Shown piece by piece: positions 1 to 64,000 of a stretch of 64,000 nt of DNA. The number at the start of each line of letters is the position of its first letter. Position 1 is the first letter of the stretch. The stretch spans positions 186,001-250,000 of the forward strand of contig NZ_LITT01000011.1 in the NCBI RefSeq assembly GCF_001636845.1. The letters are read 5' to 3'. The notes below the pieces were generated by a model. The model did not search any database, was not told the origin of the DNA, and was given only the letters and a program-made list of their open reading frames with translations. A program made the translations under genes and the position numbers. Source of the stretch: Clostridium ljungdahlii (GTDB taxonomy: Bacteria; Bacillota; Clostridia; Clostridiales; Clostridiaceae).

Positions 1-1
1 T

Positions 2-163
2 GAGAGTTTAAAAAGTGCCTCAGAAGTAGATAGCTTAGAAGGAAAAATGTTAAGGTTCACTATGCCCTCTGCACTTTGTCCTTATTGTGTAGGTGAAAGG
101 AAGATAGGCAAGGATTATGAAAAGGGAAATGTAAAAAAAATGAATTTGGGGGATGCCATATAA
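2..163 (+). CDS. C-terminal end of an unknown CxxC protein (partial)
   Basis: An open frame enters from the left edge and runs 53 codons to a TAA that overlaps the next ATG (TAATG), so it is translationally coupled to the ABC ATPase. The visible tail contains the motif CPYC followed by a lysine-rich stretch and ends NLGDAI. The CxxC pair could bind zinc or be a redox pair. The family cannot be recognised from this fragment; its place as the upstream member of the DUF364 operon suggests a related role in metal or cofactor handling, which is inference. Confidence 0.6.
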   Translation, partial: ESLKSASEVDSLEGKMLRFTMPSALCPYCVGERKIGKDYEKGNVKKMNLGDAI

Positions 164-1185
164 TGAAGGATAAAGTTATATCAATTCCTATAAAAGACTT
201 AATAAAAGAAAATTCATATATAGAAGATTTTTTTATATCAATCGGACTGAAAAATTATAATCATGATTGCACATTAGAGCAAATAGTAGAAACACTTACA
301 GATGAATTTATTGATGACTGCGGACTTGGTAGAGAAGAGATATTAAACCATTTCCAATTGTTTGTTGAGAAAATGGATGAGTTAAAATTAAAATCAGAAA
401 GTCACATTGAATATATAACTATTATTGGAGGACATGATAAGTCGGGCAAAAATGAAAATATAAGTATCATAGTAAAGCCTGGAGAAATCATATCTTTAGT
501 TGGACCCACAGGATCTGGCAAAAGTAGATTATTAGCGGATATTGAATGTATTGCACAGAAGGATACTCAAACGGGTAGGCAGGTACTCATAAATGGGAAA
601 GTACCTGAAATAGATAAAAGATTTTCCATGGACAATAAGCTAGTGGCACAGCTTTCTCAAAATATGAATTTTGTAATGGATTTAACGGTTAAGGAATTCA
701 TTACAATGCACGCAGAGAGCAGGATGATAGATAAAATTGAAGATACGGTTAAAGCAATAATTGAATGTGCCAATGAACTTGCCGGTGAAAAGTTTTCTTA
801 TGATGTACCTGTTACACAATTGAGCGGAGGTCAATCAAGGTCACTGATGGTTGCGGATACAGCGCTATTAAGTATATCTCCTATAGTTTTAATTGACGAA
901 ATAGAAAACGCAGGTATTGATAGAGGAAAAGCAATAGAATTACTAGTGAAAAAAGAAAAAATAGTTTTTATGTCTACCCATGATCCTATATTGGCACTTA
1001 TGGGAAATAAGAGGATTGTTATAAAAAATGGAGGAATAAATAAAATAATTGAGACTAATTGTGCTGAACGAAAAAATCTTCAGCTGCTTAAAAAGTTTGA
1101 TACAAAAATGACAAAACTTAGAGGTACAATACGCAGCGGAGAAGTTATTGATTTTGATGTAAGTGAATATTTATGTGATTTATAA
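163..1185 (+). CDS. ABC-type ATPase with N-terminal DUF1858/RIC-like domain
   Basis: A 340-residue ABC ATPase. Residues 1-75 form a small helical domain that reminds me of DUF1858/DUF542 (ScdA N-terminus); the ATPase follows with Walker A GPTGSGKS (114-121), Q-loop region near 163, signature LSGGQ (220-224), Walker B IVLIDE (241-246) and switch histidine in STHD (271-274). No transmembrane segment is present and no permease is encoded in the visible operon, so it may act as a soluble ABC ATPase, as SufC does in Fe-S assembly, rather than in transport. It starts at the ATG overlapping the upstream stop and is followed 21 bp later by a DUF364 gene. The ABC assignment is firm; the function is unknown. 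Confidence 0.85.
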   Translation: MKDKVISIPIKDLIKENSYIEDFFISIGLKNYNHDCTLEQIVETLTDEFIDDCGLGREEILNHFQLFVEKMDELKLKSESHIEYITIIGGHDKSGKNENISIIVKPGEIISLVGPTGSGKSRLLADIECIAQKDTQTGRQVLINGKVPEIDKRFSMDNKLVAQLSQNMNFVMDLTVKEFITMHAESRMIDKIEDTVKAIIECANELAGEKFSYDVPVTQLSGGQSRSLMVADTALLSISPIVLIDEIENAGIDRGKAIELLVKKEKIVFMSTHDPILALMGNKRIVIKNGGINKIIETNCAERKNLQLLKKFDTKMTKLRGTIRSGEVIDFDVSEYLCDL

Positions 1186-1206
1186 ATCAAAAACGGGGGA
1201 GAAATT

Positions 1207-1965
1207 ATGTGGGAAATATATGATGAGTTAATAAAATTAATACCTAAGGATTTGGTTATAAAGGATTTTGCAGCAGGATTAAACTGGTTTTTAGTGGAAT
1301 CTGTTGGAACTGGGATGGCAATGACGCCTAAAGAGGGAAATTCTTATTTGCAGATGGCGGGTAATGTGGTTGGAATGAAAGTCTGTGAGGCGGCAAAACT
1401 TATAAAATCTTGGAGCAATTATGAAGCAGCTTTAGGTCTAGCAGCAATTAATTCTGTAATTAATACTCCTTATAATGTTGAAAAACTTAGTGGTATTAAG
1501 GTGAATGAACAGCCTAAAATTAGTGATTTTGAATATATGAAAGATAAAATAAAAGGTAAAAAAGTAGCCGTTATAGGTCATTTTCCTGATTTGGAGCCTT
1601 TAGCTGAGATATGCAAACTTTCTATACTGGAAAGAATTCCTCAAAAGGGAGATTTTCCAGATCCATCTTGTGAGTATCTACTACCTGAGCAGGATTTTGT
1701 GTTTATAACAGGAACTACCCTGATAAATAAAACCCTGCCAAGACTTCTTCAGCTTAGTAAAAATGCTTATGTTACTGTAGTAGGACCCAGCACACCTCTT
1801 ACTAAGTGTTTATATAAATATGGCATAAATATGCTGGCAGGTACTGTAGTCATGGAACGCAATAGAGTATGGAATTTAATTAGGGAAGGTGGATGCAGAG
1901 AATTCTTCAATAATGGAGCATTGATGGTTAAGGTACCTAAAGATAAAATAGGACAAAGGAGATGA
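1207..1965 (+). CDS. DUF4213/DUF364 protein, copy 1
   Basis: A 252-residue cytosolic protein of the DUF364 family ('putative heavy-metal chelation domain') with the N-terminal DUF4213 part. Recognisable blocks are MAMTPKEG near residue 38, EAALGLAAINSVIN near 90, GHFPDL near 125, ITGTTLINKTLPRLL near 187 and VGPSTPLT near 213. It is clearly paralogous to the gene at 3668 in the same operon. Its stop overlaps the next start (ATGA), so it is coupled to the methyltransferase. Structural-genomics work suggested metal binding for this family, but no reaction is established that I can name. The start has a GGGGGAG ribosome-binding site. Confidence 0.85.
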   Translation: MWEIYDELIKLIPKDLVIKDFAAGLNWFLVESVGTGMAMTPKEGNSYLQMAGNVVGMKVCEAAKLIKSWSNYEAALGLAAINSVINTPYNVEKLSGIKVNEQPKISDFEYMKDKIKGKKVAVIGHFPDLEPLAEICKLSILERIPQKGDFPDPSCEYLLPEQDFVFITGTTLINKTLPRLLQLSKNAYVTVVGPSTPLTKCLYKYGINMLAGTVVMERNRVWNLIREGGCREFFNNGALMVKVPKDKIGQRR

Positions 1966-2609
1966 ACTTTATGAATAGCGAAAAGAAAGCTTTGGAATTT
2001 GACGAAATAGCCAGTAATGTATTTGCTCCTATTTATTCAGTTATTGCCTCTCAAATAAAGGAAAAAACAAATATAAATGAAGGAATTTGTCTTGATTTAG
2101 GTTGTGGTGGTGGTCATCTTGGAATTGAGATGGAAAAAATAAGTGGTATGGTTACTTATTTGCTAGATATATCTCCTTATGCTTTGAAAATTGCTGATAA
2201 TAGAATTAAAAACAGCAGTCTTGATAATCGAATAAAGACCATTTTAGGAGATGCTCATAATATACCATTTGAAGATGAAACAGTTGACCTTGTAATTAGC
2301 AGAGGATCTATATGGTTTTGGGAAGATCAGGTTAAAGTTTTTAAAGAAATATATAGAATACTTACAAAGGGAGGCTGTGCTTATATTGGAGGAGGTTATG
2401 GCAATGCAGAATTAAAAAAAGAAGTGTTTAAAAAAATGGAGGAAAGAGAAGAAAATTGGGAGGATACAAGGAAAAGTTTTGTAAAGGACAATTCTCCAGA
2501 GAAATTTAATAAAATAGCCAAGGAAGCAAATATACCTTCTTATGAAATTATTGATGATGAGCGCGGATTGTGGATTTTTATAAATAAATGTAATAGGAGG
2601 GAGAAATGA
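1962..2609 (+). CDS. Class I SAM-dependent methyltransferase
   Basis: A 215-residue Methyltransf_11/25-type enzyme. The SAM-binding motif I is LDLGCGGGHLG (44-54), the acidic end of strand 2 is LLDIS (about 68-72), and the post-motif GDAHNIPF (about 93-100) and the aromatic SIWFWED segment are typical. It overlaps both neighbours by 4 bp (ATGA type), indicating one transcription and translation unit with the DUF364 and binding-protein genes. The substrate is unknown; from context a metallophore, corrinoid-like cofactor or small metal ligand is possible (inference). A second in-frame ATG lies 9 bp downstream. Confidence 0.85.
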   Translation: MNFMNSEKKALEFDEIASNVFAPIYSVIASQIKEKTNINEGICLDLGCGGGHLGIEMEKISGMVTYLLDISPYALKIADNRIKNSSLDNRIKTILGDAHNIPFEDETVDLVISRGSIWFWEDQVKVFKEIYRILTKGGCAYIGGGYGNAELKKEVFKKMEEREENWEDTRKSFVKDNSPEKFNKIAKEANIPSYEIIDDERGLWIFINKCNRREK

Positions 2610-3631
2610 TGAATTTAATTAGAAAAGAAACAAGTGTTGAAAAAACTGAAGATGAGGTTATGCTGAAAGAATTAAATTTCCTTGGGTATACTTATTGTCC
2701 TATGAAACAAACTTTTAGAGAGAATTTTGAAGAGCTTTCAATAAAATATTACGAGGAGACTGGGGATAAGCTTAAATATTATATGCCTTCAGGTTGTGAA
2801 AACGATAATATTTATGATGACATGTGGAAAGTAGATAATATAGATGATTTCCCTGATATTGTTGTTTCATGTGGATTTGACCAGTTTTTAAGAAAGGAAT
2901 TTGTTGATAAGTTTGTAAAAAAAGGATACTTTAAGGCTGTTGAATTTGATAATTTACGTAGTGAATTTTGTACTTCAAATTTTAGAGATCCAGAGGGATG
3001 GTATACTATTTATTCTGTATCACCTATAGTTTTATTAATTGATAAAAAGAAATTAGAAAGTCTTCCTATGCCACAAAAATGGAGTGATTTATTAAATCCA
3101 ATATACAAAGATAATATTATAATAGGGGGATCTTCTGACATCATTCACGAAGATCTATTATTAGATATCTATAAGGAACAAGGAGAATTAGGAATTGAAA
3201 AGTTTGCTCGAAATATAAAAAGTGTTTGCCATGCATCAAAAATGGCCAAAATTGCAGGTACTAATAGTATAGAAGGAGCAGCTATTTATGTTATACCTTG
3301 GTTCTTTGCAAAGGCTTGTCCTAGAACTGAATTTGTAGAAATAGTATGGCCAGAGGAAGGTGCTATTGTTACGCCAATGTATATGCTTGCAAAAAAAACA
3401 AAATTAGAAGATTTAAAAATGATTACTGATTTTATAACTGGATCTTTTTATGGTAAAAAATCAGCTGATAATTATTTTCCAGTACTTAATCCTTGTATAG
3501 ATAACAAAGTCCCAGAAAACTCTACATTTAAATGGTTAGGATGGGATTATATTAGAGAAAACTCTATAGAAGAACTTAAAATTCACGTGTGCGAGGTATT
3601 TAAAAAAAATTGGCCAAATAATCCTTTTTAA
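2606..3631 (+). CDS. Substrate-binding-protein-like, no signal peptide
   Basis: A 341-residue protein with the general pattern of ABC iron/putrescine-type periplasmic binding proteins: DIVVSCGFDQFLRKEF near residue 91, SPIVLLIDKKKLESL near 138, KWSDLLNP near 155 and WPEEGAIVTPMYMLAKK near 248. It has no N-terminal hydrophobic segment or lipobox, so it should stay in the cytosol, unusual for this fold. It is rich in Cys. It overlaps the methyltransferase by 4 bp and precedes the second DUF364 copy, so a role as intracellular ligand carrier or enzyme in the same pathway is plausible. The fold assignment rests on pattern only. Confidence 0.7.
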   Translation: MMNLIRKETSVEKTEDEVMLKELNFLGYTYCPMKQTFRENFEELSIKYYEETGDKLKYYMPSGCENDNIYDDMWKVDNIDDFPDIVVSCGFDQFLRKEFVDKFVKKGYFKAVEFDNLRSEFCTSNFRDPEGWYTIYSVSPIVLLIDKKKLESLPMPQKWSDLLNPIYKDNIIIGGSSDIIHEDLLLDIYKEQGELGIEKFARNIKSVCHASKMAKIAGTNSIEGAAIYVIPWFFAKACPRTEFVEIVWPEEGAIVTPMYMLAKKTKLEDLKMITDFITGSFYGKKSADNYFPVLNPCIDNKVPENSTFKWLGWDYIRENSIEELKIHVCEVFKKNWPNNPF

Positions 3632-3667
3632 AGCATGGAAGTTGGCAGCAAAAATGGGGGAGCAATT

Positions 3668-4462
3668 ATGTGGGAGATATATAATAACCTTATTTCAAAA
3701 ATACCAGAAAATATAGAAATAAAGAGATGCTTAATGGGAGTAAATTGGTTTTTAGTGGAGTCTGAGGGAATTGGCATGGCAATGAGACCTTTAGAAGTGT
3801 ATGGCAAGGTAAGTATTCCTGAGCATATAGCAGGAATGAAAGTTTGTGAAATAGCTAGGTATATAAAGTCTTGGAACAATTACGAGGCGGCACTTGGATT
3901 GGCAGCAATAAATTCTGTAATAAATACTGAAAATAATGTTTATAAAATTTATCCCGGTGATTTAAATGGACAACCTAATGAATCTTCATTTATATCGCTA
4001 AAAGAACAAATAATAGGAAAAAATGTGGCAGTAATTGGACATTTCCCGAGAGTAGAAGCGCTTAGGAGAATATGTAAGCTGTCAATACTAGAAAGGAAAC
4101 CTGATGAGGGAGATTATCCTGATCCAGCCTGTGAGTATATTTTACCGTATCAGGATTATATTTTTATAACAGGAACAACTATTATAAATAAAACTCTTCC
4201 AAGGCTTCTTGAATTGAGCAAAAATGCAAATGTAATATTGGTTGGCCCAAGTGTTCCTATAACTGAAATGTTGTTTAGTTATGGGGTTGATGTATTAGCT
4301 GGTACAGTCATTGTTGAAAAGGAAAGAGCTTGGGATGTTATACAAGAAGGCAATCCAACAAAGTTTTTTAAACGTGGCGCCAGAAGGGTTAACATAAGTT
4401 TTGAAGATTATAAAAATGTACAATGGAAAGATGAAATTCAGTTAAGTAAGAAAGATATTTGA
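3668..4462 (+). CDS. DUF4213/DUF364 protein, copy 2
   Basis: A 264-residue paralogue of the gene at 1207, sharing the MWEIY start, NWFLVES, EAALGLAAINSVINT, VAVIGHFP, LSILERKP, ITGTTIINKTLPRLLELSKNA and GTVIVE blocks. I chose the ATG at 3668 because it has a GGGGGAG ribosome-binding site and aligns with the paralogue's start; an upstream in-frame ATG at 3635 lacks both. Two divergent copies in one operon suggest a heteromer or two steps on related ligands (inference). The C-terminus is about 12 residues longer than that of copy 1. Confidence 0.85.
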   Translation: MWEIYNNLISKIPENIEIKRCLMGVNWFLVESEGIGMAMRPLEVYGKVSIPEHIAGMKVCEIARYIKSWNNYEAALGLAAINSVINTENNVYKIYPGDLNGQPNESSFISLKEQIIGKNVAVIGHFPRVEALRRICKLSILERKPDEGDYPDPACEYILPYQDYIFITGTTIINKTLPRLLELSKNANVILVGPSVPITEMLFSYGVDVLAGTVIVEKERAWDVIQEGNPTKFFKRGARRVNISFEDYKNVQWKDEIQLSKKDI

Positions 4463-4542
4463 AAGAGCATCAAATTAAGCTATTTGAAACAGGTAAAGCT
4501 GTCTAATTAACATAAAAAGTTAAGATAGGATGTGAAAGTATA

Positions 4543-5634
4543 ATGAAAAAAGTAAGAAGAACTAGAAATTTAATTGCAATTATTTTTGCAGCTGTGTTTT
4601 TGTTAGCAGGATGTGGACAAAGTAACGCAGATTCCACAAAGAGTAGTGAAAAATCGCAGCAAAAAGTTATAACTGATGCTGCAGGGCAGAAAGTGAAAGT
4701 TCCTGCCAAAATTGATAAAATAGCAGATGCATGGCCGGCACACAATGAAATGGTAACTATGCTTGGAGCTGGAAATAAGATAGTTTCAACGATTTCTACT
4801 CCGCAATCTGTTCCTTGGCTTTATAAAGTAAATCCACAGATGAAAAGTGCAGTTACTGACTTTACAAATGAAAATGTAAATACAGAAGAAGTTTTAAAGA
4901 CAAAACCTGATATATTGTTTATGCCGATAAATTCTAAGACGGCAGGAAAGGTAAAGGAGCTTGGGATTCCTACAGTACAATTAAATTTTACGGACTTTGA
5001 CAGCATGAAAAAGACTGTTAAATTAACAGGAGAAGTCCTTGGAGGGGACTCAGTAAAGAGAGCGAACAAATATGTTTCTTATTTAGATAGCAAATTGAAA
5101 ATGGTAACAGATGTAACATCCAAGGTACCGGATTCACAAAAACCAAAAGTATTACATATAATATCTTTTTCACCACTTACGGTAGATGGAAAGAATACTA
5201 TAATTGATTCATGGATAAAAGCAGCAGGTGGAATAAATGCGGCATCTGAAATAACTGGTAATATGAAAGTAATTTCTACAGAGCAAATACTCAAATGGAA
5301 CCCAGATGTTATAATACTTGGAAGTAATACTTTAACTGATGCGAAAAGTGCTATAAAGAATATAGACCAGTTAACTCAAAATTCAACTTGGAGCCAGATA
5401 AATGCTGTTAAGAATAGGAAGGTTTATATAAATCCAACAGGAGCATTTTTGTGGGACAGGTATGGTGCAGAAGAAGCATTACAGATACAATGGGCAGCAA
5501 AGACACTTCATCCTGATAAATTTAAAAATTTGGATATGGTTAAAGAAACTAGAAACTTTTATAAGACATTTCTGAATTATGATCTTACAGAGGAAGAGGC
5601 AAACAAAATTATAAATGATAAAAACCCTGATTAA
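4543..5634 (+). CDS. ABC-transporter solute-binding lipoprotein (Fe-siderophore/cobalamin type)
   Basis: A 363-residue exported lipoprotein. The first 23 residues are a signal peptide with basic start and hydrophobic core, ending in lipobox LLAGC (Cys24). A Thr/Ser/Lys linker leads into a PeripBP_2 (FecB/BtuF) domain beginning TDAAGQKVKVPAKIDKIAD; later blocks are KPDILFM and WNPDVIILGS. It follows the DUF364 operon by 80 bp on the same strand, but no permease or ATPase follows, so it is an orphan binding protein that presumably uses a transporter encoded elsewhere. The likely ligand is a chelated metal or corrinoid, matching the metal-chelation context. The ligand is inference; the family is secure. 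Confidence 0.88.
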   Translation: MKKVRRTRNLIAIIFAAVFLLAGCGQSNADSTKSSEKSQQKVITDAAGQKVKVPAKIDKIADAWPAHNEMVTMLGAGNKIVSTISTPQSVPWLYKVNPQMKSAVTDFTNENVNTEEVLKTKPDILFMPINSKTAGKVKELGIPTVQLNFTDFDSMKKTVKLTGEVLGGDSVKRANKYVSYLDSKLKMVTDVTSKVPDSQKPKVLHIISFSPLTVDGKNTIIDSWIKAAGGINAASEITGNMKVISTEQILKWNPDVIILGSNTLTDAKSAIKNIDQLTQNSTWSQINAVKNRKVYINPTGAFLWDRYGAEEALQIQWAAKTLHPDKFKNLDMVKETRNFYKTFLNYDLTEEEANKIINDKNPD

Positions 5635-5744
5635 TTAATGCTAATAAAAATAATATATAAGAGAGTAACATATTTTTTATTAGACGATGTAGAAATGGAT
5701 AAAATCATTTGAAACATTAAGTTGGCGAGGAGCAGAAGATAAAT

Positions 5745-6347
5745 CTACTCCTCACAAAATCTAAATAATTTAAACCACTTTTGTTTCTTTTGTTTCTTTC
5801 TCTCCTTTCGGCTGATATATTCAGATTGATTATTTTGAATTTGTTCAACTAATTCTTTAGTATTTGTAATAGAATCAAATAGGGAATTTTTATCATTTAA
5901 TATCTTAGATAAATTATCATTAATTAAAGAACTGCTTTTTTCAATATCGCTTTTAATGATATTTGTATTGTTTTGCATAATATCTGAAACAGATTGTCTA
6001 ATAATAGTTTCTATTTCAGGTTTTATCAAATTGGATATTGCTTGTGCTGCAAATTCTAAATCTTTTTGATTACTAAATAGGGAAGAATCATTATCTAAGA
6101 AATATTGTTTGATTTGTTGTGTTGTATAATGTTTTTCTTTGGATAAGTATTGAATCATTTTTAACTTGTTAATATCATCTTCAGTAAAATTTCTATATTT
6201 ACAGTGATGATTAGAGTTTAAATAATCTTTGAAGGTCAGGCAGTAATTTCTAATTGCTTGAGTGCTGGTATTTAATAATTTTGCAACATCTTTTGTCTTG
6301 TAAGTATTTATTTTGAAATCGCTTATGTTTATTGATTTGTTTTCCAT
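5745..6347 (-). CDS. MerR-like DNA-binding regulator with coiled-coil tail
   Basis: A 200-residue protein. Residues 9-75 form a MerR-type winged helix (YKTKDVAKLLNTSTQAIRNYC, then NFTEDDINKLKMIQYLSKEK). A long helical, Gln/Asn/Ser-rich segment (about 85-180) follows and the tail is very basic (RKERKKQKKQKW). The start at 6347 has a clear AAAGGAG site; an in-frame start 30 bp upstream is less likely. No ligand-binding domain is recognisable. The layout recalls chromosome- or plasmid-associated MerR-like proteins such as RacA, but I cannot assign it to one. It converges with the binding-protein gene and stands alone. Confidence 0.7.
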   Translation of the reverse strand: MENKSINISDFKINTYKTKDVAKLLNTSTQAIRNYCLTFKDYLNSNHHCKYRNFTEDDINKLKMIQYLSKEKHYTTQQIKQYFLDNDSSLFSNQKDLEFAAQAISNLIKPEIETIIRQSVSDIMQNNTNIIKSDIEKSSSLINDNLSKILNDKNSLFDSITNTKELVEQIQNNQSEYISRKERKKQKKQKWFKLFRFCEE

Positions 6348-6645
6348 AGTTATCACTCCTTTTACAATATTATACAATTAATTGGAAATATTATCAAGAC
6401 AATTTTTATATAAAATGCTTATTGTAAATAAAGTTATTGACATGGAAAAATTCTGTAAGGTAATTTTGCTTAATTACTTTATAATATAATATTTTAAGGA
6501 TATTTTTTACTCAATTACAATATTTTATATTAGAGAGCGATTATATTTTATCATTGATTTTTTAATGTTGGTACATAGAGATTTTCTCATTTTCTATTTC
6601 TATTGATGTATACTTTGATAATTTTATCCGATGCCAAGAACTCTG
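6348..6645. other. AT-rich intergenic region with minimal repeat remnant
   Basis: The first 275 bases hold no gene that I can see. They should contain the promoter of the leftward MerR-like gene. At 6628-6645 there is an 18-bp sequence made of the first 5 bases (CCGAT) and last bases (GCCAAGAACTCTG) of the repeat element described next, flanked on both sides by TTTAT, i.e. a copy reduced to its two ends. Confidence 0.6.
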
Positions 6646-6650
6646 TTTAT

Positions 6651-6878
6651 CCGATCGCTACCATTGCTAACACCCCCATCACACACAGCGAAAGCGACTA
6701 TCGCCAAATCAAAGATTTGGGATATCTGCCTTTCTATCAAAGTGGGGGATAAGCACTGCTACGCGCCTGGATAACGATTTCTCCTAAAGGATAACGCCTT
6801 CTAAGTGCTGAAGCACTAAGAAGCCTGTTAATAAGCATCAGATGGAGTCAAAAACTCAACCTGATGCTAAGAACTCTG
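6651..6878 (+). repeat. TTTAT-flanked structured repeat element, copy 1 (228 bp)
   Basis: First of three related non-coding elements in the window (others at 48012-48185 and 61706-61930). It begins CCGAT and ends AACTCTG, with TTTAT on both sides. Inside are short hairpins: CCAAATC/GATTTGG, CTTCTAAGTGC/GCACTAAGAAG, GATGGAGT/ACTC, a long-range CCCCCA/TGGGGG pairing and a repeated octamer GGATAACG. There is no open frame. It may be a MITE, possibly derived from an IS200/IS605-like element given the hairpins and short fixed flank, or a mobile structured RNA. Confidence 0.75.
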
Positions 6879-6914
6879 TTTATAAAAAGTGAGGAAGTCC
6901 TATGATATAAATTT

Positions 6915-6965
6915 TAGCCCTTATGGGGCTAGAAAAATAAAAGCCTTAGAATTATCTTAAAGGCT
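6915..6965 (+). promoter_or_regulatory. Two hairpins upstream of the ferredoxin/hydrogenase operon
   Basis: TAGCCC (6915-6920) pairs with GGGGCTA (6925-6931), and AGCCTT (6942-6947) pairs with AAGGCT (6960-6965). The second ends about 12 bp before the AAGGGGG ribosome-binding site of the operon. They could be a leader control structure; there is no poly-T run, so they are not a clear terminator. Confidence 0.35.
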
Positions 6966-6993
6966 AAAATAACTTATAAGGGGGTAATTGAAT

Positions 6994-7575
6994 ATGAAAC
7001 TTAACTCTTTTGTAGTAGCTGATGCCCATAAATGTATAGGGTGTAAAGCTTGTGAACTTGCCTGTGCTGCTTCTCATTCTGATAATGATGGAAAGACAGT
7101 GGGAACAGTAGAGACTCCAATTATGCCGCGGCTATTTCTCGTTAAAACGGCGGAAGTAACTGTGCCTATTCAATGCCGACAGTGTGAAGATGCTCCTTGT
7201 GCCAATGTTTGCCCGGTAAGGGCTATTAGTCAGGTCGATAATAAAATTTTGGTTAATACTGAAGCTTGTATAGGATGTAAAACTTGCATAATGGCTTGCC
7301 CATTTGGTGCAATGGATCTTGTACCTAAGTATAAAGATGGCCAACTAGTTACTCAGAATGTGCTTATGTCTGAAACGGATAATGGTTTAGTAAAAAAGGA
7401 AGTAGTTGTGGCACATAAGTGTGATTTGTGTATTGAACAGCCTGATGGTCCAGCTTGTGTTAGGGCATGTCCAGAGAAAGCATTAGAACTTATTGTACCA
7501 AAACAAGTAAAAAAGAAACGAAACATAGAGGCAGTTGATAATCTTTGGAATTTGGTGAAAGGTGTTTTTGACTAG
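6994..7575 (+). CDS. HycB/CooF-like polyferredoxin, electron partner of hydrogenase
   Basis: A 193-residue protein with four [4Fe-4S] motifs: CIGCKACELAC near residue 15, CRQCEDAPCANVCP near 66, CIGCKTCIMACP near 90 and CDLCIEQPDGPACVRACP near 145. This pattern is typical of the iron-sulfur subunits of dehydrogenases and hydrogenases (HycB, CooF, DMSO-reductase B). I chose the ATG at 6994, 9 bases from AAGGGGG, over a TTG six bases upstream. It ends 35 bp before the [FeFe] hydrogenase gene and very likely passes electrons between it and ferredoxin or a formate or NAD(P)H partner. Confidence 0.88.
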   Translation: MKLNSFVVADAHKCIGCKACELACAASHSDNDGKTVGTVETPIMPRLFLVKTAEVTVPIQCRQCEDAPCANVCPVRAISQVDNKILVNTEACIGCKTCIMACPFGAMDLVPKYKDGQLVTQNVLMSETDNGLVKKEVVVAHKCDLCIEQPDGPACVRACPEKALELIVPKQVKKKRNIEAVDNLWNLVKGVFD

Positions 7576-7610
7576 AAGCTTAATTTAAAATAAGATAGGA
7601 GGCGATTGTT

Positions 7611-8984
7611 TTGATAGTTAAGACTGAAGGTATTGTCAAAATTGATAAAGAGTTGTGTACAGGATGCAAACGATGTGCAGATGTTTGTCCTGTAGATGCT
7701 ATAGAAGGTGAAAAAGGACAACCTCAAATAATTAATACTGAACGTTGTGTTTTGTGTGGTCAGTGTGTACAAATTTGCAGTGCTTATGCATCTGCATTTG
7801 ATGAAGATATTACTCCTCGTGAGCAAAAGATAAAAGAGCGTAATATGCTCCCCTCTGTTAAAGAGCCCCTATTTGCATCCTACTATACAGGCCATGCCAT
7901 AGAAGTAAAAGAGGCCTTAGCAAATTCTAAACTTTTTACTATGGTTCAATGTGCACCAGCAGTACGTGTAGCTATTGCTGAAGAATTTGGTATGCCACTT
8001 GGAAGTTTAACACCAGGGAAAATGGCAGCTGCACTAAGAGGGCTAGGTTTTGATCGAATTTATGATACTAATTTTGCTGCTGATCTCACTATTATGGAGG
8101 AAGGTAATGAACTTATTAAAAGGGTTACTGAAGGTGGAGTACTGCCCATGTTCACTTCATGTTGTCCTGCTTGGGTAAAATTTATTGAACAGGATTACCC
8201 GGAACTTATTCCGCATCTGTCGTCTTGTAAATCTCCACAGCAAATGGAAGGTGCTCTGCTTAAGACATATGGTGCACAGATTGATGGTGTAGATGCTGGC
8301 AAGATTTATAGCGTTTCAGTTATGCCTTGCATTTGCAAAAAATTTGAATGTGAACGTCCTGAAATGAAAGATAGCGGATATCAGGATGTAGATGTTGCAA
8401 TTACTACACGGGAACTTGCACAATTAATCAAGGATGCTGGCATTGATTTTAATGATTTGCCTGAAAAAGAATTTGACAAGCCACTTGGAACTTATTCTGG
8501 GGCAGGTACTATTTTTTGTGCTACTGGCGGTGTTATGGAAGCTGCCCTGCGTACTGCATATAAATTGATTACTAAAGAAGAGATTTCAGATGTCGATCTC
8601 AAATTCATAAGAGGCGGCGAAGGAGTAAGAAGTTCAGAGGTTAAAATAGGAGATTTGACACTAAAAGTAGCAGTAGTTGCTGGTCTGAAAAATGTTATAC
8701 CAGTTTTAGAAGCAATTAAAGCTGGGAAAGCAGATTTCCATTTCATTGAAGTGATGACTTGTCCAGTTGGATGTGTTAGTGGAGGCGGACAACCTAAGGT
8801 ATTGATACCTGATGAAAAAGCTGATGCTTATACTAATCGTACATGCAGTACGTATGTACATGATGAAAATATGGAATATAGAAAATCACATGACAATCCT
8901 GAAATACAGAAAATTTATAAAGAATTCTTGGTAGAAGATAATATTCATCATTTGCTTCATACTACGTATACACCAAGGAGGTAA
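7611..8984 (+). CDS. [FeFe] hydrogenase catalytic subunit
   Basis: A 457-residue monomer-type [FeFe] hydrogenase. The N-terminus has two [4Fe-4S] motifs (CTGCKRCADVCP at 16-27, CVLCGQCVQIC at 46-56). The H-cluster motifs are present: L1 TSCCPAW (182-188, both cysteines kept), L2 MPCICKKFECERP (238-250) and L3 MTCPVGCVSGGGQ (382-394). L2 carries two additional cysteines (at 242 and 247), and L1 has Ala where CpI-type enzymes have Gly, suggesting group-B-like enzymes rather than the bifurcating HydABC type. The start is TTG with AGGAGG eight bases upstream. It catalyses H2 evolution or uptake with the preceding polyferredoxin. Confidence 0.93.
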   Translation: MIVKTEGIVKIDKELCTGCKRCADVCPVDAIEGEKGQPQIINTERCVLCGQCVQICSAYASAFDEDITPREQKIKERNMLPSVKEPLFASYYTGHAIEVKEALANSKLFTMVQCAPAVRVAIAEEFGMPLGSLTPGKMAAALRGLGFDRIYDTNFAADLTIMEEGNELIKRVTEGGVLPMFTSCCPAWVKFIEQDYPELIPHLSSCKSPQQMEGALLKTYGAQIDGVDAGKIYSVSVMPCICKKFECERPEMKDSGYQDVDVAITTRELAQLIKDAGIDFNDLPEKEFDKPLGTYSGAGTIFCATGGVMEAALRTAYKLITKEEISDVDLKFIRGGEGVRSSEVKIGDLTLKVAVVAGLKNVIPVLEAIKAGKADFHFIEVMTCPVGCVSGGGQPKVLIPDEKADAYTNRTCSTYVHDENMEYRKSHDNPEIQKIYKEFLVEDNIHHLLHTTYTPRR

Positions 8985-8989
8985 GTATA

Positions 8990-9028
8990 TTGAATACCTT
9001 TAATGATAGTATTAAAAATAAGCAGTGA
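8990..9028 (+). CDS. Possible 12-residue ORF or truncated third operon gene
   Basis: Directly after the hydrogenase stop there is AAGGAGG followed at normal distance by TTG and 12 codons (MNTFNDSIKNKQ) before TGA. A strong ribosome-binding site before such a short frame suggests the start of a lost third gene or a leader-type peptide. There is no homology evidence. Confidence 0.25.
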   Translation: MNTFNDSIKNKQ

Positions 9029-9057
9029 TTTAAAGATAATGTAATTAATTTTGAGAG

Positions 9058-9104
9058 AACGTACCTAGATTTGAGAAAATCAGATCTAGGTACGTTATTT
9101 TGTA
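9058..9104 (+). terminator. Rho-independent terminator of the hydrogenase operon
   Basis: A 13-bp perfect stem (AACGTACCTAGAT with ATCTAGGTACGTT), loop of 13 bases, then TATTTTGT. It closes the ferredoxin-hydrogenase unit. Confidence 0.85.
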
Positions 9105-9184
9105 TAAGGAATATTCACGTTTGTTACAAATCGCAATTAAGATTATACTATTAATAATAAATAGATTAGAAGAGGAGGAGTAAA

Positions 9185-9745
9185 ATGGAAATTAAAAAAT
9201 ATAATGTCCCCAATATGATTTTAATTGGTTCAACTGCTAGAAACAGTGGAAAAACTACTCTTGCTGTTTCAATAATAAATAAATATAAATTAAGTAGACC
9301 AGTGGTAGCACTAAAAGTAACAACTATCCAGGAGAAAAATGGGAAATGCATACGTGGAGGAGAAGGTTGTGGAGTATGTTCAAGCTTAAAAGGAAATTTT
9401 GAGATAACGAAAGAGTTAAATTCAGACAATAATAAGGATACATCTTTACTATTAGCTGCTGGAGCAGAGAATGTTTACTGGTTAAAAGCATTGAAGAATA
9501 ATATATACGAAGGGTTTAATGCATTTATTGCTAAAATACCTAAAAATGCTCTTATAGTATGTGAATCAAATAGCTTACAAAAAGTTGTTAATCCAGGCAT
9601 CTTTATTATGATAAAAAATTCCAAAGATAATCAAATGAAAAAGTCAGCAAGTGAAGTTATAGATCAAGCTGATATAACTATAGAAAATAACTTTAATAAT
9701 GATTTTGAAAAAGTAATAAAAGAAATAGAGAATATAATTAATTGA
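9185..9745 (+). CDS. P-loop NTPase, MobB-like
   Basis: A 186-residue protein with a Walker A-type motif GSTARNSGKTT near residue 16 and the sequence CIRGGEGCGVCSSLKGNFEI, which contains a CxxC pair, about 60 residues in. The overall organisation (early P-loop, then KVTT) is like MobB, the molybdopterin-guanine-dinucleotide GTPase, and related accessory proteins for molybdenum or selenium enzymes. A monocistronic unit with its own AGGAGGAG site. In an anaerobe with formate dehydrogenase or molybdenum hydroxylases such a role is plausible, but the substrate is inference and the match is by pattern only. Confidence 0.6.
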   Translation: MEIKKYNVPNMILIGSTARNSGKTTLAVSIINKYKLSRPVVALKVTTIQEKNGKCIRGGEGCGVCSSLKGNFEITKELNSDNNKDTSLLLAAGAENVYWLKALKNNIYEGFNAFIAKIPKNALIVCESNSLQKVVNPGIFIMIKNSKDNQMKKSASEVIDQADITIENNFNNDFEKVIKEIENIIN

Positions 9746-9890
9746 TCAAATTTAATTACATAAAAAATTCTATGTAACTGATTTCTAATGAAATTCTAAT
9801 CTTTAACTAATTGTCTTCTAATTATTCCCCAGTAGCATATAGGCATAGAGAAAATTCATTATTAAAAAATAGTTGTAGGGAGGAATTAAG

Positions 9891-10352
9891 ATGACAATTT
9901 CAATTGAACAAATTGATTCATTAAGAAAAAGGGCAAATGTAAGCTATAAGGAGGCCAAGGAGGCACTTGAAAAATGCAACGGTGATTTGGTAGAAGCACT
10001 TTTGTATTTAGAGGAACAGAATAAAATCAAGCCAGAGCATGAAAGCATAAAGGGATCACCTTTTATTAAAAAAATTAAAAATATTATTTTAAAGGCTAAC
10101 AAGATAAAATTTGTAATATCTAAAGATGATAAAACAATTTTAAATTTACCGTCTACTCTAGCAGTTTTACTTTGTATATTTGCATTTCCTGTTGCAATAG
10201 CTGTTGTAGTCATTGCTTTAATTACAAGTTGTAAGATAAGATTTCATAAAGAAAGTGGAGAAGAATGCAGTATTAATAGTAAAATAGATAAAGTTACTGA
10301 TGTCGTGAACAATGCCAAAGATAAAATAACAGAAGAGATTAAGAATGCATAA
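9891..10352 (+). CDS. UBA/TS-N plus DUF4342 membrane protein
   Basis: A 153-residue protein. Residues 1-45 are a UBA/TS-N fold like that of elongation factor Ts (LRKRANVSYKEAKEALEKCN, then DLVEALLYLEE). Residues about 55-115 match DUF4342, including one strong transmembrane helix (STLAVLLCIFAFPVAIAVVVIALI, 82-105). The tail is a charged helix. The function of this widespread clostridial family is unknown to me. The start has GGGAGG. It is followed by a good terminator. Confidence 0.8.
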   Translation: MTISIEQIDSLRKRANVSYKEAKEALEKCNGDLVEALLYLEEQNKIKPEHESIKGSPFIKKIKNIILKANKIKFVISKDDKTILNLPSTLAVLLCIFAFPVAIAVVVIALITSCKIRFHKESGEECSINSKIDKVTDVVNNAKDKITEEIKNA

Positions 10353-10357
10353 AATAA

Positions 10358-10397
10358 AGCCTGCTTATGATTTTTCATAAAGCAGGTTCTATTTTTG
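10358..10397 (+). terminator. Terminator after DUF4342 gene
   Basis: AAGCCTGCTTATGA and TCATAAAGCAGGTT form a stem followed by CTATTTTTG. Confidence 0.8.
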
Positions 10398-10475
10398 TCT
10401 AGAATTTAGCTTATTATAAGGATTGTGATGAGTAAAAAAGGTATAATAAAATTAAAAAAAGTACAGGAGGATAAT

Positions 10476-11159
10476 ATGGCCGGTGAAAAAATTCTTATTG
10501 TAGAAGATGAAGTGAAAATTGCAAGGTTTGTTGAGTTGGAACTTCAACACGAAGGGTATATTATAGATAAAGCTATAGATGGAAGAGACGGACTAGAAAA
10601 AGCTTTAAATGAAAACTTTGATCTTATAATACTTGATGTAATGCTTCCTTCTTTAAATGGAATGGAAGTACTAAGGAGGTTAAGGCAAACTTCAGAGGTT
10701 CCTGTTATCATGCTTACTGCAAAAGATGAAATAATGGATAAAGTAATGGGACTTGATATTGGTGCAGATGATTACATTACAAAACCCTTTGCTATAGAAG
10801 AACTTCTTGCACGTATTCGTGTTACATTTAAGCATAAAAGGGTTGCATCAGATAAATCTGGCATTATAGAAATAGGCAGGTTGAAACTTAATAAGAGTAA
10901 ATATCTTACTACATATAATAATGAAGTAATAGAACTAACAAAAACAGAATTTGATCTATTAAAATATTTAATGGTAAACAAAAATATAGTACTTTCAAGG
11001 GAAAATATTCTTGAAAAAGTATGGGGATATGATTATACAGGGGATACTAATGTAGTGGACGTCTATATTCGTTATTTGAGAAGTAAGATAGATGATAGAT
11101 TTAATTACAAATTTATTTATACCATTCGAGGAGTGGGGTATCAATTAAAGGATGAATAA
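10476..11159 (+). CDS. OmpR/PhoB-family response regulator
   Basis: A 227-residue regulator: receiver domain (acidic pocket VEDE at 9-12, phospho-acceptor Asp54 in LDVMLP, Thr in MLTAKD, Lys in ITKPF) followed by a winged-helix Trans_reg_C domain (LTKTEFDLLKYLM to YIRYLRSKID and YTIRGVGYQL). I start it at 10476, which has AGGAGG five bases upstream; an in-frame ATG at 10425 would add 17 residues without a good site. It overlaps the kinase gene by 8 bp, so the two are made together. Confidence 0.92.
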   Translation: MAGEKILIVEDEVKIARFVELELQHEGYIIDKAIDGRDGLEKALNENFDLIILDVMLPSLNGMEVLRRLRQTSEVPVIMLTAKDEIMDKVMGLDIGADDYITKPFAIEELLARIRVTFKHKRVASDKSGIIEIGRLKLNKSKYLTTYNNEVIELTKTEFDLLKYLMVNKNIVLSRENILEKVWGYDYTGDTNVVDVYIRYLRSKIDDRFNYKFIYTIRGVGYQLKDE

Positions 11160-12321
11160 GATTAAACTTGTATTTAGAATAATAGTTAAAATCATAAAGA
11201 TTTTGTTTTTACTATTAGAGCGTGTTTTGAAGATTTTACCTAAATATTTAATCAGGGCACTTGAAAACATAGAAAACAAACTTAGATTTTCCATTAGCTT
11301 TAAAATAACAGTAACTTATGTATTCACCTTTGTGATAATTTTTTTCTTCATTACTTTAGGGATAATTGGAAGTTTTAATTATTATATGCAAAATGGTAGA
11401 AAAGATAATTATATAGTAGTCCTTTTAGAAATTTTAGCAGTATGGAATATTATAGGATTAATCATCATAATAATAATTGGTTCAAAGGCCAGTAAAAAAT
11501 TTTTATCTCCTGTGTATACTATGGCGGATACAGTAAAAAAAATATCTATAGATGATTTGGATAAAAGACTTGATATTAAGGGATCAAAAAATGAACTTAA
11601 GGATTTAGCAAAAACTTTTAATGATATGATGGACAGAATTCAAAGTTCTATAGAGAAACAAAATCAATTTGTTTCTGATGCATCACATGAACTGAGAACA
11701 CCTATTTCCGTAATTCAAGGATATGCTAATATGTTAGACCGCTGGGGAAAAGATGATAAAGACGTGCTTGAAGAATCCATTGATGCTATAAAAAGTGAAT
11801 CTAAAAGCATGAAAGACTTGATTGAGAAACTTTTATTTCTTGCAAGGGGAGATAAAAATACTCAAAAAGTTGAGAAAGAAAATTTCATGATGAATGAGCT
11901 GATAGATGAAATAGTAAAGGAGACAAAATTAATTGATGATGTCCATAAAATAGAAAATGATCATAATGATGAATTTAGCATCAATGCTGACAAAAAGCTC
12001 ATAAAGGAAGCTATAAGAATTTTCATAGACAACAGTATCAAATATACCGAGAAAGGTGAAAGCATAAAAATTGACTCCTATAAAAAAGAAAAGGAAGCTA
12101 TAATAACCATTGCAGATAATGGTACAGGAATTTCAAAGGAAGATTTACCTCATATATTTGATAGATTTTATAGAGCTGACAAATCTAGAACCAAAAGTAG
12201 TGGAGGTACAGGGTTAGGTCTTTCAATTTCAAAGTGGATAATAGATAAGCATAATGGAAAAATTCATGTTTGGAGTGAAATAGGAATAGGTACTATAATA
12301 AAAGTCACTTTGCCAATATAA
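11152..12321 (+). CDS. Sensor histidine kinase
   Basis: A 389-residue membrane kinase: two transmembrane helices (about 51-74 and 90-111) with only a very short outside loop, HAMP (about 112-165), HisKA with phospho-acceptor His179 in SHELRTP, and an HATPase_c domain (N-box IFIDNSIKYT, G1 ADNGTGIS, G2 GGTGLGLSI). The short extracellular loop suggests it senses membrane state or an intramembrane partner. A weak stem-loop follows it (AGGCTCATATT with AATATGGGCCT, 12358-12384). Confidence 0.92.
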   Translation: MNKIKLVFRIIVKIIKILFLLLERVLKILPKYLIRALENIENKLRFSISFKITVTYVFTFVIIFFFITLGIIGSFNYYMQNGRKDNYIVVLLEILAVWNIIGLIIIIIIGSKASKKFLSPVYTMADTVKKISIDDLDKRLDIKGSKNELKDLAKTFNDMMDRIQSSIEKQNQFVSDASHELRTPISVIQGYANMLDRWGKDDKDVLEESIDAIKSESKSMKDLIEKLLFLARGDKNTQKVEKENFMMNELIDEIVKETKLIDDVHKIENDHNDEFSINADKKLIKEAIRIFIDNSIKYTEKGESIKIDSYKKEKEAIITIADNGTGISKEDLPHIFDRFYRADKSRTKSSGGTGLGLSISKWIIDKHNGKIHVWSEIGIGTIIKVTLPI

Positions 12322-12412
12322 ATTGAATGTTTTGTCGTATTGTTATATAATTTTATTAGGCTCATATTTTGGGAATATGGGCCTTTAGATTACAGAAAAA
12401 GAGGTAAATATT

Positions 12413-14518
12413 ATGGAGATTACTAACTTTAATCCGCAGGATGTAATATTTGCACTAGATATAGGTACAAGAACCGTAATAGGTACTGCTGGAATAGTGA
12501 AGGATAAAAAATTTAATATAGTATCAGAACATTGCGTGGAACATGAAGAAAGGGCAATGATTGATGGGCAGATACATGATGTAGGTCTTGTGGCAAATGC
12601 AGTAAATGCTATAAAGAAAAAAATAGAAGAAGATCTAAATATGAAATTAGAAAATGCGGCAATAGCAGCAGCAGGAAGATTTCTAAGAACTGTATCTGTA
12701 AAAGAGGATATGAGCATTGATTATGATAAGGAAATAGATAGGGATACCATAAGGAGTCTTGAGTTAACTGCGGTGAAGTCTGCGGAAAAGCAGGTAACTA
12801 AAAATACAAAGGGAAGGTTGTATTGTGTAGGGTATAGTGTGAAAAGCTATTATCTAAATGGTTATCTTATAAGTAATCTATTGGCACATAAAGGAGAAAA
12901 TATATCGGTAGAAGCTATAGCAACCTTTCTTCCAAGGTCTGTAGTAGACAGTTTGTATTCTGTTATGGAAAAAGTAGGTCTTCAGGTAGTAAGTTTGACT
13001 TTAGAGCCTATTGCAGCTATGGAAGCTGCAATTCCACAAAATCTAAGACTCTTAAATTTAGCACTAGTAGATGTAGGAGCGGGAACTTCGGATATAGCAA
13101 TAAGCAGTAAGGATACTATAAGCGCTTATGGGATGGTATCCCAGGCAGGGGATGAAGTTACCGAAGTTATAGCACAAAATTATTTAGTCGATTTTAACAC
13201 TGCGGAAAAGATAAAAAAACAGTGTAATGAAAATGAAACTATAAAGTATACAGATGTTTTAGGTATAGAAAATAAAATATCTTCTGAAGAAGTTATAAAG
13301 CTCATAAATCCTGTTGTTAATAAAATAGCAGATGAAATTGGAAATAAAATAGTTGAGCTAAATGGAGACAAACCGCCTAATGCAATTTTTCTTGTTGGTG
13401 GAGGAGCTCATACTCCGGAATTGAAGGAATTCTTAGCTAAAAAGTTGAACATGCCTCTCCAAAGAATTGCCATAAAGGGAAGAGAGGCGGTTACGGACTG
13501 TGTATGTCTTGACAATTCTCTTGGAAGTACAGGGGTTACTGTTTTAGGTATTGCACTTATTTCCATAAGAAGACTAGGACATGGATTTATTGATGTAATG
13601 TTAAATGGAAATGTAATAAGTCTTTTTAATTCTCATGGACATACGGTAATGGATGTAATGCTGCAGGCAGGAATCAATCCTAAGGCATTAATAGGGAAAA
13701 ACGGTAAAAATATAAGATTTACAGTAAATGGTATAAAAAGAGTAGCTTTTGGTACTTTAGCTTCCAATACCAAAATAACTGTGAATGGAATTGAAAAAAG
13801 CATGGATGAGGAAATTAAAGAGGGAGACGACATAGAAATAAAGTATGCAATTAATGGAAAAAATGCTGTACCTAAAGTGATAGACTACATACAAAAGTCC
13901 TATTCTGTGAGCTTTTTTATAAATGATTTAATAGAAAATTTAGAACCTGCAGCATATATAAATGAAAATAGAGTAAAATTGGATAGTATCATAAATGAAG
14001 GAGATAATGTAGATATAATCTTACCGGAAACCATTTCTGACTATGAAAAATATTTTTCAACTGACAGTGAAGAGGAATTTGTATATTATTTAGATGGAAA
14101 CAAATTAGATAAAAAATATATTATAAATGAAGGGGACAGAATTTATAGAATAACTAAAGTAGAAGACGAAAAAGATAAGAATTCTAAAGAAGAAAGACAG
14201 GAAAATTTAAATTCAGAAAAGGTGGCTTTAGAAGCGGTTCCAAAGGAAGAAAATATAATCAAAGATAAAGAGGATGAATTACGAGAACCTACTTTGGAGG
14301 AAAAAAGTAAGGATACAAATGAAATAACTGTAGTTGCAAATGGAAAAACTGTAGTGCTGACGGGAAAAAAGGATTATATATTTGTGGACATATTTAATCA
14401 TATAGAATTTGATCTAACAAAAATTAAGGGGAAACTGTATTTGCATTTAAATGGAAACAATGCAGGTTATTATGATAAGTTATCTGAAGGAGACATAATA
14501 GAATTAGGTTGGGAATAA
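12413..14518 (+). CDS. Long FtsA-like actin-fold protein
   Basis: A 701-residue protein. Residues 1-350 resemble the FtsA/PilM actin-like ATPase fold (VIFALDIGTRTVIGTAG near residue 9; LALVDVGAGTSDIAI near 217; NAIFLVGGGAHTPEL near 323). It is much longer than canonical FtsA (about 420) and has a C-terminal half with three repeated small modules starting TVMDVMLQAGINPKA, KSYSVSFFINDLIENLEPA and EITVVANGKTVVLTGKKDYIFVDIF, each like a beta-rich ubiquitin-like or SLBB-type domain. It probably belongs to a clostridial cell-division/FtsA-domain family. Start ATG with GAGGTAA. Confidence 0.75.
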   Translation: MEITNFNPQDVIFALDIGTRTVIGTAGIVKDKKFNIVSEHCVEHEERAMIDGQIHDVGLVANAVNAIKKKIEEDLNMKLENAAIAAAGRFLRTVSVKEDMSIDYDKEIDRDTIRSLELTAVKSAEKQVTKNTKGRLYCVGYSVKSYYLNGYLISNLLAHKGENISVEAIATFLPRSVVDSLYSVMEKVGLQVVSLTLEPIAAMEAAIPQNLRLLNLALVDVGAGTSDIAISSKDTISAYGMVSQAGDEVTEVIAQNYLVDFNTAEKIKKQCNENETIKYTDVLGIENKISSEEVIKLINPVVNKIADEIGNKIVELNGDKPPNAIFLVGGGAHTPELKEFLAKKLNMPLQRIAIKGREAVTDCVCLDNSLGSTGVTVLGIALISIRRLGHGFIDVMLNGNVISLFNSHGHTVMDVMLQAGINPKALIGKNGKNIRFTVNGIKRVAFGTLASNTKITVNGIEKSMDEEIKEGDDIEIKYAINGKNAVPKVIDYIQKSYSVSFFINDLIENLEPAAYINENRVKLDSIINEGDNVDIILPETISDYEKYFSTDSEEEFVYYLDGNKLDKKYIINEGDRIYRITKVEDEKDKNSKEERQENLNSEKVALEAVPKEENIIKDKEDELREPTLEEKSKDTNEITVVANGKTVVLTGKKDYIFVDIFNHIEFDLTKIKGKLYLHLNGNNAGYYDKLSEGDIIELGWE

Positions 14519-14547
14519 GTATTGATACTAATATTGGAGGAACAAAT

Positions 14548-15720
14548 ATGCAGAGAAATTTTTTGAAAATGGCAGAATCTATGAAACAAGAATTGATTGA
14601 AACGAGAAGGGATTTTCATAGGCATCCAGAACTTGGATATGATTTAGAAAGAACTTCTGGCAAAGTAAAACAATTTTTAAATAAATGGGGCATAGAATAT
14701 AAGGACGCGGCCCGTACAGGAATATGTGCAATAATAAGAGGAAAAGGTACTAAAACTATAGGAATAAGAGCTGATATGGATGCACTTCCTTTAGAAGATA
14801 AAAAAGTTTGTGACTATTCTTCAGAGGTTAAGGGGAAAATGCATGCCTGCGGCCATGATGCACACACAACTATACTTCTTGGAGCTGCTAAAATCTTAAA
14901 CTCTATAAAAGATGAATTAAGAGGAAATGTAAAATTGTTTTTTGAACCTGCAGAAGAAACGACAGGTGGAGCTAAGTTAATGATAGAAGAGGGAGTGCTT
15001 GAAGATCCAAAGGTTGATAGAGTAATAGGACTTCATGTAGAGGAAAATATAGAAGTTGGAAATATAGGACTTAAACTTGGAGTAGTAAATGCAGCTTCTA
15101 ATCCTTTTGATATAAAAATTAAGGGAGTGGGTTCTCATGGAGCAAGACCTCATATGGGAATTGACCCTGTGGTAATAGCAAGCCATGTAGTAATAGCACT
15201 TCAGGAAATTATAAGCAGGGAACTTCCTCCTACAGATGCAGGAGTAATAACTATAGGATCAATTCATGGAGGTACAGCTCAAAATATAATACCAGATGAA
15301 GTCACAATATCAGGTATTATAAGGACTATGAAAACAGAGCATAGGGAATACGTAAAGAAAAGGCTTTGTGAAATAACAAATGGAATAGTTAATTCTTTTA
15401 GGGGAAAATGTGAAATAGATATACAGGAAAGCTATCCTTGCCTTTATAATGACGATAGGGCAGCACAGGATATTTTAAATGCAGCATATGACGTTATAGG
15501 TAAAGATAAAGTAAAGATACTTGAGAAGCCAAGCATGGGCGTAGAAAGTTTTGCTTATTTTTCTATGGAAAGGCCTTCTGCCTTTTATTATTTAGGATGT
15601 AGAAATGAAGAAAAACAAATAGTACATCCTGCTCATGGAAATTTATTTGATGTAGATGAAGATTGCATTCCTATTGGGGTTGCCATACAGTGCAAGGCAG
15701 CTTATGATTTTTTAAGATAG
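14548..15720 (+). CDS. M20 amidohydrolase (N-acyl amino acid hydrolase)
   Basis: A 390-residue zinc peptidase of the M20D group (IAA-amino-acid hydrolase, hippurate hydrolase or N-acetyldiaminopimelate deacetylase). Metal-site motifs are visible: GIRADMDALPL near 86, MHACGHDAHTT near 98, EPAEETTGGA near 133 and the C-terminal HPAHGNLFDVDE. The start chosen is the ATG at 14548 with GGAGG 7 bases upstream, not the earlier in-frame start at 14509, which overlaps the FtsA-like gene. It hydrolyses an amide between an acyl group and an amino acid; the exact substrate is not decided by sequence. Confidence 0.88.
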   Translation: MQRNFLKMAESMKQELIETRRDFHRHPELGYDLERTSGKVKQFLNKWGIEYKDAARTGICAIIRGKGTKTIGIRADMDALPLEDKKVCDYSSEVKGKMHACGHDAHTTILLGAAKILNSIKDELRGNVKLFFEPAEETTGGAKLMIEEGVLEDPKVDRVIGLHVEENIEVGNIGLKLGVVNAASNPFDIKIKGVGSHGARPHMGIDPVVIASHVVIALQEIISRELPPTDAGVITIGSIHGGTAQNIIPDEVTISGIIRTMKTEHREYVKKRLCEITNGIVNSFRGKCEIDIQESYPCLYNDDRAAQDILNAAYDVIGKDKVKILEKPSMGVESFAYFSMERPSAFYYLGCRNEEKQIVHPAHGNLFDVDEDCIPIGVAIQCKAAYDFLR

Positions 15721-15735
15721 TATACTGTTTAAATG

Positions 15736-15783
15736 TACTTAGAGTTTTATTGTAATGGGTGTAAACTTTAAGTATATTTTTTA
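15736..15783 (+). terminator. Terminator after M20 amidohydrolase
   Basis: TACTTAGAGTTT pairs with AAACTTTAAGTA (one bulge), followed by a T-rich tract. Confidence 0.7.
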
Positions 15784-15937
15784 TGTAGAAAAACAAGTAT
15801 AAGGATGTAAGGTATTTTCTTTCAAATGCCTAAGTTAAAAATTATATTTCTATTTATTGATTTAGTTAATAATAGTAGTATATAATTAGGTGTTGTCCAT
15901 ATAAAGTTGTAAATTTTAAGACTTAGGAGAGATTGAT

Positions 15938-16897
15938 ATGAAATTGGAGATAGGAAAGAACGAAGCTGGTCAAAGATTAGATAAGTTTTCAAGAAAATGG
16001 CTTCAGGATGTGCCACTTAGTGGTATATACAGAGCTATAAGAAAAGGTGATATTAAAGTAAATGGAAAAAAAGCTAAAGAAAAATATTTCCTTTTGGAAG
16101 GAGATATAGTAAATGCAGAATACATAACTTCTAAGGAAACAAAATCTAAATTTGAAAGAATAGACAATGGTTTCTTAAAGATAATTTATGAAGATAAAAA
16201 TATGCTTTTGGTAGAAAAATGGCCTGGAGTTTTGGTGCATTCAGATAAAAATTCCAAGGATGCTACTTTAACTGATTATGTACTTTCACATTTGTATGAT
16301 AGGGGAGAATTTAATCCAGAAGAAGAGGTTACTTTTACTCCATCACCTTGTAATAGATTAGACAGGAATACTTCTGGTATTGTTATTTATGGGAAAAATT
16401 ATGAAGCATTGAAGTTATTGAATGAGATGATAAGGGAAAGAAGTATAAAGAAGTATTATATAGCTCTTGTAATTGGAAAAATAAAAGATGGAGTTTATGA
16501 AGGTTACATAAAAAAAGATAGAACAAATAACAAATCCAGTGTAAGCAATACACCGGAAAAAGATTCAAAAAAGATATCTATGAGAGTAAAAAATGTTAAC
16601 ACCTGCGGCATATATTCATTGATACAACTTGAGCTAATTACAGGTAGAAGCCATCAGTTGAGGGCTCATTTGGCATACTTAGGAAATGCCATAGTAGGAG
16701 ATAGTAAATATGGTGTTTCAAATATAAATAGTTTTTTCTACAATAAATATGGTTTGGATTATCAATACTTATATGCATATAAGTTAAACTTTAGGAGCTG
16801 TCCTGAAAAACTTAATTATATGGAAAACAAGACCATAACAGAGGGACTTCCACCTATATTAAAGAAAATAAAAAAGGATATATTTAATAAATTCTAA
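15938..16897 (+). CDS. RluA-family 23S rRNA pseudouridine synthase
   Basis: A 319-residue enzyme with an N-terminal S4 RNA-binding domain (about 12-75) and a RluA/RluD catalytic domain. The catalytic Asp142 lies in NRLDRNTSG (139-147), and the conserved LITGRSHQLRAHLAYLGNAIVGDSKYG region is present, written here only to name it in parts: TGRSHQLRAH and GDSKYG. It converts specific uridines in rRNA (rarely tRNA) to pseudouridine. The start has a TTAGGAG site. It is followed 42 bp later by the flippase gene on the same strand. Confidence 0.9.
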   Translation: MKLEIGKNEAGQRLDKFSRKWLQDVPLSGIYRAIRKGDIKVNGKKAKEKYFLLEGDIVNAEYITSKETKSKFERIDNGFLKIIYEDKNMLLVEKWPGVLVHSDKNSKDATLTDYVLSHLYDRGEFNPEEEVTFTPSPCNRLDRNTSGIVIYGKNYEALKLLNEMIRERSIKKYYIALVIGKIKDGVYEGYIKKDRTNNKSSVSNTPEKDSKKISMRVKNVNTCGIYSLIQLELITGRSHQLRAHLAYLGNAIVGDSKYGVSNINSFFYNKYGLDYQYLYAYKLNFRSCPEKLNYMENKTITEGLPPILKKIKKDIFNKF

Positions 16898-16939
16898 TAT
16901 TTTAGGATATTAATAGTTTTTGATAGGGAGTTTTAAATT

Positions 16940-18547
16940 ATGAAAGAACAGTCAACAACTAAAGGGTTTGCCATACTTTCTATAGCAGGGATGGCCGTAA
17001 AAATATTATCTGTTATATATATACCCCTTATGATGAAAATAATAGGTGAAGAGGGTTATGGATTATATGGTGCATCTTATCAGGTATATACCTTTGTTTT
17101 CGTACTTACGAATGCAGGTATACCTGTAGCTATATCAAAGCTTATATCTGAATTGAATGCAGTAGGTAATTATAGAGATGCAGTAAGGGGATTTAAAATA
17201 GCTAGATTTATTCTGGTCATTTTGGGAATAGTAATGGCATCTTTTCTAATTATATTTTCAGGACCTTTAGCTAGTATAACAAAGTATAACAAGGCGTATT
17301 TATCGCTTCTAACTTTAGCACCAGCTATATTTTTCACTTCCATTGCTTCTGCCTATAGGGGATATTTTCAAGGAAGGGCAAACATGACGCCTACAGCAGT
17401 GTCACAGGTCATAGAACAAATAGTAAATACCATATTTGCACTTGTATTTGCAGCGTATTTAATGAGGTATGGAGTGGAAGTAGGTTGTACTGGAGGGCCT
17501 ATTGGAACTTCTTTTGGAGCTCTCGCTTCTGCTACATTTTTAATATATTGTTATGAAAAAAATAAAAAAGTAAGGCTTCCCCAAAATTATGTGGAAGTAA
17601 GTAGGACAAGACTTACCACATCACAGCTTGTGAAAAAAATTATAAAATATGGAGTACCTATAACTTTGTGTGTTGGAATGACCTATGCTGGGAGCTTAGT
17701 AGATTTAACTAATACTAAAACAAGGCTTATGGTTGGAGGAATAAGTGATACTAATGCCACTATACTTTATGGATACTTAAACAAATATCAGCAGCTTTTG
17801 AATGTGCCTATTGCTATAATATCTTCGCTTTCTGCAGCAATACTTCCAGCTATATCAGCAGCTTTTGCTGTTAAGGATAGAAAAAGGGTAAAAGATAAGA
17901 TAAACTATTCCTTTAGGCTTTGTTTTTTAATTGCAATACCTTGTGCAGTTGGATTTTCTGTTTTAAGTGGACACATATACGAGCTTTTAAAGTTTGGAAA
18001 AGCATATTATATTATGGAATGTGGTTCTATAGTGCTTGTACTTATGTCAATAATGCAAATACAAACAACCATTTTGCAAAGTGTTGGAAAGCTGTTTACT
18101 GCTACCTTTTATTCTGTAATAGGTATAATAGTAAAAATATGTATAAATTATGTTCTTATTGCAATACCTAATATAAATATATTAGGGGCAATAGTAGGAA
18201 GTATAGTGGGATTTGTCATACCTATAATATTAAACCATATAATTATTAGAAAATCTTTAAATGCAAAAGTTAGTCTTATAAGGCATGCTGTTAAACCAGG
18301 AATTGCTTCTGTAATTATGGGAATAGCTGTAGTTGCTTCTTCTTTTGTTATGGATTTCTTATTTGGATTTATAAAAATCACGTATATTCCAAATGCTATT
18401 TCTACGATAGTATCTGTTTTAGTAGGAATAATTACATATGTTTTTACTATGGCACTAATTGGTGGCATAAGAAAAAGAGATATGGAATTGCTGCCTGGTG
18501 CAGCACGAAAATTAATACCAGGCTTTATATTGAGAAAAGTAAAATAA
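16940..18547 (+). CDS. SpoVB/MurJ-type lipid flippase (MOP superfamily)
   Basis: A 535-residue integral membrane protein with about 14 hydrophobic helices. It belongs to the polysaccharide-biosynthesis flippases (PST/MurJ/SpoVB): N-terminal blocks MIGEEGYGLYGASYQVY, TNAGIPVAISKLISE and RGYFQGRANMTPTAVSQVIEQ (named in part) match the SpoVB pattern. It moves undecaprenyl-linked sugar intermediates across the membrane; in spore formers the SpoVB branch serves cortex synthesis. Start ATG after TAGGGAG. Confidence 0.88.
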   Translation: MKEQSTTKGFAILSIAGMAVKILSVIYIPLMMKIIGEEGYGLYGASYQVYTFVFVLTNAGIPVAISKLISELNAVGNYRDAVRGFKIARFILVILGIVMASFLIIFSGPLASITKYNKAYLSLLTLAPAIFFTSIASAYRGYFQGRANMTPTAVSQVIEQIVNTIFALVFAAYLMRYGVEVGCTGGPIGTSFGALASATFLIYCYEKNKKVRLPQNYVEVSRTRLTTSQLVKKIIKYGVPITLCVGMTYAGSLVDLTNTKTRLMVGGISDTNATILYGYLNKYQQLLNVPIAIISSLSAAILPAISAAFAVKDRKRVKDKINYSFRLCFLIAIPCAVGFSVLSGHIYELLKFGKAYYIMECGSIVLVLMSIMQIQTTILQSVGKLFTATFYSVIGIIVKICINYVLIAIPNINILGAIVGSIVGFVIPIILNHIIIRKSLNAKVSLIRHAVKPGIASVIMGIAVVASSFVMDFLFGFIKITYIPNAISTIVSVLVGIITYVFTMALIGGIRKRDMELLPGAARKLIPGFILRKVK

Positions 18548-18712
18548 AATAGTATAAATAGAAAATTGAAATATTTTTTTAAAAAACTTGCATTGCAAAA
18601 TAAAATATGATAAAATTAGTCTTATTAAAATGCTAATGACTTATAACATGATTGGTATTTTACAGCAATATATCAAGTTTGATAATTAAATAACTATAAT
18701 TAAGGAAATTTT

Positions 18713-18750
18713 AAAATGCATTTCTAGGGGTCAGGGAAATGCATTTTTAT
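18713..18750 (+). promoter_or_regulatory. Terminator-like hairpin in the gltB leader (possible attenuator)
   Basis: ATGCATTTC (18716-18724) and GAAATGCAT (18736-18744) make a stem followed by TTTTTATT, 30 bases before the gltB start. A terminator so close in front of a gene suggests control by antitermination, known for clostridial nitrogen genes via ANTAR proteins. I did not find a convincing ANTAR hexaloop pair in the 230-bp leader. Confidence 0.5.
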
Positions 18751-18779
18751 TCAAAAAAATTTAGACGGGGGCTGAAAAC

Positions 18780-21700
18780 ATGAAATATAATTTAGGATTC
18801 CCTTCAAAACAAGGATTATATGATCCTGATTATGAAAAGGATTCTTGTGGGGTAGGATTTATAGCCAGTATAAAAGGTGAAAAAACCCATGATATTGTAA
18901 AAAAAGGTGTTAAAATTTTAGTTAACTTAACTCACAGAGGAGCAGTAGGAGCTGATACTAAAACAGGAGATGGTGCAGGCATACTTGTCCAAATTCCAGA
19001 TGAATTTTTTAGAATAAATTGTGACAATTTAGGAATAGAATTACCTGAACCGGGTGAATATGCTGTAGGTATGGTGTTTTTTCCAAAAGAAACTGCAATA
19101 AGGCTGCAGTGTGAGGGAATACTTGAAAGGGCAGCAGAAGAAGAAGGACAGAAAATTTTAGGCTGGAGAGATGTACCTACAGATAATAGAAGTATTGGTG
19201 AAACAGCTAAGGGTACTGAACCTATTATAAGACAGATATTTATAGGTAAAAATGCACAAAATCAAACTGATTTTGAAAGAAAACTTTATATAATCAGAAA
19301 AAAAGTTGAAAATGAAGTTAAAAAAACTCTTGAAGGTGCAGCAAAGTCTTTTTATGTATGCAGTCTTTCAAGTAAAACTATAGTTTATAAAGGATTATTA
19401 CTGGCAGATCAAATAAAGAAATTTTACATTGATTTAAATGATATAAACTTTAAAAGTGCCATTGCATTAGTACATCAAAGGTACAGCACAAATACTTTTC
19501 CAACTTGGGATTTGGCACAACCTTTTAGATTTCTTGGACATAATGGTGAAATAAATACCATAAGAGGAAATAGAAACTGGATGAGGTCACGTGAAGGTGT
19601 ACTGAAATCTGAGGCTTTCGGAAAGGACATTAAGAAACTCTTTCCTATAATAAGTGAAGGGGGAAGTGATTCTGCGTCTCTTGATAATGTATTGGAGTTA
19701 TTATATGAAGATGGAAAATCCTTACCACATGCACTTATGCTTCTCATACCAGAAGCGTGGGAAGGAAATGAATATATGGAAGAATATAAAAGGGCTTTTT
19801 ACGAGTACCACGGCTCTCTTGTAGAACCTTGGGATGGACCTGCTGCGGTTGCATTTTCTGATGGTGTACAAGTTGGTGCTACTCTTGATAGAAATGGACT
19901 AAGGCCTTTAAGATATATGATAACTAAAAATGGTCTTGTAGTACTTGCATCAGAGACAGGAGTACTAGAATTTAAGGATGAGGATATAGAGGAAAAAGGA
20001 AAACTAAAACCAGGTAAAATGTTCTTGGTTGATACTGCCCAGGGAAGAATAATAGATGATGAAGAATTAAAAAGAGATATATGCAAGAGTAAGCCTTATG
20101 AAGAAATGCTTCCTAAATTAAAATTTACTCTTGATATGTTTAATGCAGTTAGAACGAGAGAAGAAATACCACCTGTAGTATTAAAGGAAAAACAACAGGC
20201 TTTTGGTTACTCTCTTGAAGATTTGAGTAAGATAATAGGACCTATGGCAAAGGATGGTAAAGAACCTGTGGGGTCTATGGGAAATGATACCCCTCTTGCA
20301 GTGCTTTCAAATAAAAATCAATTGCTTTTTGCGTATTTCAAACAACTTTTTGCCCAGGTAACCAATCCACCTATAGATTCTATAAGAGAAAGATTAGTAA
20401 TGTCTCTTGCAAATTATATAGGTTCTACCCAGGCTAATATATTAAATGGTAAAGATGGAGAAATCTCAAACGATCCTTTTATAGAGATAAAAAATCCTAC
20501 ATTGACTAATGAGGAAATATCAAAAATAAAGAGCTTGAGAGACAAAAACTTTAAAACTACTACTATTCCTATTACATTTAAATGTGATACAGGAGTAGAA
20601 GGTTTTAAGGAAGCTCTTGAAAAAATTTGTGAGAGGGCTTCAAAGAGAATAAAAGAAGGATACAATATATTAGTTTTAAGTGATAAAAATGTTGATTCTT
20701 ATGAGGCTGCAATACCAAGTTTATTAGCAGTTTCAGCAGTTCAGCACCATTTAATTAGAGAAAAGACACGTACAAAAGTTTCAATTATTGTAGAAACTGG
20801 AGAAGCAAGAGAAACTACGCATTTTGCACTTTTAATAAGTTATGGTGCTTCTGCAGTTAACCCTTATCTTGTATATCAAACTATAGATGAAATGATAAAG
20901 GAAAATGATATAGTTGGGATTACACCAGAAGAAGCAAAGAAAAATTATATTAAGGCTATAAATCAGGGAATACTTAAAATACTTTCCAAAATGGGTATAT
21001 CTACACTGCAAAGTTATCATGGTGCACAAATATTTGAAGCAATAGGTCTTGATTCAGAATTTGTAAATAAATATTTTGAGGGTACGTCATCTAGAATAGG
21101 TGGTATAGGCATTGATGTAGTTGCAAAGGAAGTACTTGCAAGACATAAAAATGCTTTTAATAAAATAAGAAAACCTATTTCCGAGCTCAATGTAGGTGGT
21201 AACTATTCCTGGAGAAAAGGAGGAGAGTTTCATCTCTTTAATCCTGAAACTATATACAAACTTCAGGTTGCAGCAAGAACTAATGACTATGGCATATATA
21301 AGCAGTATGCTAAAGTAATAAATGAACAAGATAAAAATTTATGTACAATAAGAGGCTTGTTTCAATTTAAAAAGGGAAATGAAATACCTATAGAAGAGGT
21401 TGAACCAGTAAGTGAAATTCTTAAAAGATTTTGTACGGGAGCTATGTCCTTTGGTTCCATAAGCAAAGAAGCTCATGAAACTATAGCTATAGCTATGAAT
21501 AGAATAGGTGGAAGGAGCAATACTGGAGAAGGTGGAGAGGACCCTGATAGATATGTACTAGATCCAAATGGTGACTCCAGAAGAAGTGCCATAAAACAGG
21601 TGGCATCGGCACGTTTTGGTGTAACTACAGAGTATCTGGCAAATGCAGATGAAATTCAGATAAAGATAGCACAAGGTGCAAAACCAGGAGAAGGTGGACA

Positions 21701-23318
21701 ACTTCCAGGCAGGAAGGTTAATAAATATATTGCAAAAATAAGGTATTCGACTCCAGGTATAGACCTTATTTCACCACCACCTCACCATGATATATATTCA
21801 ATAGAGGATTTAGCTCAATTAATATATGATTTAAAAAATGTAAATCCTAGTGCAGCTATAAGCGTAAAACTTGTGTCTGAAGTAGGAGTGGGAACAATTG
21901 CTGCTGGAGTTGCAAAGGCTCATGCAGATTTAATACTTATAAGTGGTCACGATGGAGGCACAGGGGCATCACCTATGTCATCTGTAAAAAATGCAGGAAT
22001 ACCTTGGGAACTTGGATTATCTGAAACACAACAAGTACTATTGCTAAATGATCTGCGAAGCAGAGTTAGAATTCAAACAGACGGACAGTTAAAGACAGGT
22101 AGAGATGTTGCAATTGCAGCACTTCTTGGAGCTGAAGAATTTGGCTTTGCAACTACTGCCCTTGTAGTAATGGGATGTACTATGCTCAGAAAATGCCATT
22201 TAAATACCTGTGATATGGGAATAGCTACCCAAGATCCTGAATTAAGAAAGAATTTTAAAGGAAAACCAGAGCATATAATAAATTTCCTTACTTTTATTGC
22301 CCAGGAAGTTAGAGAGTATATGGCAAAACTTGGATTTAGAACAATGAATGAAATGGTTGGAAGAGTAGATATGCTGGAGACAAAAAAGGCTATTACTCAT
22401 TGGAAAGCTAAAGGTTTGGATTTGTCTGCCATACTTTATAAACCATATATGCCAAAGAGAATTAAATCCTACTGTGTAATACCACAGGATCATGGACTTG
22501 ATAAGGCAATAGATTATAAACTCATCCAGATGACACAAAAGGCAATACAGGATAAGATAAAAGTTACTGCAAATTTGGAGATAAAAAATGTAAATCGTTC
22601 TGTTGGAACAATGCTAAGTGGAACAATTGCAAAGAAATATGGTGCCAAGGGACTTCCAGAAGATACTATAGTGTTAAATTTTAAGGGGTCAGCAGGACAG
22701 AGCTTTGGAGCCTTTGGAATAAATGGACTTACTCTACTTCTTGAAGGGGATGCCAATGATTATGTTGGAAAAGGTCTCTCTGGTGCTAAAATAGCTATAA
22801 AAACTCCTGAGAAGGCAACCTTTGTTGCAGAAAAGAATATCATAGCAGGTAATACCATTTTATATGGAGCTACATCAGGAAAGGTATTTGTAAATGGTAC
22901 TGTAGGAGAAAGATTTGCAGTAAGAAATAGTGGAGCTACAGCTGTAGTTGAAGGTGTAGGAGACCACTGCTGTGAATATATGACTGGTGGAAGAGTAGTT
23001 ATTATAGGCCAAACGGGAAGAAACTTTGCAGCTGGTATGAGCGGCGGTATAGCTTATGTACTTGATGAAGATGATTCTTTTGATAGAAAATGCAACATGG
23101 AAATGGTTGAAATTGCTCAAATGGTGGATGAGGATGATGTAAATACAGTATATAGTTTAATACAGGAACATTATAAATATACAGATAGTGTAAAAGCTAA
23201 AGAAATTCTTGAAAAATGGGATGTATATAAAGCCAAGTTTAAGAGGGTAATACCTACTGCATATAAACTTATACTGGAACAAACCAAATTAGAAGCAGCT
23301 GCTGCTTCTAATATGTAG
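18780..23318 (+). CDS. gltB: Glutamate synthase large subunit (GOGAT)
   Basis: A 1512-residue enzyme of usual length. A 22-residue propeptide precedes Cys23 (DSCGVGF), the N-terminal nucleophile of the class-II glutaminase domain (about 23-430). Then come the central domain (about 480-780), the FMN-binding synthase domain (about 830-1200, with GEGGEDPDRY and SGHDGGTGASPMSS) with the 3Fe-4S cysteines in CTMLRKCHLNTC, and the GXGXG domain at the C-terminus. It transfers the glutamine amide to 2-oxoglutarate giving two glutamates. It is 11 bp upstream of gltD. Confidence 0.97.
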   Translation: MKYNLGFPSKQGLYDPDYEKDSCGVGFIASIKGEKTHDIVKKGVKILVNLTHRGAVGADTKTGDGAGILVQIPDEFFRINCDNLGIELPEPGEYAVGMVFFPKETAIRLQCEGILERAAEEEGQKILGWRDVPTDNRSIGETAKGTEPIIRQIFIGKNAQNQTDFERKLYIIRKKVENEVKKTLEGAAKSFYVCSLSSKTIVYKGLLLADQIKKFYIDLNDINFKSAIALVHQRYSTNTFPTWDLAQPFRFLGHNGEINTIRGNRNWMRSREGVLKSEAFGKDIKKLFPIISEGGSDSASLDNVLELLYEDGKSLPHALMLLIPEAWEGNEYMEEYKRAFYEYHGSLVEPWDGPAAVAFSDGVQVGATLDRNGLRPLRYMITKNGLVVLASETGVLEFKDEDIEEKGKLKPGKMFLVDTAQGRIIDDEELKRDICKSKPYEEMLPKLKFTLDMFNAVRTREEIPPVVLKEKQQAFGYSLEDLSKIIGPMAKDGKEPVGSMGNDTPLAVLSNKNQLLFAYFKQLFAQVTNPPIDSIRERLVMSLANYIGSTQANILNGKDGEISNDPFIEIKNPTLTNEEISKIKSLRDKNFKTTTIPITFKCDTGVEGFKEALEKICERASKRIKEGYNILVLSDKNVDSYEAAIPSLLAVSAVQHHLIREKTRTKVSIIVETGEARETTHFALLISYGASAVNPYLVYQTIDEMIKENDIVGITPEEAKKNYIKAINQGILKILSKMGISTLQSYHGAQIFEAIGLDSEFVNKYFEGTSSRIGGIGIDVVAKEVLARHKNAFNKIRKPISELNVGGNYSWRKGGEFHLFNPETIYKLQVAARTNDYGIYKQYAKVINEQDKNLCTIRGLFQFKKGNEIPIEEVEPVSEILKRFCTGAMSFGSISKEAHETIAIAMNRIGGRSNTGEGGEDPDRYVLDPNGDSRRSAIKQVASARFGVTTEYLANADEIQIKIAQGAKPGEGGQLPGRKVNKYIAKIRYSTPGIDLISPPPHHDIYSIEDLAQLIYDLKNVNPSAAISVKLVSEVGVGTIAAGVAKAHADLILISGHDGGTGASPMSSVKNAGIPWELGLSETQQVLLLNDLRSRVRIQTDGQLKTGRDVAIAALLGAEEFGFATTALVVMGCTMLRKCHLNTCDMGIATQDPELRKNFKGKPEHIINFLTFIAQEVREYMAKLGFRTMNEMVGRVDMLETKKAITHWKAKGLDLSAILYKPYMPKRIKSYCVIPQDHGLDKAIDYKLIQMTQKAIQDKIKVTANLEIKNVNRSVGTMLSGTIAKKYGAKGLPEDTIVLNFKGSAGQSFGAFGINGLTLLLEGDANDYVGKGLSGAKIAIKTPEKATFVAEKNIIAGNTILYGATSGKVFVNGTVGERFAVRNSGATAVVEGVGDHCCEYMTGGRVVIIGQTGRNFAAGMSGGIAYVLDEDDSFDRKCNMEMVEIAQMVDEDDVNTVYSLIQEHYKYTDSVKAKEILEKWDVYKAKFKRVIPTAYKLILEQTKLEAAAASNM

Positions 23319-23329
23319 GAGGTATCACT

Positions 23330-24763
23330 ATGGGAAAAATAACTGGCTTTAAAGAATATAAAAGAGAAAATCCAAAAGAACGTCCGGTAGAAGAAAGAGT
23401 AAAAGATTATAAAGAAGTATATTATAAACTTCCTAAGGATAAATTGAATGTACAGGCAGCAAGATGCATGAATTGTGGAACTCCTTTTTGTAATTGGGGG
23501 TGCCCTCTTGAAAATCTAGTTCCGGATTGGAATGATTTTGTATATAAGGATGAATGGCACAAGGCTTTTGAAAGACTTTCATTAACTAATACTTTCCCTG
23601 AATTTACAGGAAGGATATGCCCTGCTCTCTGTGAAGGTTCTTGTACACTTGGAGTAAATAGAGAACCTGTTTCTGTAAGGCAGATAGAACTTAATATAAT
23701 CGAAAAGGCTTTTGAAGAAGGATGGATAAAACCTAATCCACCAAAAGTTAGAACTGGAAAAAGTGTAGCTATAGTAGGTTCAGGACCATCTGGACTTTCA
23801 ACTGCTGCAGAACTTAATTCCGTAGGTCATACTGTTACTGTTTTTGAAAGAGCAGATGAAGTTGGTGGACTTTTAAGATATGGTATTCCTGATTTTAAAC
23901 TTGAAAAACATGTAGTGGACAGAAGAGTAAATATTATGAAAGAAGAAGGAATAATATTTAAAACAAACACGAATGTAGGAGTAAATTACGATGTAAATGA
24001 GCTTTTAGATAAGTTTGATGCTGTTGTTTTAACGGGAGGATCTACTATACCAAGAGATCTTAAAGTTGAAGGAAGAGAACTTAAAGGCACTTATTTTGCA
24101 GTAGACTTTTTAAGGCAGCAAAATAAAAGAGTTTCTGGCAAGAAAATCACAGAAGAAGAAATAAATGCCAAAGGAAAGATAGTTGTTGTTATCGGTGGAG
24201 GAGATACAGGTTCCGATTGTATTGGTACTTCTATAAGGCAGGGAGCTAAAAAGGTTTATCAATATGAGGTTATGCCAAAGCCACCTGAAAATCGTGATAA
24301 AACAATGCCATGGCCTGTCTTTCCAAAAACTTTGAAAACTACTACTTCTCATGAAGAGGGATGTATACGTAAATGGTGTATAAATACTAAAAAGCTTGTA
24401 GGAGAAAAAGGTGTATTGAAATCACTTAAAGGTGTAAAGGTTAAGTGGGAAGATAATAATGGTAAGAGACAAATGGTAGAAGTACCAGGTACAAAATTTG
24501 AACAACCAGTTGATTTGATACTCTTAGCTATGGGATTTTTGCATCCTCAGCATGAAGGATTGCTTGACAGCCTTGGAGTAGAATATGATGCTAGAGGTAA
24601 TGTGGTAACGGATGTGAATTATATGACTGCAAAAGAAGGAGTATTTGCAGCAGGAGATATGAGACGTGGACAGTCTCTTGTAGTTTGGTCACTAAATGAT
24701 GGTAGAAGAGTGGCAAAGAATGTTGATAAATATTTAATGGGAGAAACATCTCTCAGAGGATAA
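23330..24763 (+). CDS. gltD: Glutamate synthase small subunit
   Basis: A 477-residue flavoprotein. The N-terminus holds Fe-S cysteines (CMNCGTPFCNWGCP near 45, CPALCEGSC near 98), then an FAD-binding GSGPSGLS (near 150) and an NAD(P)H-binding GGGDTGSDC (near 288), ending with VFAAGDMRRGQSLVVW. It supplies electrons from NAD(P)H through FAD and Fe-S clusters to GltB. Ribosome-binding site AGGAGGT. It is the last gene of the gltBD operon. Confidence 0.97.
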   Translation: MGKITGFKEYKRENPKERPVEERVKDYKEVYYKLPKDKLNVQAARCMNCGTPFCNWGCPLENLVPDWNDFVYKDEWHKAFERLSLTNTFPEFTGRICPALCEGSCTLGVNREPVSVRQIELNIIEKAFEEGWIKPNPPKVRTGKSVAIVGSGPSGLSTAAELNSVGHTVTVFERADEVGGLLRYGIPDFKLEKHVVDRRVNIMKEEGIIFKTNTNVGVNYDVNELLDKFDAVVLTGGSTIPRDLKVEGRELKGTYFAVDFLRQQNKRVSGKKITEEEINAKGKIVVVIGGGDTGSDCIGTSIRQGAKKVYQYEVMPKPPENRDKTMPWPVFPKTLKTTTSHEEGCIRKWCINTKKLVGEKGVLKSLKGVKVKWEDNNGKRQMVEVPGTKFEQPVDLILLAMGFLHPQHEGLLDSLGVEYDARGNVVTDVNYMTAKEGVFAAGDMRRGQSLVVWSLNDGRRVAKNVDKYLMGETSLRG

Positions 24764-24806
24764 TTTTAAAGTTCACTTATAGTCTCTATAGGGTGGATAA
24801 ACGAAA

Positions 24807-25024
24807 AATAAACTTATACTTCGGATATTTTTTACAACCTTCAGTTCGTTAAATATTTTGATAAGTCTAAGTAAAAAATTCTAAAAAAGCTAAGAACTTT
24901 TGAAAACTCGTACCTCAGGCAATTCAGAAGTTCTAAGCTTTTACGAATTTTTTTCTAAGACTTATATGCAAAATATTTAAAAGAGCTTCATTATTGTAAA
25001 AATATGCCTACGTATAAGTTTATT
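24807..25024. repeat. 218-bp rod-like inverted repeat (ncRNA or MITE candidate)
   Basis: The ends AATAAACTTATAC and GTATAAGTTTATT are exact complements. Pairing continues inward with ATATTTTTTACAA/TTGTAAAAATAT, then after an internal loop TAAATATTTTG/CAAAATATTTA with ATAAGTCTAAG/CTAAGACTTAT, then CTAAGAACTT/AAGTTCTAAG, leaving an apical loop of about 20 bases. T-rich sequence follows the right arm. The rod with internal bubbles resembles a long hairpin RNA such as 6S RNA, or a palindromic MITE, or an oversized terminator for gltD. No protein is encoded on either strand that I can support. Confidence 0.7.
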
Positions 25025-25325
25025 TTTATGTTAGAAAGCCTATGAAATGATTCTAATTGAAATTTGCCATTATACGATTTAGTATATTTAAATAACTTGT
25101 AAAAATAAAAGCTTTGCTCGACAATTGAATAAAATTCAACACTTAAAATAAGAGCATCCAATAAATAATTCATATGTATTGAAAAAGCATAGAAAACGGT
25201 ATACAATAATCATATTAAATAAATTATGTTAGAAGAACAAATAATATAATATAATATCTATATATTTAGAAATATTGAAATTTGATTACTCTTTGTAAGG
25301 GTCATTAAGAATGGGAGGAATACAG
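25025..25325. other. AT-rich intergenic region before pepV
   Basis: About 300 bp between the inverted repeat and pepV. It contains an open frame of about 70 codons on the minus strand that has no visible ribosome-binding site and runs into the inverted repeat; I do not regard it as a gene. The promoter of pepV should lie here. Confidence 0.5.
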
Positions 25326-26717
25326 ATGGAACTTAACAAAAAAGTTGATGAAATGAAAGAAGAGTTGGTTAAGGCAACTCAAGAGGTAGTTAAAATTAAA
25401 AGTACTCAAGATGAAGAAAAACCAGGTATGCCTTTTGGTGAAGGGCCAGACAAAGCACTTGACAAGGCTCTTGAAATTGCAGCTGGACTTGGATTTCATA
25501 CATATAAAGAAGAAGAAGGATATTATGGATATGCAGAATATGGTGAAGGAGAAGATTATGTAGCAGTTCTGGGACATATGGATATAGTGCCAGAAGGAGA
25601 TAATTGGATTCACCCACCTTATGGAGCAGAAATTCATGAAGATAAGATTTTTGGAAGAGGTACGTTGGATGATAAGGGACCAACAATGGCAGCACTCTTT
25701 GGATTAAAGGCTATAAAGGATATTAAAATGCCGCTTTCAAAAAAAGTCAGAGTTATTTTTGGAACAAATGAAGAGACAGGAAGTTCTGAAATGCATGTTT
25801 ATAATAAAAAAGAAAAAGCTCCAGTATCTGGATTTACACCAGATGCCATGTATCCACTTATAAATGCTGAAAAGGGTATAAGAAGATTTCATGTTGTTAA
25901 AAAATTGACTTCCTGCAACTGTGGAATTGTAATTAAATCGTTAAAAGGTGGAATAAGACCTAACATGGTTCCTGATAAATGTGAAACTGTAATAGCTGTA
26001 AAAAATACAGAAGATATAGTTAAAGCAGTAAAAGAGTTTGCAGATAAAAAGGGATACAATATGAAAACTGAAATTGTAAAAGGAGATGTAGTTTTACATA
26101 CGTTTGGAGTAGGAGCTCATGGAAGTATGCCTGAACTAGGCAAAAATGCTGTAATGCAGACTTTTGACTTTTTAGGAACTATTGCAAAAGGATCTTGTCC
26201 TCTTGCAGACTATATAAATTTCTTTAATAAATATGTTGGCTTTGAAACAGAAGGTACTTCGCTTGGAATAGCATGTGAAGATCAACCATCAGGAAAGTTG
26301 TCATTAAATGTAGGAGTTGCTGAAATCAATGAAGGAACAGCAGATTTATGGCTAGATATGAGGTATCCTGTTACCAAGAAAGGTGAAGAAATCATGGATA
26401 CCCTTTCTAAGAAATTTGCAGAGTGTGGTGCCAAAATAGAAAGAGTAGAAGCTGATGAACCTCTTTATTTCGCAGAAGATAGTGAGTTAGTTAAAACTCT
26501 TCTTAAGGTTTATAATGATGAGACTGGTCAAGAAGGAAAAGCTTATGGAATAGGTGGAGGAACTTATGCTAAGGAGCTTTCGAATATAGTTGGTTTTGGA
26601 CCAATATTCCCTGGGAAGCCAGACCTTGATCATCAGGCTAATGAATATATTGAAATTGGGGATCTAGTAATGAATGCTAAAATATATGCCCATGCAATAT
26701 ATGAACTTGCAAAATAA
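25326..26717 (+). CDS. pepV: Dipeptidase PepV (M20 family)
   Basis: A 463-residue M20A metallopeptidase of the PepV/Sapep type. Visible motifs: AVLGHMDIVPEGD (metal-binding His and Asp near 90), GRGTLDDKGPT (bridging Asp near 118), GTNEETGSSE (catalytic and metal Glu near 152) and a C-terminal PDLDHQANEYI with the last His. It cleaves dipeptides with unspecific N-terminal residues in the cytosol. The start is the ATG at 25326 with GGGAGGA six bases before; an earlier ATG at 25311 overlaps that site. Followed by a terminator. Confidence 0.92.
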   Translation: MELNKKVDEMKEELVKATQEVVKIKSTQDEEKPGMPFGEGPDKALDKALEIAAGLGFHTYKEEEGYYGYAEYGEGEDYVAVLGHMDIVPEGDNWIHPPYGAEIHEDKIFGRGTLDDKGPTMAALFGLKAIKDIKMPLSKKVRVIFGTNEETGSSEMHVYNKKEKAPVSGFTPDAMYPLINAEKGIRRFHVVKKLTSCNCGIVIKSLKGGIRPNMVPDKCETVIAVKNTEDIVKAVKEFADKKGYNMKTEIVKGDVVLHTFGVGAHGSMPELGKNAVMQTFDFLGTIAKGSCPLADYINFFNKYVGFETEGTSLGIACEDQPSGKLSLNVGVAEINEGTADLWLDMRYPVTKKGEEIMDTLSKKFAECGAKIERVEADEPLYFAEDSELVKTLLKVYNDETGQEGKAYGIGGGTYAKELSNIVGFGPIFPGKPDLDHQANEYIEIGDLVMNAKIYAHAIYELAK

Positions 26718-26738
26718 TTTTATAATTTATAACATGAA

Positions 26739-26765
26739 ATAGCACGAGTAATTCGTGCTATTTTT
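26739..26765 (+). terminator. Terminator after pepV
   Basis: ATAGCACGA and TCGTGCTAT form a short stem followed by TTTTT. Confidence 0.8.
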
Positions 26766-26805
26766 ATGATATAATAAATGTCACTATTTAGAAATGGAGA
26801 AAAGT

Positions 26806-27285
26806 ATGAATTTAACAATAATTACTGTGGGGAAATTGAAAGAAAAGTATTTAAAAGATGCAGTAGAGGAGTATTCAAAAAGACTGTCTAGATACTGCAA
26901 GATTAATATAGTGGAAGTTCAGGATGAAAAGACTCCAGAAAATGCTTCTAAAAAAGATGAGGATATTATAAGGGAAAAAGAAGGAGCAAGAATATCAAAG
27001 CATATAAGTGATAGTATGTATGTAGTGGCAATGGACCTAAAGGGAAATACTATGACTTCTGAACAGTTTTCTGATTTCATTGGGAATTTAGGACTTCAGG
27101 GCAAAAGCAATATTGCCTTTATAATAGGTGGTTCTCTAGGTATTTCCAGGGAAATTTTGCAAAGGGCTGATTACAAGCTGTGTTTTTCCAAGATGACTTT
27201 TCCTCATCAGCTCTTTAGGGTAATGCTTTTGGAGCAGATATATAGGGGATTTAAGATAATGAAAGGTGAACCGTACCACAAATGA
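26806..27285 (+). CDS. rlmH: 23S rRNA (pseudouridine-1915 N3) methyltransferase
   Basis: A 159-residue SPOUT methyltransferase of canonical length and start (MNLTIITVGKLKEKYLK). The C-terminal knot region IAFIIGGSLG and FSKMTFPHQLFRVMLLEQIYR (named in parts) and the universal end GEPYHK are intact. The ATG at 26806 has GGAG six bases upstream; an ATG at 26794 is unlikely. RlmH methylates pseudouridine 1915 in helix 69. Its last 21 bases are the proposed left attachment site of the island that follows; in staphylococci the same gene (orfX) is the SCC insertion site. Confidence 0.96.
   Translation: MNLTIITVGKLKEKYLKDAVEEYSKRLSRYCKINIVEVQDEKTPENASKKDEDIIREKEGARISKHISDSMYVVAMDLKGNTMTSEQFSDFIGNLGLQGKSNIAFIIGGSLGISREILQRADYKLCFSKMTFPHQLFRVMLLEQIYRGFKIMKGEPYHK
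27265..27285 (+). other. Proposed attL: 3' end of rlmH
   Basis: These 21 bases encode GEPYHK-stop. They match 18 of 21 bases at 41379-41399, which again reads GEPYHK-stop in an otherwise unrelated context, as expected for att repeats flanking an integrated element. Confidence 0.6.
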
Positions 27286-27442
27286 TATCAAACTTTTTAC
27301 CATTATTATCCTTTCAAGTATATGCCATAATATCCGTATTATTAAACCAAAGGACACTTTCACTTGCTTTTCTTTCCCAAATGTTCTCACTTGAGTTGAT
27401 TTTTATTTCTTTGATTAAGCTGTGAAATAAGTCTTGTCTTTA

Positions 27443-27600
27443 TTATTCTGAAGCTGATTCAAAAACCTTATCAAAGTTTTTGAGCATCATAGCAATATTC
27501 TCATAATTAAGTGCTTCTTCTGATAGGCTATTTTTCTTTATGTTTAATTCTGACAAGTCCGCTTTAAGTGATTCAATTTGTTTTTTCAATGATATAGTTA
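27443..27600 (-). pseudogene. C-terminal coiled-coil fragment of a large serine recombinase
   Basis: Read on the minus strand, this part encodes SLKKQIESLKADLSELNIKK followed by NSLSEEALNYENIAMMLKNF and DKVFESASE-stop. This is the typical coiled-coil/C-terminal pattern of large serine recombinases (Recombinase plus zinc-ribbon family). The catalytic and zinc-ribbon domains are missing and the frame upstream runs antisense through the tyrosine-recombinase fragment. It is a dead remnant about 160 bp from the rlmH 3' end. Confidence 0.55.
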
Positions 27601-28159
27601 AACTTTGCGGAAGAGATAACTCAAGAACCCTTTCAATGACAAGAAATGATTTTGATAAGCTTTTATTCACGATGAACAAAAGTGTAAGCTCAGCCAAAAT
27701 AGCAATTGAATTATGTGGTAGATTTGGATTGAGGGTTTCAGAAACAACCAAGTTGCAGTACAGAGATATTGTAATACATGAAGATGGTTTTGTTTCTATA
27801 AATATTGTCGATAGTAAAGGTGGTAGGAGCAGGGTAATAAAAACGTCTAATCCGAGTGATGTCTTATTTTTAGATTTAATAACATCAAATCGAAATGACA
27901 AATTCAGAGTTGTACCAATTAATTCTAAAAGCGTTAATGAGTTTGTCCAGAGATATTTGGAGTTATCAGGTTGGAAAAATATATTAAGGCAAAAACAAGC
28001 ATGTATGCTATAAGAAAAAAGGTGGCACAAGAAAAGTATGATGAATACAGAAACTTAGGTCTTTGCAGAAAAGACTCTATTAATAAGGTTTCATTTTTTC
28101 TTGAACATGGTAAGAATAGAGAGGAATGTATATCCCGATATGTGACCAATACCTGGTAG
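27600..28159 (+). pseudogene. Tyrosine recombinase (phage integrase) remnant, frameshifted
   Basis: The first frame (to 28013) has the catalytic-domain start with box-I arginine in GRFGLRVSETTKLQYRDI and the beta-hairpin lysine in DSKGGRSRVIK. The remainder continues in another frame (about 27990-28159): YAIRKKVAQEKYDEYRNLG, then FFLEHGKNREECISRYVTNTW (named in part), holding the second His-x-x-Arg-like site, the late His and the nucleophile Tyr. A frameshift near 27990-28010 and loss of the N-terminal core-binding domain make it a pseudogene. Confidence 0.65.
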
Positions 28160-29095
28160 AACAGTATCAGACAGAATTTTTATATCAAGAGTTAAAAATC
28201 TAAAAAAGATAACTATAATATAAAATCAATTTCAAAAATGAGATTAAAAAATCTTGTCCCCCAATTTCCAAACTAAAATTTAATAAAGGTTTTCATGATA
28301 TGTTTCCTAAAAAAACTGTTAGTGTTGAGGCACAACCACTATAAAATAAGCTGTTGATTAGTTATCGATAATTCCACCGTTAGAGGGTGATTGTCATTTT
28401 AAGATAACTACCGATAGTTCGGTAGACCTGTCCTGTTGCTTGTCTTGTACAAGCAGGGGGCACACAAGTAGATTAACAATCTTGCGGTGTTTTATAGCAG
28501 ATCTTGACTGCCAATTAGTGTGTTGGTTAGTAATAACCGAGAGAACGGATTCAAATGAAAAGATACGGATACCTCGTTGAGAACCTTCGCCCATGATAAG
28601 TTGAAAGATTTTTTGCCTTTTAACTTGTCAGGGGGGAGTTGCCGTTCTCCATTCAAGAGTCGTTTCCCGTTAAAAACTGCATGAAAAACCTTCTGAGTTA
28701 AACATTCTTAAGTTAAAGATAAACCAATTGTTAAATAGTAATAAAACATTTGGTATATAACAAAATAAATCACAATTATCAAATCTATTATGATTAAAAA
28801 TAATAAACAGCTGAATACAATAATAATCAATTAATAATTAAAAAAGGTCTGGAAATAAAAAAACCTATTTTGACAATAGGATAGAAAGCAGTGCCATTTC
28901 TCACTTTCTAACTATATTATAAATTCAAAATATTAAATGGTCAAGAAAATAATAGTATATTATCGGATTATTAGAATTTTTAATATTCATACTATGTGAT
29001 AGTATGTGAATACATTCCTTAAAGTTTTCCTTTTACAAAATTGTATAGTATGATTCTATTACCAGCTGGAAAAATGAAATTAGGAGATAAACTGT
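28160..29095. other. Gene-free island segment with GC-richer patch
   Basis: About 940 bp without a supported gene. 28380-28690 is visibly richer in G and C than its surroundings and reads unlike local sequence, so it was probably acquired separately; a 66-codon open frame there on the minus strand has no visible ribosome-binding site. At 28985-29011 lies an imperfect palindrome (ATTCATACTAT, GTG, ATAGTATGTGAAT) that could be an operator for the next gene. Confidence 0.5.
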
Positions 29096-30532
29096 ATGAT
29101 GAAGGAAATAAAAGATAAGCTTAATGCATATATCACAAAATATATGTCGTTGTGGGACTTCTATGGTGTTATTCAAGTCATTAATAAAGGTAAAGTTCTT
29201 TTTCAAAATGCATATGGATATGCGAATTTAGAATTTGAATTAAGAAATAATATGAATTCTTGTTTTTCAATAGCCTCTATGTCAAAACAGTTTACTGCAT
29301 TTGGTATCATGATATTATACGACAAAAAAATGTTGGATATAGATAATCCAGCGAATTTGTATCTTCCTTCCAATATTCAAATTGACGAGTTAATAACCAT
29401 ACATCATTTGCTATCACACACATCTGGTTTATATAACTATTATAATTTCGAAGACGATTTTTTTGCAGGATACAATAGAATGGATTATTCACAAAAAGAT
29501 TTTTTTGAAAAATATGTAAATAGACAACCACAATTAACGCCTGGGATAACTTATAACTATAATAATTCAAATTATAATTTGCTTGCGTGGATTATTGAAA
29601 ATGTATCAGGAGAGAAATATGCGGATTTTATTCGAAATAATATATTTCTGCCATTGGGCATGGTAAATAGTGACATCGATGATGGATGTAAAATAATAAA
29701 AAATAGGTCAAGTAATTATTTAATGGATTTTGATTCATATATCAAAATTCCATATTATAACGAAAAATTTAGTATTGGAGCTGGAGCAATAGTTTCAAAT
29801 TGTGAAGATTTATTTAAATGGTATACCTGCTTGAGAGATAGAAAAATTATTTCGGGAGAAACATATGACAGATTTTTTACAGAGAATAAAAACAATTATT
29901 GCTATGGTTTGGAACATCATTATGTTTGCAACAACTCAAGCTATTCTCATGGGGGAGACCATCTGGGGATAAGTACATATATGCAGAATTTTTTTGACGA
30001 GGATATTTGTATTATCATTCTTTCAAATAACGAGTCAATCAATCAGTATAAACTTGGAAATGCTATTTCGGATATTTTACATGATATTGAAGTTCCTACT
30101 CCAGTCAAGTTTGATGAAGCTTCAATAAATAAAAGTTTTCTAAAAGAGTATTGCGGAACATACTTAAAAGATAAAATAAAGATTGAATTTATTAATGAAA
30201 AGTTATATTTTACAAGGTTCTGTGGTAATCTTCATATTGAAATTTACCCAGTAGGAGAAGGAGAATTCGCTCGAAGATATTTTGACCAAATCAATCCATA
30301 TAGAATTATTAGAAATGACAATAACCAACTCGTTTTTTTGGGCACGCTAAGGTCAACTGAAAATAAAAAAGTTATGAAAAAGATAGGATATGTTGGTGAC
30401 AAAATGCTGGTATTTTGTGTTGATTTTAATAGAGTGATAGGCTCAGCTGAATATTTAGAATTTCAATATAAACATGAAATACCTATTGTAACTTTTATAA
30501 CAGGCAGCACTGATACTTGGCTATTCAGATGA
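29096..30532 (+). CDS. Serine beta-lactamase-like hydrolase (class C/PBP-related)
   Basis: A 478-residue protein of the beta-lactamase/transpeptidase-like family PF00144. The active-site motif SMSK is at 61-64, the Tyr-x-Asn motif YNN at 155-157, and an HGG box (SHGGDHLG, about residue 284) replaces KTG. The remaining C-terminal 130 residues are a beta-rich domain often found in these proteins. There is no signal peptide, so it is likely a cytosolic esterase or D-aminopeptidase-like enzyme rather than a periplasmic beta-lactamase. Start at ATG with AGGAG 9 bases upstream. Confidence 0.85.
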   Translation: MMKEIKDKLNAYITKYMSLWDFYGVIQVINKGKVLFQNAYGYANLEFELRNNMNSCFSIASMSKQFTAFGIMILYDKKMLDIDNPANLYLPSNIQIDELITIHHLLSHTSGLYNYYNFEDDFFAGYNRMDYSQKDFFEKYVNRQPQLTPGITYNYNNSNYNLLAWIIENVSGEKYADFIRNNIFLPLGMVNSDIDDGCKIIKNRSSNYLMDFDSYIKIPYYNEKFSIGAGAIVSNCEDLFKWYTCLRDRKIISGETYDRFFTENKNNYCYGLEHHYVCNNSSYSHGGDHLGISTYMQNFFDEDICIIILSNNESINQYKLGNAISDILHDIEVPTPVKFDEASINKSFLKEYCGTYLKDKIKIEFINEKLYFTRFCGNLHIEIYPVGEGEFARRYFDQINPYRIIRNDNNQLVFLGTLRSTENKKVMKKIGYVGDKMLVFCVDFNRVIGSAEYLEFQYKHEIPIVTFITGSTDTWLFR

Positions 30533-30731
30533 TGAAAAAATAAAATTAACAAAGAAAGGCCGATTAAGTGGAGAAGGAGTAATACATTTTGGTAAATACA
30601 AGAGATTGAATGATGAAGGATTGAAAAATATAGTTTTAGAATATGATAGTGAAGACTGGATTTTTATCAGAAATATAGCGAATTTTAAAGGTTATACTTC
30701 TTGCCCACCAATAAAACCATCGATAACATAG
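30510..30731 (+). pseudogene. C-terminal fragment of an unknown protein
   Basis: Just past the hydrolase an open frame without start codon encodes LGYSDDEKIKLTKKGRLSGE and continues with VIHFGKYKRLNDEG and EYDSEDWIFIRNIANFKGYT up to TAG at 30729-30731. Codon use looks coding-like, but no start or ribosome-binding site is present. I do not recognise the family; it is probably the tail of a deleted gene. Confidence 0.35.
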
Positions 30732-30753
30732 AAATTTCTTTAGTGCAAACATA

Positions 30754-30804
30754 TTGACCAAATCGGTTTATGAAGGTATAATTATATAAACCGATTCGGT
30801 TTAT
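30754..30804 (+). promoter_or_regulatory. Sigma-A promoter with TetR operator
   Basis: TTGACC (30754-30759), a 17-bp spacer and TATAAT (30777-30782) make a near-consensus promoter. It is followed by the 19-bp perfect palindrome ATAAACCGATTCGGTTTAT (30786-30804), and a half-site AATCGGTTTAT sits in the spacer. Placement over the transcription start of the tetR gene implies autoregulation. Confidence 0.85.
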
Positions 30805-30823
30805 AAAGCAAGAAGGTGAAGAT

Positions 30824-31438
30824 ATGGAGAAATTTTTTAGTTTACCTAAGGAAAAACAAAATGTGATTATAGATGCTGCACTTAGAACCTTTGGAGCTAA
30901 TGGCTATAAAAAGACTTCCATAAGCGATATTGCTGCTGCTGCAGGAATATCAAAGGCTATGGTATTTCATTACTTTGGTACAAAGAAAGCATTATACCTT
31001 TATCTAGTTAATTTATGCGGCAATATTATGATGACTGTAGTTAATGAAAAGTTTGATAACAGTATTACTGACTTTTTTGACAGAATTAAAATGTCATCTA
31101 GTATAGAAATCTCCGTAATGAAAAGACATGCTGCAATACCTTCCTTTTTAACTAGTGCGTATTTTGAAAATGATGAAGAGGTAAAAGATGACTTAAGAGA
31201 TATCTTTAATAGTGGAGATGAATTTAGAAATAGAATAGCTTTTGATGGCATGGATATTTCTAAGTTTAAAGAGGGGGTGGATCTAAAGTTACTTATGAAA
31301 ATGCTTTTGTGGATGGCGGATGGGTGTACAAAACAGATGTCAGATAAAACAGAAATTAATTTTGAAATTGTGCTGGATGAATTTAATGAATGCTTGGATA
31401 TGCTTAAAAATAATTTTTATAAGGAAGAATATTTGTAG
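30824..31438 (+). CDS. TetR-family repressor
   Basis: A 204-residue TetR regulator. The N-terminal helix-turn-helix is TSISDIAAAAGISKAMVFHYF with GTKKALY (about 24-51); the C-terminal ligand domain is not assignable to a subfamily. Site AAGGTG precedes the ATG. The palindromic operator directly upstream is its obvious target, and the next gene, 60 bp downstream, would be co-transcribed and thus induced by the same ligand, perhaps the drug that the enzyme inactivates (inference). Confidence 0.92.
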   Translation: MEKFFSLPKEKQNVIIDAALRTFGANGYKKTSISDIAAAAGISKAMVFHYFGTKKALYLYLVNLCGNIMMTVVNEKFDNSITDFFDRIKMSSSIEISVMKRHAAIPSFLTSAYFENDEEVKDDLRDIFNSGDEFRNRIAFDGMDISKFKEGVDLKLLMKMLLWMADGCTKQMSDKTEINFEIVLDEFNECLDMLKNNFYKEEYL

Positions 31439-31501
31439 GATATATATAGAGTTAGCTGTTGAAAGATTTTCAAAATGAATTGTGATGAGAGGGGAATAAA
31501 A

Positions 31502-34126
31502 ATGAATTCATATTTATTAAGCTTTAAAGACATTGATAAATCACAGCTTTCAGTAGTAGGAGGAAAAGGTGCAAACCTTGGAGAACTTTCAAGAATTGAC
31601 GGAATACAGGTTCCTGAAGGCTTTTGTATTACTACGTGTGCCTATAAAAAAGTAGTTGAGAATAATAAGGATTTTAATAGCCTATTAGAAAAATTATCCC
31701 ATCTTAAGGTTGAAGATAGAGAAAAAATATGTGAAATCAGTGGACAAATTCGAAAATTAATTGAAGACATCACTATTCCCAAAGATATAGAAGAAGGAAT
31801 AACAACATTTATTAAAAAGTTTGGTGAAAAAAATGCTTATGCAGTTCGTTCAAGTGCTACTGCTGAGGATTTACCTTTGGCTTCCTTTGCAGGACAGCAG
31901 GATACCTATTTGAATATAATGGGAAAGGATTCTATTATTCATCATGTTAGTAAGTGTTGGGCATCACTATTTACAGACAGAGCGGTAATATATCGTATGC
32001 AAAATAACTTTGATCACCGTAAAGTATATCTTTCTGTAGTTATCCAAATGATGGTTTTCCCAGAGGCTTCAGGAATTATGTTTACGGCAGATCCAATATC
32101 AGCAAATAGGAAGATTATTTCAATAGATGCAAGTTACGGACTAGGGGAAGCGCTAGTGTCAGGACTTGTGAATGCTGATATTTATAAAGTTAAAGAAAGC
32201 AAGATTATAGATAAAAAGATATCTACAAAGAAGATTGCTATTTACGGTCTTAAACAAGGAGGAACTGAGAAAAGAGAGATTGAGACTCAAAGACAGAATA
32301 CCCAAACTTTAACAGACCATGAAATTTTACAGCTTGAACAAATAGGCAGGAAAATAGAAAAATATTTTGGGAGACCACAGGATATAGAATGGTGTCTTCA
32401 TGACGGTAATATATATATTGTTCAAAGTCGCCCTATTACTACTTTATATCCCGCTCCAGAAGTTAAAGATGATAAAACTCATGTATTCTTTTCCTTTGGT
32501 CATAGGCAAATGATGACTGAAGCAATGTCACCTTTAAGCATGACCTTCTTTGCAGTTTTATTTAAGATGATGGTAGATACACCAATGTACTATGCAGGTG
32601 GAAGAATATATGTGGACTCATCACATGAATTAAGATCACCTATTATGAGGAAATCTTTTGTCAAAGGGCTTGCTGCAGTAGATGTTCTTATGCAGAATGC
32701 TTATTACAATGTTTTAAAGCGAGAAGATATTATGAATAATCTTTATAAATCAAAGAAGCCAATGGTTTCTATCAAACTGGCTGCCAGGTGGTTTGTTAAA
32801 ACTATAGAATGCTACAGGAAAAATGATCCTGCCATTGCAGAATTCTATATGGCTCGCAGCAGGACTATGATGAAGGATTTAGAGCAGCAGGCACAAAAAA
32901 TTTCAGGTAAGGAGTTATTTGATTTTATTGAGAAGAGCATGACTAAAATAAAGGATAATATGATGGATACTTATGGAGTTGTTTTTGCTGGAGCTTATGC
33001 TTCTAGCTGGATTAACAAGAATTTGGGGAAATGGCTTAAGGAAAGAAATCCAGCAGATATGTTAGCTCAATCCGTATCCAATAATGTTACTTCAGATATG
33101 GGCCTTGAACTTTTAGATGTATCAGATATAGTAAGAAAGTATCCAGAGGTAATTAAATATTTGGAAAATCCTAACGATGAGAGCTTTTTTGAGGATCTTG
33201 TCAAACTTCCAGGAGGAATAGAAGTAAAGGATGCAATGAAGGATTTCCTGAAGAAATATGGTATGCGCTGTTCTGCTGAAATAGATATAAGCAAGACTAG
33301 ATGGAATGAGAAACCAACAATATTGGTTCCATTGATTCTAGGAAATATTAAGGTTTATCCTCCTAATTCTCACGAAACTAAATTCAAGCAAGGACTTAAG
33401 GAAGCTAAAGAGAAGGAGCAGGAGATTTTAAGAAAGCTTGAAAAGATGCCAGGAGGTAGAGGAAAAGCTAAAAAGGCAAAGAAAGCAATCAGTGTCCTAC
33501 GTAATTATGCGGGATATCGTGAGTTTAACAAGTATATCTTAATTTGGTATGAATGGGTTGTAAAACAGGTTATTATGAAAGAAGCTGAAAGATTAATACA
33601 ACATGATCTCATAAAGAAAACAAGTGATATATTCTATCTTGAATATGAAGAATTGAGAGAAGTAATTAAAACTAATAAATTAGATTATAGTATCATACAG
33701 AAAAGACAAGAAGATTATGAGGTTTATCAAAAACTTACACCGCCTCGTGTAATTACCTCTGATGGAGAGATTATTTCCAGTCAATATGATATAAGCAAGA
33801 TTCCTCAGGGTGCCTTAGCAGGGGTAGCAGTATCAGCAGGTATCATTGAAGGCAGGGCAAGAGTAATATTAAAAATCGAAGATGCAAATATTGAAAAAGG
33901 TGATATACTAGTTACTACTTTTACTGATCCTAGCTGGACACCGGTATTTGTATCTATCAAAGGATTAGTTACAGAAGTTGGTGGAATGATGACTCATGGA
34001 GCAGTTGTTGCAAGAGAATATGGACTTCCAGCAGTAGTAAGCGTGGAAAATGCTACAAAGATTATAAAGGATGGACAGAGAATCCGTGTAAATGGAACAG
34101 AAGGATACGTGGAAGTACTTGAGTAA
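31502..34126 (+). CDS. Rifamycin phosphotransferase-like / PEP-synthase family enzyme
   Basis: An 874-residue protein with three domains: ATP-grasp (about 1-310, with VGGKGANLGELS, AVRSSATAEDLPLASFAGQQ and DIEWCLHDGNIYIVQSRPITT, named in parts), a central helical domain (about 330-760) and a swivelling phosphohistidine domain with GGMMTHGAVVAREYGLPAVV containing His832. Length and order match rifamycin phosphotransferases (Rph), which move the beta-phosphate of ATP onto rifampicin; PEP synthases have the same end domains but lack the helical middle and carry a PEP-binding barrel. Start chosen at 31502 (GAGGGGA site). Drug specificity is inference. Confidence 0.82.
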   Translation: MNSYLLSFKDIDKSQLSVVGGKGANLGELSRIDGIQVPEGFCITTCAYKKVVENNKDFNSLLEKLSHLKVEDREKICEISGQIRKLIEDITIPKDIEEGITTFIKKFGEKNAYAVRSSATAEDLPLASFAGQQDTYLNIMGKDSIIHHVSKCWASLFTDRAVIYRMQNNFDHRKVYLSVVIQMMVFPEASGIMFTADPISANRKIISIDASYGLGEALVSGLVNADIYKVKESKIIDKKISTKKIAIYGLKQGGTEKREIETQRQNTQTLTDHEILQLEQIGRKIEKYFGRPQDIEWCLHDGNIYIVQSRPITTLYPAPEVKDDKTHVFFSFGHRQMMTEAMSPLSMTFFAVLFKMMVDTPMYYAGGRIYVDSSHELRSPIMRKSFVKGLAAVDVLMQNAYYNVLKREDIMNNLYKSKKPMVSIKLAARWFVKTIECYRKNDPAIAEFYMARSRTMMKDLEQQAQKISGKELFDFIEKSMTKIKDNMMDTYGVVFAGAYASSWINKNLGKWLKERNPADMLAQSVSNNVTSDMGLELLDVSDIVRKYPEVIKYLENPNDESFFEDLVKLPGGIEVKDAMKDFLKKYGMRCSAEIDISKTRWNEKPTILVPLILGNIKVYPPNSHETKFKQGLKEAKEKEQEILRKLEKMPGGRGKAKKAKKAISVLRNYAGYREFNKYILIWYEWVVKQVIMKEAERLIQHDLIKKTSDIFYLEYEELREVIKTNKLDYSIIQKRQEDYEVYQKLTPPRVITSDGEIISSQYDISKIPQGALAGVAVSAGIIEGRARVILKIEDANIEKGDILVTTFTDPSWTPVFVSIKGLVTEVGGMMTHGAVVAREYGLPAVVSVENATKIIKDGQRIRVNGTEGYVEVLE

Positions 34127-34184
34127 ATTAATGTTATTTAGTATTTTCGGGTTACACAAAATTTCCCGTAGTTTAATTAAAAAT

Positions 34185-34229
34185 ATAGGATTCTGCATAA
34201 TTAGCAGAATCCTATTTGTATTGTTTTCA
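34185..34229 (+). terminator. Terminator of the tetR-phosphotransferase operon
   Basis: ATAGGATTCTGC pairs with GCAGAATCCTAT around an 7-base loop, followed by TTGTATTGTTTT. Confidence 0.8.
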
Positions 34230-34256
34230 GAACGAATGGTCATATAAAATATAATA

Positions 34257-34285
34257 TTGACATTTATTATATAGTTCAATATTAT
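34257..34285 (+). promoter_or_regulatory. Promoter of the marR-like gene
   Basis: TTGACA (34257-34262), 17-bp spacer, TATTAT (34280-34285), about 35 bp before the likely start. Confidence 0.65.
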
Positions 34286-34319
34286 ATGCATATACATATA
34301 GATGGGAGGTAGTTTAGAT

Positions 34320-34748
34320 TTGGCTATTAAAAGTAGCAAAGAGCACCTAAAAGATTGTGTATGTAAAAATTTGAGGATGACAACAAGAATAGTAACGCAA
34401 TATTTTGATAAAGCCTTCCAGCCTGTTGGTTTACGTGCCACTCAATTTGCCCTGCTAGCGGATGTTTCTTCACGTGAAAGTAGTACAATAGGCGAATTGG
34501 CAGATATTTTACTAATGGATCAAACAACTGTAACACGAAACATCAAAATATTAAAGAAAAAAGGGTATGTTAATGTAAGACAGGGAGAAGATGATTCACG
34601 AAAGAGATGTATCTCTACAACTGAGAGTGGACTTGCAAAACTTAGAGAGGCTATAAATAGAGAACAAAGATTTTTAATAATAGAATTTGGTGACGAATAT
34701 GAGAAATATATAAAAAGATCATGGGTGTTAATTCCTTATATATTCTAA
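34320..34748 (+). CDS. MarR-family regulator
   Basis: A MarR winged-helix protein of 142 residues if read from the TTG at 34320, which is 10 bases after GGGAGG; the ATG at 34302 overlaps that site. The DNA-binding core is STIGELADILLMDQTTVTRN, then ILKKKGYVNVRQGEDDSRKR (wing) and ISTTESGLAKL. The last residues (SWVLIPYIF) do not look like the usual dimerisation helix, so the C-terminus may be altered by a frameshift. Its target is unknown; no partner gene is obvious. Confidence 0.8.
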   Translation: MAIKSSKEHLKDCVCKNLRMTTRIVTQYFDKAFQPVGLRATQFALLADVSSRESSTIGELADILLMDQTTVTRNIKILKKKGYVNVRQGEDDSRKRCISTTESGLAKLREAINREQRFLIIEFGDEYEKYIKRSWVLIPYIF

Positions 34749-34983
34749 ATCCATGATAGGAAGAAGTATATGGCTATCATATAAGTACTTTCAAATTTTA
34801 GAGACTGTTCAATAGTTGTTTTTATAAAAAATCGGGCTATAGAAAAAAATTTATTTAATGAAATTTCAATCATATTAGGAAGAGCCCAAGATAACATTCA
34901 ATTCACAGAACCTATAACTGAAAATTTGCAGTATAATATATAGAAAATGAAACCTATAAAAATAAGATGGAGTGTAGAGAAAA
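34749..34983. other. Intergenic region, nothing recognised
   Basis: A 235-bp AT-rich stretch between the marR-like gene and the membrane protein. It ends with the ribosome-binding region of the latter. No gene or clear structure seen. Confidence 0.5.
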
Positions 34984-36480
34984 ATGGGAAAGTACAAGCA
35001 AATTACAAAAAGAGGATTAATTTCATCAATGATAAGTTGGTCAATATTTACATTAGTATATTGGATTTCATTTTATGAATTATATACTTTATGTAAATTT
35101 GGACGATTTAAGAATAATATAACTGTATTATTGGGATGTATGGTATTCTTTTTGGCTTGGTTTATAATTCTAATAATTAGAATTGTGAAAAAACCAGCAG
35201 TTGTATCTGAGCAGAATGTAGATAGATATAATTTCTATTCGCGTTGTAAAACTATATGGACTTGTACAATTATAATAATTATAGTTCTTATAACATGTTT
35301 TTATGGAGTGAAAATATACCATAGTGCAATAAATTACAATGGAAAGTTATCATGGTTCTTAAGTGATTTAAAAAATAAAAGAACTGTAAAGCTTGAACAT
35401 AATAATATATATGAAAGTGGTATAGAAGGGATATTTACAGATATTAATAAAAAAGTTCATATGCCAGAAAAATTATATGTTGTAAATAACTTTAGTCTTA
35501 AATTTGATTCTAATGGAGAAATTACATCTTTTGATACATTCCTTTATGGGAAAAATGCTAAAGATAAGATAGAAAGCTATTTAATTAGTTATAACAGCAA
35601 AAATTCAGGGAATATAACTATATATTTAAATGGTTATGCAAGTGCGAATTATAATGATGATAAACTTTTAGAACCATTAATTAAGACAATGAAAGTAATT
35701 CCACTTAAGAAAACAGTGAGGAACTGGCCTGAAGAACAGTATGGTATTCTTTATTCTGGTAAACGAAGTTTTGGATATAATACAGATGGTATTGTTTATA
35801 TTGATTCAAAGGGAAATACAAATTCAGCTGTTAATGCCTATTCTGAAATAGTTGGATATACTGTTTCTGTATTTGTACCAGGCAAGGAGAATAAATATAC
35901 TCCTGTTAGATATAACTTAACAGATGATTTAAATAATATTAAAACAACAAAACCTTCAAAAGACAATAAAAAGAGTTCTAATCAATCAAAGAGTGCTGAA
36001 GATCAATTTTATTTATCAAAGCAAGTTTGGTATCGTTTAGAAGTAACTGCAGCTGCAGCGGGTAGTAGATCTTATTCATTAACTGGTACTACCGATGGTG
36101 GGCAAACATGGAAGACAATAAATGAGGATCCATTTTCAGGTTCCCTTGGATCAGCAGCAGGAATAACATTTTTGAATAATAAACTTGGATTTTTATGTTT
36201 ATCTTATAGCGGTGGAAGTAAGGGGCAATTATATCGCACAGAGGATGGAGGGGGATCTTATAAAAAGGTGAATTTCCCAGAAACGAAAGTAGCATTAAAT
36301 GATGGCGAAACGTATAATCCTTTTGATTTACCTGGAATGCCTTATGAGAAAGATGGAAGTCTTAATGTTTTAGTTGGACAAGGATCTGATGGAGATTATA
36401 ATGGAGGCTGTAAAGCTTTGTACCAATCAAAAGATAATGGAGTAACATGGAAGTATTTAAAAGAAACTGATAAAAATTAA
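34984..36480 (+). CDS. Membrane protein with BNR/YCF48-like repeats
   Basis: A 498-residue protein. Three hydrophobic helices lie in the first 115 residues (about 14-36, 45-66 and 92-112), so the rest is anchored at the membrane, probably outside. The C-terminal 150 residues hold Asp-box (BNR) motifs, SxDxGxTW-like: TTDGGQTWKTI, RTEDGGGSYKKV and SKDNGVTWKYL, as in sialidase-like and YCF48 beta-propellers. A hydrophilic Lys/Ser-rich linker (about 319-335) separates the halves. The function is unknown. Confidence 0.75.
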   Translation: MGKYKQITKRGLISSMISWSIFTLVYWISFYELYTLCKFGRFKNNITVLLGCMVFFLAWFIILIIRIVKKPAVVSEQNVDRYNFYSRCKTIWTCTIIIIIVLITCFYGVKIYHSAINYNGKLSWFLSDLKNKRTVKLEHNNIYESGIEGIFTDINKKVHMPEKLYVVNNFSLKFDSNGEITSFDTFLYGKNAKDKIESYLISYNSKNSGNITIYLNGYASANYNDDKLLEPLIKTMKVIPLKKTVRNWPEEQYGILYSGKRSFGYNTDGIVYIDSKGNTNSAVNAYSEIVGYTVSVFVPGKENKYTPVRYNLTDDLNNIKTTKPSKDNKKSSNQSKSAEDQFYLSKQVWYRLEVTAAAAGSRSYSLTGTTDGGQTWKTINEDPFSGSLGSAAGITFLNNKLGFLCLSYSGGSKGQLYRTEDGGGSYKKVNFPETKVALNDGETYNPFDLPGMPYEKDGSLNVLVGQGSDGDYNGGCKALYQSKDNGVTWKYLKETDKN

Positions 36481-36484
36481 TTAT

Positions 36485-36524
36485 CTATATAAACTACTAT
36501 AAATGCTAATAGTAGTTTATATAG
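36485..36524. terminator. Perfect 16-bp inverted repeat after the BNR gene
   Basis: CTATATAAACTACTAT and ATAGTAGTTTATATAG with an 8-base loop, directly after the stop codon. There is no T-run, so it may be a weak terminator or mRNA-stabilising hairpin. Confidence 0.6.
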
Positions 36525-36707
36525 GTGCTAAATTTTAACACTGGATAAGAGACCCACGAAGTCTATAGGAGTCACCTGTCATGTCTATGATGAGGGTGTG
36601 AAATTTTTTCTGTAAATTGGCTTTCTATGATAGTTTTTCAAAGGCAGATATTATTAAATTTAATTTCTATCTTAATTTTCAATATACAATTTAAAAATGA
36701 GTATGTC

Positions 36708-36740
36708 AATAACGCCTCCAAATGCAGGCGTTATTTTTAT
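36708..36740 (+). terminator. Isolated terminator hairpin
   Basis: AATAACGCCT pairs with AGGCGTTATT, followed by TTTATA. It ends no intact gene and lies beside the IS256 fragment. Confidence 0.55.
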
Positions 36741-37034
36741 AAATATTTTATTCATGTAACCTGCCATCATACATTATTGACAGTTCACCATAAACTGAGC
36801 ACTGACGTCCATTTTTTAATTGCTTCAAAGGTCGCAAGATACAGGGCGTTAAGAAGTGCTGTATCACTTGGTAATATGCTGCGCTAGCTTGTTAAGTCTG
36901 CGGTACGTGCTGATGAGACTCTCTATGGTGTTTGTAGTATATATAACTTTTCTAACCTCGGGTGAAAATTTAAATATAGGGGTTATGGCATCTTAGTTTT
37001 TTGCCCAGCTTTTCATTTTATCTTTAATTACTGA
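36740..37034 (-). pseudogene. IS256-family transposase fragment
   Basis: On the minus strand the sequence reads MKSWAKN, stop, DAITPIFKFSPEVRKVIYTT and NTIESLISTYRRLNKL, and after two further stops ATFEAIKKWTSVLSLW. This is the C-terminal part of a mutator-type (IS256) transposase, whose signature is FSPEVRKVIYTTNAIESL. Several in-frame stops and the missing N-terminal two thirds make it non-functional. Confidence 0.75.
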
Positions 37035-37505
37035 ATAAGATCACATAAGACCACATACAGTTAATGACGGACTCATACAATTTGAGGTAAGATATAAAAA
37101 TTAAAGATATTAGGTCAAAGTGTTACAAAAAAATTTTACTATTACAAATAATAGCGTTAATAAGTAGTGACCATGAACAAACCGTATTAGTCAAATCTAA
37201 TGCAGTTTTGTAGTATAATTATTATGTTATGTTTATTACATAAATGTAAAAAGTAGGTATTCCAGTGAGGTGATAAGGTTATGAATTGTGTAAAAGGAAA
37301 AATATTAGTAGCTGTTGAACAGCAGATAAAAATACCGCTATAGAGTTTCCATTGTCTCAAAATATTTAAGATAGAAAACTAGAAAGATTAAAAAGTATTG
37401 TGAGAGTTATTAAAATTGTATCTATAAATATGCGTAAAGTGTAGAATATGTTTTCTATGCTTTTTTAGCAAAGAATTATTTTAGCCAAAGGGAGGAGGAA
37501 GTTTA
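37035..37505. other. Degenerate intergenic stretch in the island
   Basis: About 470 bp without a convincing gene. A 20-codon frame at 37281-37343 (MNCVKGKILVAVEQQ and on) follows a good GAGGTG site and may be the start of a lost gene. The promoter of the STAND gene should lie here (possible TATAAT near 37214). Confidence 0.4.
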
Positions 37506-40500
37506 ATGGCCATTGAAAGTGGAGGAAGAGCAGATAAGCTAGGAAATCGACATGAAGGTAGATGGCTTGTTAAGCAGTTATTGAGATTATTAAGAGAAGA
37601 GATATATTAAAAAATATGAAATTTCAATTAAATAGGGATAAAAGTTATGAATTTATGCTAGTTTCAGGAGTAGGATTTACGGCTTTGGCGGATGTTTGTG
37701 AAAGTGCACGTATTTCCAATGAAAATTCAGAAGATTTCTATCAATATCAAATTATTAAACAAGGGATGTCTAGAAAAAAAATTTATAATGATTTTTGCAA
37801 TGCTATAAATTTGAATCAGGACAAAAAAGAAGATAGAACAAAGGCCTTCGATTATTTAAAACGTCTGAAAATAACTACATACTTGGGCGATTATGAAAGC
37901 AAGCAAGATTTATTAACTGAAATTAATATACTGTTTGATGGAGATACAGAATTCATTTATAATACGTTGATAAATTATGCTGAAGAAAATGACAAGCTTG
38001 GCAAACCAATTTATTGCGATAGTTTATATAATTTTTTAATAATAAATGAAACAAAAGAATGTTATGATTCTTTGAAAAAAGAAGGATTAGTTATATTACA
38101 CGGAAATGCTGGTACAGGTAAAAGCGGAGTATTATTGGAACTAATAAATAGATTGGAGGAAGAGGGAATATCATATCTACCACTGAGGGTAGATAGAAAA
38201 ATACCTAAAAACTCATCTTTACAATATGGTAAAAGTATGGATTTACCTGATTCACCAGTTCAGTGTATAAATGCAGTATCAGGTGAAAGTCCATGTGTCT
38301 TAATAATTGATCAACTTGATTCGGTAAGATGGACTAGCAATCATTCTCTAGATGCTTTGGATGTTTGTAAGTCATTAATTAGGGAGGCTTTATCATTAAG
38401 AAGGATAGGCAAAGATATTAAAGCCCTTATAGCTTGTCGTACTTTTGATCTAAATCATGATCCTGAGATAAGAAATTGGCTAACTGTCCAAGACAAAGGA
38501 AATGAACAAGTTTGGGATAGAGTTGAGATTAATAAATTACCAACAGAGGATATTGTCGCAGTTATAGGAGATGCCTATAATAACTTAGCATCTCAGCAAA
38601 AGGAATTACTATCATTGCCACAAAATCTCGCTATGTGGTGCGAAATAAGTGGCGATAATATGAATGCTATTTTTACTACATCTATTGATTTATTAAGGCA
38701 ATTTTGGAGTAAAAAAGTCAAAGATATTGAAAGTGAGTCTATAAATTATGTTGATCTTAACAGTACTTTGGATAGACTTATTTCTTATAGCGAAAATAAT
38801 GGAACAATATCTATACCTTCAAGCTATGTAAGAAAATTTTCTGGTAAAGTGCTTTCGGCTCTGAAATCAAATGGAATAATTCAGCAGCAAGACAACATTA
38901 TTAGTTTTTGCCATCAAAGCTACCTAGATTTCCTTATAGCTGAAAAAGTTGTAAGTGAAATTGAGGAGGGTGGAAGTATACTTAATTGGATTGGGGAAAA
39001 GGAAATTCAAACGCTTTTTAGAAGAGAACAACTTAGACAAGCTTTAAGTTTATTACTAGAGGAATGCCTAATAAAGTTTACTCAAATAGTGAAGGATATT
39101 CTTTTCTCTGAAAATGTTAGATTCCATTTTAAACATTTAGCATTGGAAGTATTGGGGCAAAATACTAAATCTAATAAAAGTATAGAGGATCTTATTATTA
39201 ATCTTATCGACAAAGCATATTGGAAGCAACATATAATAGATACAATCATTATGGGTAACGAATTTTCTACTAGGTCCTTAATAAAAAATAACATAATAGA
39301 TACATGGCTTAAATCAAAAGACGAAGTGCTTGTAAAGCAGGCGATGAATATTTTACAATCTGTTTGCGTAAAGATGCCTGACGAGGTTACTAAATTATTA
39401 AAACCACATGTAGATGAAAGTCCAGAGTGGAACAGTGCAATAAATGCTGTCATAGGACGGGACATAGAAAATTATAGAAGAAAAAATAATACATTACCAT
39501 GATCCTAATGAAATTGAAAATGCTAAATATTATTTAAAAATTCGCAAACAGGGCTATTATGGACATTATTGGGGAAAGGCACAGTATCTGCTCTTAACAA
39601 ACTTGGAACCTCAAAGAATGAGTAGGGAAGCTTTAGAGTTATTAAATGTATTAAAAAGAAGATATGCTTGTTATACAAGAAAAAACATTATGGGAAATGT
39701 AGGTGTTCATACATGTTGGATAGGGTCTACACTAGATAAAAATCTTTCAAAGATAAGTGATAAAGCATGGCTTAATATAATAACTAATAAAAATATTGAA
39801 TTTGATCATCCTACAAAAACAAAGTACGTTGAAGGGCAACATGGAGTTGAGTCATCTATATGGCAATTTTCAAGAAGTTTAAGTACTGTTGCAAAGTATT
39901 ATCCAGAAAGATTTGCAAAATTATCGTTAAACTTTCCACAAGATACTCATCATTCATATATTTCAGCTATTATGGATGCGTTAAAAATAGTTAAAGTAGA
40001 AGATAACTTTCCAGAAGAAATTAAAAATAATTGGCAGCCAGCACAAATAGATACTGTATTTAATGTTTTAAATAAATTTGCGGATTTAAATGATCGTGAT
40101 ACTACAATTTCATTTTGCAGGTTAATTAGTGATAGATCTGAGGAAGCATGGCCGATGGAGATAATAGATAGATTACTATTTTTGGCGATAAATTCTTCTG
40201 ACCCGAAAAGTGGACAGCTTAATGTATGGGATGCTAATTGGGATAAAAATATGGAAAATGTAACAGTACATACATTATTTGATAATACTTTTAATTGTGT
40301 TAAAGGGGTAGCAGCAGAGGCTATTGGAAAGTTACTCTGGAATAATCAAGAACTTTTTGACAAGGTATTTAAAGCAATTGAGTCACTTGTTCAAGACCCC
40401 AATCCAATTGTTAGAATGGCATCAGTGTATACGCTTATACCTGTTATAAATATTAATAGAGATAAGGCTGTTGAATGGTTTAATATAACTGCAAAAGAGG

Positions 40501-41219
40501 ACTTAAGGATATTAGGATCATATTATTCAATGGAGTTCATTAAGTATACTATAAAAAGTCATACAGAAATAATTTCATCTATCATAAGAAAAATGTTTTT
40601 ATCAGCAAATGAAGAGGTTTCATCTAAAGCAGCAGAAATGATTTCGGAATATAATATTTTATATGGAATGTTCGATGAGGAACTAGAAAAATGCTGTAAA
40701 GGAACTGTGAACCAAAAAAAAGGAGTAATATTAATTGCTTCACAGCTTATAATTAATCCTGATTATGCTGTTAAATGTAGGAAACTAATAGAACGATTTA
40801 TAGATGATGATAATGAAGAAGTCAGAAAATAAACAGGATTCGCTTTTAATAAAGATATCCTTCAAGTAAAAGATAATATAGAATTTGCTAAAAAGTATAT
40901 ATATTCTAAATCTTTTATAAATGACACAATGTTGTTGAATATTTTGAAGGATTATAAGGAGAGTTTGCTGGACTTTGCTAATATTATTTTTGATATATGT
41001 TATGCGTTATCAAGTATTCATAATAAGGATATAAAAGAAAATGATTATAGACTAAACTACAAAAGTGAAGAAATATCTGAATTGCTATTAAGACTGTATG
41101 ATCAATCTTTTAACTATGATGAGAAGATTTTTTACAAATGTCTTAATGCATGGGATGTTATGTTTGAAAGTGGAATTTTACATGCGAGGAATTTGACTAG
41201 GAAAATAGATAGCCAGTAA
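37506..41219 (+). pseudogene. STAND-type NTPase defence gene, decayed
   Basis: The frame starts MAIESGGRADKLGNRHEG and stops after 34 codons. Reading resumes in another frame as DILKNMKFQLNRD near 37601 and runs to 39502 with Walker A GNAGTGKS (38102-38125) and Walker B-like CVLIIDQLD, then shifts again at an A6 run near 39481 and continues (HYHDPNEIENAKYY) to a TAA at 40830, beyond which the same frame stays open to 41219. Both ends look intact, so the ancestor was about 1,200 residues: an N-terminal DUF4297/Cap4-nuclease-like domain, a P-loop NTPase, and a long helical HEAT-like C-terminus. The nuclease core is deleted. Such architecture is known from Avs-like anti-phage proteins; the subfamily is inference. 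Confidence 0.7.
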
Positions 41220-41378
41220 TGTATATTTATAATTTCTGTTATTGAGGATGTAATAATGATGATAGAATTAAACTATTTAATGGATCATAAAAGGATAAAC
41301 CATTTGATTAACTAAGGAAGGCTTACAAATGGGGTAGGTTTTGCTGCTCCATTTATAGTTATCCGTTTAAATAGTTAC

Positions 41379-41399
41379 GGAGAACCTTACCACAAATAA
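41379..41399 (+). other. Proposed attR: second copy of the rlmH end
   Basis: Matches 18 of 21 bases of 27265-27285 and again encodes GEPYHK-stop, while the preceding codons do not resemble RlmH. This is best explained as the displaced 3' end of rlmH left by site-specific insertion. Confidence 0.6.
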
Positions 41400-41451
41400 C
41401 GTAGATTTAAAAGAAAAAGAGTATTTGAGACCATGACATTTATGCTAGATT

Positions 41452-41622
41452 TTACCTTTCATTTGAACGTATAAAATTTGATAACTGCATTTTGCTATTA
41501 ACATTTAATTTTTTATAAATATTTTGTATGTGATTATCAACGGTTTTAGGGGATATAAAAAGTTTTTCAGCAATTTGTTTATATGTTACTCCTTCCATGA
41601 CAAGTTCTATAATCTCACCTTA
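41452..41622 (-). pseudogene. LuxR/GerE helix-turn-helix fragment
   Basis: The minus strand encodes EIIELVMEGVTYKQIAEKLF and ISPKTVDNHIQNIYKKLNVN followed by SKMQLSNFIRSNER-stop, the classical LuxR-type DNA-binding domain. Everything N-terminal is missing; at about 41625 the sequence switches to the oppositely oriented Fe-S protein. It is the tail of a deleted response regulator. Confidence 0.75.
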
Positions 41623-41624
41623 TT

Positions 41625-42034
41625 TTTTTGTAGTGCCTTACCATATGCAAAACACTAGAATTTCCATAAGCAGCGTACATGACGTAATTCGATACTATAT
41701 AATAACCATATCTATTATTTTGATAACAATAGCAGCAGGCAAAAGGACATGGTGCCGATACATCTGTCCAATGTATATATTTAATTATGTTGGAATTAAG
41801 ATAGGAAGATTTTTTAAGTTGCCTACCTTGAAAATAGTAAGTGAAAGTGATAAATGTACTCAATGCAGAAAATGTACTGATCACTGTTTGATGGGTCTTG
41901 ATGTAGCTAATATGGTTAAAAATAATAAATGGAATACTAATGAGTGTATCAAATGTGGGGAATGTTTAAATCAATGTAAATGTGATGCGTTGAAAATAAA
42001 GTGGACAAAGCAGGTAAGTAACAAAGTGATATAA
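41625..42034 (+). pseudogene. N-terminally truncated NapH/FixG-like 4Fe-4S membrane protein
   Basis: About 135 residues remain: a transmembrane helix (DVIRYYIITISIILITIAAG), the motif KRTWCRYICPMY typical for NapH/NosR/CcoG-like membrane Fe-S proteins, and two ferredoxin motifs (CTQCRKCTDHC and CIKCGECLNQC). The formal start at 41597 lies in foreign (LuxR antisense) sequence, so the gene has lost its N-terminal membrane part and its own start. It probably carried electrons at the membrane. Confidence 0.65.
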
Positions 42035-42063
42035 TTTACTTATAAGTTAATTTGCATTTTTTA

Positions 42064-42915
42064 CTATTTGCATTTTAAATATTGTATGAATAATTTAACT
42101 TGAGGCAGCGTATAATAAAAATTCTTGCATAAAATATAAGTGCTGCGAGAAAATGAAACTCCATTTGAAAAATATAAATCTTTAACATAACCGTCAAAGT
42201 TTTTTAAGCAAATTTTGGGGAGGATACCCCATCCTAGTCCGTGCTTAGCCATTTCTAAACAAGTATCAATATTGTCAACCCAAAGTTTTGTATTGTTAAT
42301 AGATATGTTATTTTCAAAAAGCCAAGTTTGAATTTTTCCTTGTGAAACGGGATCGGTAGTTCTACCGATGTATGAATAAGAATTAAGAGAGAGATTTGCA
42401 TTTTCATTACTGCATATGAGGCACATCGGTTCAGTATCTAATAGTATGGTAAGTTCGTCCCACTTGTATTCTCCCCGTATGATGACTATAGAAAATTCAT
42501 CGTTTTTAAGTCTATTATATAAATTTTTGCTATGATCAGTAGATATATTGACATCAACATTTGGAAATGCTTCTGTATAACTTTTTAAAACTTTAGGAAG
42601 GCGATATCGTGCATAATTTAATGAGACTCCAACAGTTAAATTTCCACCTATAAAGTTATGGTTGGAGGATACATGCTCACGCATCTGGTTTAAAGTATTT
42701 ACTACAGTTCTGATATAGGGGATGATGCTTTCACCTAAAGGAGTAAACAAGACTCCCTTTTTAGAACGAATAAGTAAATCGGTACCTAAATTTTTTTCTA
42801 TTTTTTTAATCCTCTTTGTCAGAGCAGGTTGAGTGATAAATAATTTTTCAGAGGTCTTTGTAATATTTTTTAATTTATATAATGTCAAAATTAGTTTGTA
42901 ATCTTTTTCATCCAT
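42064..42915 (-). CDS. LysR-family regulator (next to chrA pair)
   Basis: A 283-residue LysR-type regulator: N-terminal HTH (LYKLKNITKTSEKLFITQPA, then LTKRIKKIEKNLGTDL) and a periplasmic-binding-like effector domain (GNLTVGVSLNYARYRLPKVL). I start it at the ATG at 42915 with AAAGG upstream rather than the ATG at 42936. It is divergent from the two chromate-transporter-type genes with a 130-bp shared promoter region, the usual arrangement for a LysR activator and its target operon. Confidence 0.88.
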   Translation of the reverse strand: MDEKDYKLILTLYKLKNITKTSEKLFITQPALTKRIKKIEKNLGTDLLIRSKKGVLFTPLGESIIPYIRTVVNTLNQMREHVSSNHNFIGGNLTVGVSLNYARYRLPKVLKSYTEAFPNVDVNISTDHSKNLYNRLKNDEFSIVIIRGEYKWDELTILLDTEPMCLICSNENANLSLNSYSYIGRTTDPVSQGKIQTWLFENNISINNTKLWVDNIDTCLEMAKHGLGWGILPKICLKNFDGYVKDLYFSNGVSFSRSTYILCKNFYYTLPQVKLFIQYLKCK

Positions 42916-43047
42916 AGTTATTAATCCTTTATCCATTACTTTTAGTTATGACTATTTATAAAATAGTATCATTATACATTATACATTATAACATATATAC
43001 TGAAATTAAAAGATTAAAGAAAAATTTTTAGCATAAAAGGAGATAAA

Positions 43048-43662
43048 ATGATTAATACAAATAAATTTAAATCAGATACTTTTACAATTACCAAACTGTT
43101 TCTTACATGGTTACAAATTGGTTTTACATCATTTGGTGGTGGTGCAACTACCCAATATCTTATTCAAGAACAGTTTATTTATAAGCATAAATGGATAACA
43201 GATGAGGAATATGCGAATATTATTGGAATGTGTCAAATAACACCTGGTATGAATATTATTGCATATACAATACTTATAGGAAAAAAGCTAGCTGGAGGAA
43301 TAGGAATATTTATATCCCTGGTGGGACTTATTTTGCCTAGTGCAGCAGTTACAATTGCATTAACTACGATTTATACTTCTATTAGCAATTCATCAAAAGT
43401 ACATTCTGCACTTCATGCAGTATTTGCTGCTATTTTTGGTATAGCTTTAGCTACAAATTGGAGAAATGTACAACCTATTATTATAAAAAATTATAAAAGG
43501 GGATCTATGATTTTTGGGATAACAATTGCAATAATGATAGGTAGTGGTGCTATTTACATATTTTTGAATCCATCTGTAATTTTATTATATGTTTTAGGCG
43601 GATTATTTGGTTCTGCTGCTTATTGGTATATTTCTAAAAAAGAGGTGAAGGTTAATAAATGA
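43048..43662 (+). CDS. ChrA-type transporter, half 1
   Basis: A 204-residue membrane protein with six hydrophobic segments of the chromate transporter (CHR) family: FLTWLQIGFTSFGGGATTQY and MCQITPGMNIIAYTILIGKK are the signature FGG and PGP-like loops. In short-chain CHR systems two adjacent half-size genes form the transporter. Its stop overlaps the second half (ATGA). In anaerobes without chromate exposure the true anion could differ, e.g. sulfate or organic anions (inference). Confidence 0.88.
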   Translation: MINTNKFKSDTFTITKLFLTWLQIGFTSFGGGATTQYLIQEQFIYKHKWITDEEYANIIGMCQITPGMNIIAYTILIGKKLAGGIGIFISLVGLILPSAAVTIALTTIYTSISNSSKVHSALHAVFAAIFGIALATNWRNVQPIIIKNYKRGSMIFGITIAIMIGSGAIYIFLNPSVILLYVLGGLFGSAAYWYISKKEVKVNK

Positions 43663-44162
43663 GCTGGATTATATTTTTTTGGACTTTACTTAAATCAGTT
43701 TTATTTTCTTCGGGAGGTTACGGACCATTACCTAGTTTGCACTCTGATTTTATAAATTATGGATGGGCAGGCCAGATACAATTTACTGAATCTTTGGCAA
43801 TTGGACAAATTACTCCTGGACCTAATGGGCTTTGGGTTGTCAGTTTGTGCTATTTGGTTGCTGGATTACGTGGAGCACTATTAGCGTGTATTGCATTACT
43901 TATGCCGCCATTATTGATTCTAATCGTTCAGCGTTGTTATACTCGTATTGCAAAGTATCCAGCAGCACAAGGATTACTTGATGGAGTAGTAATTGTTATA
44001 GCTAGCTTTAGTGTAATAGTTGTATTTAAAATATTTGTAAGTAATGGTATTGATATAGAGACGATTGCCATTGCATCCATAAGTCCTATCTTGGCAATAT
44101 CAAGGCGTGTATCTACAAATGTTATATTATTGGTTTCAGTTTTAGTAGGTGTAGTATTATAA
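43659..44162 (+). CDS. ChrA-type transporter, half 2
   Basis: A 167-residue partner of the previous gene, with the matching motifs LLKSVLFSSGGYGPLPSL and AIGQITPGPNGLWVVSLCYL. About five hydrophobic helices; it is slightly short compared with half 1. It is translated by 4-bp overlap with half 1, so the two should form a heterodimer. Likely controlled by the divergent LysR regulator. Confidence 0.88.
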   Translation: MSWIIFFWTLLKSVLFSSGGYGPLPSLHSDFINYGWAGQIQFTESLAIGQITPGPNGLWVVSLCYLVAGLRGALLACIALLMPPLLILIVQRCYTRIAKYPAAQGLLDGVVIVIASFSVIVVFKIFVSNGIDIETIAIASISPILAISRRVSTNVILLVSVLVGVVL

Positions 44163-44243
44163 TTGTATTGGATAAAAGGAAATAGATTTTATGGATAAAG
44201 TTATTGAAATATAAATTAGTTATAGATGAAATGAGGGATAAAA

Positions 44244-44948
44244 GTGGATTGCTTAAGTACAGAACTCAGGAAACGTCTTATTGAAAAGGGTGCCTCAATT
44301 GTTGGATTCGCAGATTTAAAAGGTATTCCAGAAAACCAAAGGGAGAGCTATAGATACGGGATCTCAATTGCAGTGGCATTAAATCCATATATAATTGCGG
44401 GAATAGAGAATGGACCAACAAAAAATTATTATGGTGAATATATAAGAGTAAATAATCTTCTAGATGACCTTGATGAATATGCAGCAGAGATTATAAGACA
44501 GCACGGATTTAGAGCATTACCAAAAGTAAAAAGAAGTGTCAAAACAGATGAAATAACTTTAACAACGATTTTGCCTCACAAAACTGTAGCAACTATATCT
44601 GGAATTGGTTGGATTGGAAAATGTGCGTTACTTATTACAAAAGAATTTGGTTCTGCAGTAAGATTATCAACTATATTAACTGATGCACAACTAAATGTTG
44701 GCTCACCTATAAATGAATCAAAATGTGGAAAATGTTTAATATGTACAAGTTTTTGCCCTAGTAATGCTGTGTTAGGAGTCAATTGGAAAGTAAATATGGA
44801 TAGAGATAAGTATTTTGATGCTTTTAAGTGTGGAGATGAGGGACGAAAAAGAAGTAATAAACTTGGAGTAGAGGAAAGAGTTTGTGGAAAGTGCATGTTT
44901 GTTTGCCCTTGGACACAAAAATATTTGAAATCAAAAGAAAATAACTAA
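44244..44948 (+). CDS. Short QueG-like 4Fe-4S protein
   Basis: A 234-residue iron-sulfur protein. The middle (ISGIGWIGKCALLITKEFG and RLSTILTDAQL) and the cluster-binding part (CGKCLICTSFCP; CGKCMFVCPWT) resemble epoxyqueuosine reductase QueG and other 4Fe-4S double-cluster proteins, but it is clearly shorter than QueG (about 380) and lacks its C-terminal HEAT repeats. The start is GTG with GAGGGA upstream. A QueG paralogue with another reductive function is more likely than true QueG. Confidence 0.75.
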   Translation: MDCLSTELRKRLIEKGASIVGFADLKGIPENQRESYRYGISIAVALNPYIIAGIENGPTKNYYGEYIRVNNLLDDLDEYAAEIIRQHGFRALPKVKRSVKTDEITLTTILPHKTVATISGIGWIGKCALLITKEFGSAVRLSTILTDAQLNVGSPINESKCGKCLICTSFCPSNAVLGVNWKVNMDRDKYFDAFKCGDEGRKRSNKLGVEERVCGKCMFVCPWTQKYLKSKENN

Positions 44949-45069
44949 GTGTAAAAACGAATTTAATTTGAATATTTTAAATTAAGAACTATTTGTATAG
45001 CATACAGATAAATAGTAAAATTGGTCATTATTTTATTGAATAAAATTTTATAATGGAGATGGAAACTAA

Positions 45070-45654
45070 ATGAATATTAATATTATACTATTTAATAATT
45101 TTGAGACTCTAGATATATTTGGACCAATAGAAATATTAGGACAAATAAAAGACTATCAAATACATTATTATTCAGAAGATGGAGGTGTTATTACCAATGC
45201 ACAAAATCTTAAAATTGTAACTGAGCCTATTAGTTCGGCAGATGAAAGTGGTATATTAGTTATTCCAGGAGGAATGGGTACAAGAGAATTAATTAATAAT
45301 GCACCTTTTTTAAATAAATTAAAGTCAATTGTAGAGAAATCTACATATTGTTTATCTATATGTACTGGTTCAGCAGTATTAGCAAGGTGTGGAGTTTTAA
45401 AGAATAAAAAAGCTACATCTAATAAGCAAGCTTTAGAATGGGTAAAATCAGTAAGTGACCAAGTAAACTGGGTGGAAAAAGCGCGTTGGGTTGCTGACGG
45501 AAAGTATTATACATCATCAGGTATTTCAGCTGGAATTGATATGACATTGGGTTTTATTTCGGATAGATTTGGTAAAGATAAAGCTATAAAAATTGCTAAT
45601 GATATTGAATATATATGGAATGATGATTGTACAAATGATATATTTGCAGGATAA
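45070..45654 (+). CDS. DJ-1/PfpI-family protein
   Basis: A 194-residue protein of the DJ-1/PfpI/GATase1-like fold: ETLDIFGPIEILG near 12, ILVIPGGMGTRE near 62 and the nucleophile elbow SICTGSAVLA with Cys98, then KARWVADGKYYTSSGISAGID (named in part). Such proteins are glyoxalases, amidases or isonitrile hydratases; the pattern with FGPIEILG is closest to the isonitrile-hydratase/AraC N-terminal type. It has its own ribosome-binding site and lies upstream of a flavodoxin-like gene. Confidence 0.85.
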   Translation: MNINIILFNNFETLDIFGPIEILGQIKDYQIHYYSEDGGVITNAQNLKIVTEPISSADESGILVIPGGMGTRELINNAPFLNKLKSIVEKSTYCLSICTGSAVLARCGVLKNKKATSNKQALEWVKSVSDQVNWVEKARWVADGKYYTSSGISAGIDMTLGFISDRFGKDKAIKIANDIEYIWNDDCTNDIFAG

Positions 45655-45779
45655 ATTTTCAGTTTGTAAAGTTGCAAAGCAAGTATTAGTATGCTATTAT
45701 TGTAAAACATTAATTGAGTTTTTATCTCAGTGCAGGGAAATTTGATATTTAATGTAACCAATTTTAGGAGGAGTTAAAG

Positions 45780-46229
45780 TTGAAAAAGTTAGTAGTTTAT
45801 GAATCTATACATCATGGTAACACTGAAAAAATAGGTAAAATAGTAGCAGAGTGCTTAGATGCTGATTTGGTAAAAGCTGATGATGTAAATGTAAATACTC
45901 TAAATGACTATGATTTAATTGGTTTTGGTTCTGGAATATATTATGGGAAGTTTCATAAAAACATTGTTGAACTAATTGATAAATTGCCAACTTTGTCTGG
46001 TAAAAAAGCATTTATTTTTTCTACGAGTGGACAAGGTAAGAATAAATACAATAACCTTATTGGACAAAAATTGAAAGAAAAAGGTTTTGAGGTTGTTGGA
46101 AGCTTTGCGTGTAAAGGCTATGATACCGTTGGACCATTTAAGCTATTTGGAGGAATTGCAAAAGGCAGACCCAATAATGAAGATTTTCAAAATGCAAAAG
46201 AGTTTGCTCAGAACTTACTTGTTAAATAA
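45780..46229 (+). CDS. Flavodoxin-family protein
   Basis: A 149-residue flavodoxin-like protein with FMN-phosphate loop YESIHHGNTEKIGK (8-21) and the GSGIYYGKFHK loop near 50, and FSTSGQGKNKYN near 80. The start is TTG, eight bases after AGGAGGAG. The short length and C-terminal FKLFGGIAKGRPNNEDFQNA fit the flavodoxin group that acts as a small electron carrier or menaquinone-dependent protoporphyrinogen-oxidase-like proteins (HemG). Confidence 0.88.
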   Translation: MKKLVVYESIHHGNTEKIGKIVAECLDADLVKADDVNVNTLNDYDLIGFGSGIYYGKFHKNIVELIDKLPTLSGKKAFIFSTSGQGKNKYNNLIGQKLKEKGFEVVGSFACKGYDTVGPFKLFGGIAKGRPNNEDFQNAKEFAQNLLVK

Positions 46230-46266
46230 GTCTACATTAGGTTGATGTTGTATATAAGAATGTAAA

Positions 46267-46319
46267 AAACTATTGACATTTACTTTTACTAATTGTTAAA
46301 ATGTAAATGTCAATAGTTT
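46267..46319. promoter_or_regulatory. 17-bp perfect inverted repeat containing a promoter
   Basis: AAACTATTGACATTTAC and GTAAATGTCAATAGTTT are exact complements, 19 bases apart. TTGACA (46273-46278) in the left arm and TAAAAT (46297-46302) with an 18-bp spacer form a plausible promoter pointing to the next two genes. It may be the operator of the small XRE repressor, or a bidirectional terminator for the flavodoxin gene. Confidence 0.6.
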
Positions 46320-46366
46320 CTTACATTTTTGTTTTTTGTATTAAATTTAAGTGAGGTGCAATTATT

Positions 46367-46582
46367 GTGAGGAAAATGGATGAAATGGAAATGAGTATTA
46401 GTTTAAAGGCAATAAAATTTGCGTGGGCTTATACTATTATATTTTTGGCAATTTGGATGGTATACAATGTCATTCATGGAAAAGAATTTGAAGTAATTAG
46501 CTTTCTTATAGTAACTCAGAATATTATTTTAATGGCAGTTGAATATTTTTTGAAATGGAAGCTTGGTAGAAATGAAAAATAA
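46367..46582 (+). CDS. Small two-helix membrane protein
   Basis: A 71-residue protein with two transmembrane helices (about 17-37 and 42-63) and short charged ends. It starts with GTG after GAGGTG and overlaps the following XRE regulator gene by about 10 bp. Small membrane protein/XRE regulator pairs of this type (YozG-like regulator with a DUF2178-like partner) are common in Firmicutes; their joint function is not established to my knowledge. Confidence 0.75.
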   Translation: MRKMDEMEMSISLKAIKFAWAYTIIFLAIWMVYNVIHGKEFEVISFLIVTQNIILMAVEYFLKWKLGRNEK

Positions 46583-46766
46583 TATAAAAGTTTTACGAAA
46601 ACAACTTGGACTTAGACAGGAAGATGTGGCAAATGCTTTAAATGTAACAAGACAAACTATAAATGCCATTGAAAATAGTAAATATAATCCTACATTAGAT
46701 TTAGCCATGAGATTAGCTAAATTATTAAATACTACAGTAGATGAATTATTTACACTTTGTGATTAA
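46572..46766 (+). CDS. XRE-family small transcriptional regulator
   Basis: A 64-residue YozG-like helix-turn-helix protein consisting only of the HTH_3 fold (NIKVLRKQLGLRQEDVANAL, then NVTRQTINAIENSKYNPTL). I start it at the ATG at 46572; a TTG nine bases earlier is possible. It is coupled to the small membrane protein by overlap and probably represses the promoter in the inverted repeat at 46267-46319. Confidence 0.85.
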   Translation: MKNNIKVLRKQLGLRQEDVANALNVTRQTINAIENSKYNPTLDLAMRLAKLLNTTVDELFTLCD

Positions 46767-46781
46767 ATAAGGGGAAGTTAT

Positions 46782-47511
46782 ATGGATTTGCGATTAAAGT
46801 TTAATGAAGATGAATATAACTATGATAAATATAGAGCAACATATCCAGAAGAATTGTTTTTAGATATTATTAATTATTCCCATATATTAAGTAATCATAA
46901 AGCATTAGAAATTGGCATTGGTACGGGACAGGCAACTTTACCAATTTTACAATCTGGTTGCAAAGTAACTGCAATAGAATTAGGAGATAAACTTACCAGG
47001 TATGTTAAAAATAAATTTAACAACTATAATAAATTCAATGTTATTAATGTGGATTTTATGGAATATATTAAAATCCAATGGAGCTATAGCGTTATTTTGG
47101 AATCATCCATTTCCAAACAGACAAGACGATATAACTAATATTGTAAATAGAAGTATATATAATAAATATCGTACCTCTGATAAAGAAATGAGAGAATTTA
47201 ATGAAAGTGATTGTCAGAAACGTATCAATGGATTAGAACGATTTGGGTTTAAAGATATTACTTCTAAATTATATCATCGTAAAAGAACTCTTACGTCTAA
47301 TGAATATATTTCTTTATTAAATATGTATTCAGACTATAGAGCTCTACCAGTAGAAGTAAAAAATAATTTTGAAATAGATATAAAAAATGCAATTGATGAA
47401 GTTGGTGGTAAGATAAATATATATGATACGATAGATTTATATTTAGCAAGAAAGAGACAAATTCTAAATTTGCAAAGGAGAAGCTACAATGGAATTATGG
47501 GATGTATATGA
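46782..47511 (+). pseudogene. SAM methyltransferase with internal deletion and frameshift
   Basis: The first frame (46782-47138) gives the N-terminus with motif I ALEIGIGTGQATLPIL and continues to VDFMEYI; the homologous sequence then resumes in another frame near 47064 with ILKSNGAIALFWNHPFPN and runs to 47511. The segment normally between them (about 25-30 residues with the YDLIYSATAFHW-like substrate loop) is missing. The enzyme should be dead. The last part overlaps the NUDIX gene start. Confidence 0.8.
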
Positions 47512-48010
47512 TAGTGAAAGAAATAAAACAAATAGGACAATGGTTCGGGGAAGGGATTTTAAAGAAGGCGATTACCATATGGTTGTTCACATTTGCATAT
47601 TCAATTCGAAGGGTGAGATGTTAATTCAACAAAGACAGCCCTTTAAAGAAGGTTGGTCTAATATGTGGGATATTACAGTTGGAGGAAGTGCAATTGAAGG
47701 TGACACAAGCCAAATGGCTGCAGAAAGGGAACTGATGGAGGAATTAGGAATTAAAATTAATTTGCAGCATATAAGACCACATCTTACGATTAATTTTGAT
47801 AATGGATTTGATGATGTATATTTAATTCAGAAAGATATAGATATTGTTGATTTAACTTTACAGTATGAAGAAGTTAAATGTGCAAAATGGGCTTCAAAAG
47901 AAGAGATTTTTTCTATGATAGATAGTGGCGAATTTATTCCATATTACCAAAGTTTAATACAGTTATTTTTTGATATTAAAGATCAATATGGATGTCATCA
48001 AACAATATAA
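47489..48010 (+). CDS. NUDIX hydrolase
   Basis: A 173-residue NUDIX protein with the box GGSAIEGDTSQMAAERELMEELG (about 71-93, named in part as REL-MEELG). The N-terminus (MELWDVYDSERNKTNRTMVR) resembles the IPP-isomerase-like/YfcD NUDIX group. It hydrolyses a nucleoside-diphosphate-linked compound; the substrate is undetermined. AAAGGAG lies before the start. The stop codon TAA falls within the TTTAT flank of repeat copy 2. Confidence 0.88.
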   Translation: MELWDVYDSERNKTNRTMVRGRDFKEGDYHMVVHICIFNSKGEMLIQQRQPFKEGWSNMWDITVGGSAIEGDTSQMAAERELMEELGIKINLQHIRPHLTINFDNGFDDVYLIQKDIDIVDLTLQYEEVKCAKWASKEEIFSMIDSGEFIPYYQSLIQLFFDIKDQYGCHQTI

Positions 48011-48011
48011 A

Positions 48012-48185
48012 CAGAGCTCTCGGCATTAGATGGAGTTTTAACTCCATCTGATGCTGATTAACAGGATTCTTAGTGCTTTAGCACTTAGAAAGCGTTATCC
48101 TTTTAGGAAAAATCGTTATCCAGGGACGTAGCTGCTCGCAACGTACACTTGGAGAAGTGGAAGTATTAGAGCAGGTAGTCATCGG
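48012..48185 (-). repeat. Structured repeat element, copy 2 (174 bp, inverted)
   Basis: Same element as at 6651 and 61706, in reverse orientation, again flanked by TTTAT (ATAAA on this strand) at both ends. It keeps both ends, the two GGATAACG octamers and the two 3' hairpins, but lacks about 50 bases of the 5' part (the segment with CCAAATC/GATTTGG). It sits directly at the NUDIX stop codon. Confidence 0.75.
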
Positions 48186-48210
48186 ATAAAAAGTAATTGG
48201 AGGGAATGTT

Positions 48211-48468
48211 ATGTTTGAATCAAGATGTGGAGTGTGTTGTAATGAATGTGAAAGAAGAGAAAAAGTAAATTGTACAGGGTGTATTAACATGGAAAAGCCA
48301 TTTTGGGGTGGAGAATGTGGTGTAAAAAAATGTTGTGAAGGTAAGAGATTAAATCACTGTGGAGAATGCTCAGAATTTCCATGTAAGATGCTTTCTACTA
48401 TGGGGGTTGCAGAAGGTTTTGACCCAGAACCCAAAATTCAACAATGTAGAAAGTGGGCTAATGAATAA
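48211..48468 (+). CDS. DUF3795 cysteine-rich protein
   Basis: An 85-residue protein with eleven cysteines in the DUF3795 pattern: CGVCCNECERRE, CTGCINMEKPFWGGEC, KCCEGKRLNHCGECSEFPC. It likely binds zinc or an Fe-S cluster. The function is unknown. The start has GGAGGG. It begins just after repeat copy 2 and ends before a terminator. Confidence 0.85.
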   Translation: MFESRCGVCCNECERREKVNCTGCINMEKPFWGGECGVKKCCEGKRLNHCGECSEFPCKMLSTMGVAEGFDPEPKIQQCRKWANE

Positions 48469-48551
48469 AGTAAATTCTGAATTTGCATTACTGAATAAAA
48501 TCAAAATAATGCTAGTACATTAAAATATTTGAAAACAGTTTATTTGTGAAA

Positions 48552-48585
48552 AACAATCATAGTAATTATTATGGTTGTTCTTTTT
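48552..48585 (+). terminator. Terminator after DUF3795 gene
   Basis: AACAATCATA pairs with TATGGTTGTT, followed by CTTTTT. Confidence 0.75.
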
Positions 48586-48636
48586 ATGGTAAAAAATAAT
48601 TGACAAGTTACTTTGTAAAATGATAAATTCATTGCA

Positions 48637-48829
48637 AATATTTTAAATGGAGCTATGTTAGCCGCTGTATATCTGAGTCTTAAAGAAAAACCAAAGCTTG
48701 ATGATATTACAATGTATTATCATAAGGTATTATCATAAGGCGATGAATGAAAATGTAGTAATGAAACGTTTCATGAAAACCTTAGCGAAAGGTGGAACCT
48801 GCTGTGATTTTCATTATCAGAAAAAGTAA
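48637..48829 (+). pseudogene. L-2-amino-thiazoline-4-carboxylate hydrolase remnant
   Basis: The sequence encodes NILNGAMLAAVYLSLKEKPK and DDITMYYHK, then is shifted by a 13-bp tandem duplication (TATTATCATAAGG twice, 48715-48740) and continues YYHKAMNENVVMKRFMKTLA before jumping to the family's C-terminus GGTCCDFHYQKK-stop. It matches my memory of the ATC hydrolase family with both ends trimmed, a large internal deletion and a frameshift. Confidence 0.65.
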
Positions 48830-49008
48830 TATCCAATAGTCTAATAAATATTTATTAAGTAGTATGTATGTGGAGCATTGCATATTGTACAAAATGATAT
48901 AATTTATTTGTACGTTAATTCGCGAGGGTAAATAAAGAGAATGGTGCATTGTTCTCCAAATAGGGTTATAGTTATTTAGAGAACGATGTACTGGATTTAA
49001 AATATTTA
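48830..49008. other. Intergenic region between ATC-hydrolase remnant and panE-like gene
   Basis: No gene seen. It holds two similar short sequences (GAGAATGGTGCATTGTTCTCC and AGAGAACGATGTAC) whose arms GGAGAAC/GTTCTC could pair; possibly the terminator zone of the leftward gene. Confidence 0.35.
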
Positions 49009-49938
49009 TTAAGATAATAAATAGGACTGTTCTAATGCATGTATCTGATCTACAAGCATTTCATTATAAGGAGTATCAATACAGTAGGTTTGTCCAAGAT
49101 TGGCGACTACACCATTAATTTTATCAATTTCTGTACGGCGTTTATGCTGACGGTCTTGATACATGCTGGCGTAACCGGCAGCATCGCTTATGCATACATG
49201 CTGCACAGTTTCAAGAGCTTCTGCTTGGTTAAAGCACGTGCCGTCAGCTTTAGCTACAAGGACACATTCGTGAACTACTTTTGTACAGATTTCCCAGAGA
49301 TAAGGATTGGAATGGATTTTGCCTAGATTACACTGCATTATTGCGGATAGTGCATTTACGCCGCAGTTTACAAATAATTTTCCCCATAGTACTTTTTGGA
49401 TATTATTGATGATGTTGACAGTTAGATTGCACTGGCACATGGCTTGCGCTATAATTTTCACTGCCTTTTGTGATTCATCGCAGGGAAAGTCAGGACCAAT
49501 ATTGGTAGGGCCACAGCCTGAGTGAAAAAATTTACCTAGCCCAAGGCTAACACTGTTATGGCTGCTGGTACCAACGATAATATGTTCTTTTTTAACAAAG
49601 TTTGCAATGTCGTGATTGTTACCAGCACCATTTTGTAATGTCATGACAATGGTTTTTGGGCCGATTATGGTTTGATTTTCTTTGACTGCATCAAAAGTGT
49701 TGATACTTTTTACAAATACAATCAATAAATCCTGAATTCCAATATCAGTCCCACTTATTGAAGCTTTAATGGTATAATTTGATTCAGTATTGTCTTTTTC
49801 AACCTTGGTTAGACCATTTGTATTGATGGCATCTACTTGGGGTTTATAACTATCCAGCAGTGTTACTTCATGGATACTAGAAAGATAGGTAGCATATAGA
49901 CTCCCCATAGCGCCAGCTCCTAAGATTGCAATTTTCAT
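49009..49938 (-). CDS. Ketopantoate reductase family (ApbA/PanE)
   Basis: A 309-residue NADP-dependent 2-ketopantoate reductase-like enzyme: Rossmann motif ILGAGAMGSLYATYL (4-18), LQNGAGNN near 95 and the second domain with KVLWGKLFVNCGVNALSAI (named in part) containing the catalytic Lys and Asn. I start it at 49938 where AGGAGG precedes the ATG; an upstream in-frame start at 49995 lacks a site. Divergent LysR gene suggests regulated use, so it may act on another 2-oxo acid instead of serving pantothenate synthesis. Confidence 0.85.
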   Translation of the reverse strand: MKIAILGAGAMGSLYATYLSSIHEVTLLDSYKPQVDAINTNGLTKVEKDNTESNYTIKASISGTDIGIQDLLIVFVKSINTFDAVKENQTIIGPKTIVMTLQNGAGNNHDIANFVKKEHIIVGTSSHNSVSLGLGKFFHSGCGPTNIGPDFPCDESQKAVKIIAQAMCQCNLTVNIINNIQKVLWGKLFVNCGVNALSAIMQCNLGKIHSNPYLWEICTKVVHECVLVAKADGTCFNQAEALETVQHVCISDAAGYASMYQDRQHKRRTEIDKINGVVANLGQTYCIDTPYNEMLVDQIHALEQSYLLS

Positions 49939-50089
49939 AGTCTTACCTCCTGTAACATAAAAATGTAATTTAAATTTCAAATTACACTTTAGCATATCAA
50001 AATAGTAAAATAAAATGCAGATTGTTCAATGGAATCATGATGAAATTTCATGTAATATATTAAGTTATGATGAAAAGGGGAAAGTATTT

Positions 50090-50965
50090 ATGGATATAAA
50101 TAAATATGCACTTTTTGTAAAAGCAGCTGAAATTGGAAATTTAACAAGAGCTGCCACGCAATTAAGCTATACTCAGACTGCGGCCAGTCATATGATTTCT
50201 TCTTTAGAAGATGAGCTAGGAGTTAAACTTCTATATCGTGGAAGAAATGGAGTTTCTGCAACAGAAGAGGGGGAACAGATTTTAAGCTTGGCAAAAGAGA
50301 TTGTGATAAATGATGAGAGGATACATCAAATTATCGGCCAGGAAGGAGTGTACAGAGGGAATGTACGAATTGGAGTTATTACTAGTGTGGCGGTGCAATG
50401 GATGCCTAAAATAATTAGAAAATTTCGCAAAGAATATCCACTGGTAGAGCTGCAGATAAATGATGCCATTAATTATGAATGGATTAAAGACTGGTTTTCC
50501 AAGGATGAAATTGATTGTGCTTTTACTGCAGAAAATGGAATGACTAATGGTAATGATATTCCACTAATATCGGATCCTTATTATGTAATAATGTCTAAGT
50601 ACCATCCCCTTTGTAGATATGAGAAGATTACGAAAGAACTACTGGCAGGGGAAATTTTTGTTATTCCAAGTGAAGGAACTAATTATTCTATTGGGAAAAT
50701 TTTACGGCAAGCAAAGGGCAGATTACTAGAACATACTAGATTTTTAAGCGATCAATCAACTATTGCTTTAGTTCGGAGTGAATGTGGTATCAGTATTCTG
50801 CCGGAACTGGTGCTAAATTCTTATTCATGTGAGGGACTAGTTAGGAGAAAATTGGAACCTGAGGTGAGTAGAACCATTTGCCTTTGCCTCCCGAACAGAA
50901 AATATATAAGCCCTAGTACAAAAGCTTTTGTGGCATTTATACAAAAATGGGCCCAGAAAGAATAG
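50090..50965 (+). CDS. LysR-family regulator (next to panE-like gene)
   Basis: A 291-residue LysR regulator: HTH AEIGNLTRAATQLSYTQTAA, then SHMISSLEDELGVKLLYRGR, and an effector domain with GNVRIGVITSVAVQWMPKII. The start at 50090 follows AAGGGGA; the ATG at 50015 would add 25 unlikely residues. Divergent from the ketopantoate-reductase-like gene with about 150 bp between the starts, so this gene is its probable regulator. Confidence 0.88.
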   Translation: MDINKYALFVKAAEIGNLTRAATQLSYTQTAASHMISSLEDELGVKLLYRGRNGVSATEEGEQILSLAKEIVINDERIHQIIGQEGVYRGNVRIGVITSVAVQWMPKIIRKFRKEYPLVELQINDAINYEWIKDWFSKDEIDCAFTAENGMTNGNDIPLISDPYYVIMSKYHPLCRYEKITKELLAGEIFVIPSEGTNYSIGKILRQAKGRLLEHTRFLSDQSTIALVRSECGISILPELVLNSYSCEGLVRRKLEPEVSRTICLCLPNRKYISPSTKAFVAFIQKWAQKE

Positions 50966-51133
50966 TTTAGTCTTAAAAGACTTCAAAAAAAGTTGAATAT
51001 ATAACATCATTTCAACAAGTGGGGGATGAAAGTTAAGAAGTTTAAAAGTAGTACTCTTTTATGAACAAATGGCATAATTTATATCTGAATATTATGATTT
51101 ATTTAAAAAAAGTAGGAAAAAATTAAAAAAGTG

Positions 51134-51162
51134 TTGACAAAGGCATGTACACAGTTTAAAAT
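51134..51162 (+). promoter_or_regulatory. Promoter of the asnB leader
   Basis: TTGACA (51134-51139), 17-bp spacer, TAAAAT (51157-51162), just upstream of the T-box RNA. Confidence 0.75.
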
Positions 51163-51169
51163 TAAATTC

Positions 51170-51485
51170 ATCAAAGAAAAGTGATGATGGAGATAAGTAA
51201 AAAAAATATTTCACCAACAGTGAGCTGGAGATAGTGTGAATCCAGTGGCAGAGTTTTTTTGAATAACACTCCGGAGTTGCAAACTGAAATATTTGAAAAC
51301 TGTACCTTAAACTAAATGTTTGAGATAGGTTCAAATTAAAGTAGGAGCGTCGTATTCCATGCGTTATTTGGATACCAGTAGTAGCTGGAAGGAGACCATT
51401 ATTATGTGGTAAATTAGGTGGCACCGCGGATAAGCATCAATTCGTCCTATTATTTTATTTAGGATAAATTGATGCTGTTTTTATA
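51170..51485 (+). promoter_or_regulatory. T-box riboswitch (Asn) before asnB
   Basis: The T-box sequence AGGTGGCACCGCGG is at 51416-51429, followed by a terminator stem AGCATCAATT (51433-51442) with AATTGATGCT (51467-51476) and a T-run. Stem I upstream contains GAATAACACTC, in which AAC (51265-51267) is the likely specifier for uncharged tRNA-Asn, agreeing with the asparagine synthetase gene downstream. Uncharged tRNA-Asn would favour the antiterminator and allow asnB expression. Confidence 0.93.
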
Positions 51486-51504
51486 ACCAAGGAGGAATAT
51501 TAAT

Positions 51505-53094
51505 ATGTGTACAATTATGTGCTATACAGGAACGGATATGAAGCATGAAAAATTTGCAGAGGCATTGCAGAGAACTGAGTCCAGAGGACCGGATATGACG
51601 GAAATTCTTACTTTGCCATCTGGTATTTTGGGTTTTCAAAGACTTTCTATTATGGATTTAAGTTTTAGCGGAATGCAGCCATTCACAAGGAAAACAGATG
51701 CAGCTATCTGTAATGGTGAAATTTATGGCTTTCGTAAAATTAAAGAAGAACTAATAAAAAAAGGACATAAGTTTATTTCTGACAGTGATTGTGAAATATT
51801 ACTTCCTATGTACTATGAATATGGATTGGATATGTTTTCAAAGTTAGATGCAGAATTTGCAACTATTATATATGATGGAAAAAAGGACAGATATATTGCA
51901 GCACGAGATCCAATTGGAATTCGTCCTTTATTTTACGGCTATTCTTCATCAGGTAAGATCATGTTTGCAAGTGAAGCTAAAAACTTGGTTGGTCTTACAT
52001 ATAAAATTATGTCATTTCCACCAGGACATTACTATGCTGATGGTAAATTTACGTGCTATTGTGATATAGCAGCAACAGAAAGTGATTACTGCAGGGATGA
52101 CGTAGAAACTATTTGCAGTAATGTTCATGATAAATTGGTAGCTGGTGTAGAAAAACGTATGGATGCTGATGCTCCTGTAGGTTTCTTGCTAAGCGGTGGT
52201 TTAGATAGCTCACTCGTATGTGCAATTGCTCAAAAAATGAATCCTGAAAAACCAATTAAAACATTTGCTATAGGTATGACTGAAGATGCAATTGATTTAA
52301 AATATGCAAAAGAAGTTGCAGATTACATTCATAGTGATCATACAGTTGTTTATATGACAAAAGAAGAAGTAATTGAGTCACTTGATGAGGTTATTAAAAT
52401 TCTTGGAACATATGATATTACCACAATAAGAGCAAGTATGGGAATGTATTTGATTTGCAAGAAAATACATGAAATTTCTGATGTCAGAGTGCTTCTCACT
52501 GGTGAAATTTCTGATGAATTATTTGGATATAAATATACTGATTTTGCTCCAAATGCAGAAGAATTTCAAAAGGAATCACAGAAGAGAATCCGAGAGCTTT
52601 ATATGTACGATGTGCTTCGTGCAGACCGTTGTATAAGCTCAAATTCATTAGAAGCAAGAGTACCATTTGGTGATTTAGATTTTGTAAAATATGTTATGTC
52701 CGTCGACCCAGAAAAGAAATTAAACAAATACAACATGGGTAAGTACCTTTTGAGACATTCATTTGAAGGCGATTACTTGCCACATGATATTTTATATCGT
52801 GAAAAAGCAGCATTTAGTGATGCTGTAGGGCATTCTATGGTAGATTATTTAAAGGAATATGCAGAAACATATTATTCTGATGAAGAATTTGGAAAGCTAT
52901 GTAAAAAATATGAATATCACGTTGAACCATTCACAAAAGAATCATTGCTGTACAGAGAGATTTTTGAAAAATATTATCCAGGACAAGCAGATATGATAGT
53001 AGACTTTTGGATGCCCAACAAAGAGTGGGAAGGCTGTGACGTAAATGACCCTAGTGCTAGAGTATTATCAAATTATGGTGCTAGTGGTAAATAA
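51505..53094 (+). CDS. asnB: Asparagine synthetase (glutamine-hydrolysing)
   Basis: A 529-residue AsnB. Cys2 is the glutaminase nucleophile (MCTIMCYTG); the class-II glutaminase domain covers about 2-190 (RLSIMDLSFSGMQPF, NGEIYGF). The synthetase domain has the PP-loop LSGGLDSS (229-236) and TGEISDELFGYKY near 332. It forms Asn from Asp, ATP and Gln. Control by the T-box fits. A terminator follows. Confidence 0.96.
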   Translation: MCTIMCYTGTDMKHEKFAEALQRTESRGPDMTEILTLPSGILGFQRLSIMDLSFSGMQPFTRKTDAAICNGEIYGFRKIKEELIKKGHKFISDSDCEILLPMYYEYGLDMFSKLDAEFATIIYDGKKDRYIAARDPIGIRPLFYGYSSSGKIMFASEAKNLVGLTYKIMSFPPGHYYADGKFTCYCDIAATESDYCRDDVETICSNVHDKLVAGVEKRMDADAPVGFLLSGGLDSSLVCAIAQKMNPEKPIKTFAIGMTEDAIDLKYAKEVADYIHSDHTVVYMTKEEVIESLDEVIKILGTYDITTIRASMGMYLICKKIHEISDVRVLLTGEISDELFGYKYTDFAPNAEEFQKESQKRIRELYMYDVLRADRCISSNSLEARVPFGDLDFVKYVMSVDPEKKLNKYNMGKYLLRHSFEGDYLPHDILYREKAAFSDAVGHSMVDYLKEYAETYYSDEEFGKLCKKYEYHVEPFTKESLLYREIFEKYYPGQADMIVDFWMPNKEWEGCDVNDPSARVLSNYGASGK

Positions 53095-53101
53095 TTAAGA
53101 A

Positions 53102-53141
53102 AATACTCTTACCTTAAGAATATAGGTAAGGGTATTTTTAT
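53102..53141 (+). terminator. Terminator after asnB
   Basis: AATACTCTTACCT pairs with AGGTAAGGGTATT, followed by TTTTATT. Confidence 0.85.
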
Positions 53142-53155
53142 TATGAGATTTAGCC

Positions 53156-53182
53156 TGTTTTGCACGCATAGCGTGCAAAACA
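53156..53182. repeat. 12-bp perfect inverted repeat at a gene scar
   Basis: TGTTTTGCACGC, ATA, GCGTGCAAAACA. It sits exactly at the 5' side of the EamA fragment and may mark the deletion or insertion point, or act as a REP-like hairpin. Confidence 0.6.
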
Positions 53183-53517
53183 ATAAACCACCTTTAATAG
53201 GTTATCCGAAATATGATTGGTTGTGCTTTTTCTGTTTAGCGTTTATTTCAACAATACTTGGTCAAACAATTCTAAACTGGCTAATTAAATGGTTAAGTAC
53301 TTCAACTATCTCAATGAGTATGGTAGGTGAGCCAGTTGTGACATGTATATTAGCATATTTTATTCTTGGTCAAGCTATATCGTATAATCAAATTCTTGGA
53401 TCAGTAATTATTTTAATAGGCATAGCTATATTTTTAATTGGTCAGATGACAAGACCGGGAAAGGAACAGTTAGGTAATGTGGGTGAGAAGTTAAATAAAC
53501 TTGACAAACGCGGCTAA
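53183..53517 (+). pseudogene. C-terminal half of an EamA/DMT transporter
   Basis: About 110 residues covering the last transmembrane helices of a DMT-superfamily transporter: LAFISTILGQTILNWLIKWL, STSTISMSMVGEPVVTCILA and QILGSVIILIGIAIFLIG are the typical second EamA repeat. The nominal start lies in the inverted repeat at 53156-53182 and gives unrelated residues (MRFSLFCTHS), so the N-terminal half was lost. Non-functional as a transporter. Confidence 0.75.
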
Positions 53518-53568
53518 CAAAAATCAATTAAATTCATACTATGTAAATATAAGTTGGTGGGGGGCTTT

Positions 53569-54447
53569 ATGATACGATATATTATACAATCCACAGACAC
53601 AATGAACTCCATTGCTAAGCGTTTTGGTGTTCCGTTAAAATCTGTACTATTGGCTAATCCTTATTTAAATCCTCTATATGTAAGACCTGGAATTATGATA
53701 TTTATACCGTTACCTTCATATAGATTTGTTACTTATGATATTCTTGGCAGTGCAAATAAAATAAGTAAAACTCAAATGAATATGTTAACTGCATGGAGAA
53801 AATATATTGTTCAGCTTGCAAGAAACCATCTAAATGAAATGTATATTAATGGATCACCAATAGAGAATAATGTAAGTTTAACATTTGATGATGGTCCTGA
53901 TTCATCAGTGACACCTAGAGTGCTGGATATTTTAAAAAGTAATGATATAAAAGCTAATTTTTTCTTTGTAGGAACTCAAATAAATTACTTTCCTAATATA
54001 GTAAAAAGAGCTTATGATGAAGGGCATTTAATATTAAATCATAGTTGGAATCATCCGTATTTCACTAAAATAAATATTAAAATAATAAGAGAGGAAATTA
54101 TTCTTACTGAAAATAGGATAAAAGATATAATTGGTAAAAGGCCTGCTTTAGTGAGACCTCCATATGGAGCAACCGATGAAAAAGTTTTAACTGCAATCAA
54201 TGGAACAAACAATAAAATTGTTATTTGGTCTATTGACTCCATGGATTGGGTGCAGAATGTAGATAAACAAACTATTATAAAAAATATACTTAATAATGTG
54301 AGGCCAGGTGATATTATCTTAATGCATAGCAGTATGGGGCATAAGATAGATGTAGAAGTTTTACCAGAAATTATAAATGGATTAAGGAGAAAGAATTATG
54401 GAATTGTTGATTTAAGTGTATTGCTAAAAATAAATCCATATAAGTAA
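53569..54447 (+). CDS. LysM-polysaccharide deacetylase
   Basis: A 292-residue protein. A LysM domain fills residues 1-47 (YIIQSTDTMNSIAKRFGVPL to YVRPGIMIFIP), and a NodB deacetylase covers about 98-285 with catalytic TFDDGPD, metal-binding HSWNHP and the late RPPYGATDEKV and LMHSS motifs. It removes acetyl groups from N-acetylglucosamine or -muramic polymers. There is no signal peptide; with LysM at the very N-terminus this arrangement is known from spore-associated proteins made in the mother cell (inference). Start at 53569 with GGGGGG; the TTG at 53554 is less likely. Confidence 0.88.
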   Translation: MIRYIIQSTDTMNSIAKRFGVPLKSVLLANPYLNPLYVRPGIMIFIPLPSYRFVTYDILGSANKISKTQMNMLTAWRKYIVQLARNHLNEMYINGSPIENNVSLTFDDGPDSSVTPRVLDILKSNDIKANFFFVGTQINYFPNIVKRAYDEGHLILNHSWNHPYFTKINIKIIREEIILTENRIKDIIGKRPALVRPPYGATDEKVLTAINGTNNKIVIWSIDSMDWVQNVDKQTIIKNILNNVRPGDIILMHSSMGHKIDVEVLPEIINGLRRKNYGIVDLSVLLKINPYK

Positions 54448-54493
54448 AATAATTAAATTTAAGATATGGCGGAGAAATGGTCATAAAAAATTG

Positions 54494-54521
54494 TTAGTCA
54501 GATATGTAAATATCTGACTAA
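54494..54521. terminator. Stem-loop between convergent genes
   Basis: TTAGTCAGATAT and ATATCTGACTAA form a perfect 12-bp stem with a 4-base loop, between the convergent deacetylase and lysR genes; no strong T-run. Confidence 0.6.
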
Positions 54522-54572
54522 TTCTAAATATGAAGATTTTTTATTTATAGTATATTTAAAAAAGAGTCTTAT

Positions 54573-55436
54573 CTATACTTTAAAAGTTTCCAAAAAGTGC
54601 TTAGCTGCAGAAGATAGATATTGATCTTTCATCCATACTATAGTAGTATTCGTATTCAATGAGGGTTCATTAATTTCCTTGTAATTTAAATTTGTATTTG
54701 GAATAAGTTCAATCCAATCCTTTGGTACAATGCCAACACCCATTCCTGTATCTGCTAGTAATAATATTGATCGAGTATCCTCAATTTTACAAAGTATTCT
54801 TGGATTAAATCCTGTCTGTTTGCATAATTCTATTATCATTTTTTCATATCTGCGATGTACTAACAGAGGTTTATCTGCAAGCTCGTTTAGACATATCTTT
54901 CTTTTATTATTCCAATAGAAACTGTTACTACTTGCAGCCACCATTGGTTCAATAGGTAAGCTTATTGATTCGTAAGTTTCCGAATTTAAAGGGGTACGTA
55001 TAATCCCAATTTCAATTACGCCGCTTTTTAACAATTCTAATATTTCATTTGTACTGCATTCTCGTATTTCAAAATTTATTTTTGGATATTTTTTATTAAA
55101 ACTATATATTCGCTGGGGTAAAAGTATATCTCCTGCAGAAGATATGGTACCGATTGATAGCGTTCCTTCCATTCCTTCATTAAAGTCCTTTAGCTCTTTA
55201 ACTGTTGAGTCCATTAATTCAATTATTTGCTTAGATCTATGCCATAATCTTTTGCCTGCATCAGTCACTTGAAATTTACGAGTAGTTCTTTCTATCAATT
55301 TAACATTTAATTCTTCTTCTAGAAGTTTTAATTGCTGGCTAAGATGTGGTTGAGCTATATGTAATTTTTCAGATGCCTTGGTTATGCTTTTTTCTTCAGC
55401 AATTGCAAGAAAATAAGTAAGCTGCTTAATATCCAT
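54573..55436 (-). CDS. LysR-family regulator (CysB/GltC-like)
   Basis: A 287-residue LysR protein beginning MDIKQLTYFLAIAEEKSITK with HTH ASEKLHIAQPHLSQQLKLLE, and a C-terminal effector domain (GTLSIGTISSAGDILLPQRI). The ATG at 55436 is preferred over a GTG at 55448 that overlaps the GGAG site. No obvious divergent target remains: the neighbour on the other side is a decayed receiver gene, so its original target may be lost. Confidence 0.87.
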   Translation of the reverse strand: MDIKQLTYFLAIAEEKSITKASEKLHIAQPHLSQQLKLLEEELNVKLIERTTRKFQVTDAGKRLWHRSKQIIELMDSTVKELKDFNEGMEGTLSIGTISSAGDILLPQRIYSFNKKYPKINFEIRECSTNEILELLKSGVIEIGIIRTPLNSETYESISLPIEPMVAASSNSFYWNNKRKICLNELADKPLLVHRRYEKMIIELCKQTGFNPRILCKIEDTRSILLLADTGMGVGIVPKDWIELIPNTNLNYKEINEPSLNTNTTIVWMKDQYLSSAAKHFLETFKV

Positions 55437-55629
55437 AAAAGTAATCACTCCATATATAAGATTTATACATATTTTTGTATAAGTCTAATAATTCATACAT
55501 ATTTTTCGTATATATGTTTCTTTGTTATAATGGTAAATGAAATGATAAATAAAGTCAAGCAAGGTATAAATATGGCAATGTGTACATGTAATTTGATGGA
55601 AACAAACAATCTAATGATATGTTTAAGAG

Positions 55630-56046
55630 GTGATTATCATAAAATTTCTTATTGTTAGTGAAGACCAATCTACTAGTTCTATTTTATCTAAAATTATTCA
55701 AGACCATAATCTTGGAGAAATAATTGAATACAGCTGTTCTAAATTTATTTTAGATAGTTATCTGTTAAATTTAAAAGCTATTGATATTCTTATTATAAGC
55801 TTACCAATAGCTATTGTTAATAAATTAATTTCTAAATTTAATGGAAAAATTATAGTAGTTTCTGACATAAGTGATAAAACAATTATTGCCCAAGCTTACT
55901 TATCAGGAGTTGAATATTATATTACTAAACCAATTAATGAACTTGAGATTATAGAAGTTATTAAAAAAGTAGTAAAACTTATCAAACTGCAAAAATACAT
56001 GTATAATATTAAAAATGTATTAAACATGATAGAAACAAAAAGTTAA
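55630..56046 (+). pseudogene. Degenerate GlnL/YcbB-type receiver domain
   Basis: A 138-codon frame resembling the receiver part of GlnL/YcbB response regulators (KFLIVSEDQSTSSILSKIIQ, FNGKIIVVSD, GVEYYITKPINELEIIEVIK). The phospho-acceptor Asp and the loop after it are missing (IDILIISLPIAIVN instead of IDxLMP), the C-terminal YcbB domain is absent, and the codon where the family's ATG should be, before KFLIV, is ATA; the only formal start is GTG within the GAGGTG site. This is probably decay, though expression of a small pseudo-receiver cannot be excluded. Confidence 0.6.
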
Positions 56047-57405
56047 CTATAAGTTACTAGCTTTTTTTCCACGAATAATCCAAATAATTAATCCTATAAA
56101 AAAGCCACAGAATGCTGGTAATAACCATCCAAACCCATAATCAAAACCAGGTAAATACAAATGAGCAAAGCTAACAAGCTGTATTACTATCTCACTTTTT
56201 ACAAATGGATCAGGTAGTGCCTTACAAAAGTCAAAAAATGCTGCAATACCTGTTAGCACAGTTGTCCATCTATAAATATCATTTTGCTTATGTATAAATG
56301 GAGTTAATAGCGATAATATAATTAAAGTAATTGCTAATGGATATAAAAACATAAGTACTGGTAAGGATAACTTAATTATGCTATTTAATCCAAAATTGGC
56401 AATTGCAAAGGAACAAACTGTAAATAAAACTGCATATTTTTTATAAGGAATGGATTTTGGAAACATTTCACTAAACATTTCAGAACAAGAGGTAATTAGT
56501 CCAATAGCTGTCTTTACACATGCGATTGCCACGATAGCTGCTAATAACACTTTGCCAACAAAGCCAAAATAATGATTACTTACCATAGATAAAATACTTC
56601 CACCATTATCAGCACGCTTTATACTGCCTAAGCTTGTAGCTCCCATATAAGCTAATGACCCATAGATAACAGCCATACCAACAACACTAACTAAACCCGA
56701 TTTACATGTTTCAACAGCAATTAAATTTGGATTTTTAATACCTAACTTTCGTATATTAGAAATAATGATAATTGCAAAAGCTAAAGAAGCTAAGGCATCC
56801 ATAGTATTATATCCATCTAATAAACCAGTAAATAATGGCTGAGCAACATATTTACCTTGAGCCGCATATTGACTAACTTGTCCCATTGGCTTTACAAATG
56901 TAGCAATTAATAGAACAGATAGAAGTACTAAAAAAATAGGAGTAAGATATTTACCTATCCAATCTAAAATCTGACCTGGTCTTAATGAAAAATAAATGGT
57001 AAAGATAAAAAATATTAGTGAGAAAATAAATAATCCAAGTTTCAAATCTCCACTAGAAACAAAAGGATGAATTCCTACCTCAAAGGCGACTGTGGCAGTA
57101 CGGGGAATTGCAAACAGTGGGCCAATTGTTAAATATAATAAACAAGTAAATATTTTTGAATAACGTGAACTAATTGGACCTGCCATATCAAGCAAACTTT
57201 CACTTTTTGAAAGTGCTGATGCAACAATTCCTAAAATAGGCAGCCCCACACCTGTAATTAAAAATCCAATAGTTGCTGTTAAAGTATGATTTCCAGCTTC
57301 TTGCCCCATTTGTACTGGAAAAATTAAGTTACCTGCACCAAAAAATAGTCCAAATAGTAATGAACCTATTAATAAATTTTGATTAAAACTTAGCTTTTCT
57401 TTCAT
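56047..57405 (-). CDS. brnQ: Branched-chain amino acid transporter (LIVCS family)
   Basis: A 452-residue integral membrane protein with 12 hydrophobic segments. Family motifs: GSLLFGLFFGAGNLIFPVQM near residue 13, GVGLPILGIVASA near 52 and LDGYNTMDALASLAFAIIII near 205. It imports Leu, Ile and Val with Na+ or H+. AGGAGGGC precedes the start. It is convergent with the receiver remnant and preceded by an AT-rich 300-bp region. Confidence 0.93.
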   Translation of the reverse strand: MKEKLSFNQNLLIGSLLFGLFFGAGNLIFPVQMGQEAGNHTLTATIGFLITGVGLPILGIVASALSKSESLLDMAGPISSRYSKIFTCLLYLTIGPLFAIPRTATVAFEVGIHPFVSSGDLKLGLFIFSLIFFIFTIYFSLRPGQILDWIGKYLTPIFLVLLSVLLIATFVKPMGQVSQYAAQGKYVAQPLFTGLLDGYNTMDALASLAFAIIIISNIRKLGIKNPNLIAVETCKSGLVSVVGMAVIYGSLAYMGATSLGSIKRADNGGSILSMVSNHYFGFVGKVLLAAIVAIACVKTAIGLITSCSEMFSEMFPKSIPYKKYAVLFTVCSFAIANFGLNSIIKLSLPVLMFLYPLAITLIILSLLTPFIHKQNDIYRWTTVLTGIAAFFDFCKALPDPFVKSEIVIQLVSFAHLYLPGFDYGFGWLLPAFCGFFIGLIIWIIRGKKASNL

Positions 57406-57711
57406 AGATAGCCCTCCTCAAATGTTTAAATAATACCTTATTCAATTAGAAGCAATACATATGTAATTGATTTCTCAATATACGTAAGCAGTATAATGCA
57501 CACGAGAATGATAGCATAATTATAATATAAATGCAATATATTACATTTTAAGTGGTAGTAGAGTATGCTAAAATAAATAACTTAAAATATATATTATAAA
57601 AAAAAGTTTTGGATACCTTCAGGTGCTTGAATTAAAGAAAGCATAAGAATAGCAGCTACCAATATAGCGATAGCTGCTTATTTTTTATAAGGTGTATATT
57701 ATTTTACTACG
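57406..57711. other. Intergenic region upstream of brnQ
   Basis: About 300 bp, very AT-rich, presumably with the brnQ promoter (leftward). A hairpin AGCAGCTA (57651-57658) with TAGCTGCT (57671-57678) followed by TATTTTTT points to a rightward terminator, or the leftward end of the repeat-protein gene. No gene seen. Confidence 0.5.
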
Positions 57712-58875
57712 TTAGTTACCTGAACTCTGAGTTGTTTGCCCAGATGAGGTTCCTGAATTTGAACCTCCAGTTGTTTGTCCAGATGAAGCTTTTGGATCTG
57801 AACCTCCAGTTGTTTGTCCAGATGAAGCTTTTGGATCTGAACCTCCAGTTGTTTGTCCAGATGAGGCTTTTGGATCTGAACCTCCAGTTGTTTGTCCAGA
57901 TGAAGCTTTTGAACTTGGGTTTTCAGTTGTTTGTCCAGATGAAGCTTTTGAACCTGGATTTTCAGTTGTTTGTCCAGATGAAGCTTTTGAACCTGGATTT
58001 TCAGTTGTTTGTCCAGATGAAGCTTTTGAACTTGGATTTTTAGTTGTCTGTCCAGATGAAGCTTTTGAATTTGAATTTTTAGTTGTTCCTTTCGATGAAT
58101 TTGTGGCATCAGTGGATTGACTTGGAACGACAGTTTTTACATCGGGAGTTTGCGTATTAGCAGATGCCCCTTTCAAATAAGATTTCCCTAAAACTCCAGC
58201 AAATATAAGCAAAATAATTGATACAACAATTATTAGTGCCTTTTTATTAGTACTAGGATTCTTACTTCCATAGTGCATTTTTCTATTTCTTGTTTCTTCA
58301 GTGCCTAACGGTTTCTTCATAACTTTTGTAAAGTCATCCTTTTCATCAGGAACTATTGCTTCAGGTTTTTTAACTGTATTTGAGATTGTCTCACTTATAC
58401 TTTTGGGTATATTAAACAATAAAGCTAAAATTCCATTTTGCCTTAAAGAATCTATCTGCTTAAAATTTTCAGGTGATCTGAGTACAATGGCAGGCTTATT
58501 GCGCATTGCATATTGATTATCACCATATACTGTAACTGAAAATTTATCGTTCTTACTTAAAAAAGGAATGTAGACATCCAGAATGTTATCTTTTAGTGAA
58601 GAATCAAATTTTAATCCTCTTGTTATTTTTGCATCTGTAATATTTAAGTGAGTTTGTTGACTTTGTATATTAAGGGTTAACTTATTGATTGTTTTACTAG
58701 ATATATTACTAATGGTAATAATGTATGCACGAATTCTTTTATTATTTTTTGTAGGCATAGCACTTCTTACATTACATAATAGTCTAGGTGCTAAATTTTT
58801 GTAATAATCTAATAGTAACCCGGATATAAAAGATATCACTATAGTTACAATTGCAGTCTTAATAATATTTATCAT
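57712..58875 (-). CDS. Membrane-anchored protein with nine 13-residue Ser/Thr/Gly repeats
   Basis: A 387-residue protein. An N-terminal transmembrane helix (about 5-24) is followed by a beta-rich domain (about 40-150), a charged stretch, a second helix (ALIIVVSIILLIFAGVLG, about 215-232) and a C-terminal tail of nine units of the form (T)xxSxSKASSGQT, e.g. ENPGSKASSGQTT and GGSDPKASSGQTT. Low-complexity Ser/Thr/Gly/Pro tails are often cell-wall-spanning or glycosylated in Firmicutes. The DNA repeat unit is 39 bp (57750-58080), so repeat number may vary between strains. Function unknown. Confidence 0.8.
   Translation of the reverse strand: MINIIKTAIVTIVISFISGLLLDYYKNLAPRLLCNVRSAMPTKNNKRIRAYIITISNISSKTINKLTLNIQSQQTHLNITDAKITRGLKFDSSLKDNILDVYIPFLSKNDKFSVTVYGDNQYAMRNKPAIVLRSPENFKQIDSLRQNGILALLFNIPKSISETISNTVKKPEAIVPDEKDDFTKVMKKPLGTEETRNRKMHYGSKNPSTNKKALIIVVSIILLIFAGVLGKSYLKGASANTQTPDVKTVVPSQSTDATNSSKGTTKNSNSKASSGQTTKNPSSKASSGQTTENPGSKASSGQTTENPGSKASSGQTTENPSSKASSGQTTGGSDPKASSGQTTGGSDPKASSGQTTGGSDPKASSGQTTGGSNSGTSSGQTTQSSGN
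57735..58085. repeat. 39-bp minisatellite inside the repeat protein gene
   Basis: About nine tandem units of 39 bp sharing GTTTGTCCAGATGA. Two sub-types alternate in blocks (GGATCTGAACCTCCA-type at the 3' end, GAACCTGGATTTTCA-type in the middle), suggesting expansion by unequal exchange. All units keep the frame. Confidence 0.9.
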
Positions 58876-59066
58876 ATTAATCTTCGCTTCCTTATCCTTT
58901 CCAAATTACGTAATTAAATTATAAGGTAGATATATATATGTGTCAAACTTAAAAATTAATTATAATTAGCCCAAAAATTCAGATAAAAAGTGCTTGCTTT
59001 TGATGGGAGCTGAGTTGATAAACAAAATTCTTTGTATCAGAAATTTAAAAAAAATATGTTAAAAAA

Positions 59067-59423
59067 CTATGAATTCATATATTTTTTACCCCAAAGGCAT
59101 AGTTCAGTTAAGATGTTTTCTAAGGATTTTCCCCTATCTGTAGGTATATACTCCACTTTAGGTGGAATTGTTGCATAAGCAATTCTTTCAATAAGAGCAT
59201 CCATCTCCAAAGTCTTTAACTCTTGAGATAGTATCTTATGACTTATATTGGGAATAGATTTTTTAAGTTCCCCATATCTTATAGGATCATTTTTCAATAT
59301 ATACCATAATATTATTGCTCTCCACTTACTTCCAATTACAGTCATGGCAAATCCTATAGAACATTTAAAATCCTTTTGCCGTTTTCTCTGATTTGGAAAT
59401 TTTTCAATTATGTCTTTATTCAT
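59067..59423 (-). CDS. HxlR-family regulator
   Basis: A 118-residue HxlR winged-helix protein: CSIGFAMTVIGSKWRAIILW, LKNDPIRYGELKKSIPNISH and YIPTDRGKSLENILTELCLW are the canonical blocks. I start it at 59423 (AAGGAT site) since the 29 residues before are not family-like. It is divergent from the phzF-like gene with about 160 bp between, the usual place for such regulators next to redox- or electrophile-stress enzymes, and probably controls it. Confidence 0.9.
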   Translation of the reverse strand: MNKDIIEKFPNQRKRQKDFKCSIGFAMTVIGSKWRAIILWYILKNDPIRYGELKKSIPNISHKILSQELKTLEMDALIERIAYATIPPKVEYIPTDRGKSLENILTELCLWGKKYMNS

Positions 59424-59584
59424 ACAATATCCTTCTTTCCAAATGGTAAGTATCTGATTAAAAAGTGCGTACTTGTATGTATACTCCAACAAAACTATTA
59501 TAGTATACATAGATATTAATTGCTATGCATTAATAAAATAGTGTTTAATTTATTAATGCATAATATATTTAAGGGAGGAAAGCC

Positions 59585-60496
59585 ATGATAAGAAAGTACA
59601 ATTTATATCAAATTGATTCATTTACAAAAGAAAAGTTCACAGGAAACCCAGCAGGAGTAATAACAAATGCAGAGGGATTAACTGATTATGAAATGCAAAA
59701 AATTGCTAGAGAACTTAATAACTCTGAGACAGCTTTTATCTTTTCTTCAAATAGCAGAGAGTATGATGTTCATATACGTTTTTTTACTCCAACAAATGAA
59801 GTGCCAATTTGCGGACATGCTACTATTGCTGCTCATTATGCTCGTGCTGTTGAAAATGGGATTGATACTTCAAGAGTTTATCATAAGACAGGTGCGGGAA
59901 TCTTACCTGTTGATATAATAAAAAAAAATGAGGATTATAAGATCGTTATGACGCAGGGAAAAATTGAGTTTGGCACTATTATAGAGGGCATAAATAAAGA
60001 AAAGCTCTTATCAGCACTTAATATAAAAAATAGCGATCTACTGGAAAACTATAAAATTCAAATTGTGTCTACAGGCCATTCTAAGGTTATGATTGGTATA
60101 AAGAGTATTGAAACTTTAAATGAATTGCAGCCGGATTATGCTGCACTTTCTAAGCTAAGCAAGGTTATTAAATGTAATGGATATTATGTTTTTACAACTG
60201 ATTTACAGAATAGTGATATTTTAATACACGGCAGAATGTTTGCACCTGCAATAGGTATTAATGAAGATCCTGTTACTGGCAATGCAAATGGTCCTTTGGG
60301 TGCATATCTTGTTCATCATAACCTTATTCACCACAATAATTCTTTATTTAAATTTAAGGCTGTGCAGGGAGAGGCTATAAGAAGACCAGGAATTATTGAA
60401 GTTGAGGTAAATATAGAAGATAAAGAGCCAGTAGAAGTTAAAATTTCTGGAGACGCTGTAATAATATTTAAAACTGAATTATTATTAAAAGATTAA
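59585..60496 (+). CDS. PhzF-family isomerase/epimerase
   Basis: A 303-residue PhzF/DapF-fold protein of normal length: QIDSFTKEKFTGNPAGVI near 9, ELNNSETAFIF with the putative catalytic Glu48, FTPTNEVPICGHATIAAHYA (named in part) near 69 and EDPVTGNANGPLGAYLVHH (named in part) near 220. Two similar halves form the fold. Substrates are known for few members; outside phenazine clusters the role is unknown. GGGAGG precedes the start. Confidence 0.9.
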   Translation: MIRKYNLYQIDSFTKEKFTGNPAGVITNAEGLTDYEMQKIARELNNSETAFIFSSNSREYDVHIRFFTPTNEVPICGHATIAAHYARAVENGIDTSRVYHKTGAGILPVDIIKKNEDYKIVMTQGKIEFGTIIEGINKEKLLSALNIKNSDLLENYKIQIVSTGHSKVMIGIKSIETLNELQPDYAALSKLSKVIKCNGYYVFTTDLQNSDILIHGRMFAPAIGINEDPVTGNANGPLGAYLVHHNLIHHNNSLFKFKAVQGEAIRRPGIIEVEVNIEDKEPVEVKISGDAVIIFKTELLLKD

Positions 60497-60599
60497 AGAA
60501 AAAATCTACATTTGTAGATTATGCTCATTTATGACTAATTTTAATAATTAACGCTAGGTATTGACTATATGAGCATTGTTTAATATTATATTCTCATGA

Positions 60600-61247
60600 A
60601 TGAGAATTAGAAAGAAGGTCTTTATCATAAAGAATATAATATTTGATGTTGATGGTACATTATGGGATACAACAGAAATTGTAGCAAAAGCCTGGAACAG
60701 GGCAATTTCAGAAGTAGAGGAAGCAGCTCCACTTATAACATCCTCTGTGTTAAAAAAAGAGTTTGGAAAAACTATGGATGTAATAGCAGATGATTTGTTC
60801 TATGATGCTAGTGAGAGTAAAAGAAAGTTGATAATTAATAGATGTTGTAAATATGAGCAGGATGCCTTGAGAGAAAATACAAATAACCTGCTGTTTCCCG
60901 ATGTAAAAGAAACCATTAGGAAATTATCAGAAAAATGTCATTTGTTTATTGTGAGTAATTGTCAGTGCGGTTATATTGAATTATTTATGAGGAAGGCAGG
61001 AATTGAAAAGTACATTACAGACTTTGAATGCTTTGGAAATACAGGTAAGGGCAAAGGTGAAAATATCAAACTGGTTATAGAAAGAGATAATTTAGATGAT
61101 GTAATATATGTTGGAGATACCCAGGGAGATTATGAAGCAACTGCATTTGCCAGAGTTCCTTTTGTATTTGCAAAGTACGGTTTTGGTAGTGTTGAAAACT
61201 GCTATTTAGCTATCAGTGGGGTAAAAGAATTGTTGAATTTGTGTTAG
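60600..61247 (+). CDS. HAD-family phosphatase
   Basis: A HAD hydrolase of about 205-215 residues. Motif I is FDVDGTLWDTT (nucleophile Asp), motif II IVSNCQ, motif III Lys near GKGKGENIKLV and motif IV YVGDTQGDYEAT. It resembles phosphoglycolate-phosphatase-like and beta-phosphoglucomutase-like HADs with a helical cap. The start is uncertain: ATG at 60600 has no site, whereas GAAGG lies just before the ATC-ATA where homologues start (MIKNIIFDVDG). A promoter TTGACT with ATATTAT is upstream. Confidence 0.85.
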   Translation: MRIRKKVFIIKNIIFDVDGTLWDTTEIVAKAWNRAISEVEEAAPLITSSVLKKEFGKTMDVIADDLFYDASESKRKLIINRCCKYEQDALRENTNNLLFPDVKETIRKLSEKCHLFIVSNCQCGYIELFMRKAGIEKYITDFECFGNTGKGKGENIKLVIERDNLDDVIYVGDTQGDYEATAFARVPFVFAKYGFGSVENCYLAISGVKELLNLC

Positions 61248-61277
61248 AAGGAAAAATATACATATAGGTTCAGAATG

Positions 61278-61310
61278 AGATCTTCCTAATGAGGTAGGTC
61301 TTATTTTATG
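61278..61310 (+). terminator. Terminator after the HAD gene
   Basis: AGATCTTCCT and AGGTAGGTCT form a stem (with G-T pairs), followed by TTATTTTA. Confidence 0.65.
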
Positions 61311-61322
61311 TAAAATTTTAGC

Positions 61323-61574
61323 TTATTAAAAAAACTTGTTCTTGAATCTCAATATGGTTTATATTGCTCAATACTAAAATTTTATGTGAGTTTCTCTAAT
61401 GAAAAAGCTGAATATATAAAATTAATAGCAAAGTCAGCAAAAGGTAAAGATTTAGCAACGTTTAGTCTTGATAATAATAATGATATGTTAAAAATAATTG
61501 ATGAATTGGATAGAGATATTAAAGAATTGTATTCAGTTAATCCATATATTAGACTATATGTAACAATGCAATAA
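61323..61574 (+). pseudogene. Small ORF without good start
   Basis: An open frame from about 61323 to TAA at 61574; its only starts are internal (GTG at 61386). It encodes EKAEYIKLIAKSAKGKDLAT and DELDRDIKELYSVNPYIRLY. No ribosome-binding site and no recognised family; possibly the tail of a lost gene. Confidence 0.3.
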
Positions 61575-61705
61575 AAGTAAGGATTATTAATGCTTAATAA
61601 GTTCTTACTATACTTTCATGCATAGACGGTGGATGGCTTGTTAGATAGAATCTAATACTATAAAAATTTTTACTTAAGTTTTTTATTTATATTAGGTATC
61701 TTTAT

Positions 61706-61930
61706 CCGATGACTACCACTCTAATACTCCAACGCACACAGCGAAAGCGACTATCACCAAATCAAAGATTTGGGATATCTGCTTTTCTCCAAGTGGGAGT
61801 AAAGAGCGGCTATGTCCCTGGATAACGATTTTCCCTAAAAAGGATAACGCCTTCTAAGTGCTGAAGCACTTAGAAGCCTGTTAATAAGCATCAGGTGGAG
61901 TTAAAACTCCATCTGATGCCAAAAACTCTG
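61706..61930 (+). repeat. Structured repeat element, copy 3 (225 bp)
   Basis: Full-length copy with TTTAT at both flanks. It keeps CCAAATC/GATTTGG, CTTCTAAGTGC/GCACTTAGAAG, GATGGAGTT/AACTCCATC-like hairpins and both GGATAACG octamers. Its long-range stem is TACTCC/GGAGTA where copy 1 has CCCCCA/TGGGGG, so the pairing is preserved though the bases differ. Confidence 0.75.
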
Positions 61931-61986
61931 TTTATGATTATGAATAAAAATCTTTACATTTAAGAAGTAGAATTAATACTGTAATC

Positions 61987-62265
61987 TTATTTTGTCATAT
62001 ATTTCCTTCCTCTTACATATCTTCTTATGGATTCACCTGCTTCAGCAAGTTGAAAAGCGTCAACTAATATCCCCTCTTTATTTTTAACCTTGAGTTTTTC
62101 AGCATTAAAAAAGTAAAAAGAATCCTTAACTAATCCATCTTTTATAGAATCCAAAGAACAATATAATATCTTTGTACATTCCTTATTAAGCTGGACAGTA
62201 TACCTATTATAACCATCCCAATCACAAAAATAAGGTATAAAATATTTAAAATCGAAACTATCCAA
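61987..62265 (-). CDS. Hypothetical protein, start uncertain
   Basis: A 92-residue frame from a TTG at 62265; the frame stays open upstream to an ATT codon at about 62319, which is 10 bases after AAGGAG. An ATG directly after AAGGAG is out of frame by one base because of an A5 run (one A fewer would give MTKINSLNYF and on). So the gene either starts at ATT/TTG or has a frameshift at its start. The product has YFIPYFCDWDGYNRYTVQLN near its N-terminus and a basic end; I do not recognise the family. Confidence 0.5.
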   Translation of the reverse strand: MDSFDFKYFIPYFCDWDGYNRYTVQLNKECTKILYCSLDSIKDGLVKDSFYFFNAEKLKVKNKEGILVDAFQLAEAGESIRRYVRGRKYMTK

Positions 62266-62340
62266 GAATTTTTTGCAATCTTCTCTGTTATTAAAATAAT
62301 TTAAACTATTAATTTTTAGTCATCTCCTTCTTACATAAGT

Positions 62341-62510
62341 TTAGGATTCCCTAACTCATTGATTATATTATACTTGCTACTTGTCTTGTTGCCAATATAT
62401 ATTTTTTAATATTATAAGCAATAGAAAAATTTGAAATGTTAAGACATGACTAGAATTAAGAAAAAATAATGGGACATAATAAAAAGTACAACTAATAATG
62501 TATTTTAGGC
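62341..62510. other. AT-rich intergenic region
   Basis: Between the leftward hypothetical gene and the structured RNA candidate. No gene seen; it should hold the promoter of the RNA. Confidence 0.4.
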
Positions 62511-62664
62511 ATTTGAAAGAAAATAACAAGTCAAAGATGCGACGAATATTTTTTATCAGACAAGGAGGCAGGTTCCGCAGATAGTGAATCCTATCTAAGG
62601 GCTCTACCGACGCAGTATGATAAAAAATAGGTTAGCATACTGACTAGTTATTTCTTTGAAAATA
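62511..62664 (+). ncRNA. Structured RNA candidate / leader of the 86-residue gene
   Basis: Long complementary arms (62511-62558 with 62618-62664) pair over more than 35 positions, including TATTTTTTATCA/TGATAAAAAATA, GAT-GC and AGTCA/TGACT segments. They enclose about 60 bases with a GATAG/CTATC hairpin and the purine-rich AGGAGGCAGG and CTACCGACGCAG sequences, GC-rich compared with the surroundings. It ends 20 bp before the start of the next gene. A non-coding RNA or riboswitch-like leader is likely; I cannot assign it to a known family. Confidence 0.6.
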
Positions 62665-62684
62665 CCTTATAGGAGGGTAATAGA

Positions 62685-62945
62685 ATGAAAAAAATTGATG
62701 AGGCAATTGATAGAATTAGGACGCTTGAATGCCCAACGGGAGACTTAGAAAATAGAGTTACAGAAATACTAGAAAACTATGGAGTTGCAGATAGAAGTAA
62801 AATAAATGTTAATAGAGATGAATATTTTGATAAGGATGAAGCACAGGCATATCGGGTTCAAATACTGAATCAGGAGCATCCTATTATGGTGCTAGCTAAA
62901 TCAGGATATGATGACTATGTTGCAAAGGTTACAGATGTTTATTAA
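62685..62945 (+). CDS. Small acidic hypothetical protein
   Basis: An 86-residue acidic protein with good AGGAGGG site. It starts MKKIDEAIDRIRTLECPTGD and contains EILENYGVADRSKINVNRDE and YDDYVAKVTDVY. No signal, membrane segment or Cys pair. No family is recognised. It follows the structured RNA candidate and may be regulated by it. Confidence 0.7.
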   Translation: MKKIDEAIDRIRTLECPTGDLENRVTEILENYGVADRSKINVNRDEYFDKDEAQAYRVQILNQEHPIMVLAKSGYDDYVAKVTDVY

Positions 62946-62999
62946 AGTAGAAAATTTAAAGTTCCACTCTAAGTCTAAGATAAGGTAACATTAAACTCT

Positions 63000-63056
63000 A
63001 TACAGGCTACAGCATCCTTTCCTAAGGTCATGGATGAGGGATGTGTAGGCTGTAGT
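63000..63056. terminator. Long imperfect stem-loop
   Basis: CAGGCTACAGCATCC and GGGATGTGTAGGCTG form an imperfect stem between the convergent small gene and the HAD gene; no T-run, so perhaps a bidirectional terminator. Confidence 0.4.
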
Positions 63057-63093
63057 AGTAAAAAATGATATAGCTCTTTATTATAGTTAGTGG

Positions 63094-63975
63094 TTATAGC
63101 ACGAACTTTTCTAAAACATTAGCTACTCCATTTTCTTCATTTGTTAAAGTGATATAGTCAGCAGCATGCTTTATTTCATCTGAGGCATTTCCCATGGCTA
63201 CGGGAAGACCTGCGCATTTAAGCATGTCCAAGTCGTTTGGAGAGTCTCCAATACAAATAACTTCATTAGAAGGTATGTCCAAGTATTGGCACAGTTTTTT
63301 TACACCAGTACCTTTATTAGTATTTTTACTCAATACTTCAAAGGTATAAGTACATGTTTTAAGTACTGAAAAATTTTCATAAAAATGTTGTGGTAAACTA
63401 TTGCTTAGTAGCAAATTTTTATCATAGGTACTTCTAAATTTGAAATTGCTGTAAGGTGACATATCAAAGCCAAAATGATGTACATAGTTCTCTAAAACAT
63501 CTGAGTTTTCATTTATTAGGTTTACTTTTAGTATGTTGTTACGTTTTACTAAGTCTTTGAATTCAGTTATTTCATATTTTGTATTGTTTGCAACAGATTC
63601 TAATTTACCATATAAGTTGTTCTTATAAACTGAGTACGTACCATCGTTATAAAAACATAAGTCTAGTTTTAAGTCTTCTGCCATGTTATATAAATATTCT
63701 AGATCTTTGCTGTTAAAAGGCGACTGAAAAATAATTTTGTCCTCAGTATTGTTTTGTACATTAGCACCAGTGCAAGTTACGCTGTATTGATCATTTGCTA
63801 TTAAATTCAAATCAGAGAGATGATGTTTAATTCCATCTATTGGTCTTCCGGTACAAAGAACAATTTTAACATCTTTTTTTGTAGCTGCTTTAATAGTTTG
63901 TTTATTTTCATTGGATATTGACTTGTTGTCTTTAAGTAAAGTTCCATCCATATCTATAAAAACAATTTTATACAT
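63094..63975 (-). CDS. Cof-type HAD phosphatase
   Basis: A 293-residue Cof/YidA-type HAD hydrolase: motif I FIDMDGTLLKD (Asp7 and Asp9 region), motif II CTGRP near 41, a C2 cap domain, motif III Lys in NKGTGVKKL near 218 and motif IV GDSPNDLDML near 242. It dephosphorylates sugar phosphates or flavin-type phosphates with broad specificity. AGGAGGT precedes the start, only 25 bp from the window end. Confidence 0.93.
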   Translation of the reverse strand: MYKIVFIDMDGTLLKDNKSISNENKQTIKAATKKDVKIVLCTGRPIDGIKHHLSDLNLIANDQYSVTCTGANVQNNTEDKIIFQSPFNSKDLEYLYNMAEDLKLDLCFYNDGTYSVYKNNLYGKLESVANNTKYEITEFKDLVKRNNILKVNLINENSDVLENYVHHFGFDMSPYSNFKFRSTYDKNLLLSNSLPQHFYENFSVLKTCTYTFEVLSKNTNKGTGVKKLCQYLDIPSNEVICIGDSPNDLDMLKCAGLPVAMGNASDEIKHAADYITLTNEENGVANVLEKFVL

Positions 63976-64000
63976 TAAAATATTACCTCCTCTATAATTT

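Follow-up and report, generated by a model that had tools for sequence, protein, structure and literature searches.

The 3' end of rlmH is present twice in the 64,000-nucleotide stretch of Clostridium ljungdahlii DNA analysed here (the window), and our data suggest that the copies at 27265 and 41379 are the attL and attR sites of elements that were put into the rlmH 3' end by large serine recombinases of the Ccr kind; we place the probability of this reading at roughly 0.84. All of the evidence is comparative. In total, it supports a picture in which the clostridial elements are related to SCC, the vehicle of methicillin resistance, and represent the docking of mobile cassettes one after another at the rlmH end.

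The repeated rlmH end and the island in the window

As stated in the earlier note, the last 21 bases of rlmH (GGTGAACCGTACCACAAATGA, 27265-27285, plus strand) recur on the same strand as GGAGAACCTTACCACAAATAA (41379-41399); 18 of the 21 bases are identical, and both copies translate as GEPYHK followed by a stop codon. With up to three mismatches allowed, these are the sole two places in the window and there is no match in 100 dinucleotide shuffles of it; in the whole 4.36-Mb genome the two copies, both on contig C1, are the only exact matches to a degenerate GEPYHK-stop pattern. The codons ahead of the second copy are indeed unrelated to RlmH: the frame is open for about 22 codons only, and no frame of at least 60 aa ends at this copy, as might have been found if it were part of an unrelated conserved gene. 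No further degenerate repeat within the island is convincing (best 16/21), and a 17/21 repeat-like match lies beyond the island at 41630.

Of 63970 positions per strand, 125 on the plus strand and 223 on the minus strand equal or exceed the score of the putative attR left arm (Table 1). The 22 bases that follow GAACC at this site fit the rlmH tails of all nine relatives compared better than the present rlmH tail of the window does, with 18-20 versus 12-15 matches of 22 in eight relatives (20 versus 15 for G003) and 17 versus 16 in G005, as expected if an element brought in the last codons of rlmH.

Table 1. Features of the rlmH region in the window
Feature	Position	Strand	Evidence
rlmH, target gene, frame intact	26794..27285	+	PF02590, 206.8 bits
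Putative attL, rlmH 3' end, GEPYHK-stop	27265..27285	+	Repeat search; G004/G011 homology breaks at same position
C-terminal remnant of large serine recombinase, 'type II'-like, gene directed towards the repeat, where it ends	27269..27730	-	tblastn
Tyrosine-recombinase remnant, degenerate	27540..28013	+	PF00589, 27.2 bits (cut-off 27.1); weak XerD/XerA matches
Cargo: beta-lactamase-fold serine hydrolase	29096..30532	+	PF00144, 159.6 bits
Cargo: TetR-family regulator	30824..31438	+	PF00440
Cargo: PEP-synthase / rifamycin-phosphotransferase-type protein	31475..34126	+	NF004877, 1461 bits; NF041857, 1230 bits
Layer common to sister species, BNR-type repeats at 34984-36480	34825..36464	+	88-95% identity blocks; weak Sortilin/BNR matches
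STAND-NTPase / HEAT-repeat frames (37616-39502, 39603-40832, 40929-41219)	37616..41219	+	PF13191/nSTAND and HEAT below cut-off
Left arm of putative attR (element end), weak match to attR-arm consensus	41358..41378	+	Score 0.62
Putative attR, second GEPYHK-stop copy	41379..41399	+	Repeat search and shuffles
Flank beyond island, collinear with G003 and G005 save species-specific gaps	41449..44171	.	94-98% identity blocks

The earlier note placed recombinase remnants together with resistance-type and defence-type genes between the copies. Remnants of both a serine and a tyrosine recombinase are present. The former, a fragment close to rlmH as claimed, aligns with residues 371-544 of the L079 recombinase over 27730-27269 on the minus strand (tblastn, 29.5% over 176 aa, E 2.3e-9) and terminates inside the first repeat copy, so that it runs into rlmH. 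The protein at 31475..34126 exceeds the NCBIfam cut-off for rifamycin phosphotransferase, yet its PEP synthase score, which also passes the cut-off, is higher; the hydrolase at 29096..30532 reached no NCBIfam cut-off among the 25 families listed. The STAND/HEAT frames match PADLOC PDC-M54A, a candidate defence family (1.2e-15 and 3e-5), and are possibly defence cargo in a decayed state. An Rfam scan of 26500-42500 gave no matches, and a Cch-type helicase was not seen in the window island.

In the sister genomes G003 and G005 (approximately 95% identity), both rlmH and the sequence from 41449 onwards are collinear with the window. In part, the intervening region is conserved in these relatives: 34825-36464 is found in G003 and, up to 36213, in G005 within 20 kb after rlmH, and there this shared layer sits behind differing rlmH-proximal genes of their own. 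The same 20 kb of both genomes hold no counterpart of 27286-34650 or of 36480-41449, the STAND/HEAT frames included, and no second repeat copy. The note had also proposed that relatives lacking the island should show an empty site; within the 20 kb that follow rlmH in G003 and G005 we found no empty allele of this exact island, which counts against our main explanation, and a filled/empty pair is instead available elsewhere in the genus (see below). Pieces of a type I recombinase (defined below) follow rlmH in G003 (43 aa, 58%) and G001 (110 aa, 75%), and in G002 a full-length recombinase frame of 706 aa starts 89 bases past the rlmH stop.

As judged from these comparisons, the island in the window is composed of several layers, has decayed and is not a single clean insertion, and its recombination system looks fossil. 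We infer that it is a stack in which the newest layer lies by rlmH, followed by the older shared layer and then by the oldest right end, and that attR would have been retained in the window and lost from the sisters G003 and G005.

The repeat and its recombinases in the Clostridiaceae

Using GGNGARCCNTAYCAYAARTRR (GEPYHK-stop) as the search pattern and its reverse as a control, we found 430 copies in 170 of 206 Clostridiaceae genomes, with at least two copies in 95 genomes and a maximum of 11 per genome; the reversed pattern gave none. RlmH was detected in 198 of the 206 genomes. Positions relative to rlmH were counted in the 149 genomes with a listed rlmH, the first match per genome being used, and the strict pattern fits 112 of the rlmH tails in these genomes. 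Of the 149 genomes, 43 have additional copies no more than 30 kb from rlmH; all 57 of these copies lie downstream and on the same strand, and none lies upstream. Another 195 copies are located elsewhere, including on other contigs of draft genomes. Neighbouring copies at most 30 kb apart are co-oriented in 110 of 110 pairs, with a median spacing of 4.5 kb and 39 pairs spaced by less than 3 kb. Among 199 genomes sampled evenly across the phylum, a search that misses rlmH tails spelled otherwise than the pattern, 52 match and 13 (the window's own included) have at least two copies.

Two types of intact large serine recombinases are associated with these copies; the earlier note had proposed that clostridial rlmH loci be searched for intact recombinases. 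Type I recombinases (554-562 aa) are encoded between the copies, 1-7 kb ahead of the second one, in L074, L075, L076, L077 and L080, where the copies are 13-19 kb apart at rlmH. Type II recombinases (542-547 aa) are encoded at rlmH in L079 and at a repeat elsewhere in L072, in both cases on the opposite strand and ending at the repeat. In a motif scan of frames of at least 300 aa, L074-L077 and L080 (the latter among the frames listed) each contain one recombinase, and a ccrAB pair was not found in these five rlmH elements. Relatives of type I at E <= 1e-60 are present in 36 of the 206 genomes (40 matches); 37 of the 40 have a copy no more than 5 kb away, another has one at 7 kb and two have none on their contig. 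Similarly, scanning named genomes with the type I alignment gave 165 relatives, of which 79 loci were kept, some of their records being shared with the 206-genome set; 73 of the 79 contain a copy (108 copies in total, none with the reversed control, for an 18-base form of the pattern), and they include loci from Clostridium gasigenes, C. weizhouense, C. tertium, Lachnospiraceae, Lysinibacillus and Niallia.

Among NCBIfam models, CcrB is the best and CcrC the second-best match of the six recombinases scanned, with CcrB scores of 382-405 bits for type I and 293-295 bits for type II (L075, of type I, scores 402 bits with CcrB and 352 bits with CcrC); none of the six reaches the CcrB cut-off of 900. 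The CcrB model also matches serine recombinases that are not beside the repeat, such as four further large serine recombinases encoded by the window genome (116-153 bits), and this counts against our explanation. Assignment to CcrA/B or CcrC by curated model therefore failed, and the relationship is one of homology for L075 and of a remnant only for the window. As a reference we used an SCC-type staphylococcal plasmid in which a DUF927 gene precedes two genes labelled 'recombinase family'; we take these three genes, which do not bear the names in the record, as cch, ccrA and ccrB. The second recombinase of this plasmid is 44.8% identical to the type I protein of L075 over 382 aa and 32% identical to type II. 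The L075 element, the sole one scanned for this, also encodes a protein with DUF927 and a Cch HTH domain (PF18662), and this protein is 28.8% identical to the staphylococcal DUF927 protein over 566 aa.

The window genome itself contains no type I relative at E <= 1e-60. Five matches (best 3.3e-57) were obtained there with a broader profile that covers both types; they lie on contigs other than C1, and the four long ones are frames of 515-595 aa that are approximately 30% identical to types I and II. A site-linked type I or II recombinase was thus not found in this genome; other large serine recombinases are present, any of which might act on the site.

The filled/empty pair consists of two genomes from the genus of the window, G004 and G011, whose sequences agree to 96.5% across the 994 bases that end with the rlmH stop. 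Past this stop G004 contains 1169 extra bases that are closed by a degenerate repeat copy (19/21); beyond this copy stands the sequence that is found immediately behind rlmH in G011 (84% over 352 bases), G009 (80%/717), G007 (88%/794) and G012 (85%/794). The pair is not wholly clean because the flank after the G004 repeat is a recurring unit, found twice in G001 and partially in G004, G010 and G012, and because G004 has a further insertion of approximately 14 kb downstream before homology to G011 returns. We rejected the attR flank of G001 as plain empty-site evidence since G001 holds part of this flank twice, and therefore used G004 and G011 instead. Combining the rlmH-proximal copies in 43 of 149 genomes with the CcrB/CcrC-like recombinases at repeats, the Cch-domain helicase, the G004/G011 pair and the attR arm described below, we find the suggestion that rlmH-end targeting extends to clostridia borne out.

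Anatomy of the sites and origin of the repeats

We compared 137 sites with sufficient flank, from loci picked for having copies. They comprise 45 sites at rlmH, 51 with an attR-type left arm (TATCACTT..CTGATAC or CCTCACTT..TAGTTAC, consensus strings drawn from these same sites), 15 that lie away from rlmH yet have a left arm like that of rlmH, and 26 with neither; at random positions, 1 of 2740 was classed as either arm type. Together, the attR arm and the repeat form the dyad ATGATACGG-TGAA-CCGTATCAT. This inverted repeat is present in the 51 of 137 attR-type sites, the window's own arm being weak, and resembles that described for ECC and SCC in PMC6222049. For 19 pairs consisting of an rlmH copy and the next copy, the likeness is limited to the 21 bases in most, and in G001, G012 and G089 the right flanks of the paired copies are also alike.

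On the basis of these features, we suggest that the recombinase would act within GGNGAACC and join the rlmH tail to an element circle, in which attP would be the above dyad bearing SCC-like arms. The element would provide the closing codons of rlmH, so that the gene is kept whole and the old tail shifts to the far end; every new insertion would occur next to rlmH, so that elements stack. In the window, an element with a recombinase at its left end would have inserted atop the older layer common to the sisters and then decayed.

Left arms similar to that of rlmH (0-3 mismatches in 23 bases) were found in 22 of 26 genomes, with up to ten per genome when rlmH's own is counted. Chance is ruled out as the source of the ectopic ones since the reversed control gave none in the 26 genomes. 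By eye, their similarity to rlmH fades at approximately -18. These ectopic sites may be selected landing pads. Two ectopic sites considered as empty sites, L193 and L200, were dropped: in both, the sequence after GGTGAACC enters GTGCGG, and the upstream DNA differs. This sequence resembles what we take to be the start of a group II intron. As a separate observation, integration of a circle does not create rlmH-like arms away from rlmH.

In the window, the weak attR arm and the shortness and 29.5% identity of the recombinase fragment count against insertion by a Ccr-kind recombinase, as does the tyrosine-recombinase remnant that adjoins the serine remnant. Alternatively, a tyrosine recombinase of the phage, ICE or IME type using the rlmH end made the repeats, and the serine fragment is a bystander. 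The degenerate gene at 27540-28013 would fit this scenario, and so would a 234-aa frame in the G002 element that by eye is tyrosine-recombinase-like. However, the repeat tracks large serine recombinases throughout the family in the two surveys above, which covered serine recombinases only, and the serine remnant of the window terminates within the repeat, matching the intact genes in L079 and L072; we consider an origin by a tyrosine recombinase unlikely. As a second alternative, duplication, gene conversion or transposition, and not a site-specific recombinase, would have multiplied the rlmH tail; the rlmH-like left arms at ectopic sites, which plain circle integration would not make, speak for this. 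Yet the likeness of these arms to rlmH soon fades, the element-side arms have a consensus of their own (51 sites, against the single random position, with strings from the same sites), neighbouring copies are uniformly co-oriented and the edges in the G004/G011 pair are exact, all of which makes such spreading very unlikely. Finally, that the 41379 repeat arose by chance or is part of an unrelated conserved gene, and that 28-41 kb is ordinary chromosome, agrees with the layer conserved in G003 and largely in G005 and appears refuted in the main, and highly improbable, given the empty shuffles, the lack of a frame of at least 60 aa ending at the repeat, and the absence of both the second copy and the remaining sequence from the 20 kb compared in the sisters.

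Small cassettes and relation to known systems

Returning to site-specific insertion by serine recombinases as the preferred explanation, we defined cassettes as the DNA between consecutive sites (19-21 of 21 matches, one site with at least 20) that are 0.5-8 kb apart, again in loci picked for copies. There are 81 cassettes in 30 genomes with a median length of 2.3 kb; 62 of the 81 contain one to three frames of at least 80 aa, and 182 cassette frames run with the repeat direction and 43 against it. Arrays of three and four cassettes are located at rlmH (G114 and G115) and one of six elsewhere (G181). None of the 81 cassettes encodes a full-length type I or II recombinase. C-terminal recombinase pieces of 30-205 residues, none beginning before residue 339 and all on the strand of the repeat, are present in 19 cassettes, and in the other 62 there is no type I or II piece at E <= 1e-4. 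Some small cassettes are probably deletion products of autonomous elements, like pseudo-SCC.

Cargo was scanned for 79 proteins, taken from the smaller cassettes, out of 198 frames of at least 110 aa. The families most often matched are GyrI-like (6), AraC (5), GNAT (5), Cass2 (5), MerR (4), MarR (4) and LysR (3), and matches to the defence families PtuA, PtuB, AriAB and AbiU are also present among cassette proteins. G063 and G043 share one cassette (89% over 1678 bases) that is flanked on both sides by repeats in either genome; it lies at rlmH in G063 and at another place in G043. A MarR-MATE cassette is 95-97% identical in G053, G063 and G097; it has repeats at both ends in G053 and G097, and in G097 a recombinase relic adjoins it. 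Because the site is shared, a recombinase would be able to act in trans on cassettes that lack one.

We tentatively suggest that Clostridiaceae possess a Ccr-type serine-recombinase counterpart of integrons, in which small and mostly co-oriented cassettes lacking a working recombinase, each closed by the rlmH-tail site, would be captured and shuffled in trans by the recombinases of resident autonomous elements, both at rlmH and at ectopic landing pads with an rlmH-like attB arm. We rate this proposal at slightly below even odds because 19 of the 81 cassettes contain C-terminal relics, so that some of the cassettes may be shrunken elements. Chromosomal integrons share with the clostridial arrays the tandem order of small, mostly co-oriented cassettes, the recombination site closing each and cargo with Cass2 domains; in contrast to integrons, the clostridial site is copied from rlmH and tied to serine recombinases, relics of which persist in 19 of the 81 cassettes.

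SCC elements of the CcrC type are similar: they too insert at the rlmH 3' end and have direct repeats, an inverted repeat in attR, a Ccr-like recombinase with a DUF927 helicase upstream, tandem composites and recombinase-less pseudo-elements. They differ in that the clostridial recombinase is single, approximately 45% identical to its SCC relative and below the NCBIfam cut-offs for CcrA/B/C, that clostridial cassettes are often only 0.5-3 kb long with copies also off rlmH, and that the hosts are different. Phage serine integrases of the TP901-1 type belong to the same superfamily and are 30-32% identical (15 records listed of 110), compared to 45% for the SCC relative.

The idea of rlmH-end targeting is not wholly new, given PMC6222049 and PMC10061031. 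According to the former, rlmH-end elements are known in Enterococcus; the Enterococcus cassette chromosome has the rlmH site, an inverted repeat in attR, a conserved TATCATAA motif and variable cargo in common with the clostridial elements and differs by a ccrAB pair and fewer than 5 att matches per genome, whereas the clostridial elements have one recombinase and a genome can contain as many as 11 exact copies. In the accessible part of PMC10061031, rlmH-end elements are noted in several Bacillota, the examples from C. difficile and C. perfringens being in ssrA. The Pol-SSB islands treated there resemble the clostridial elements in that most lie downstream of rlmH, with second ends found via rlmH-tail repeats, large serine recombinases and tandem composites; unlike our survey, that part of the paper contains no clostridial rlmH elements or small-cassette arrays. 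The main text of PMC10083194, to the extent available, makes no mention of rlmH. A search of PMC by title and start of abstract, with subscription papers and bioRxiv outside its scope, returned no paper on clostridial rlmH-end elements or small-cassette arrays.

The wider family of SCC is little mapped, and our data suggest that the same target and the same logic run through the Clostridiaceae, with related recombinases and the same repeat also in Lachnospiraceae and in some bacilli, among them Niallia and Lysinibacillus. The shortness and clear definition of the sites make the idea amenable to direct testing, and it provides a simple rule for finding mobile cargo, namely to seek copies of GEPYHK-stop. 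If arrays of small cassettes are mobilised in trans, they would represent a second route to a gene-capture platform, built on a protein class unrelated to the integron integrases.

An element apparently interrupting rlmH in a sister genome

In G002, a sister of the window genome, a different serine recombinase, of 706 aa, appears to have inserted within rlmH, and this apparent insertion accounts for the host RlmH terminating in ...GEP-stop. The element is 15 kb long and encodes an RlmH-like protein of its own, which has 140 aa, ends in APYHK and scores under the NCBIfam cut-off; this protein is perhaps a rescue copy.

Coordinates of the features discussed (L-numbers, extracted loci with local coordinates)
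Feature	Locus	Position	Remark
rlmH-element features, G002	L038	532-1002, 1091-3211, 13694-14116, 15872-15892	L038 = G002:C12:145000-164900, reverse strand
~300-base unit	L034, L036, L037, L039, L040, L047, L048	just after rlmH	
Ectopic att sites	L193; L200	~4790; ~4190	both minus strand
~116-aa protein	L075	6021-6371	
MarR-like frame	window	34302-34748	
SSGQTT-repeat protein	window	57712-58875	minus strand

Open frames in the window and in other elements

In one open frame of the window, the beginning of a MarR regulator is joined to a 98-base tail that shares 99% identity with the 3' end of another gene of the sister genome G003; the frame is apparently a chimera produced by decay. Another window frame encodes a protein with a long C-terminal run of near-identical SSGQTT repeats. 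By eye, the ~116-aa protein (KLYKKEQLEELKEKYSKE...) of the type I locus L075 has counterparts in L074, L076, L077 and L088, and a Pfam scan of the L075 copy gave zero matches.

Sequences adjoining rlmH and ectopic att sites

Directly 3' of rlmH, seven species of the window's genus carry a conserved unit in which two hairpin-like stretches were recognized by eye; the unit is present in two copies in the Clostridiaceae genome G001. At both ectopic sites GGTGAACC is followed by sequence running into GTGCGG, and the DNA upstream of GGTGAACC is unrelated between the two. We take this sequence to be a putative group II intron homing to the att site.
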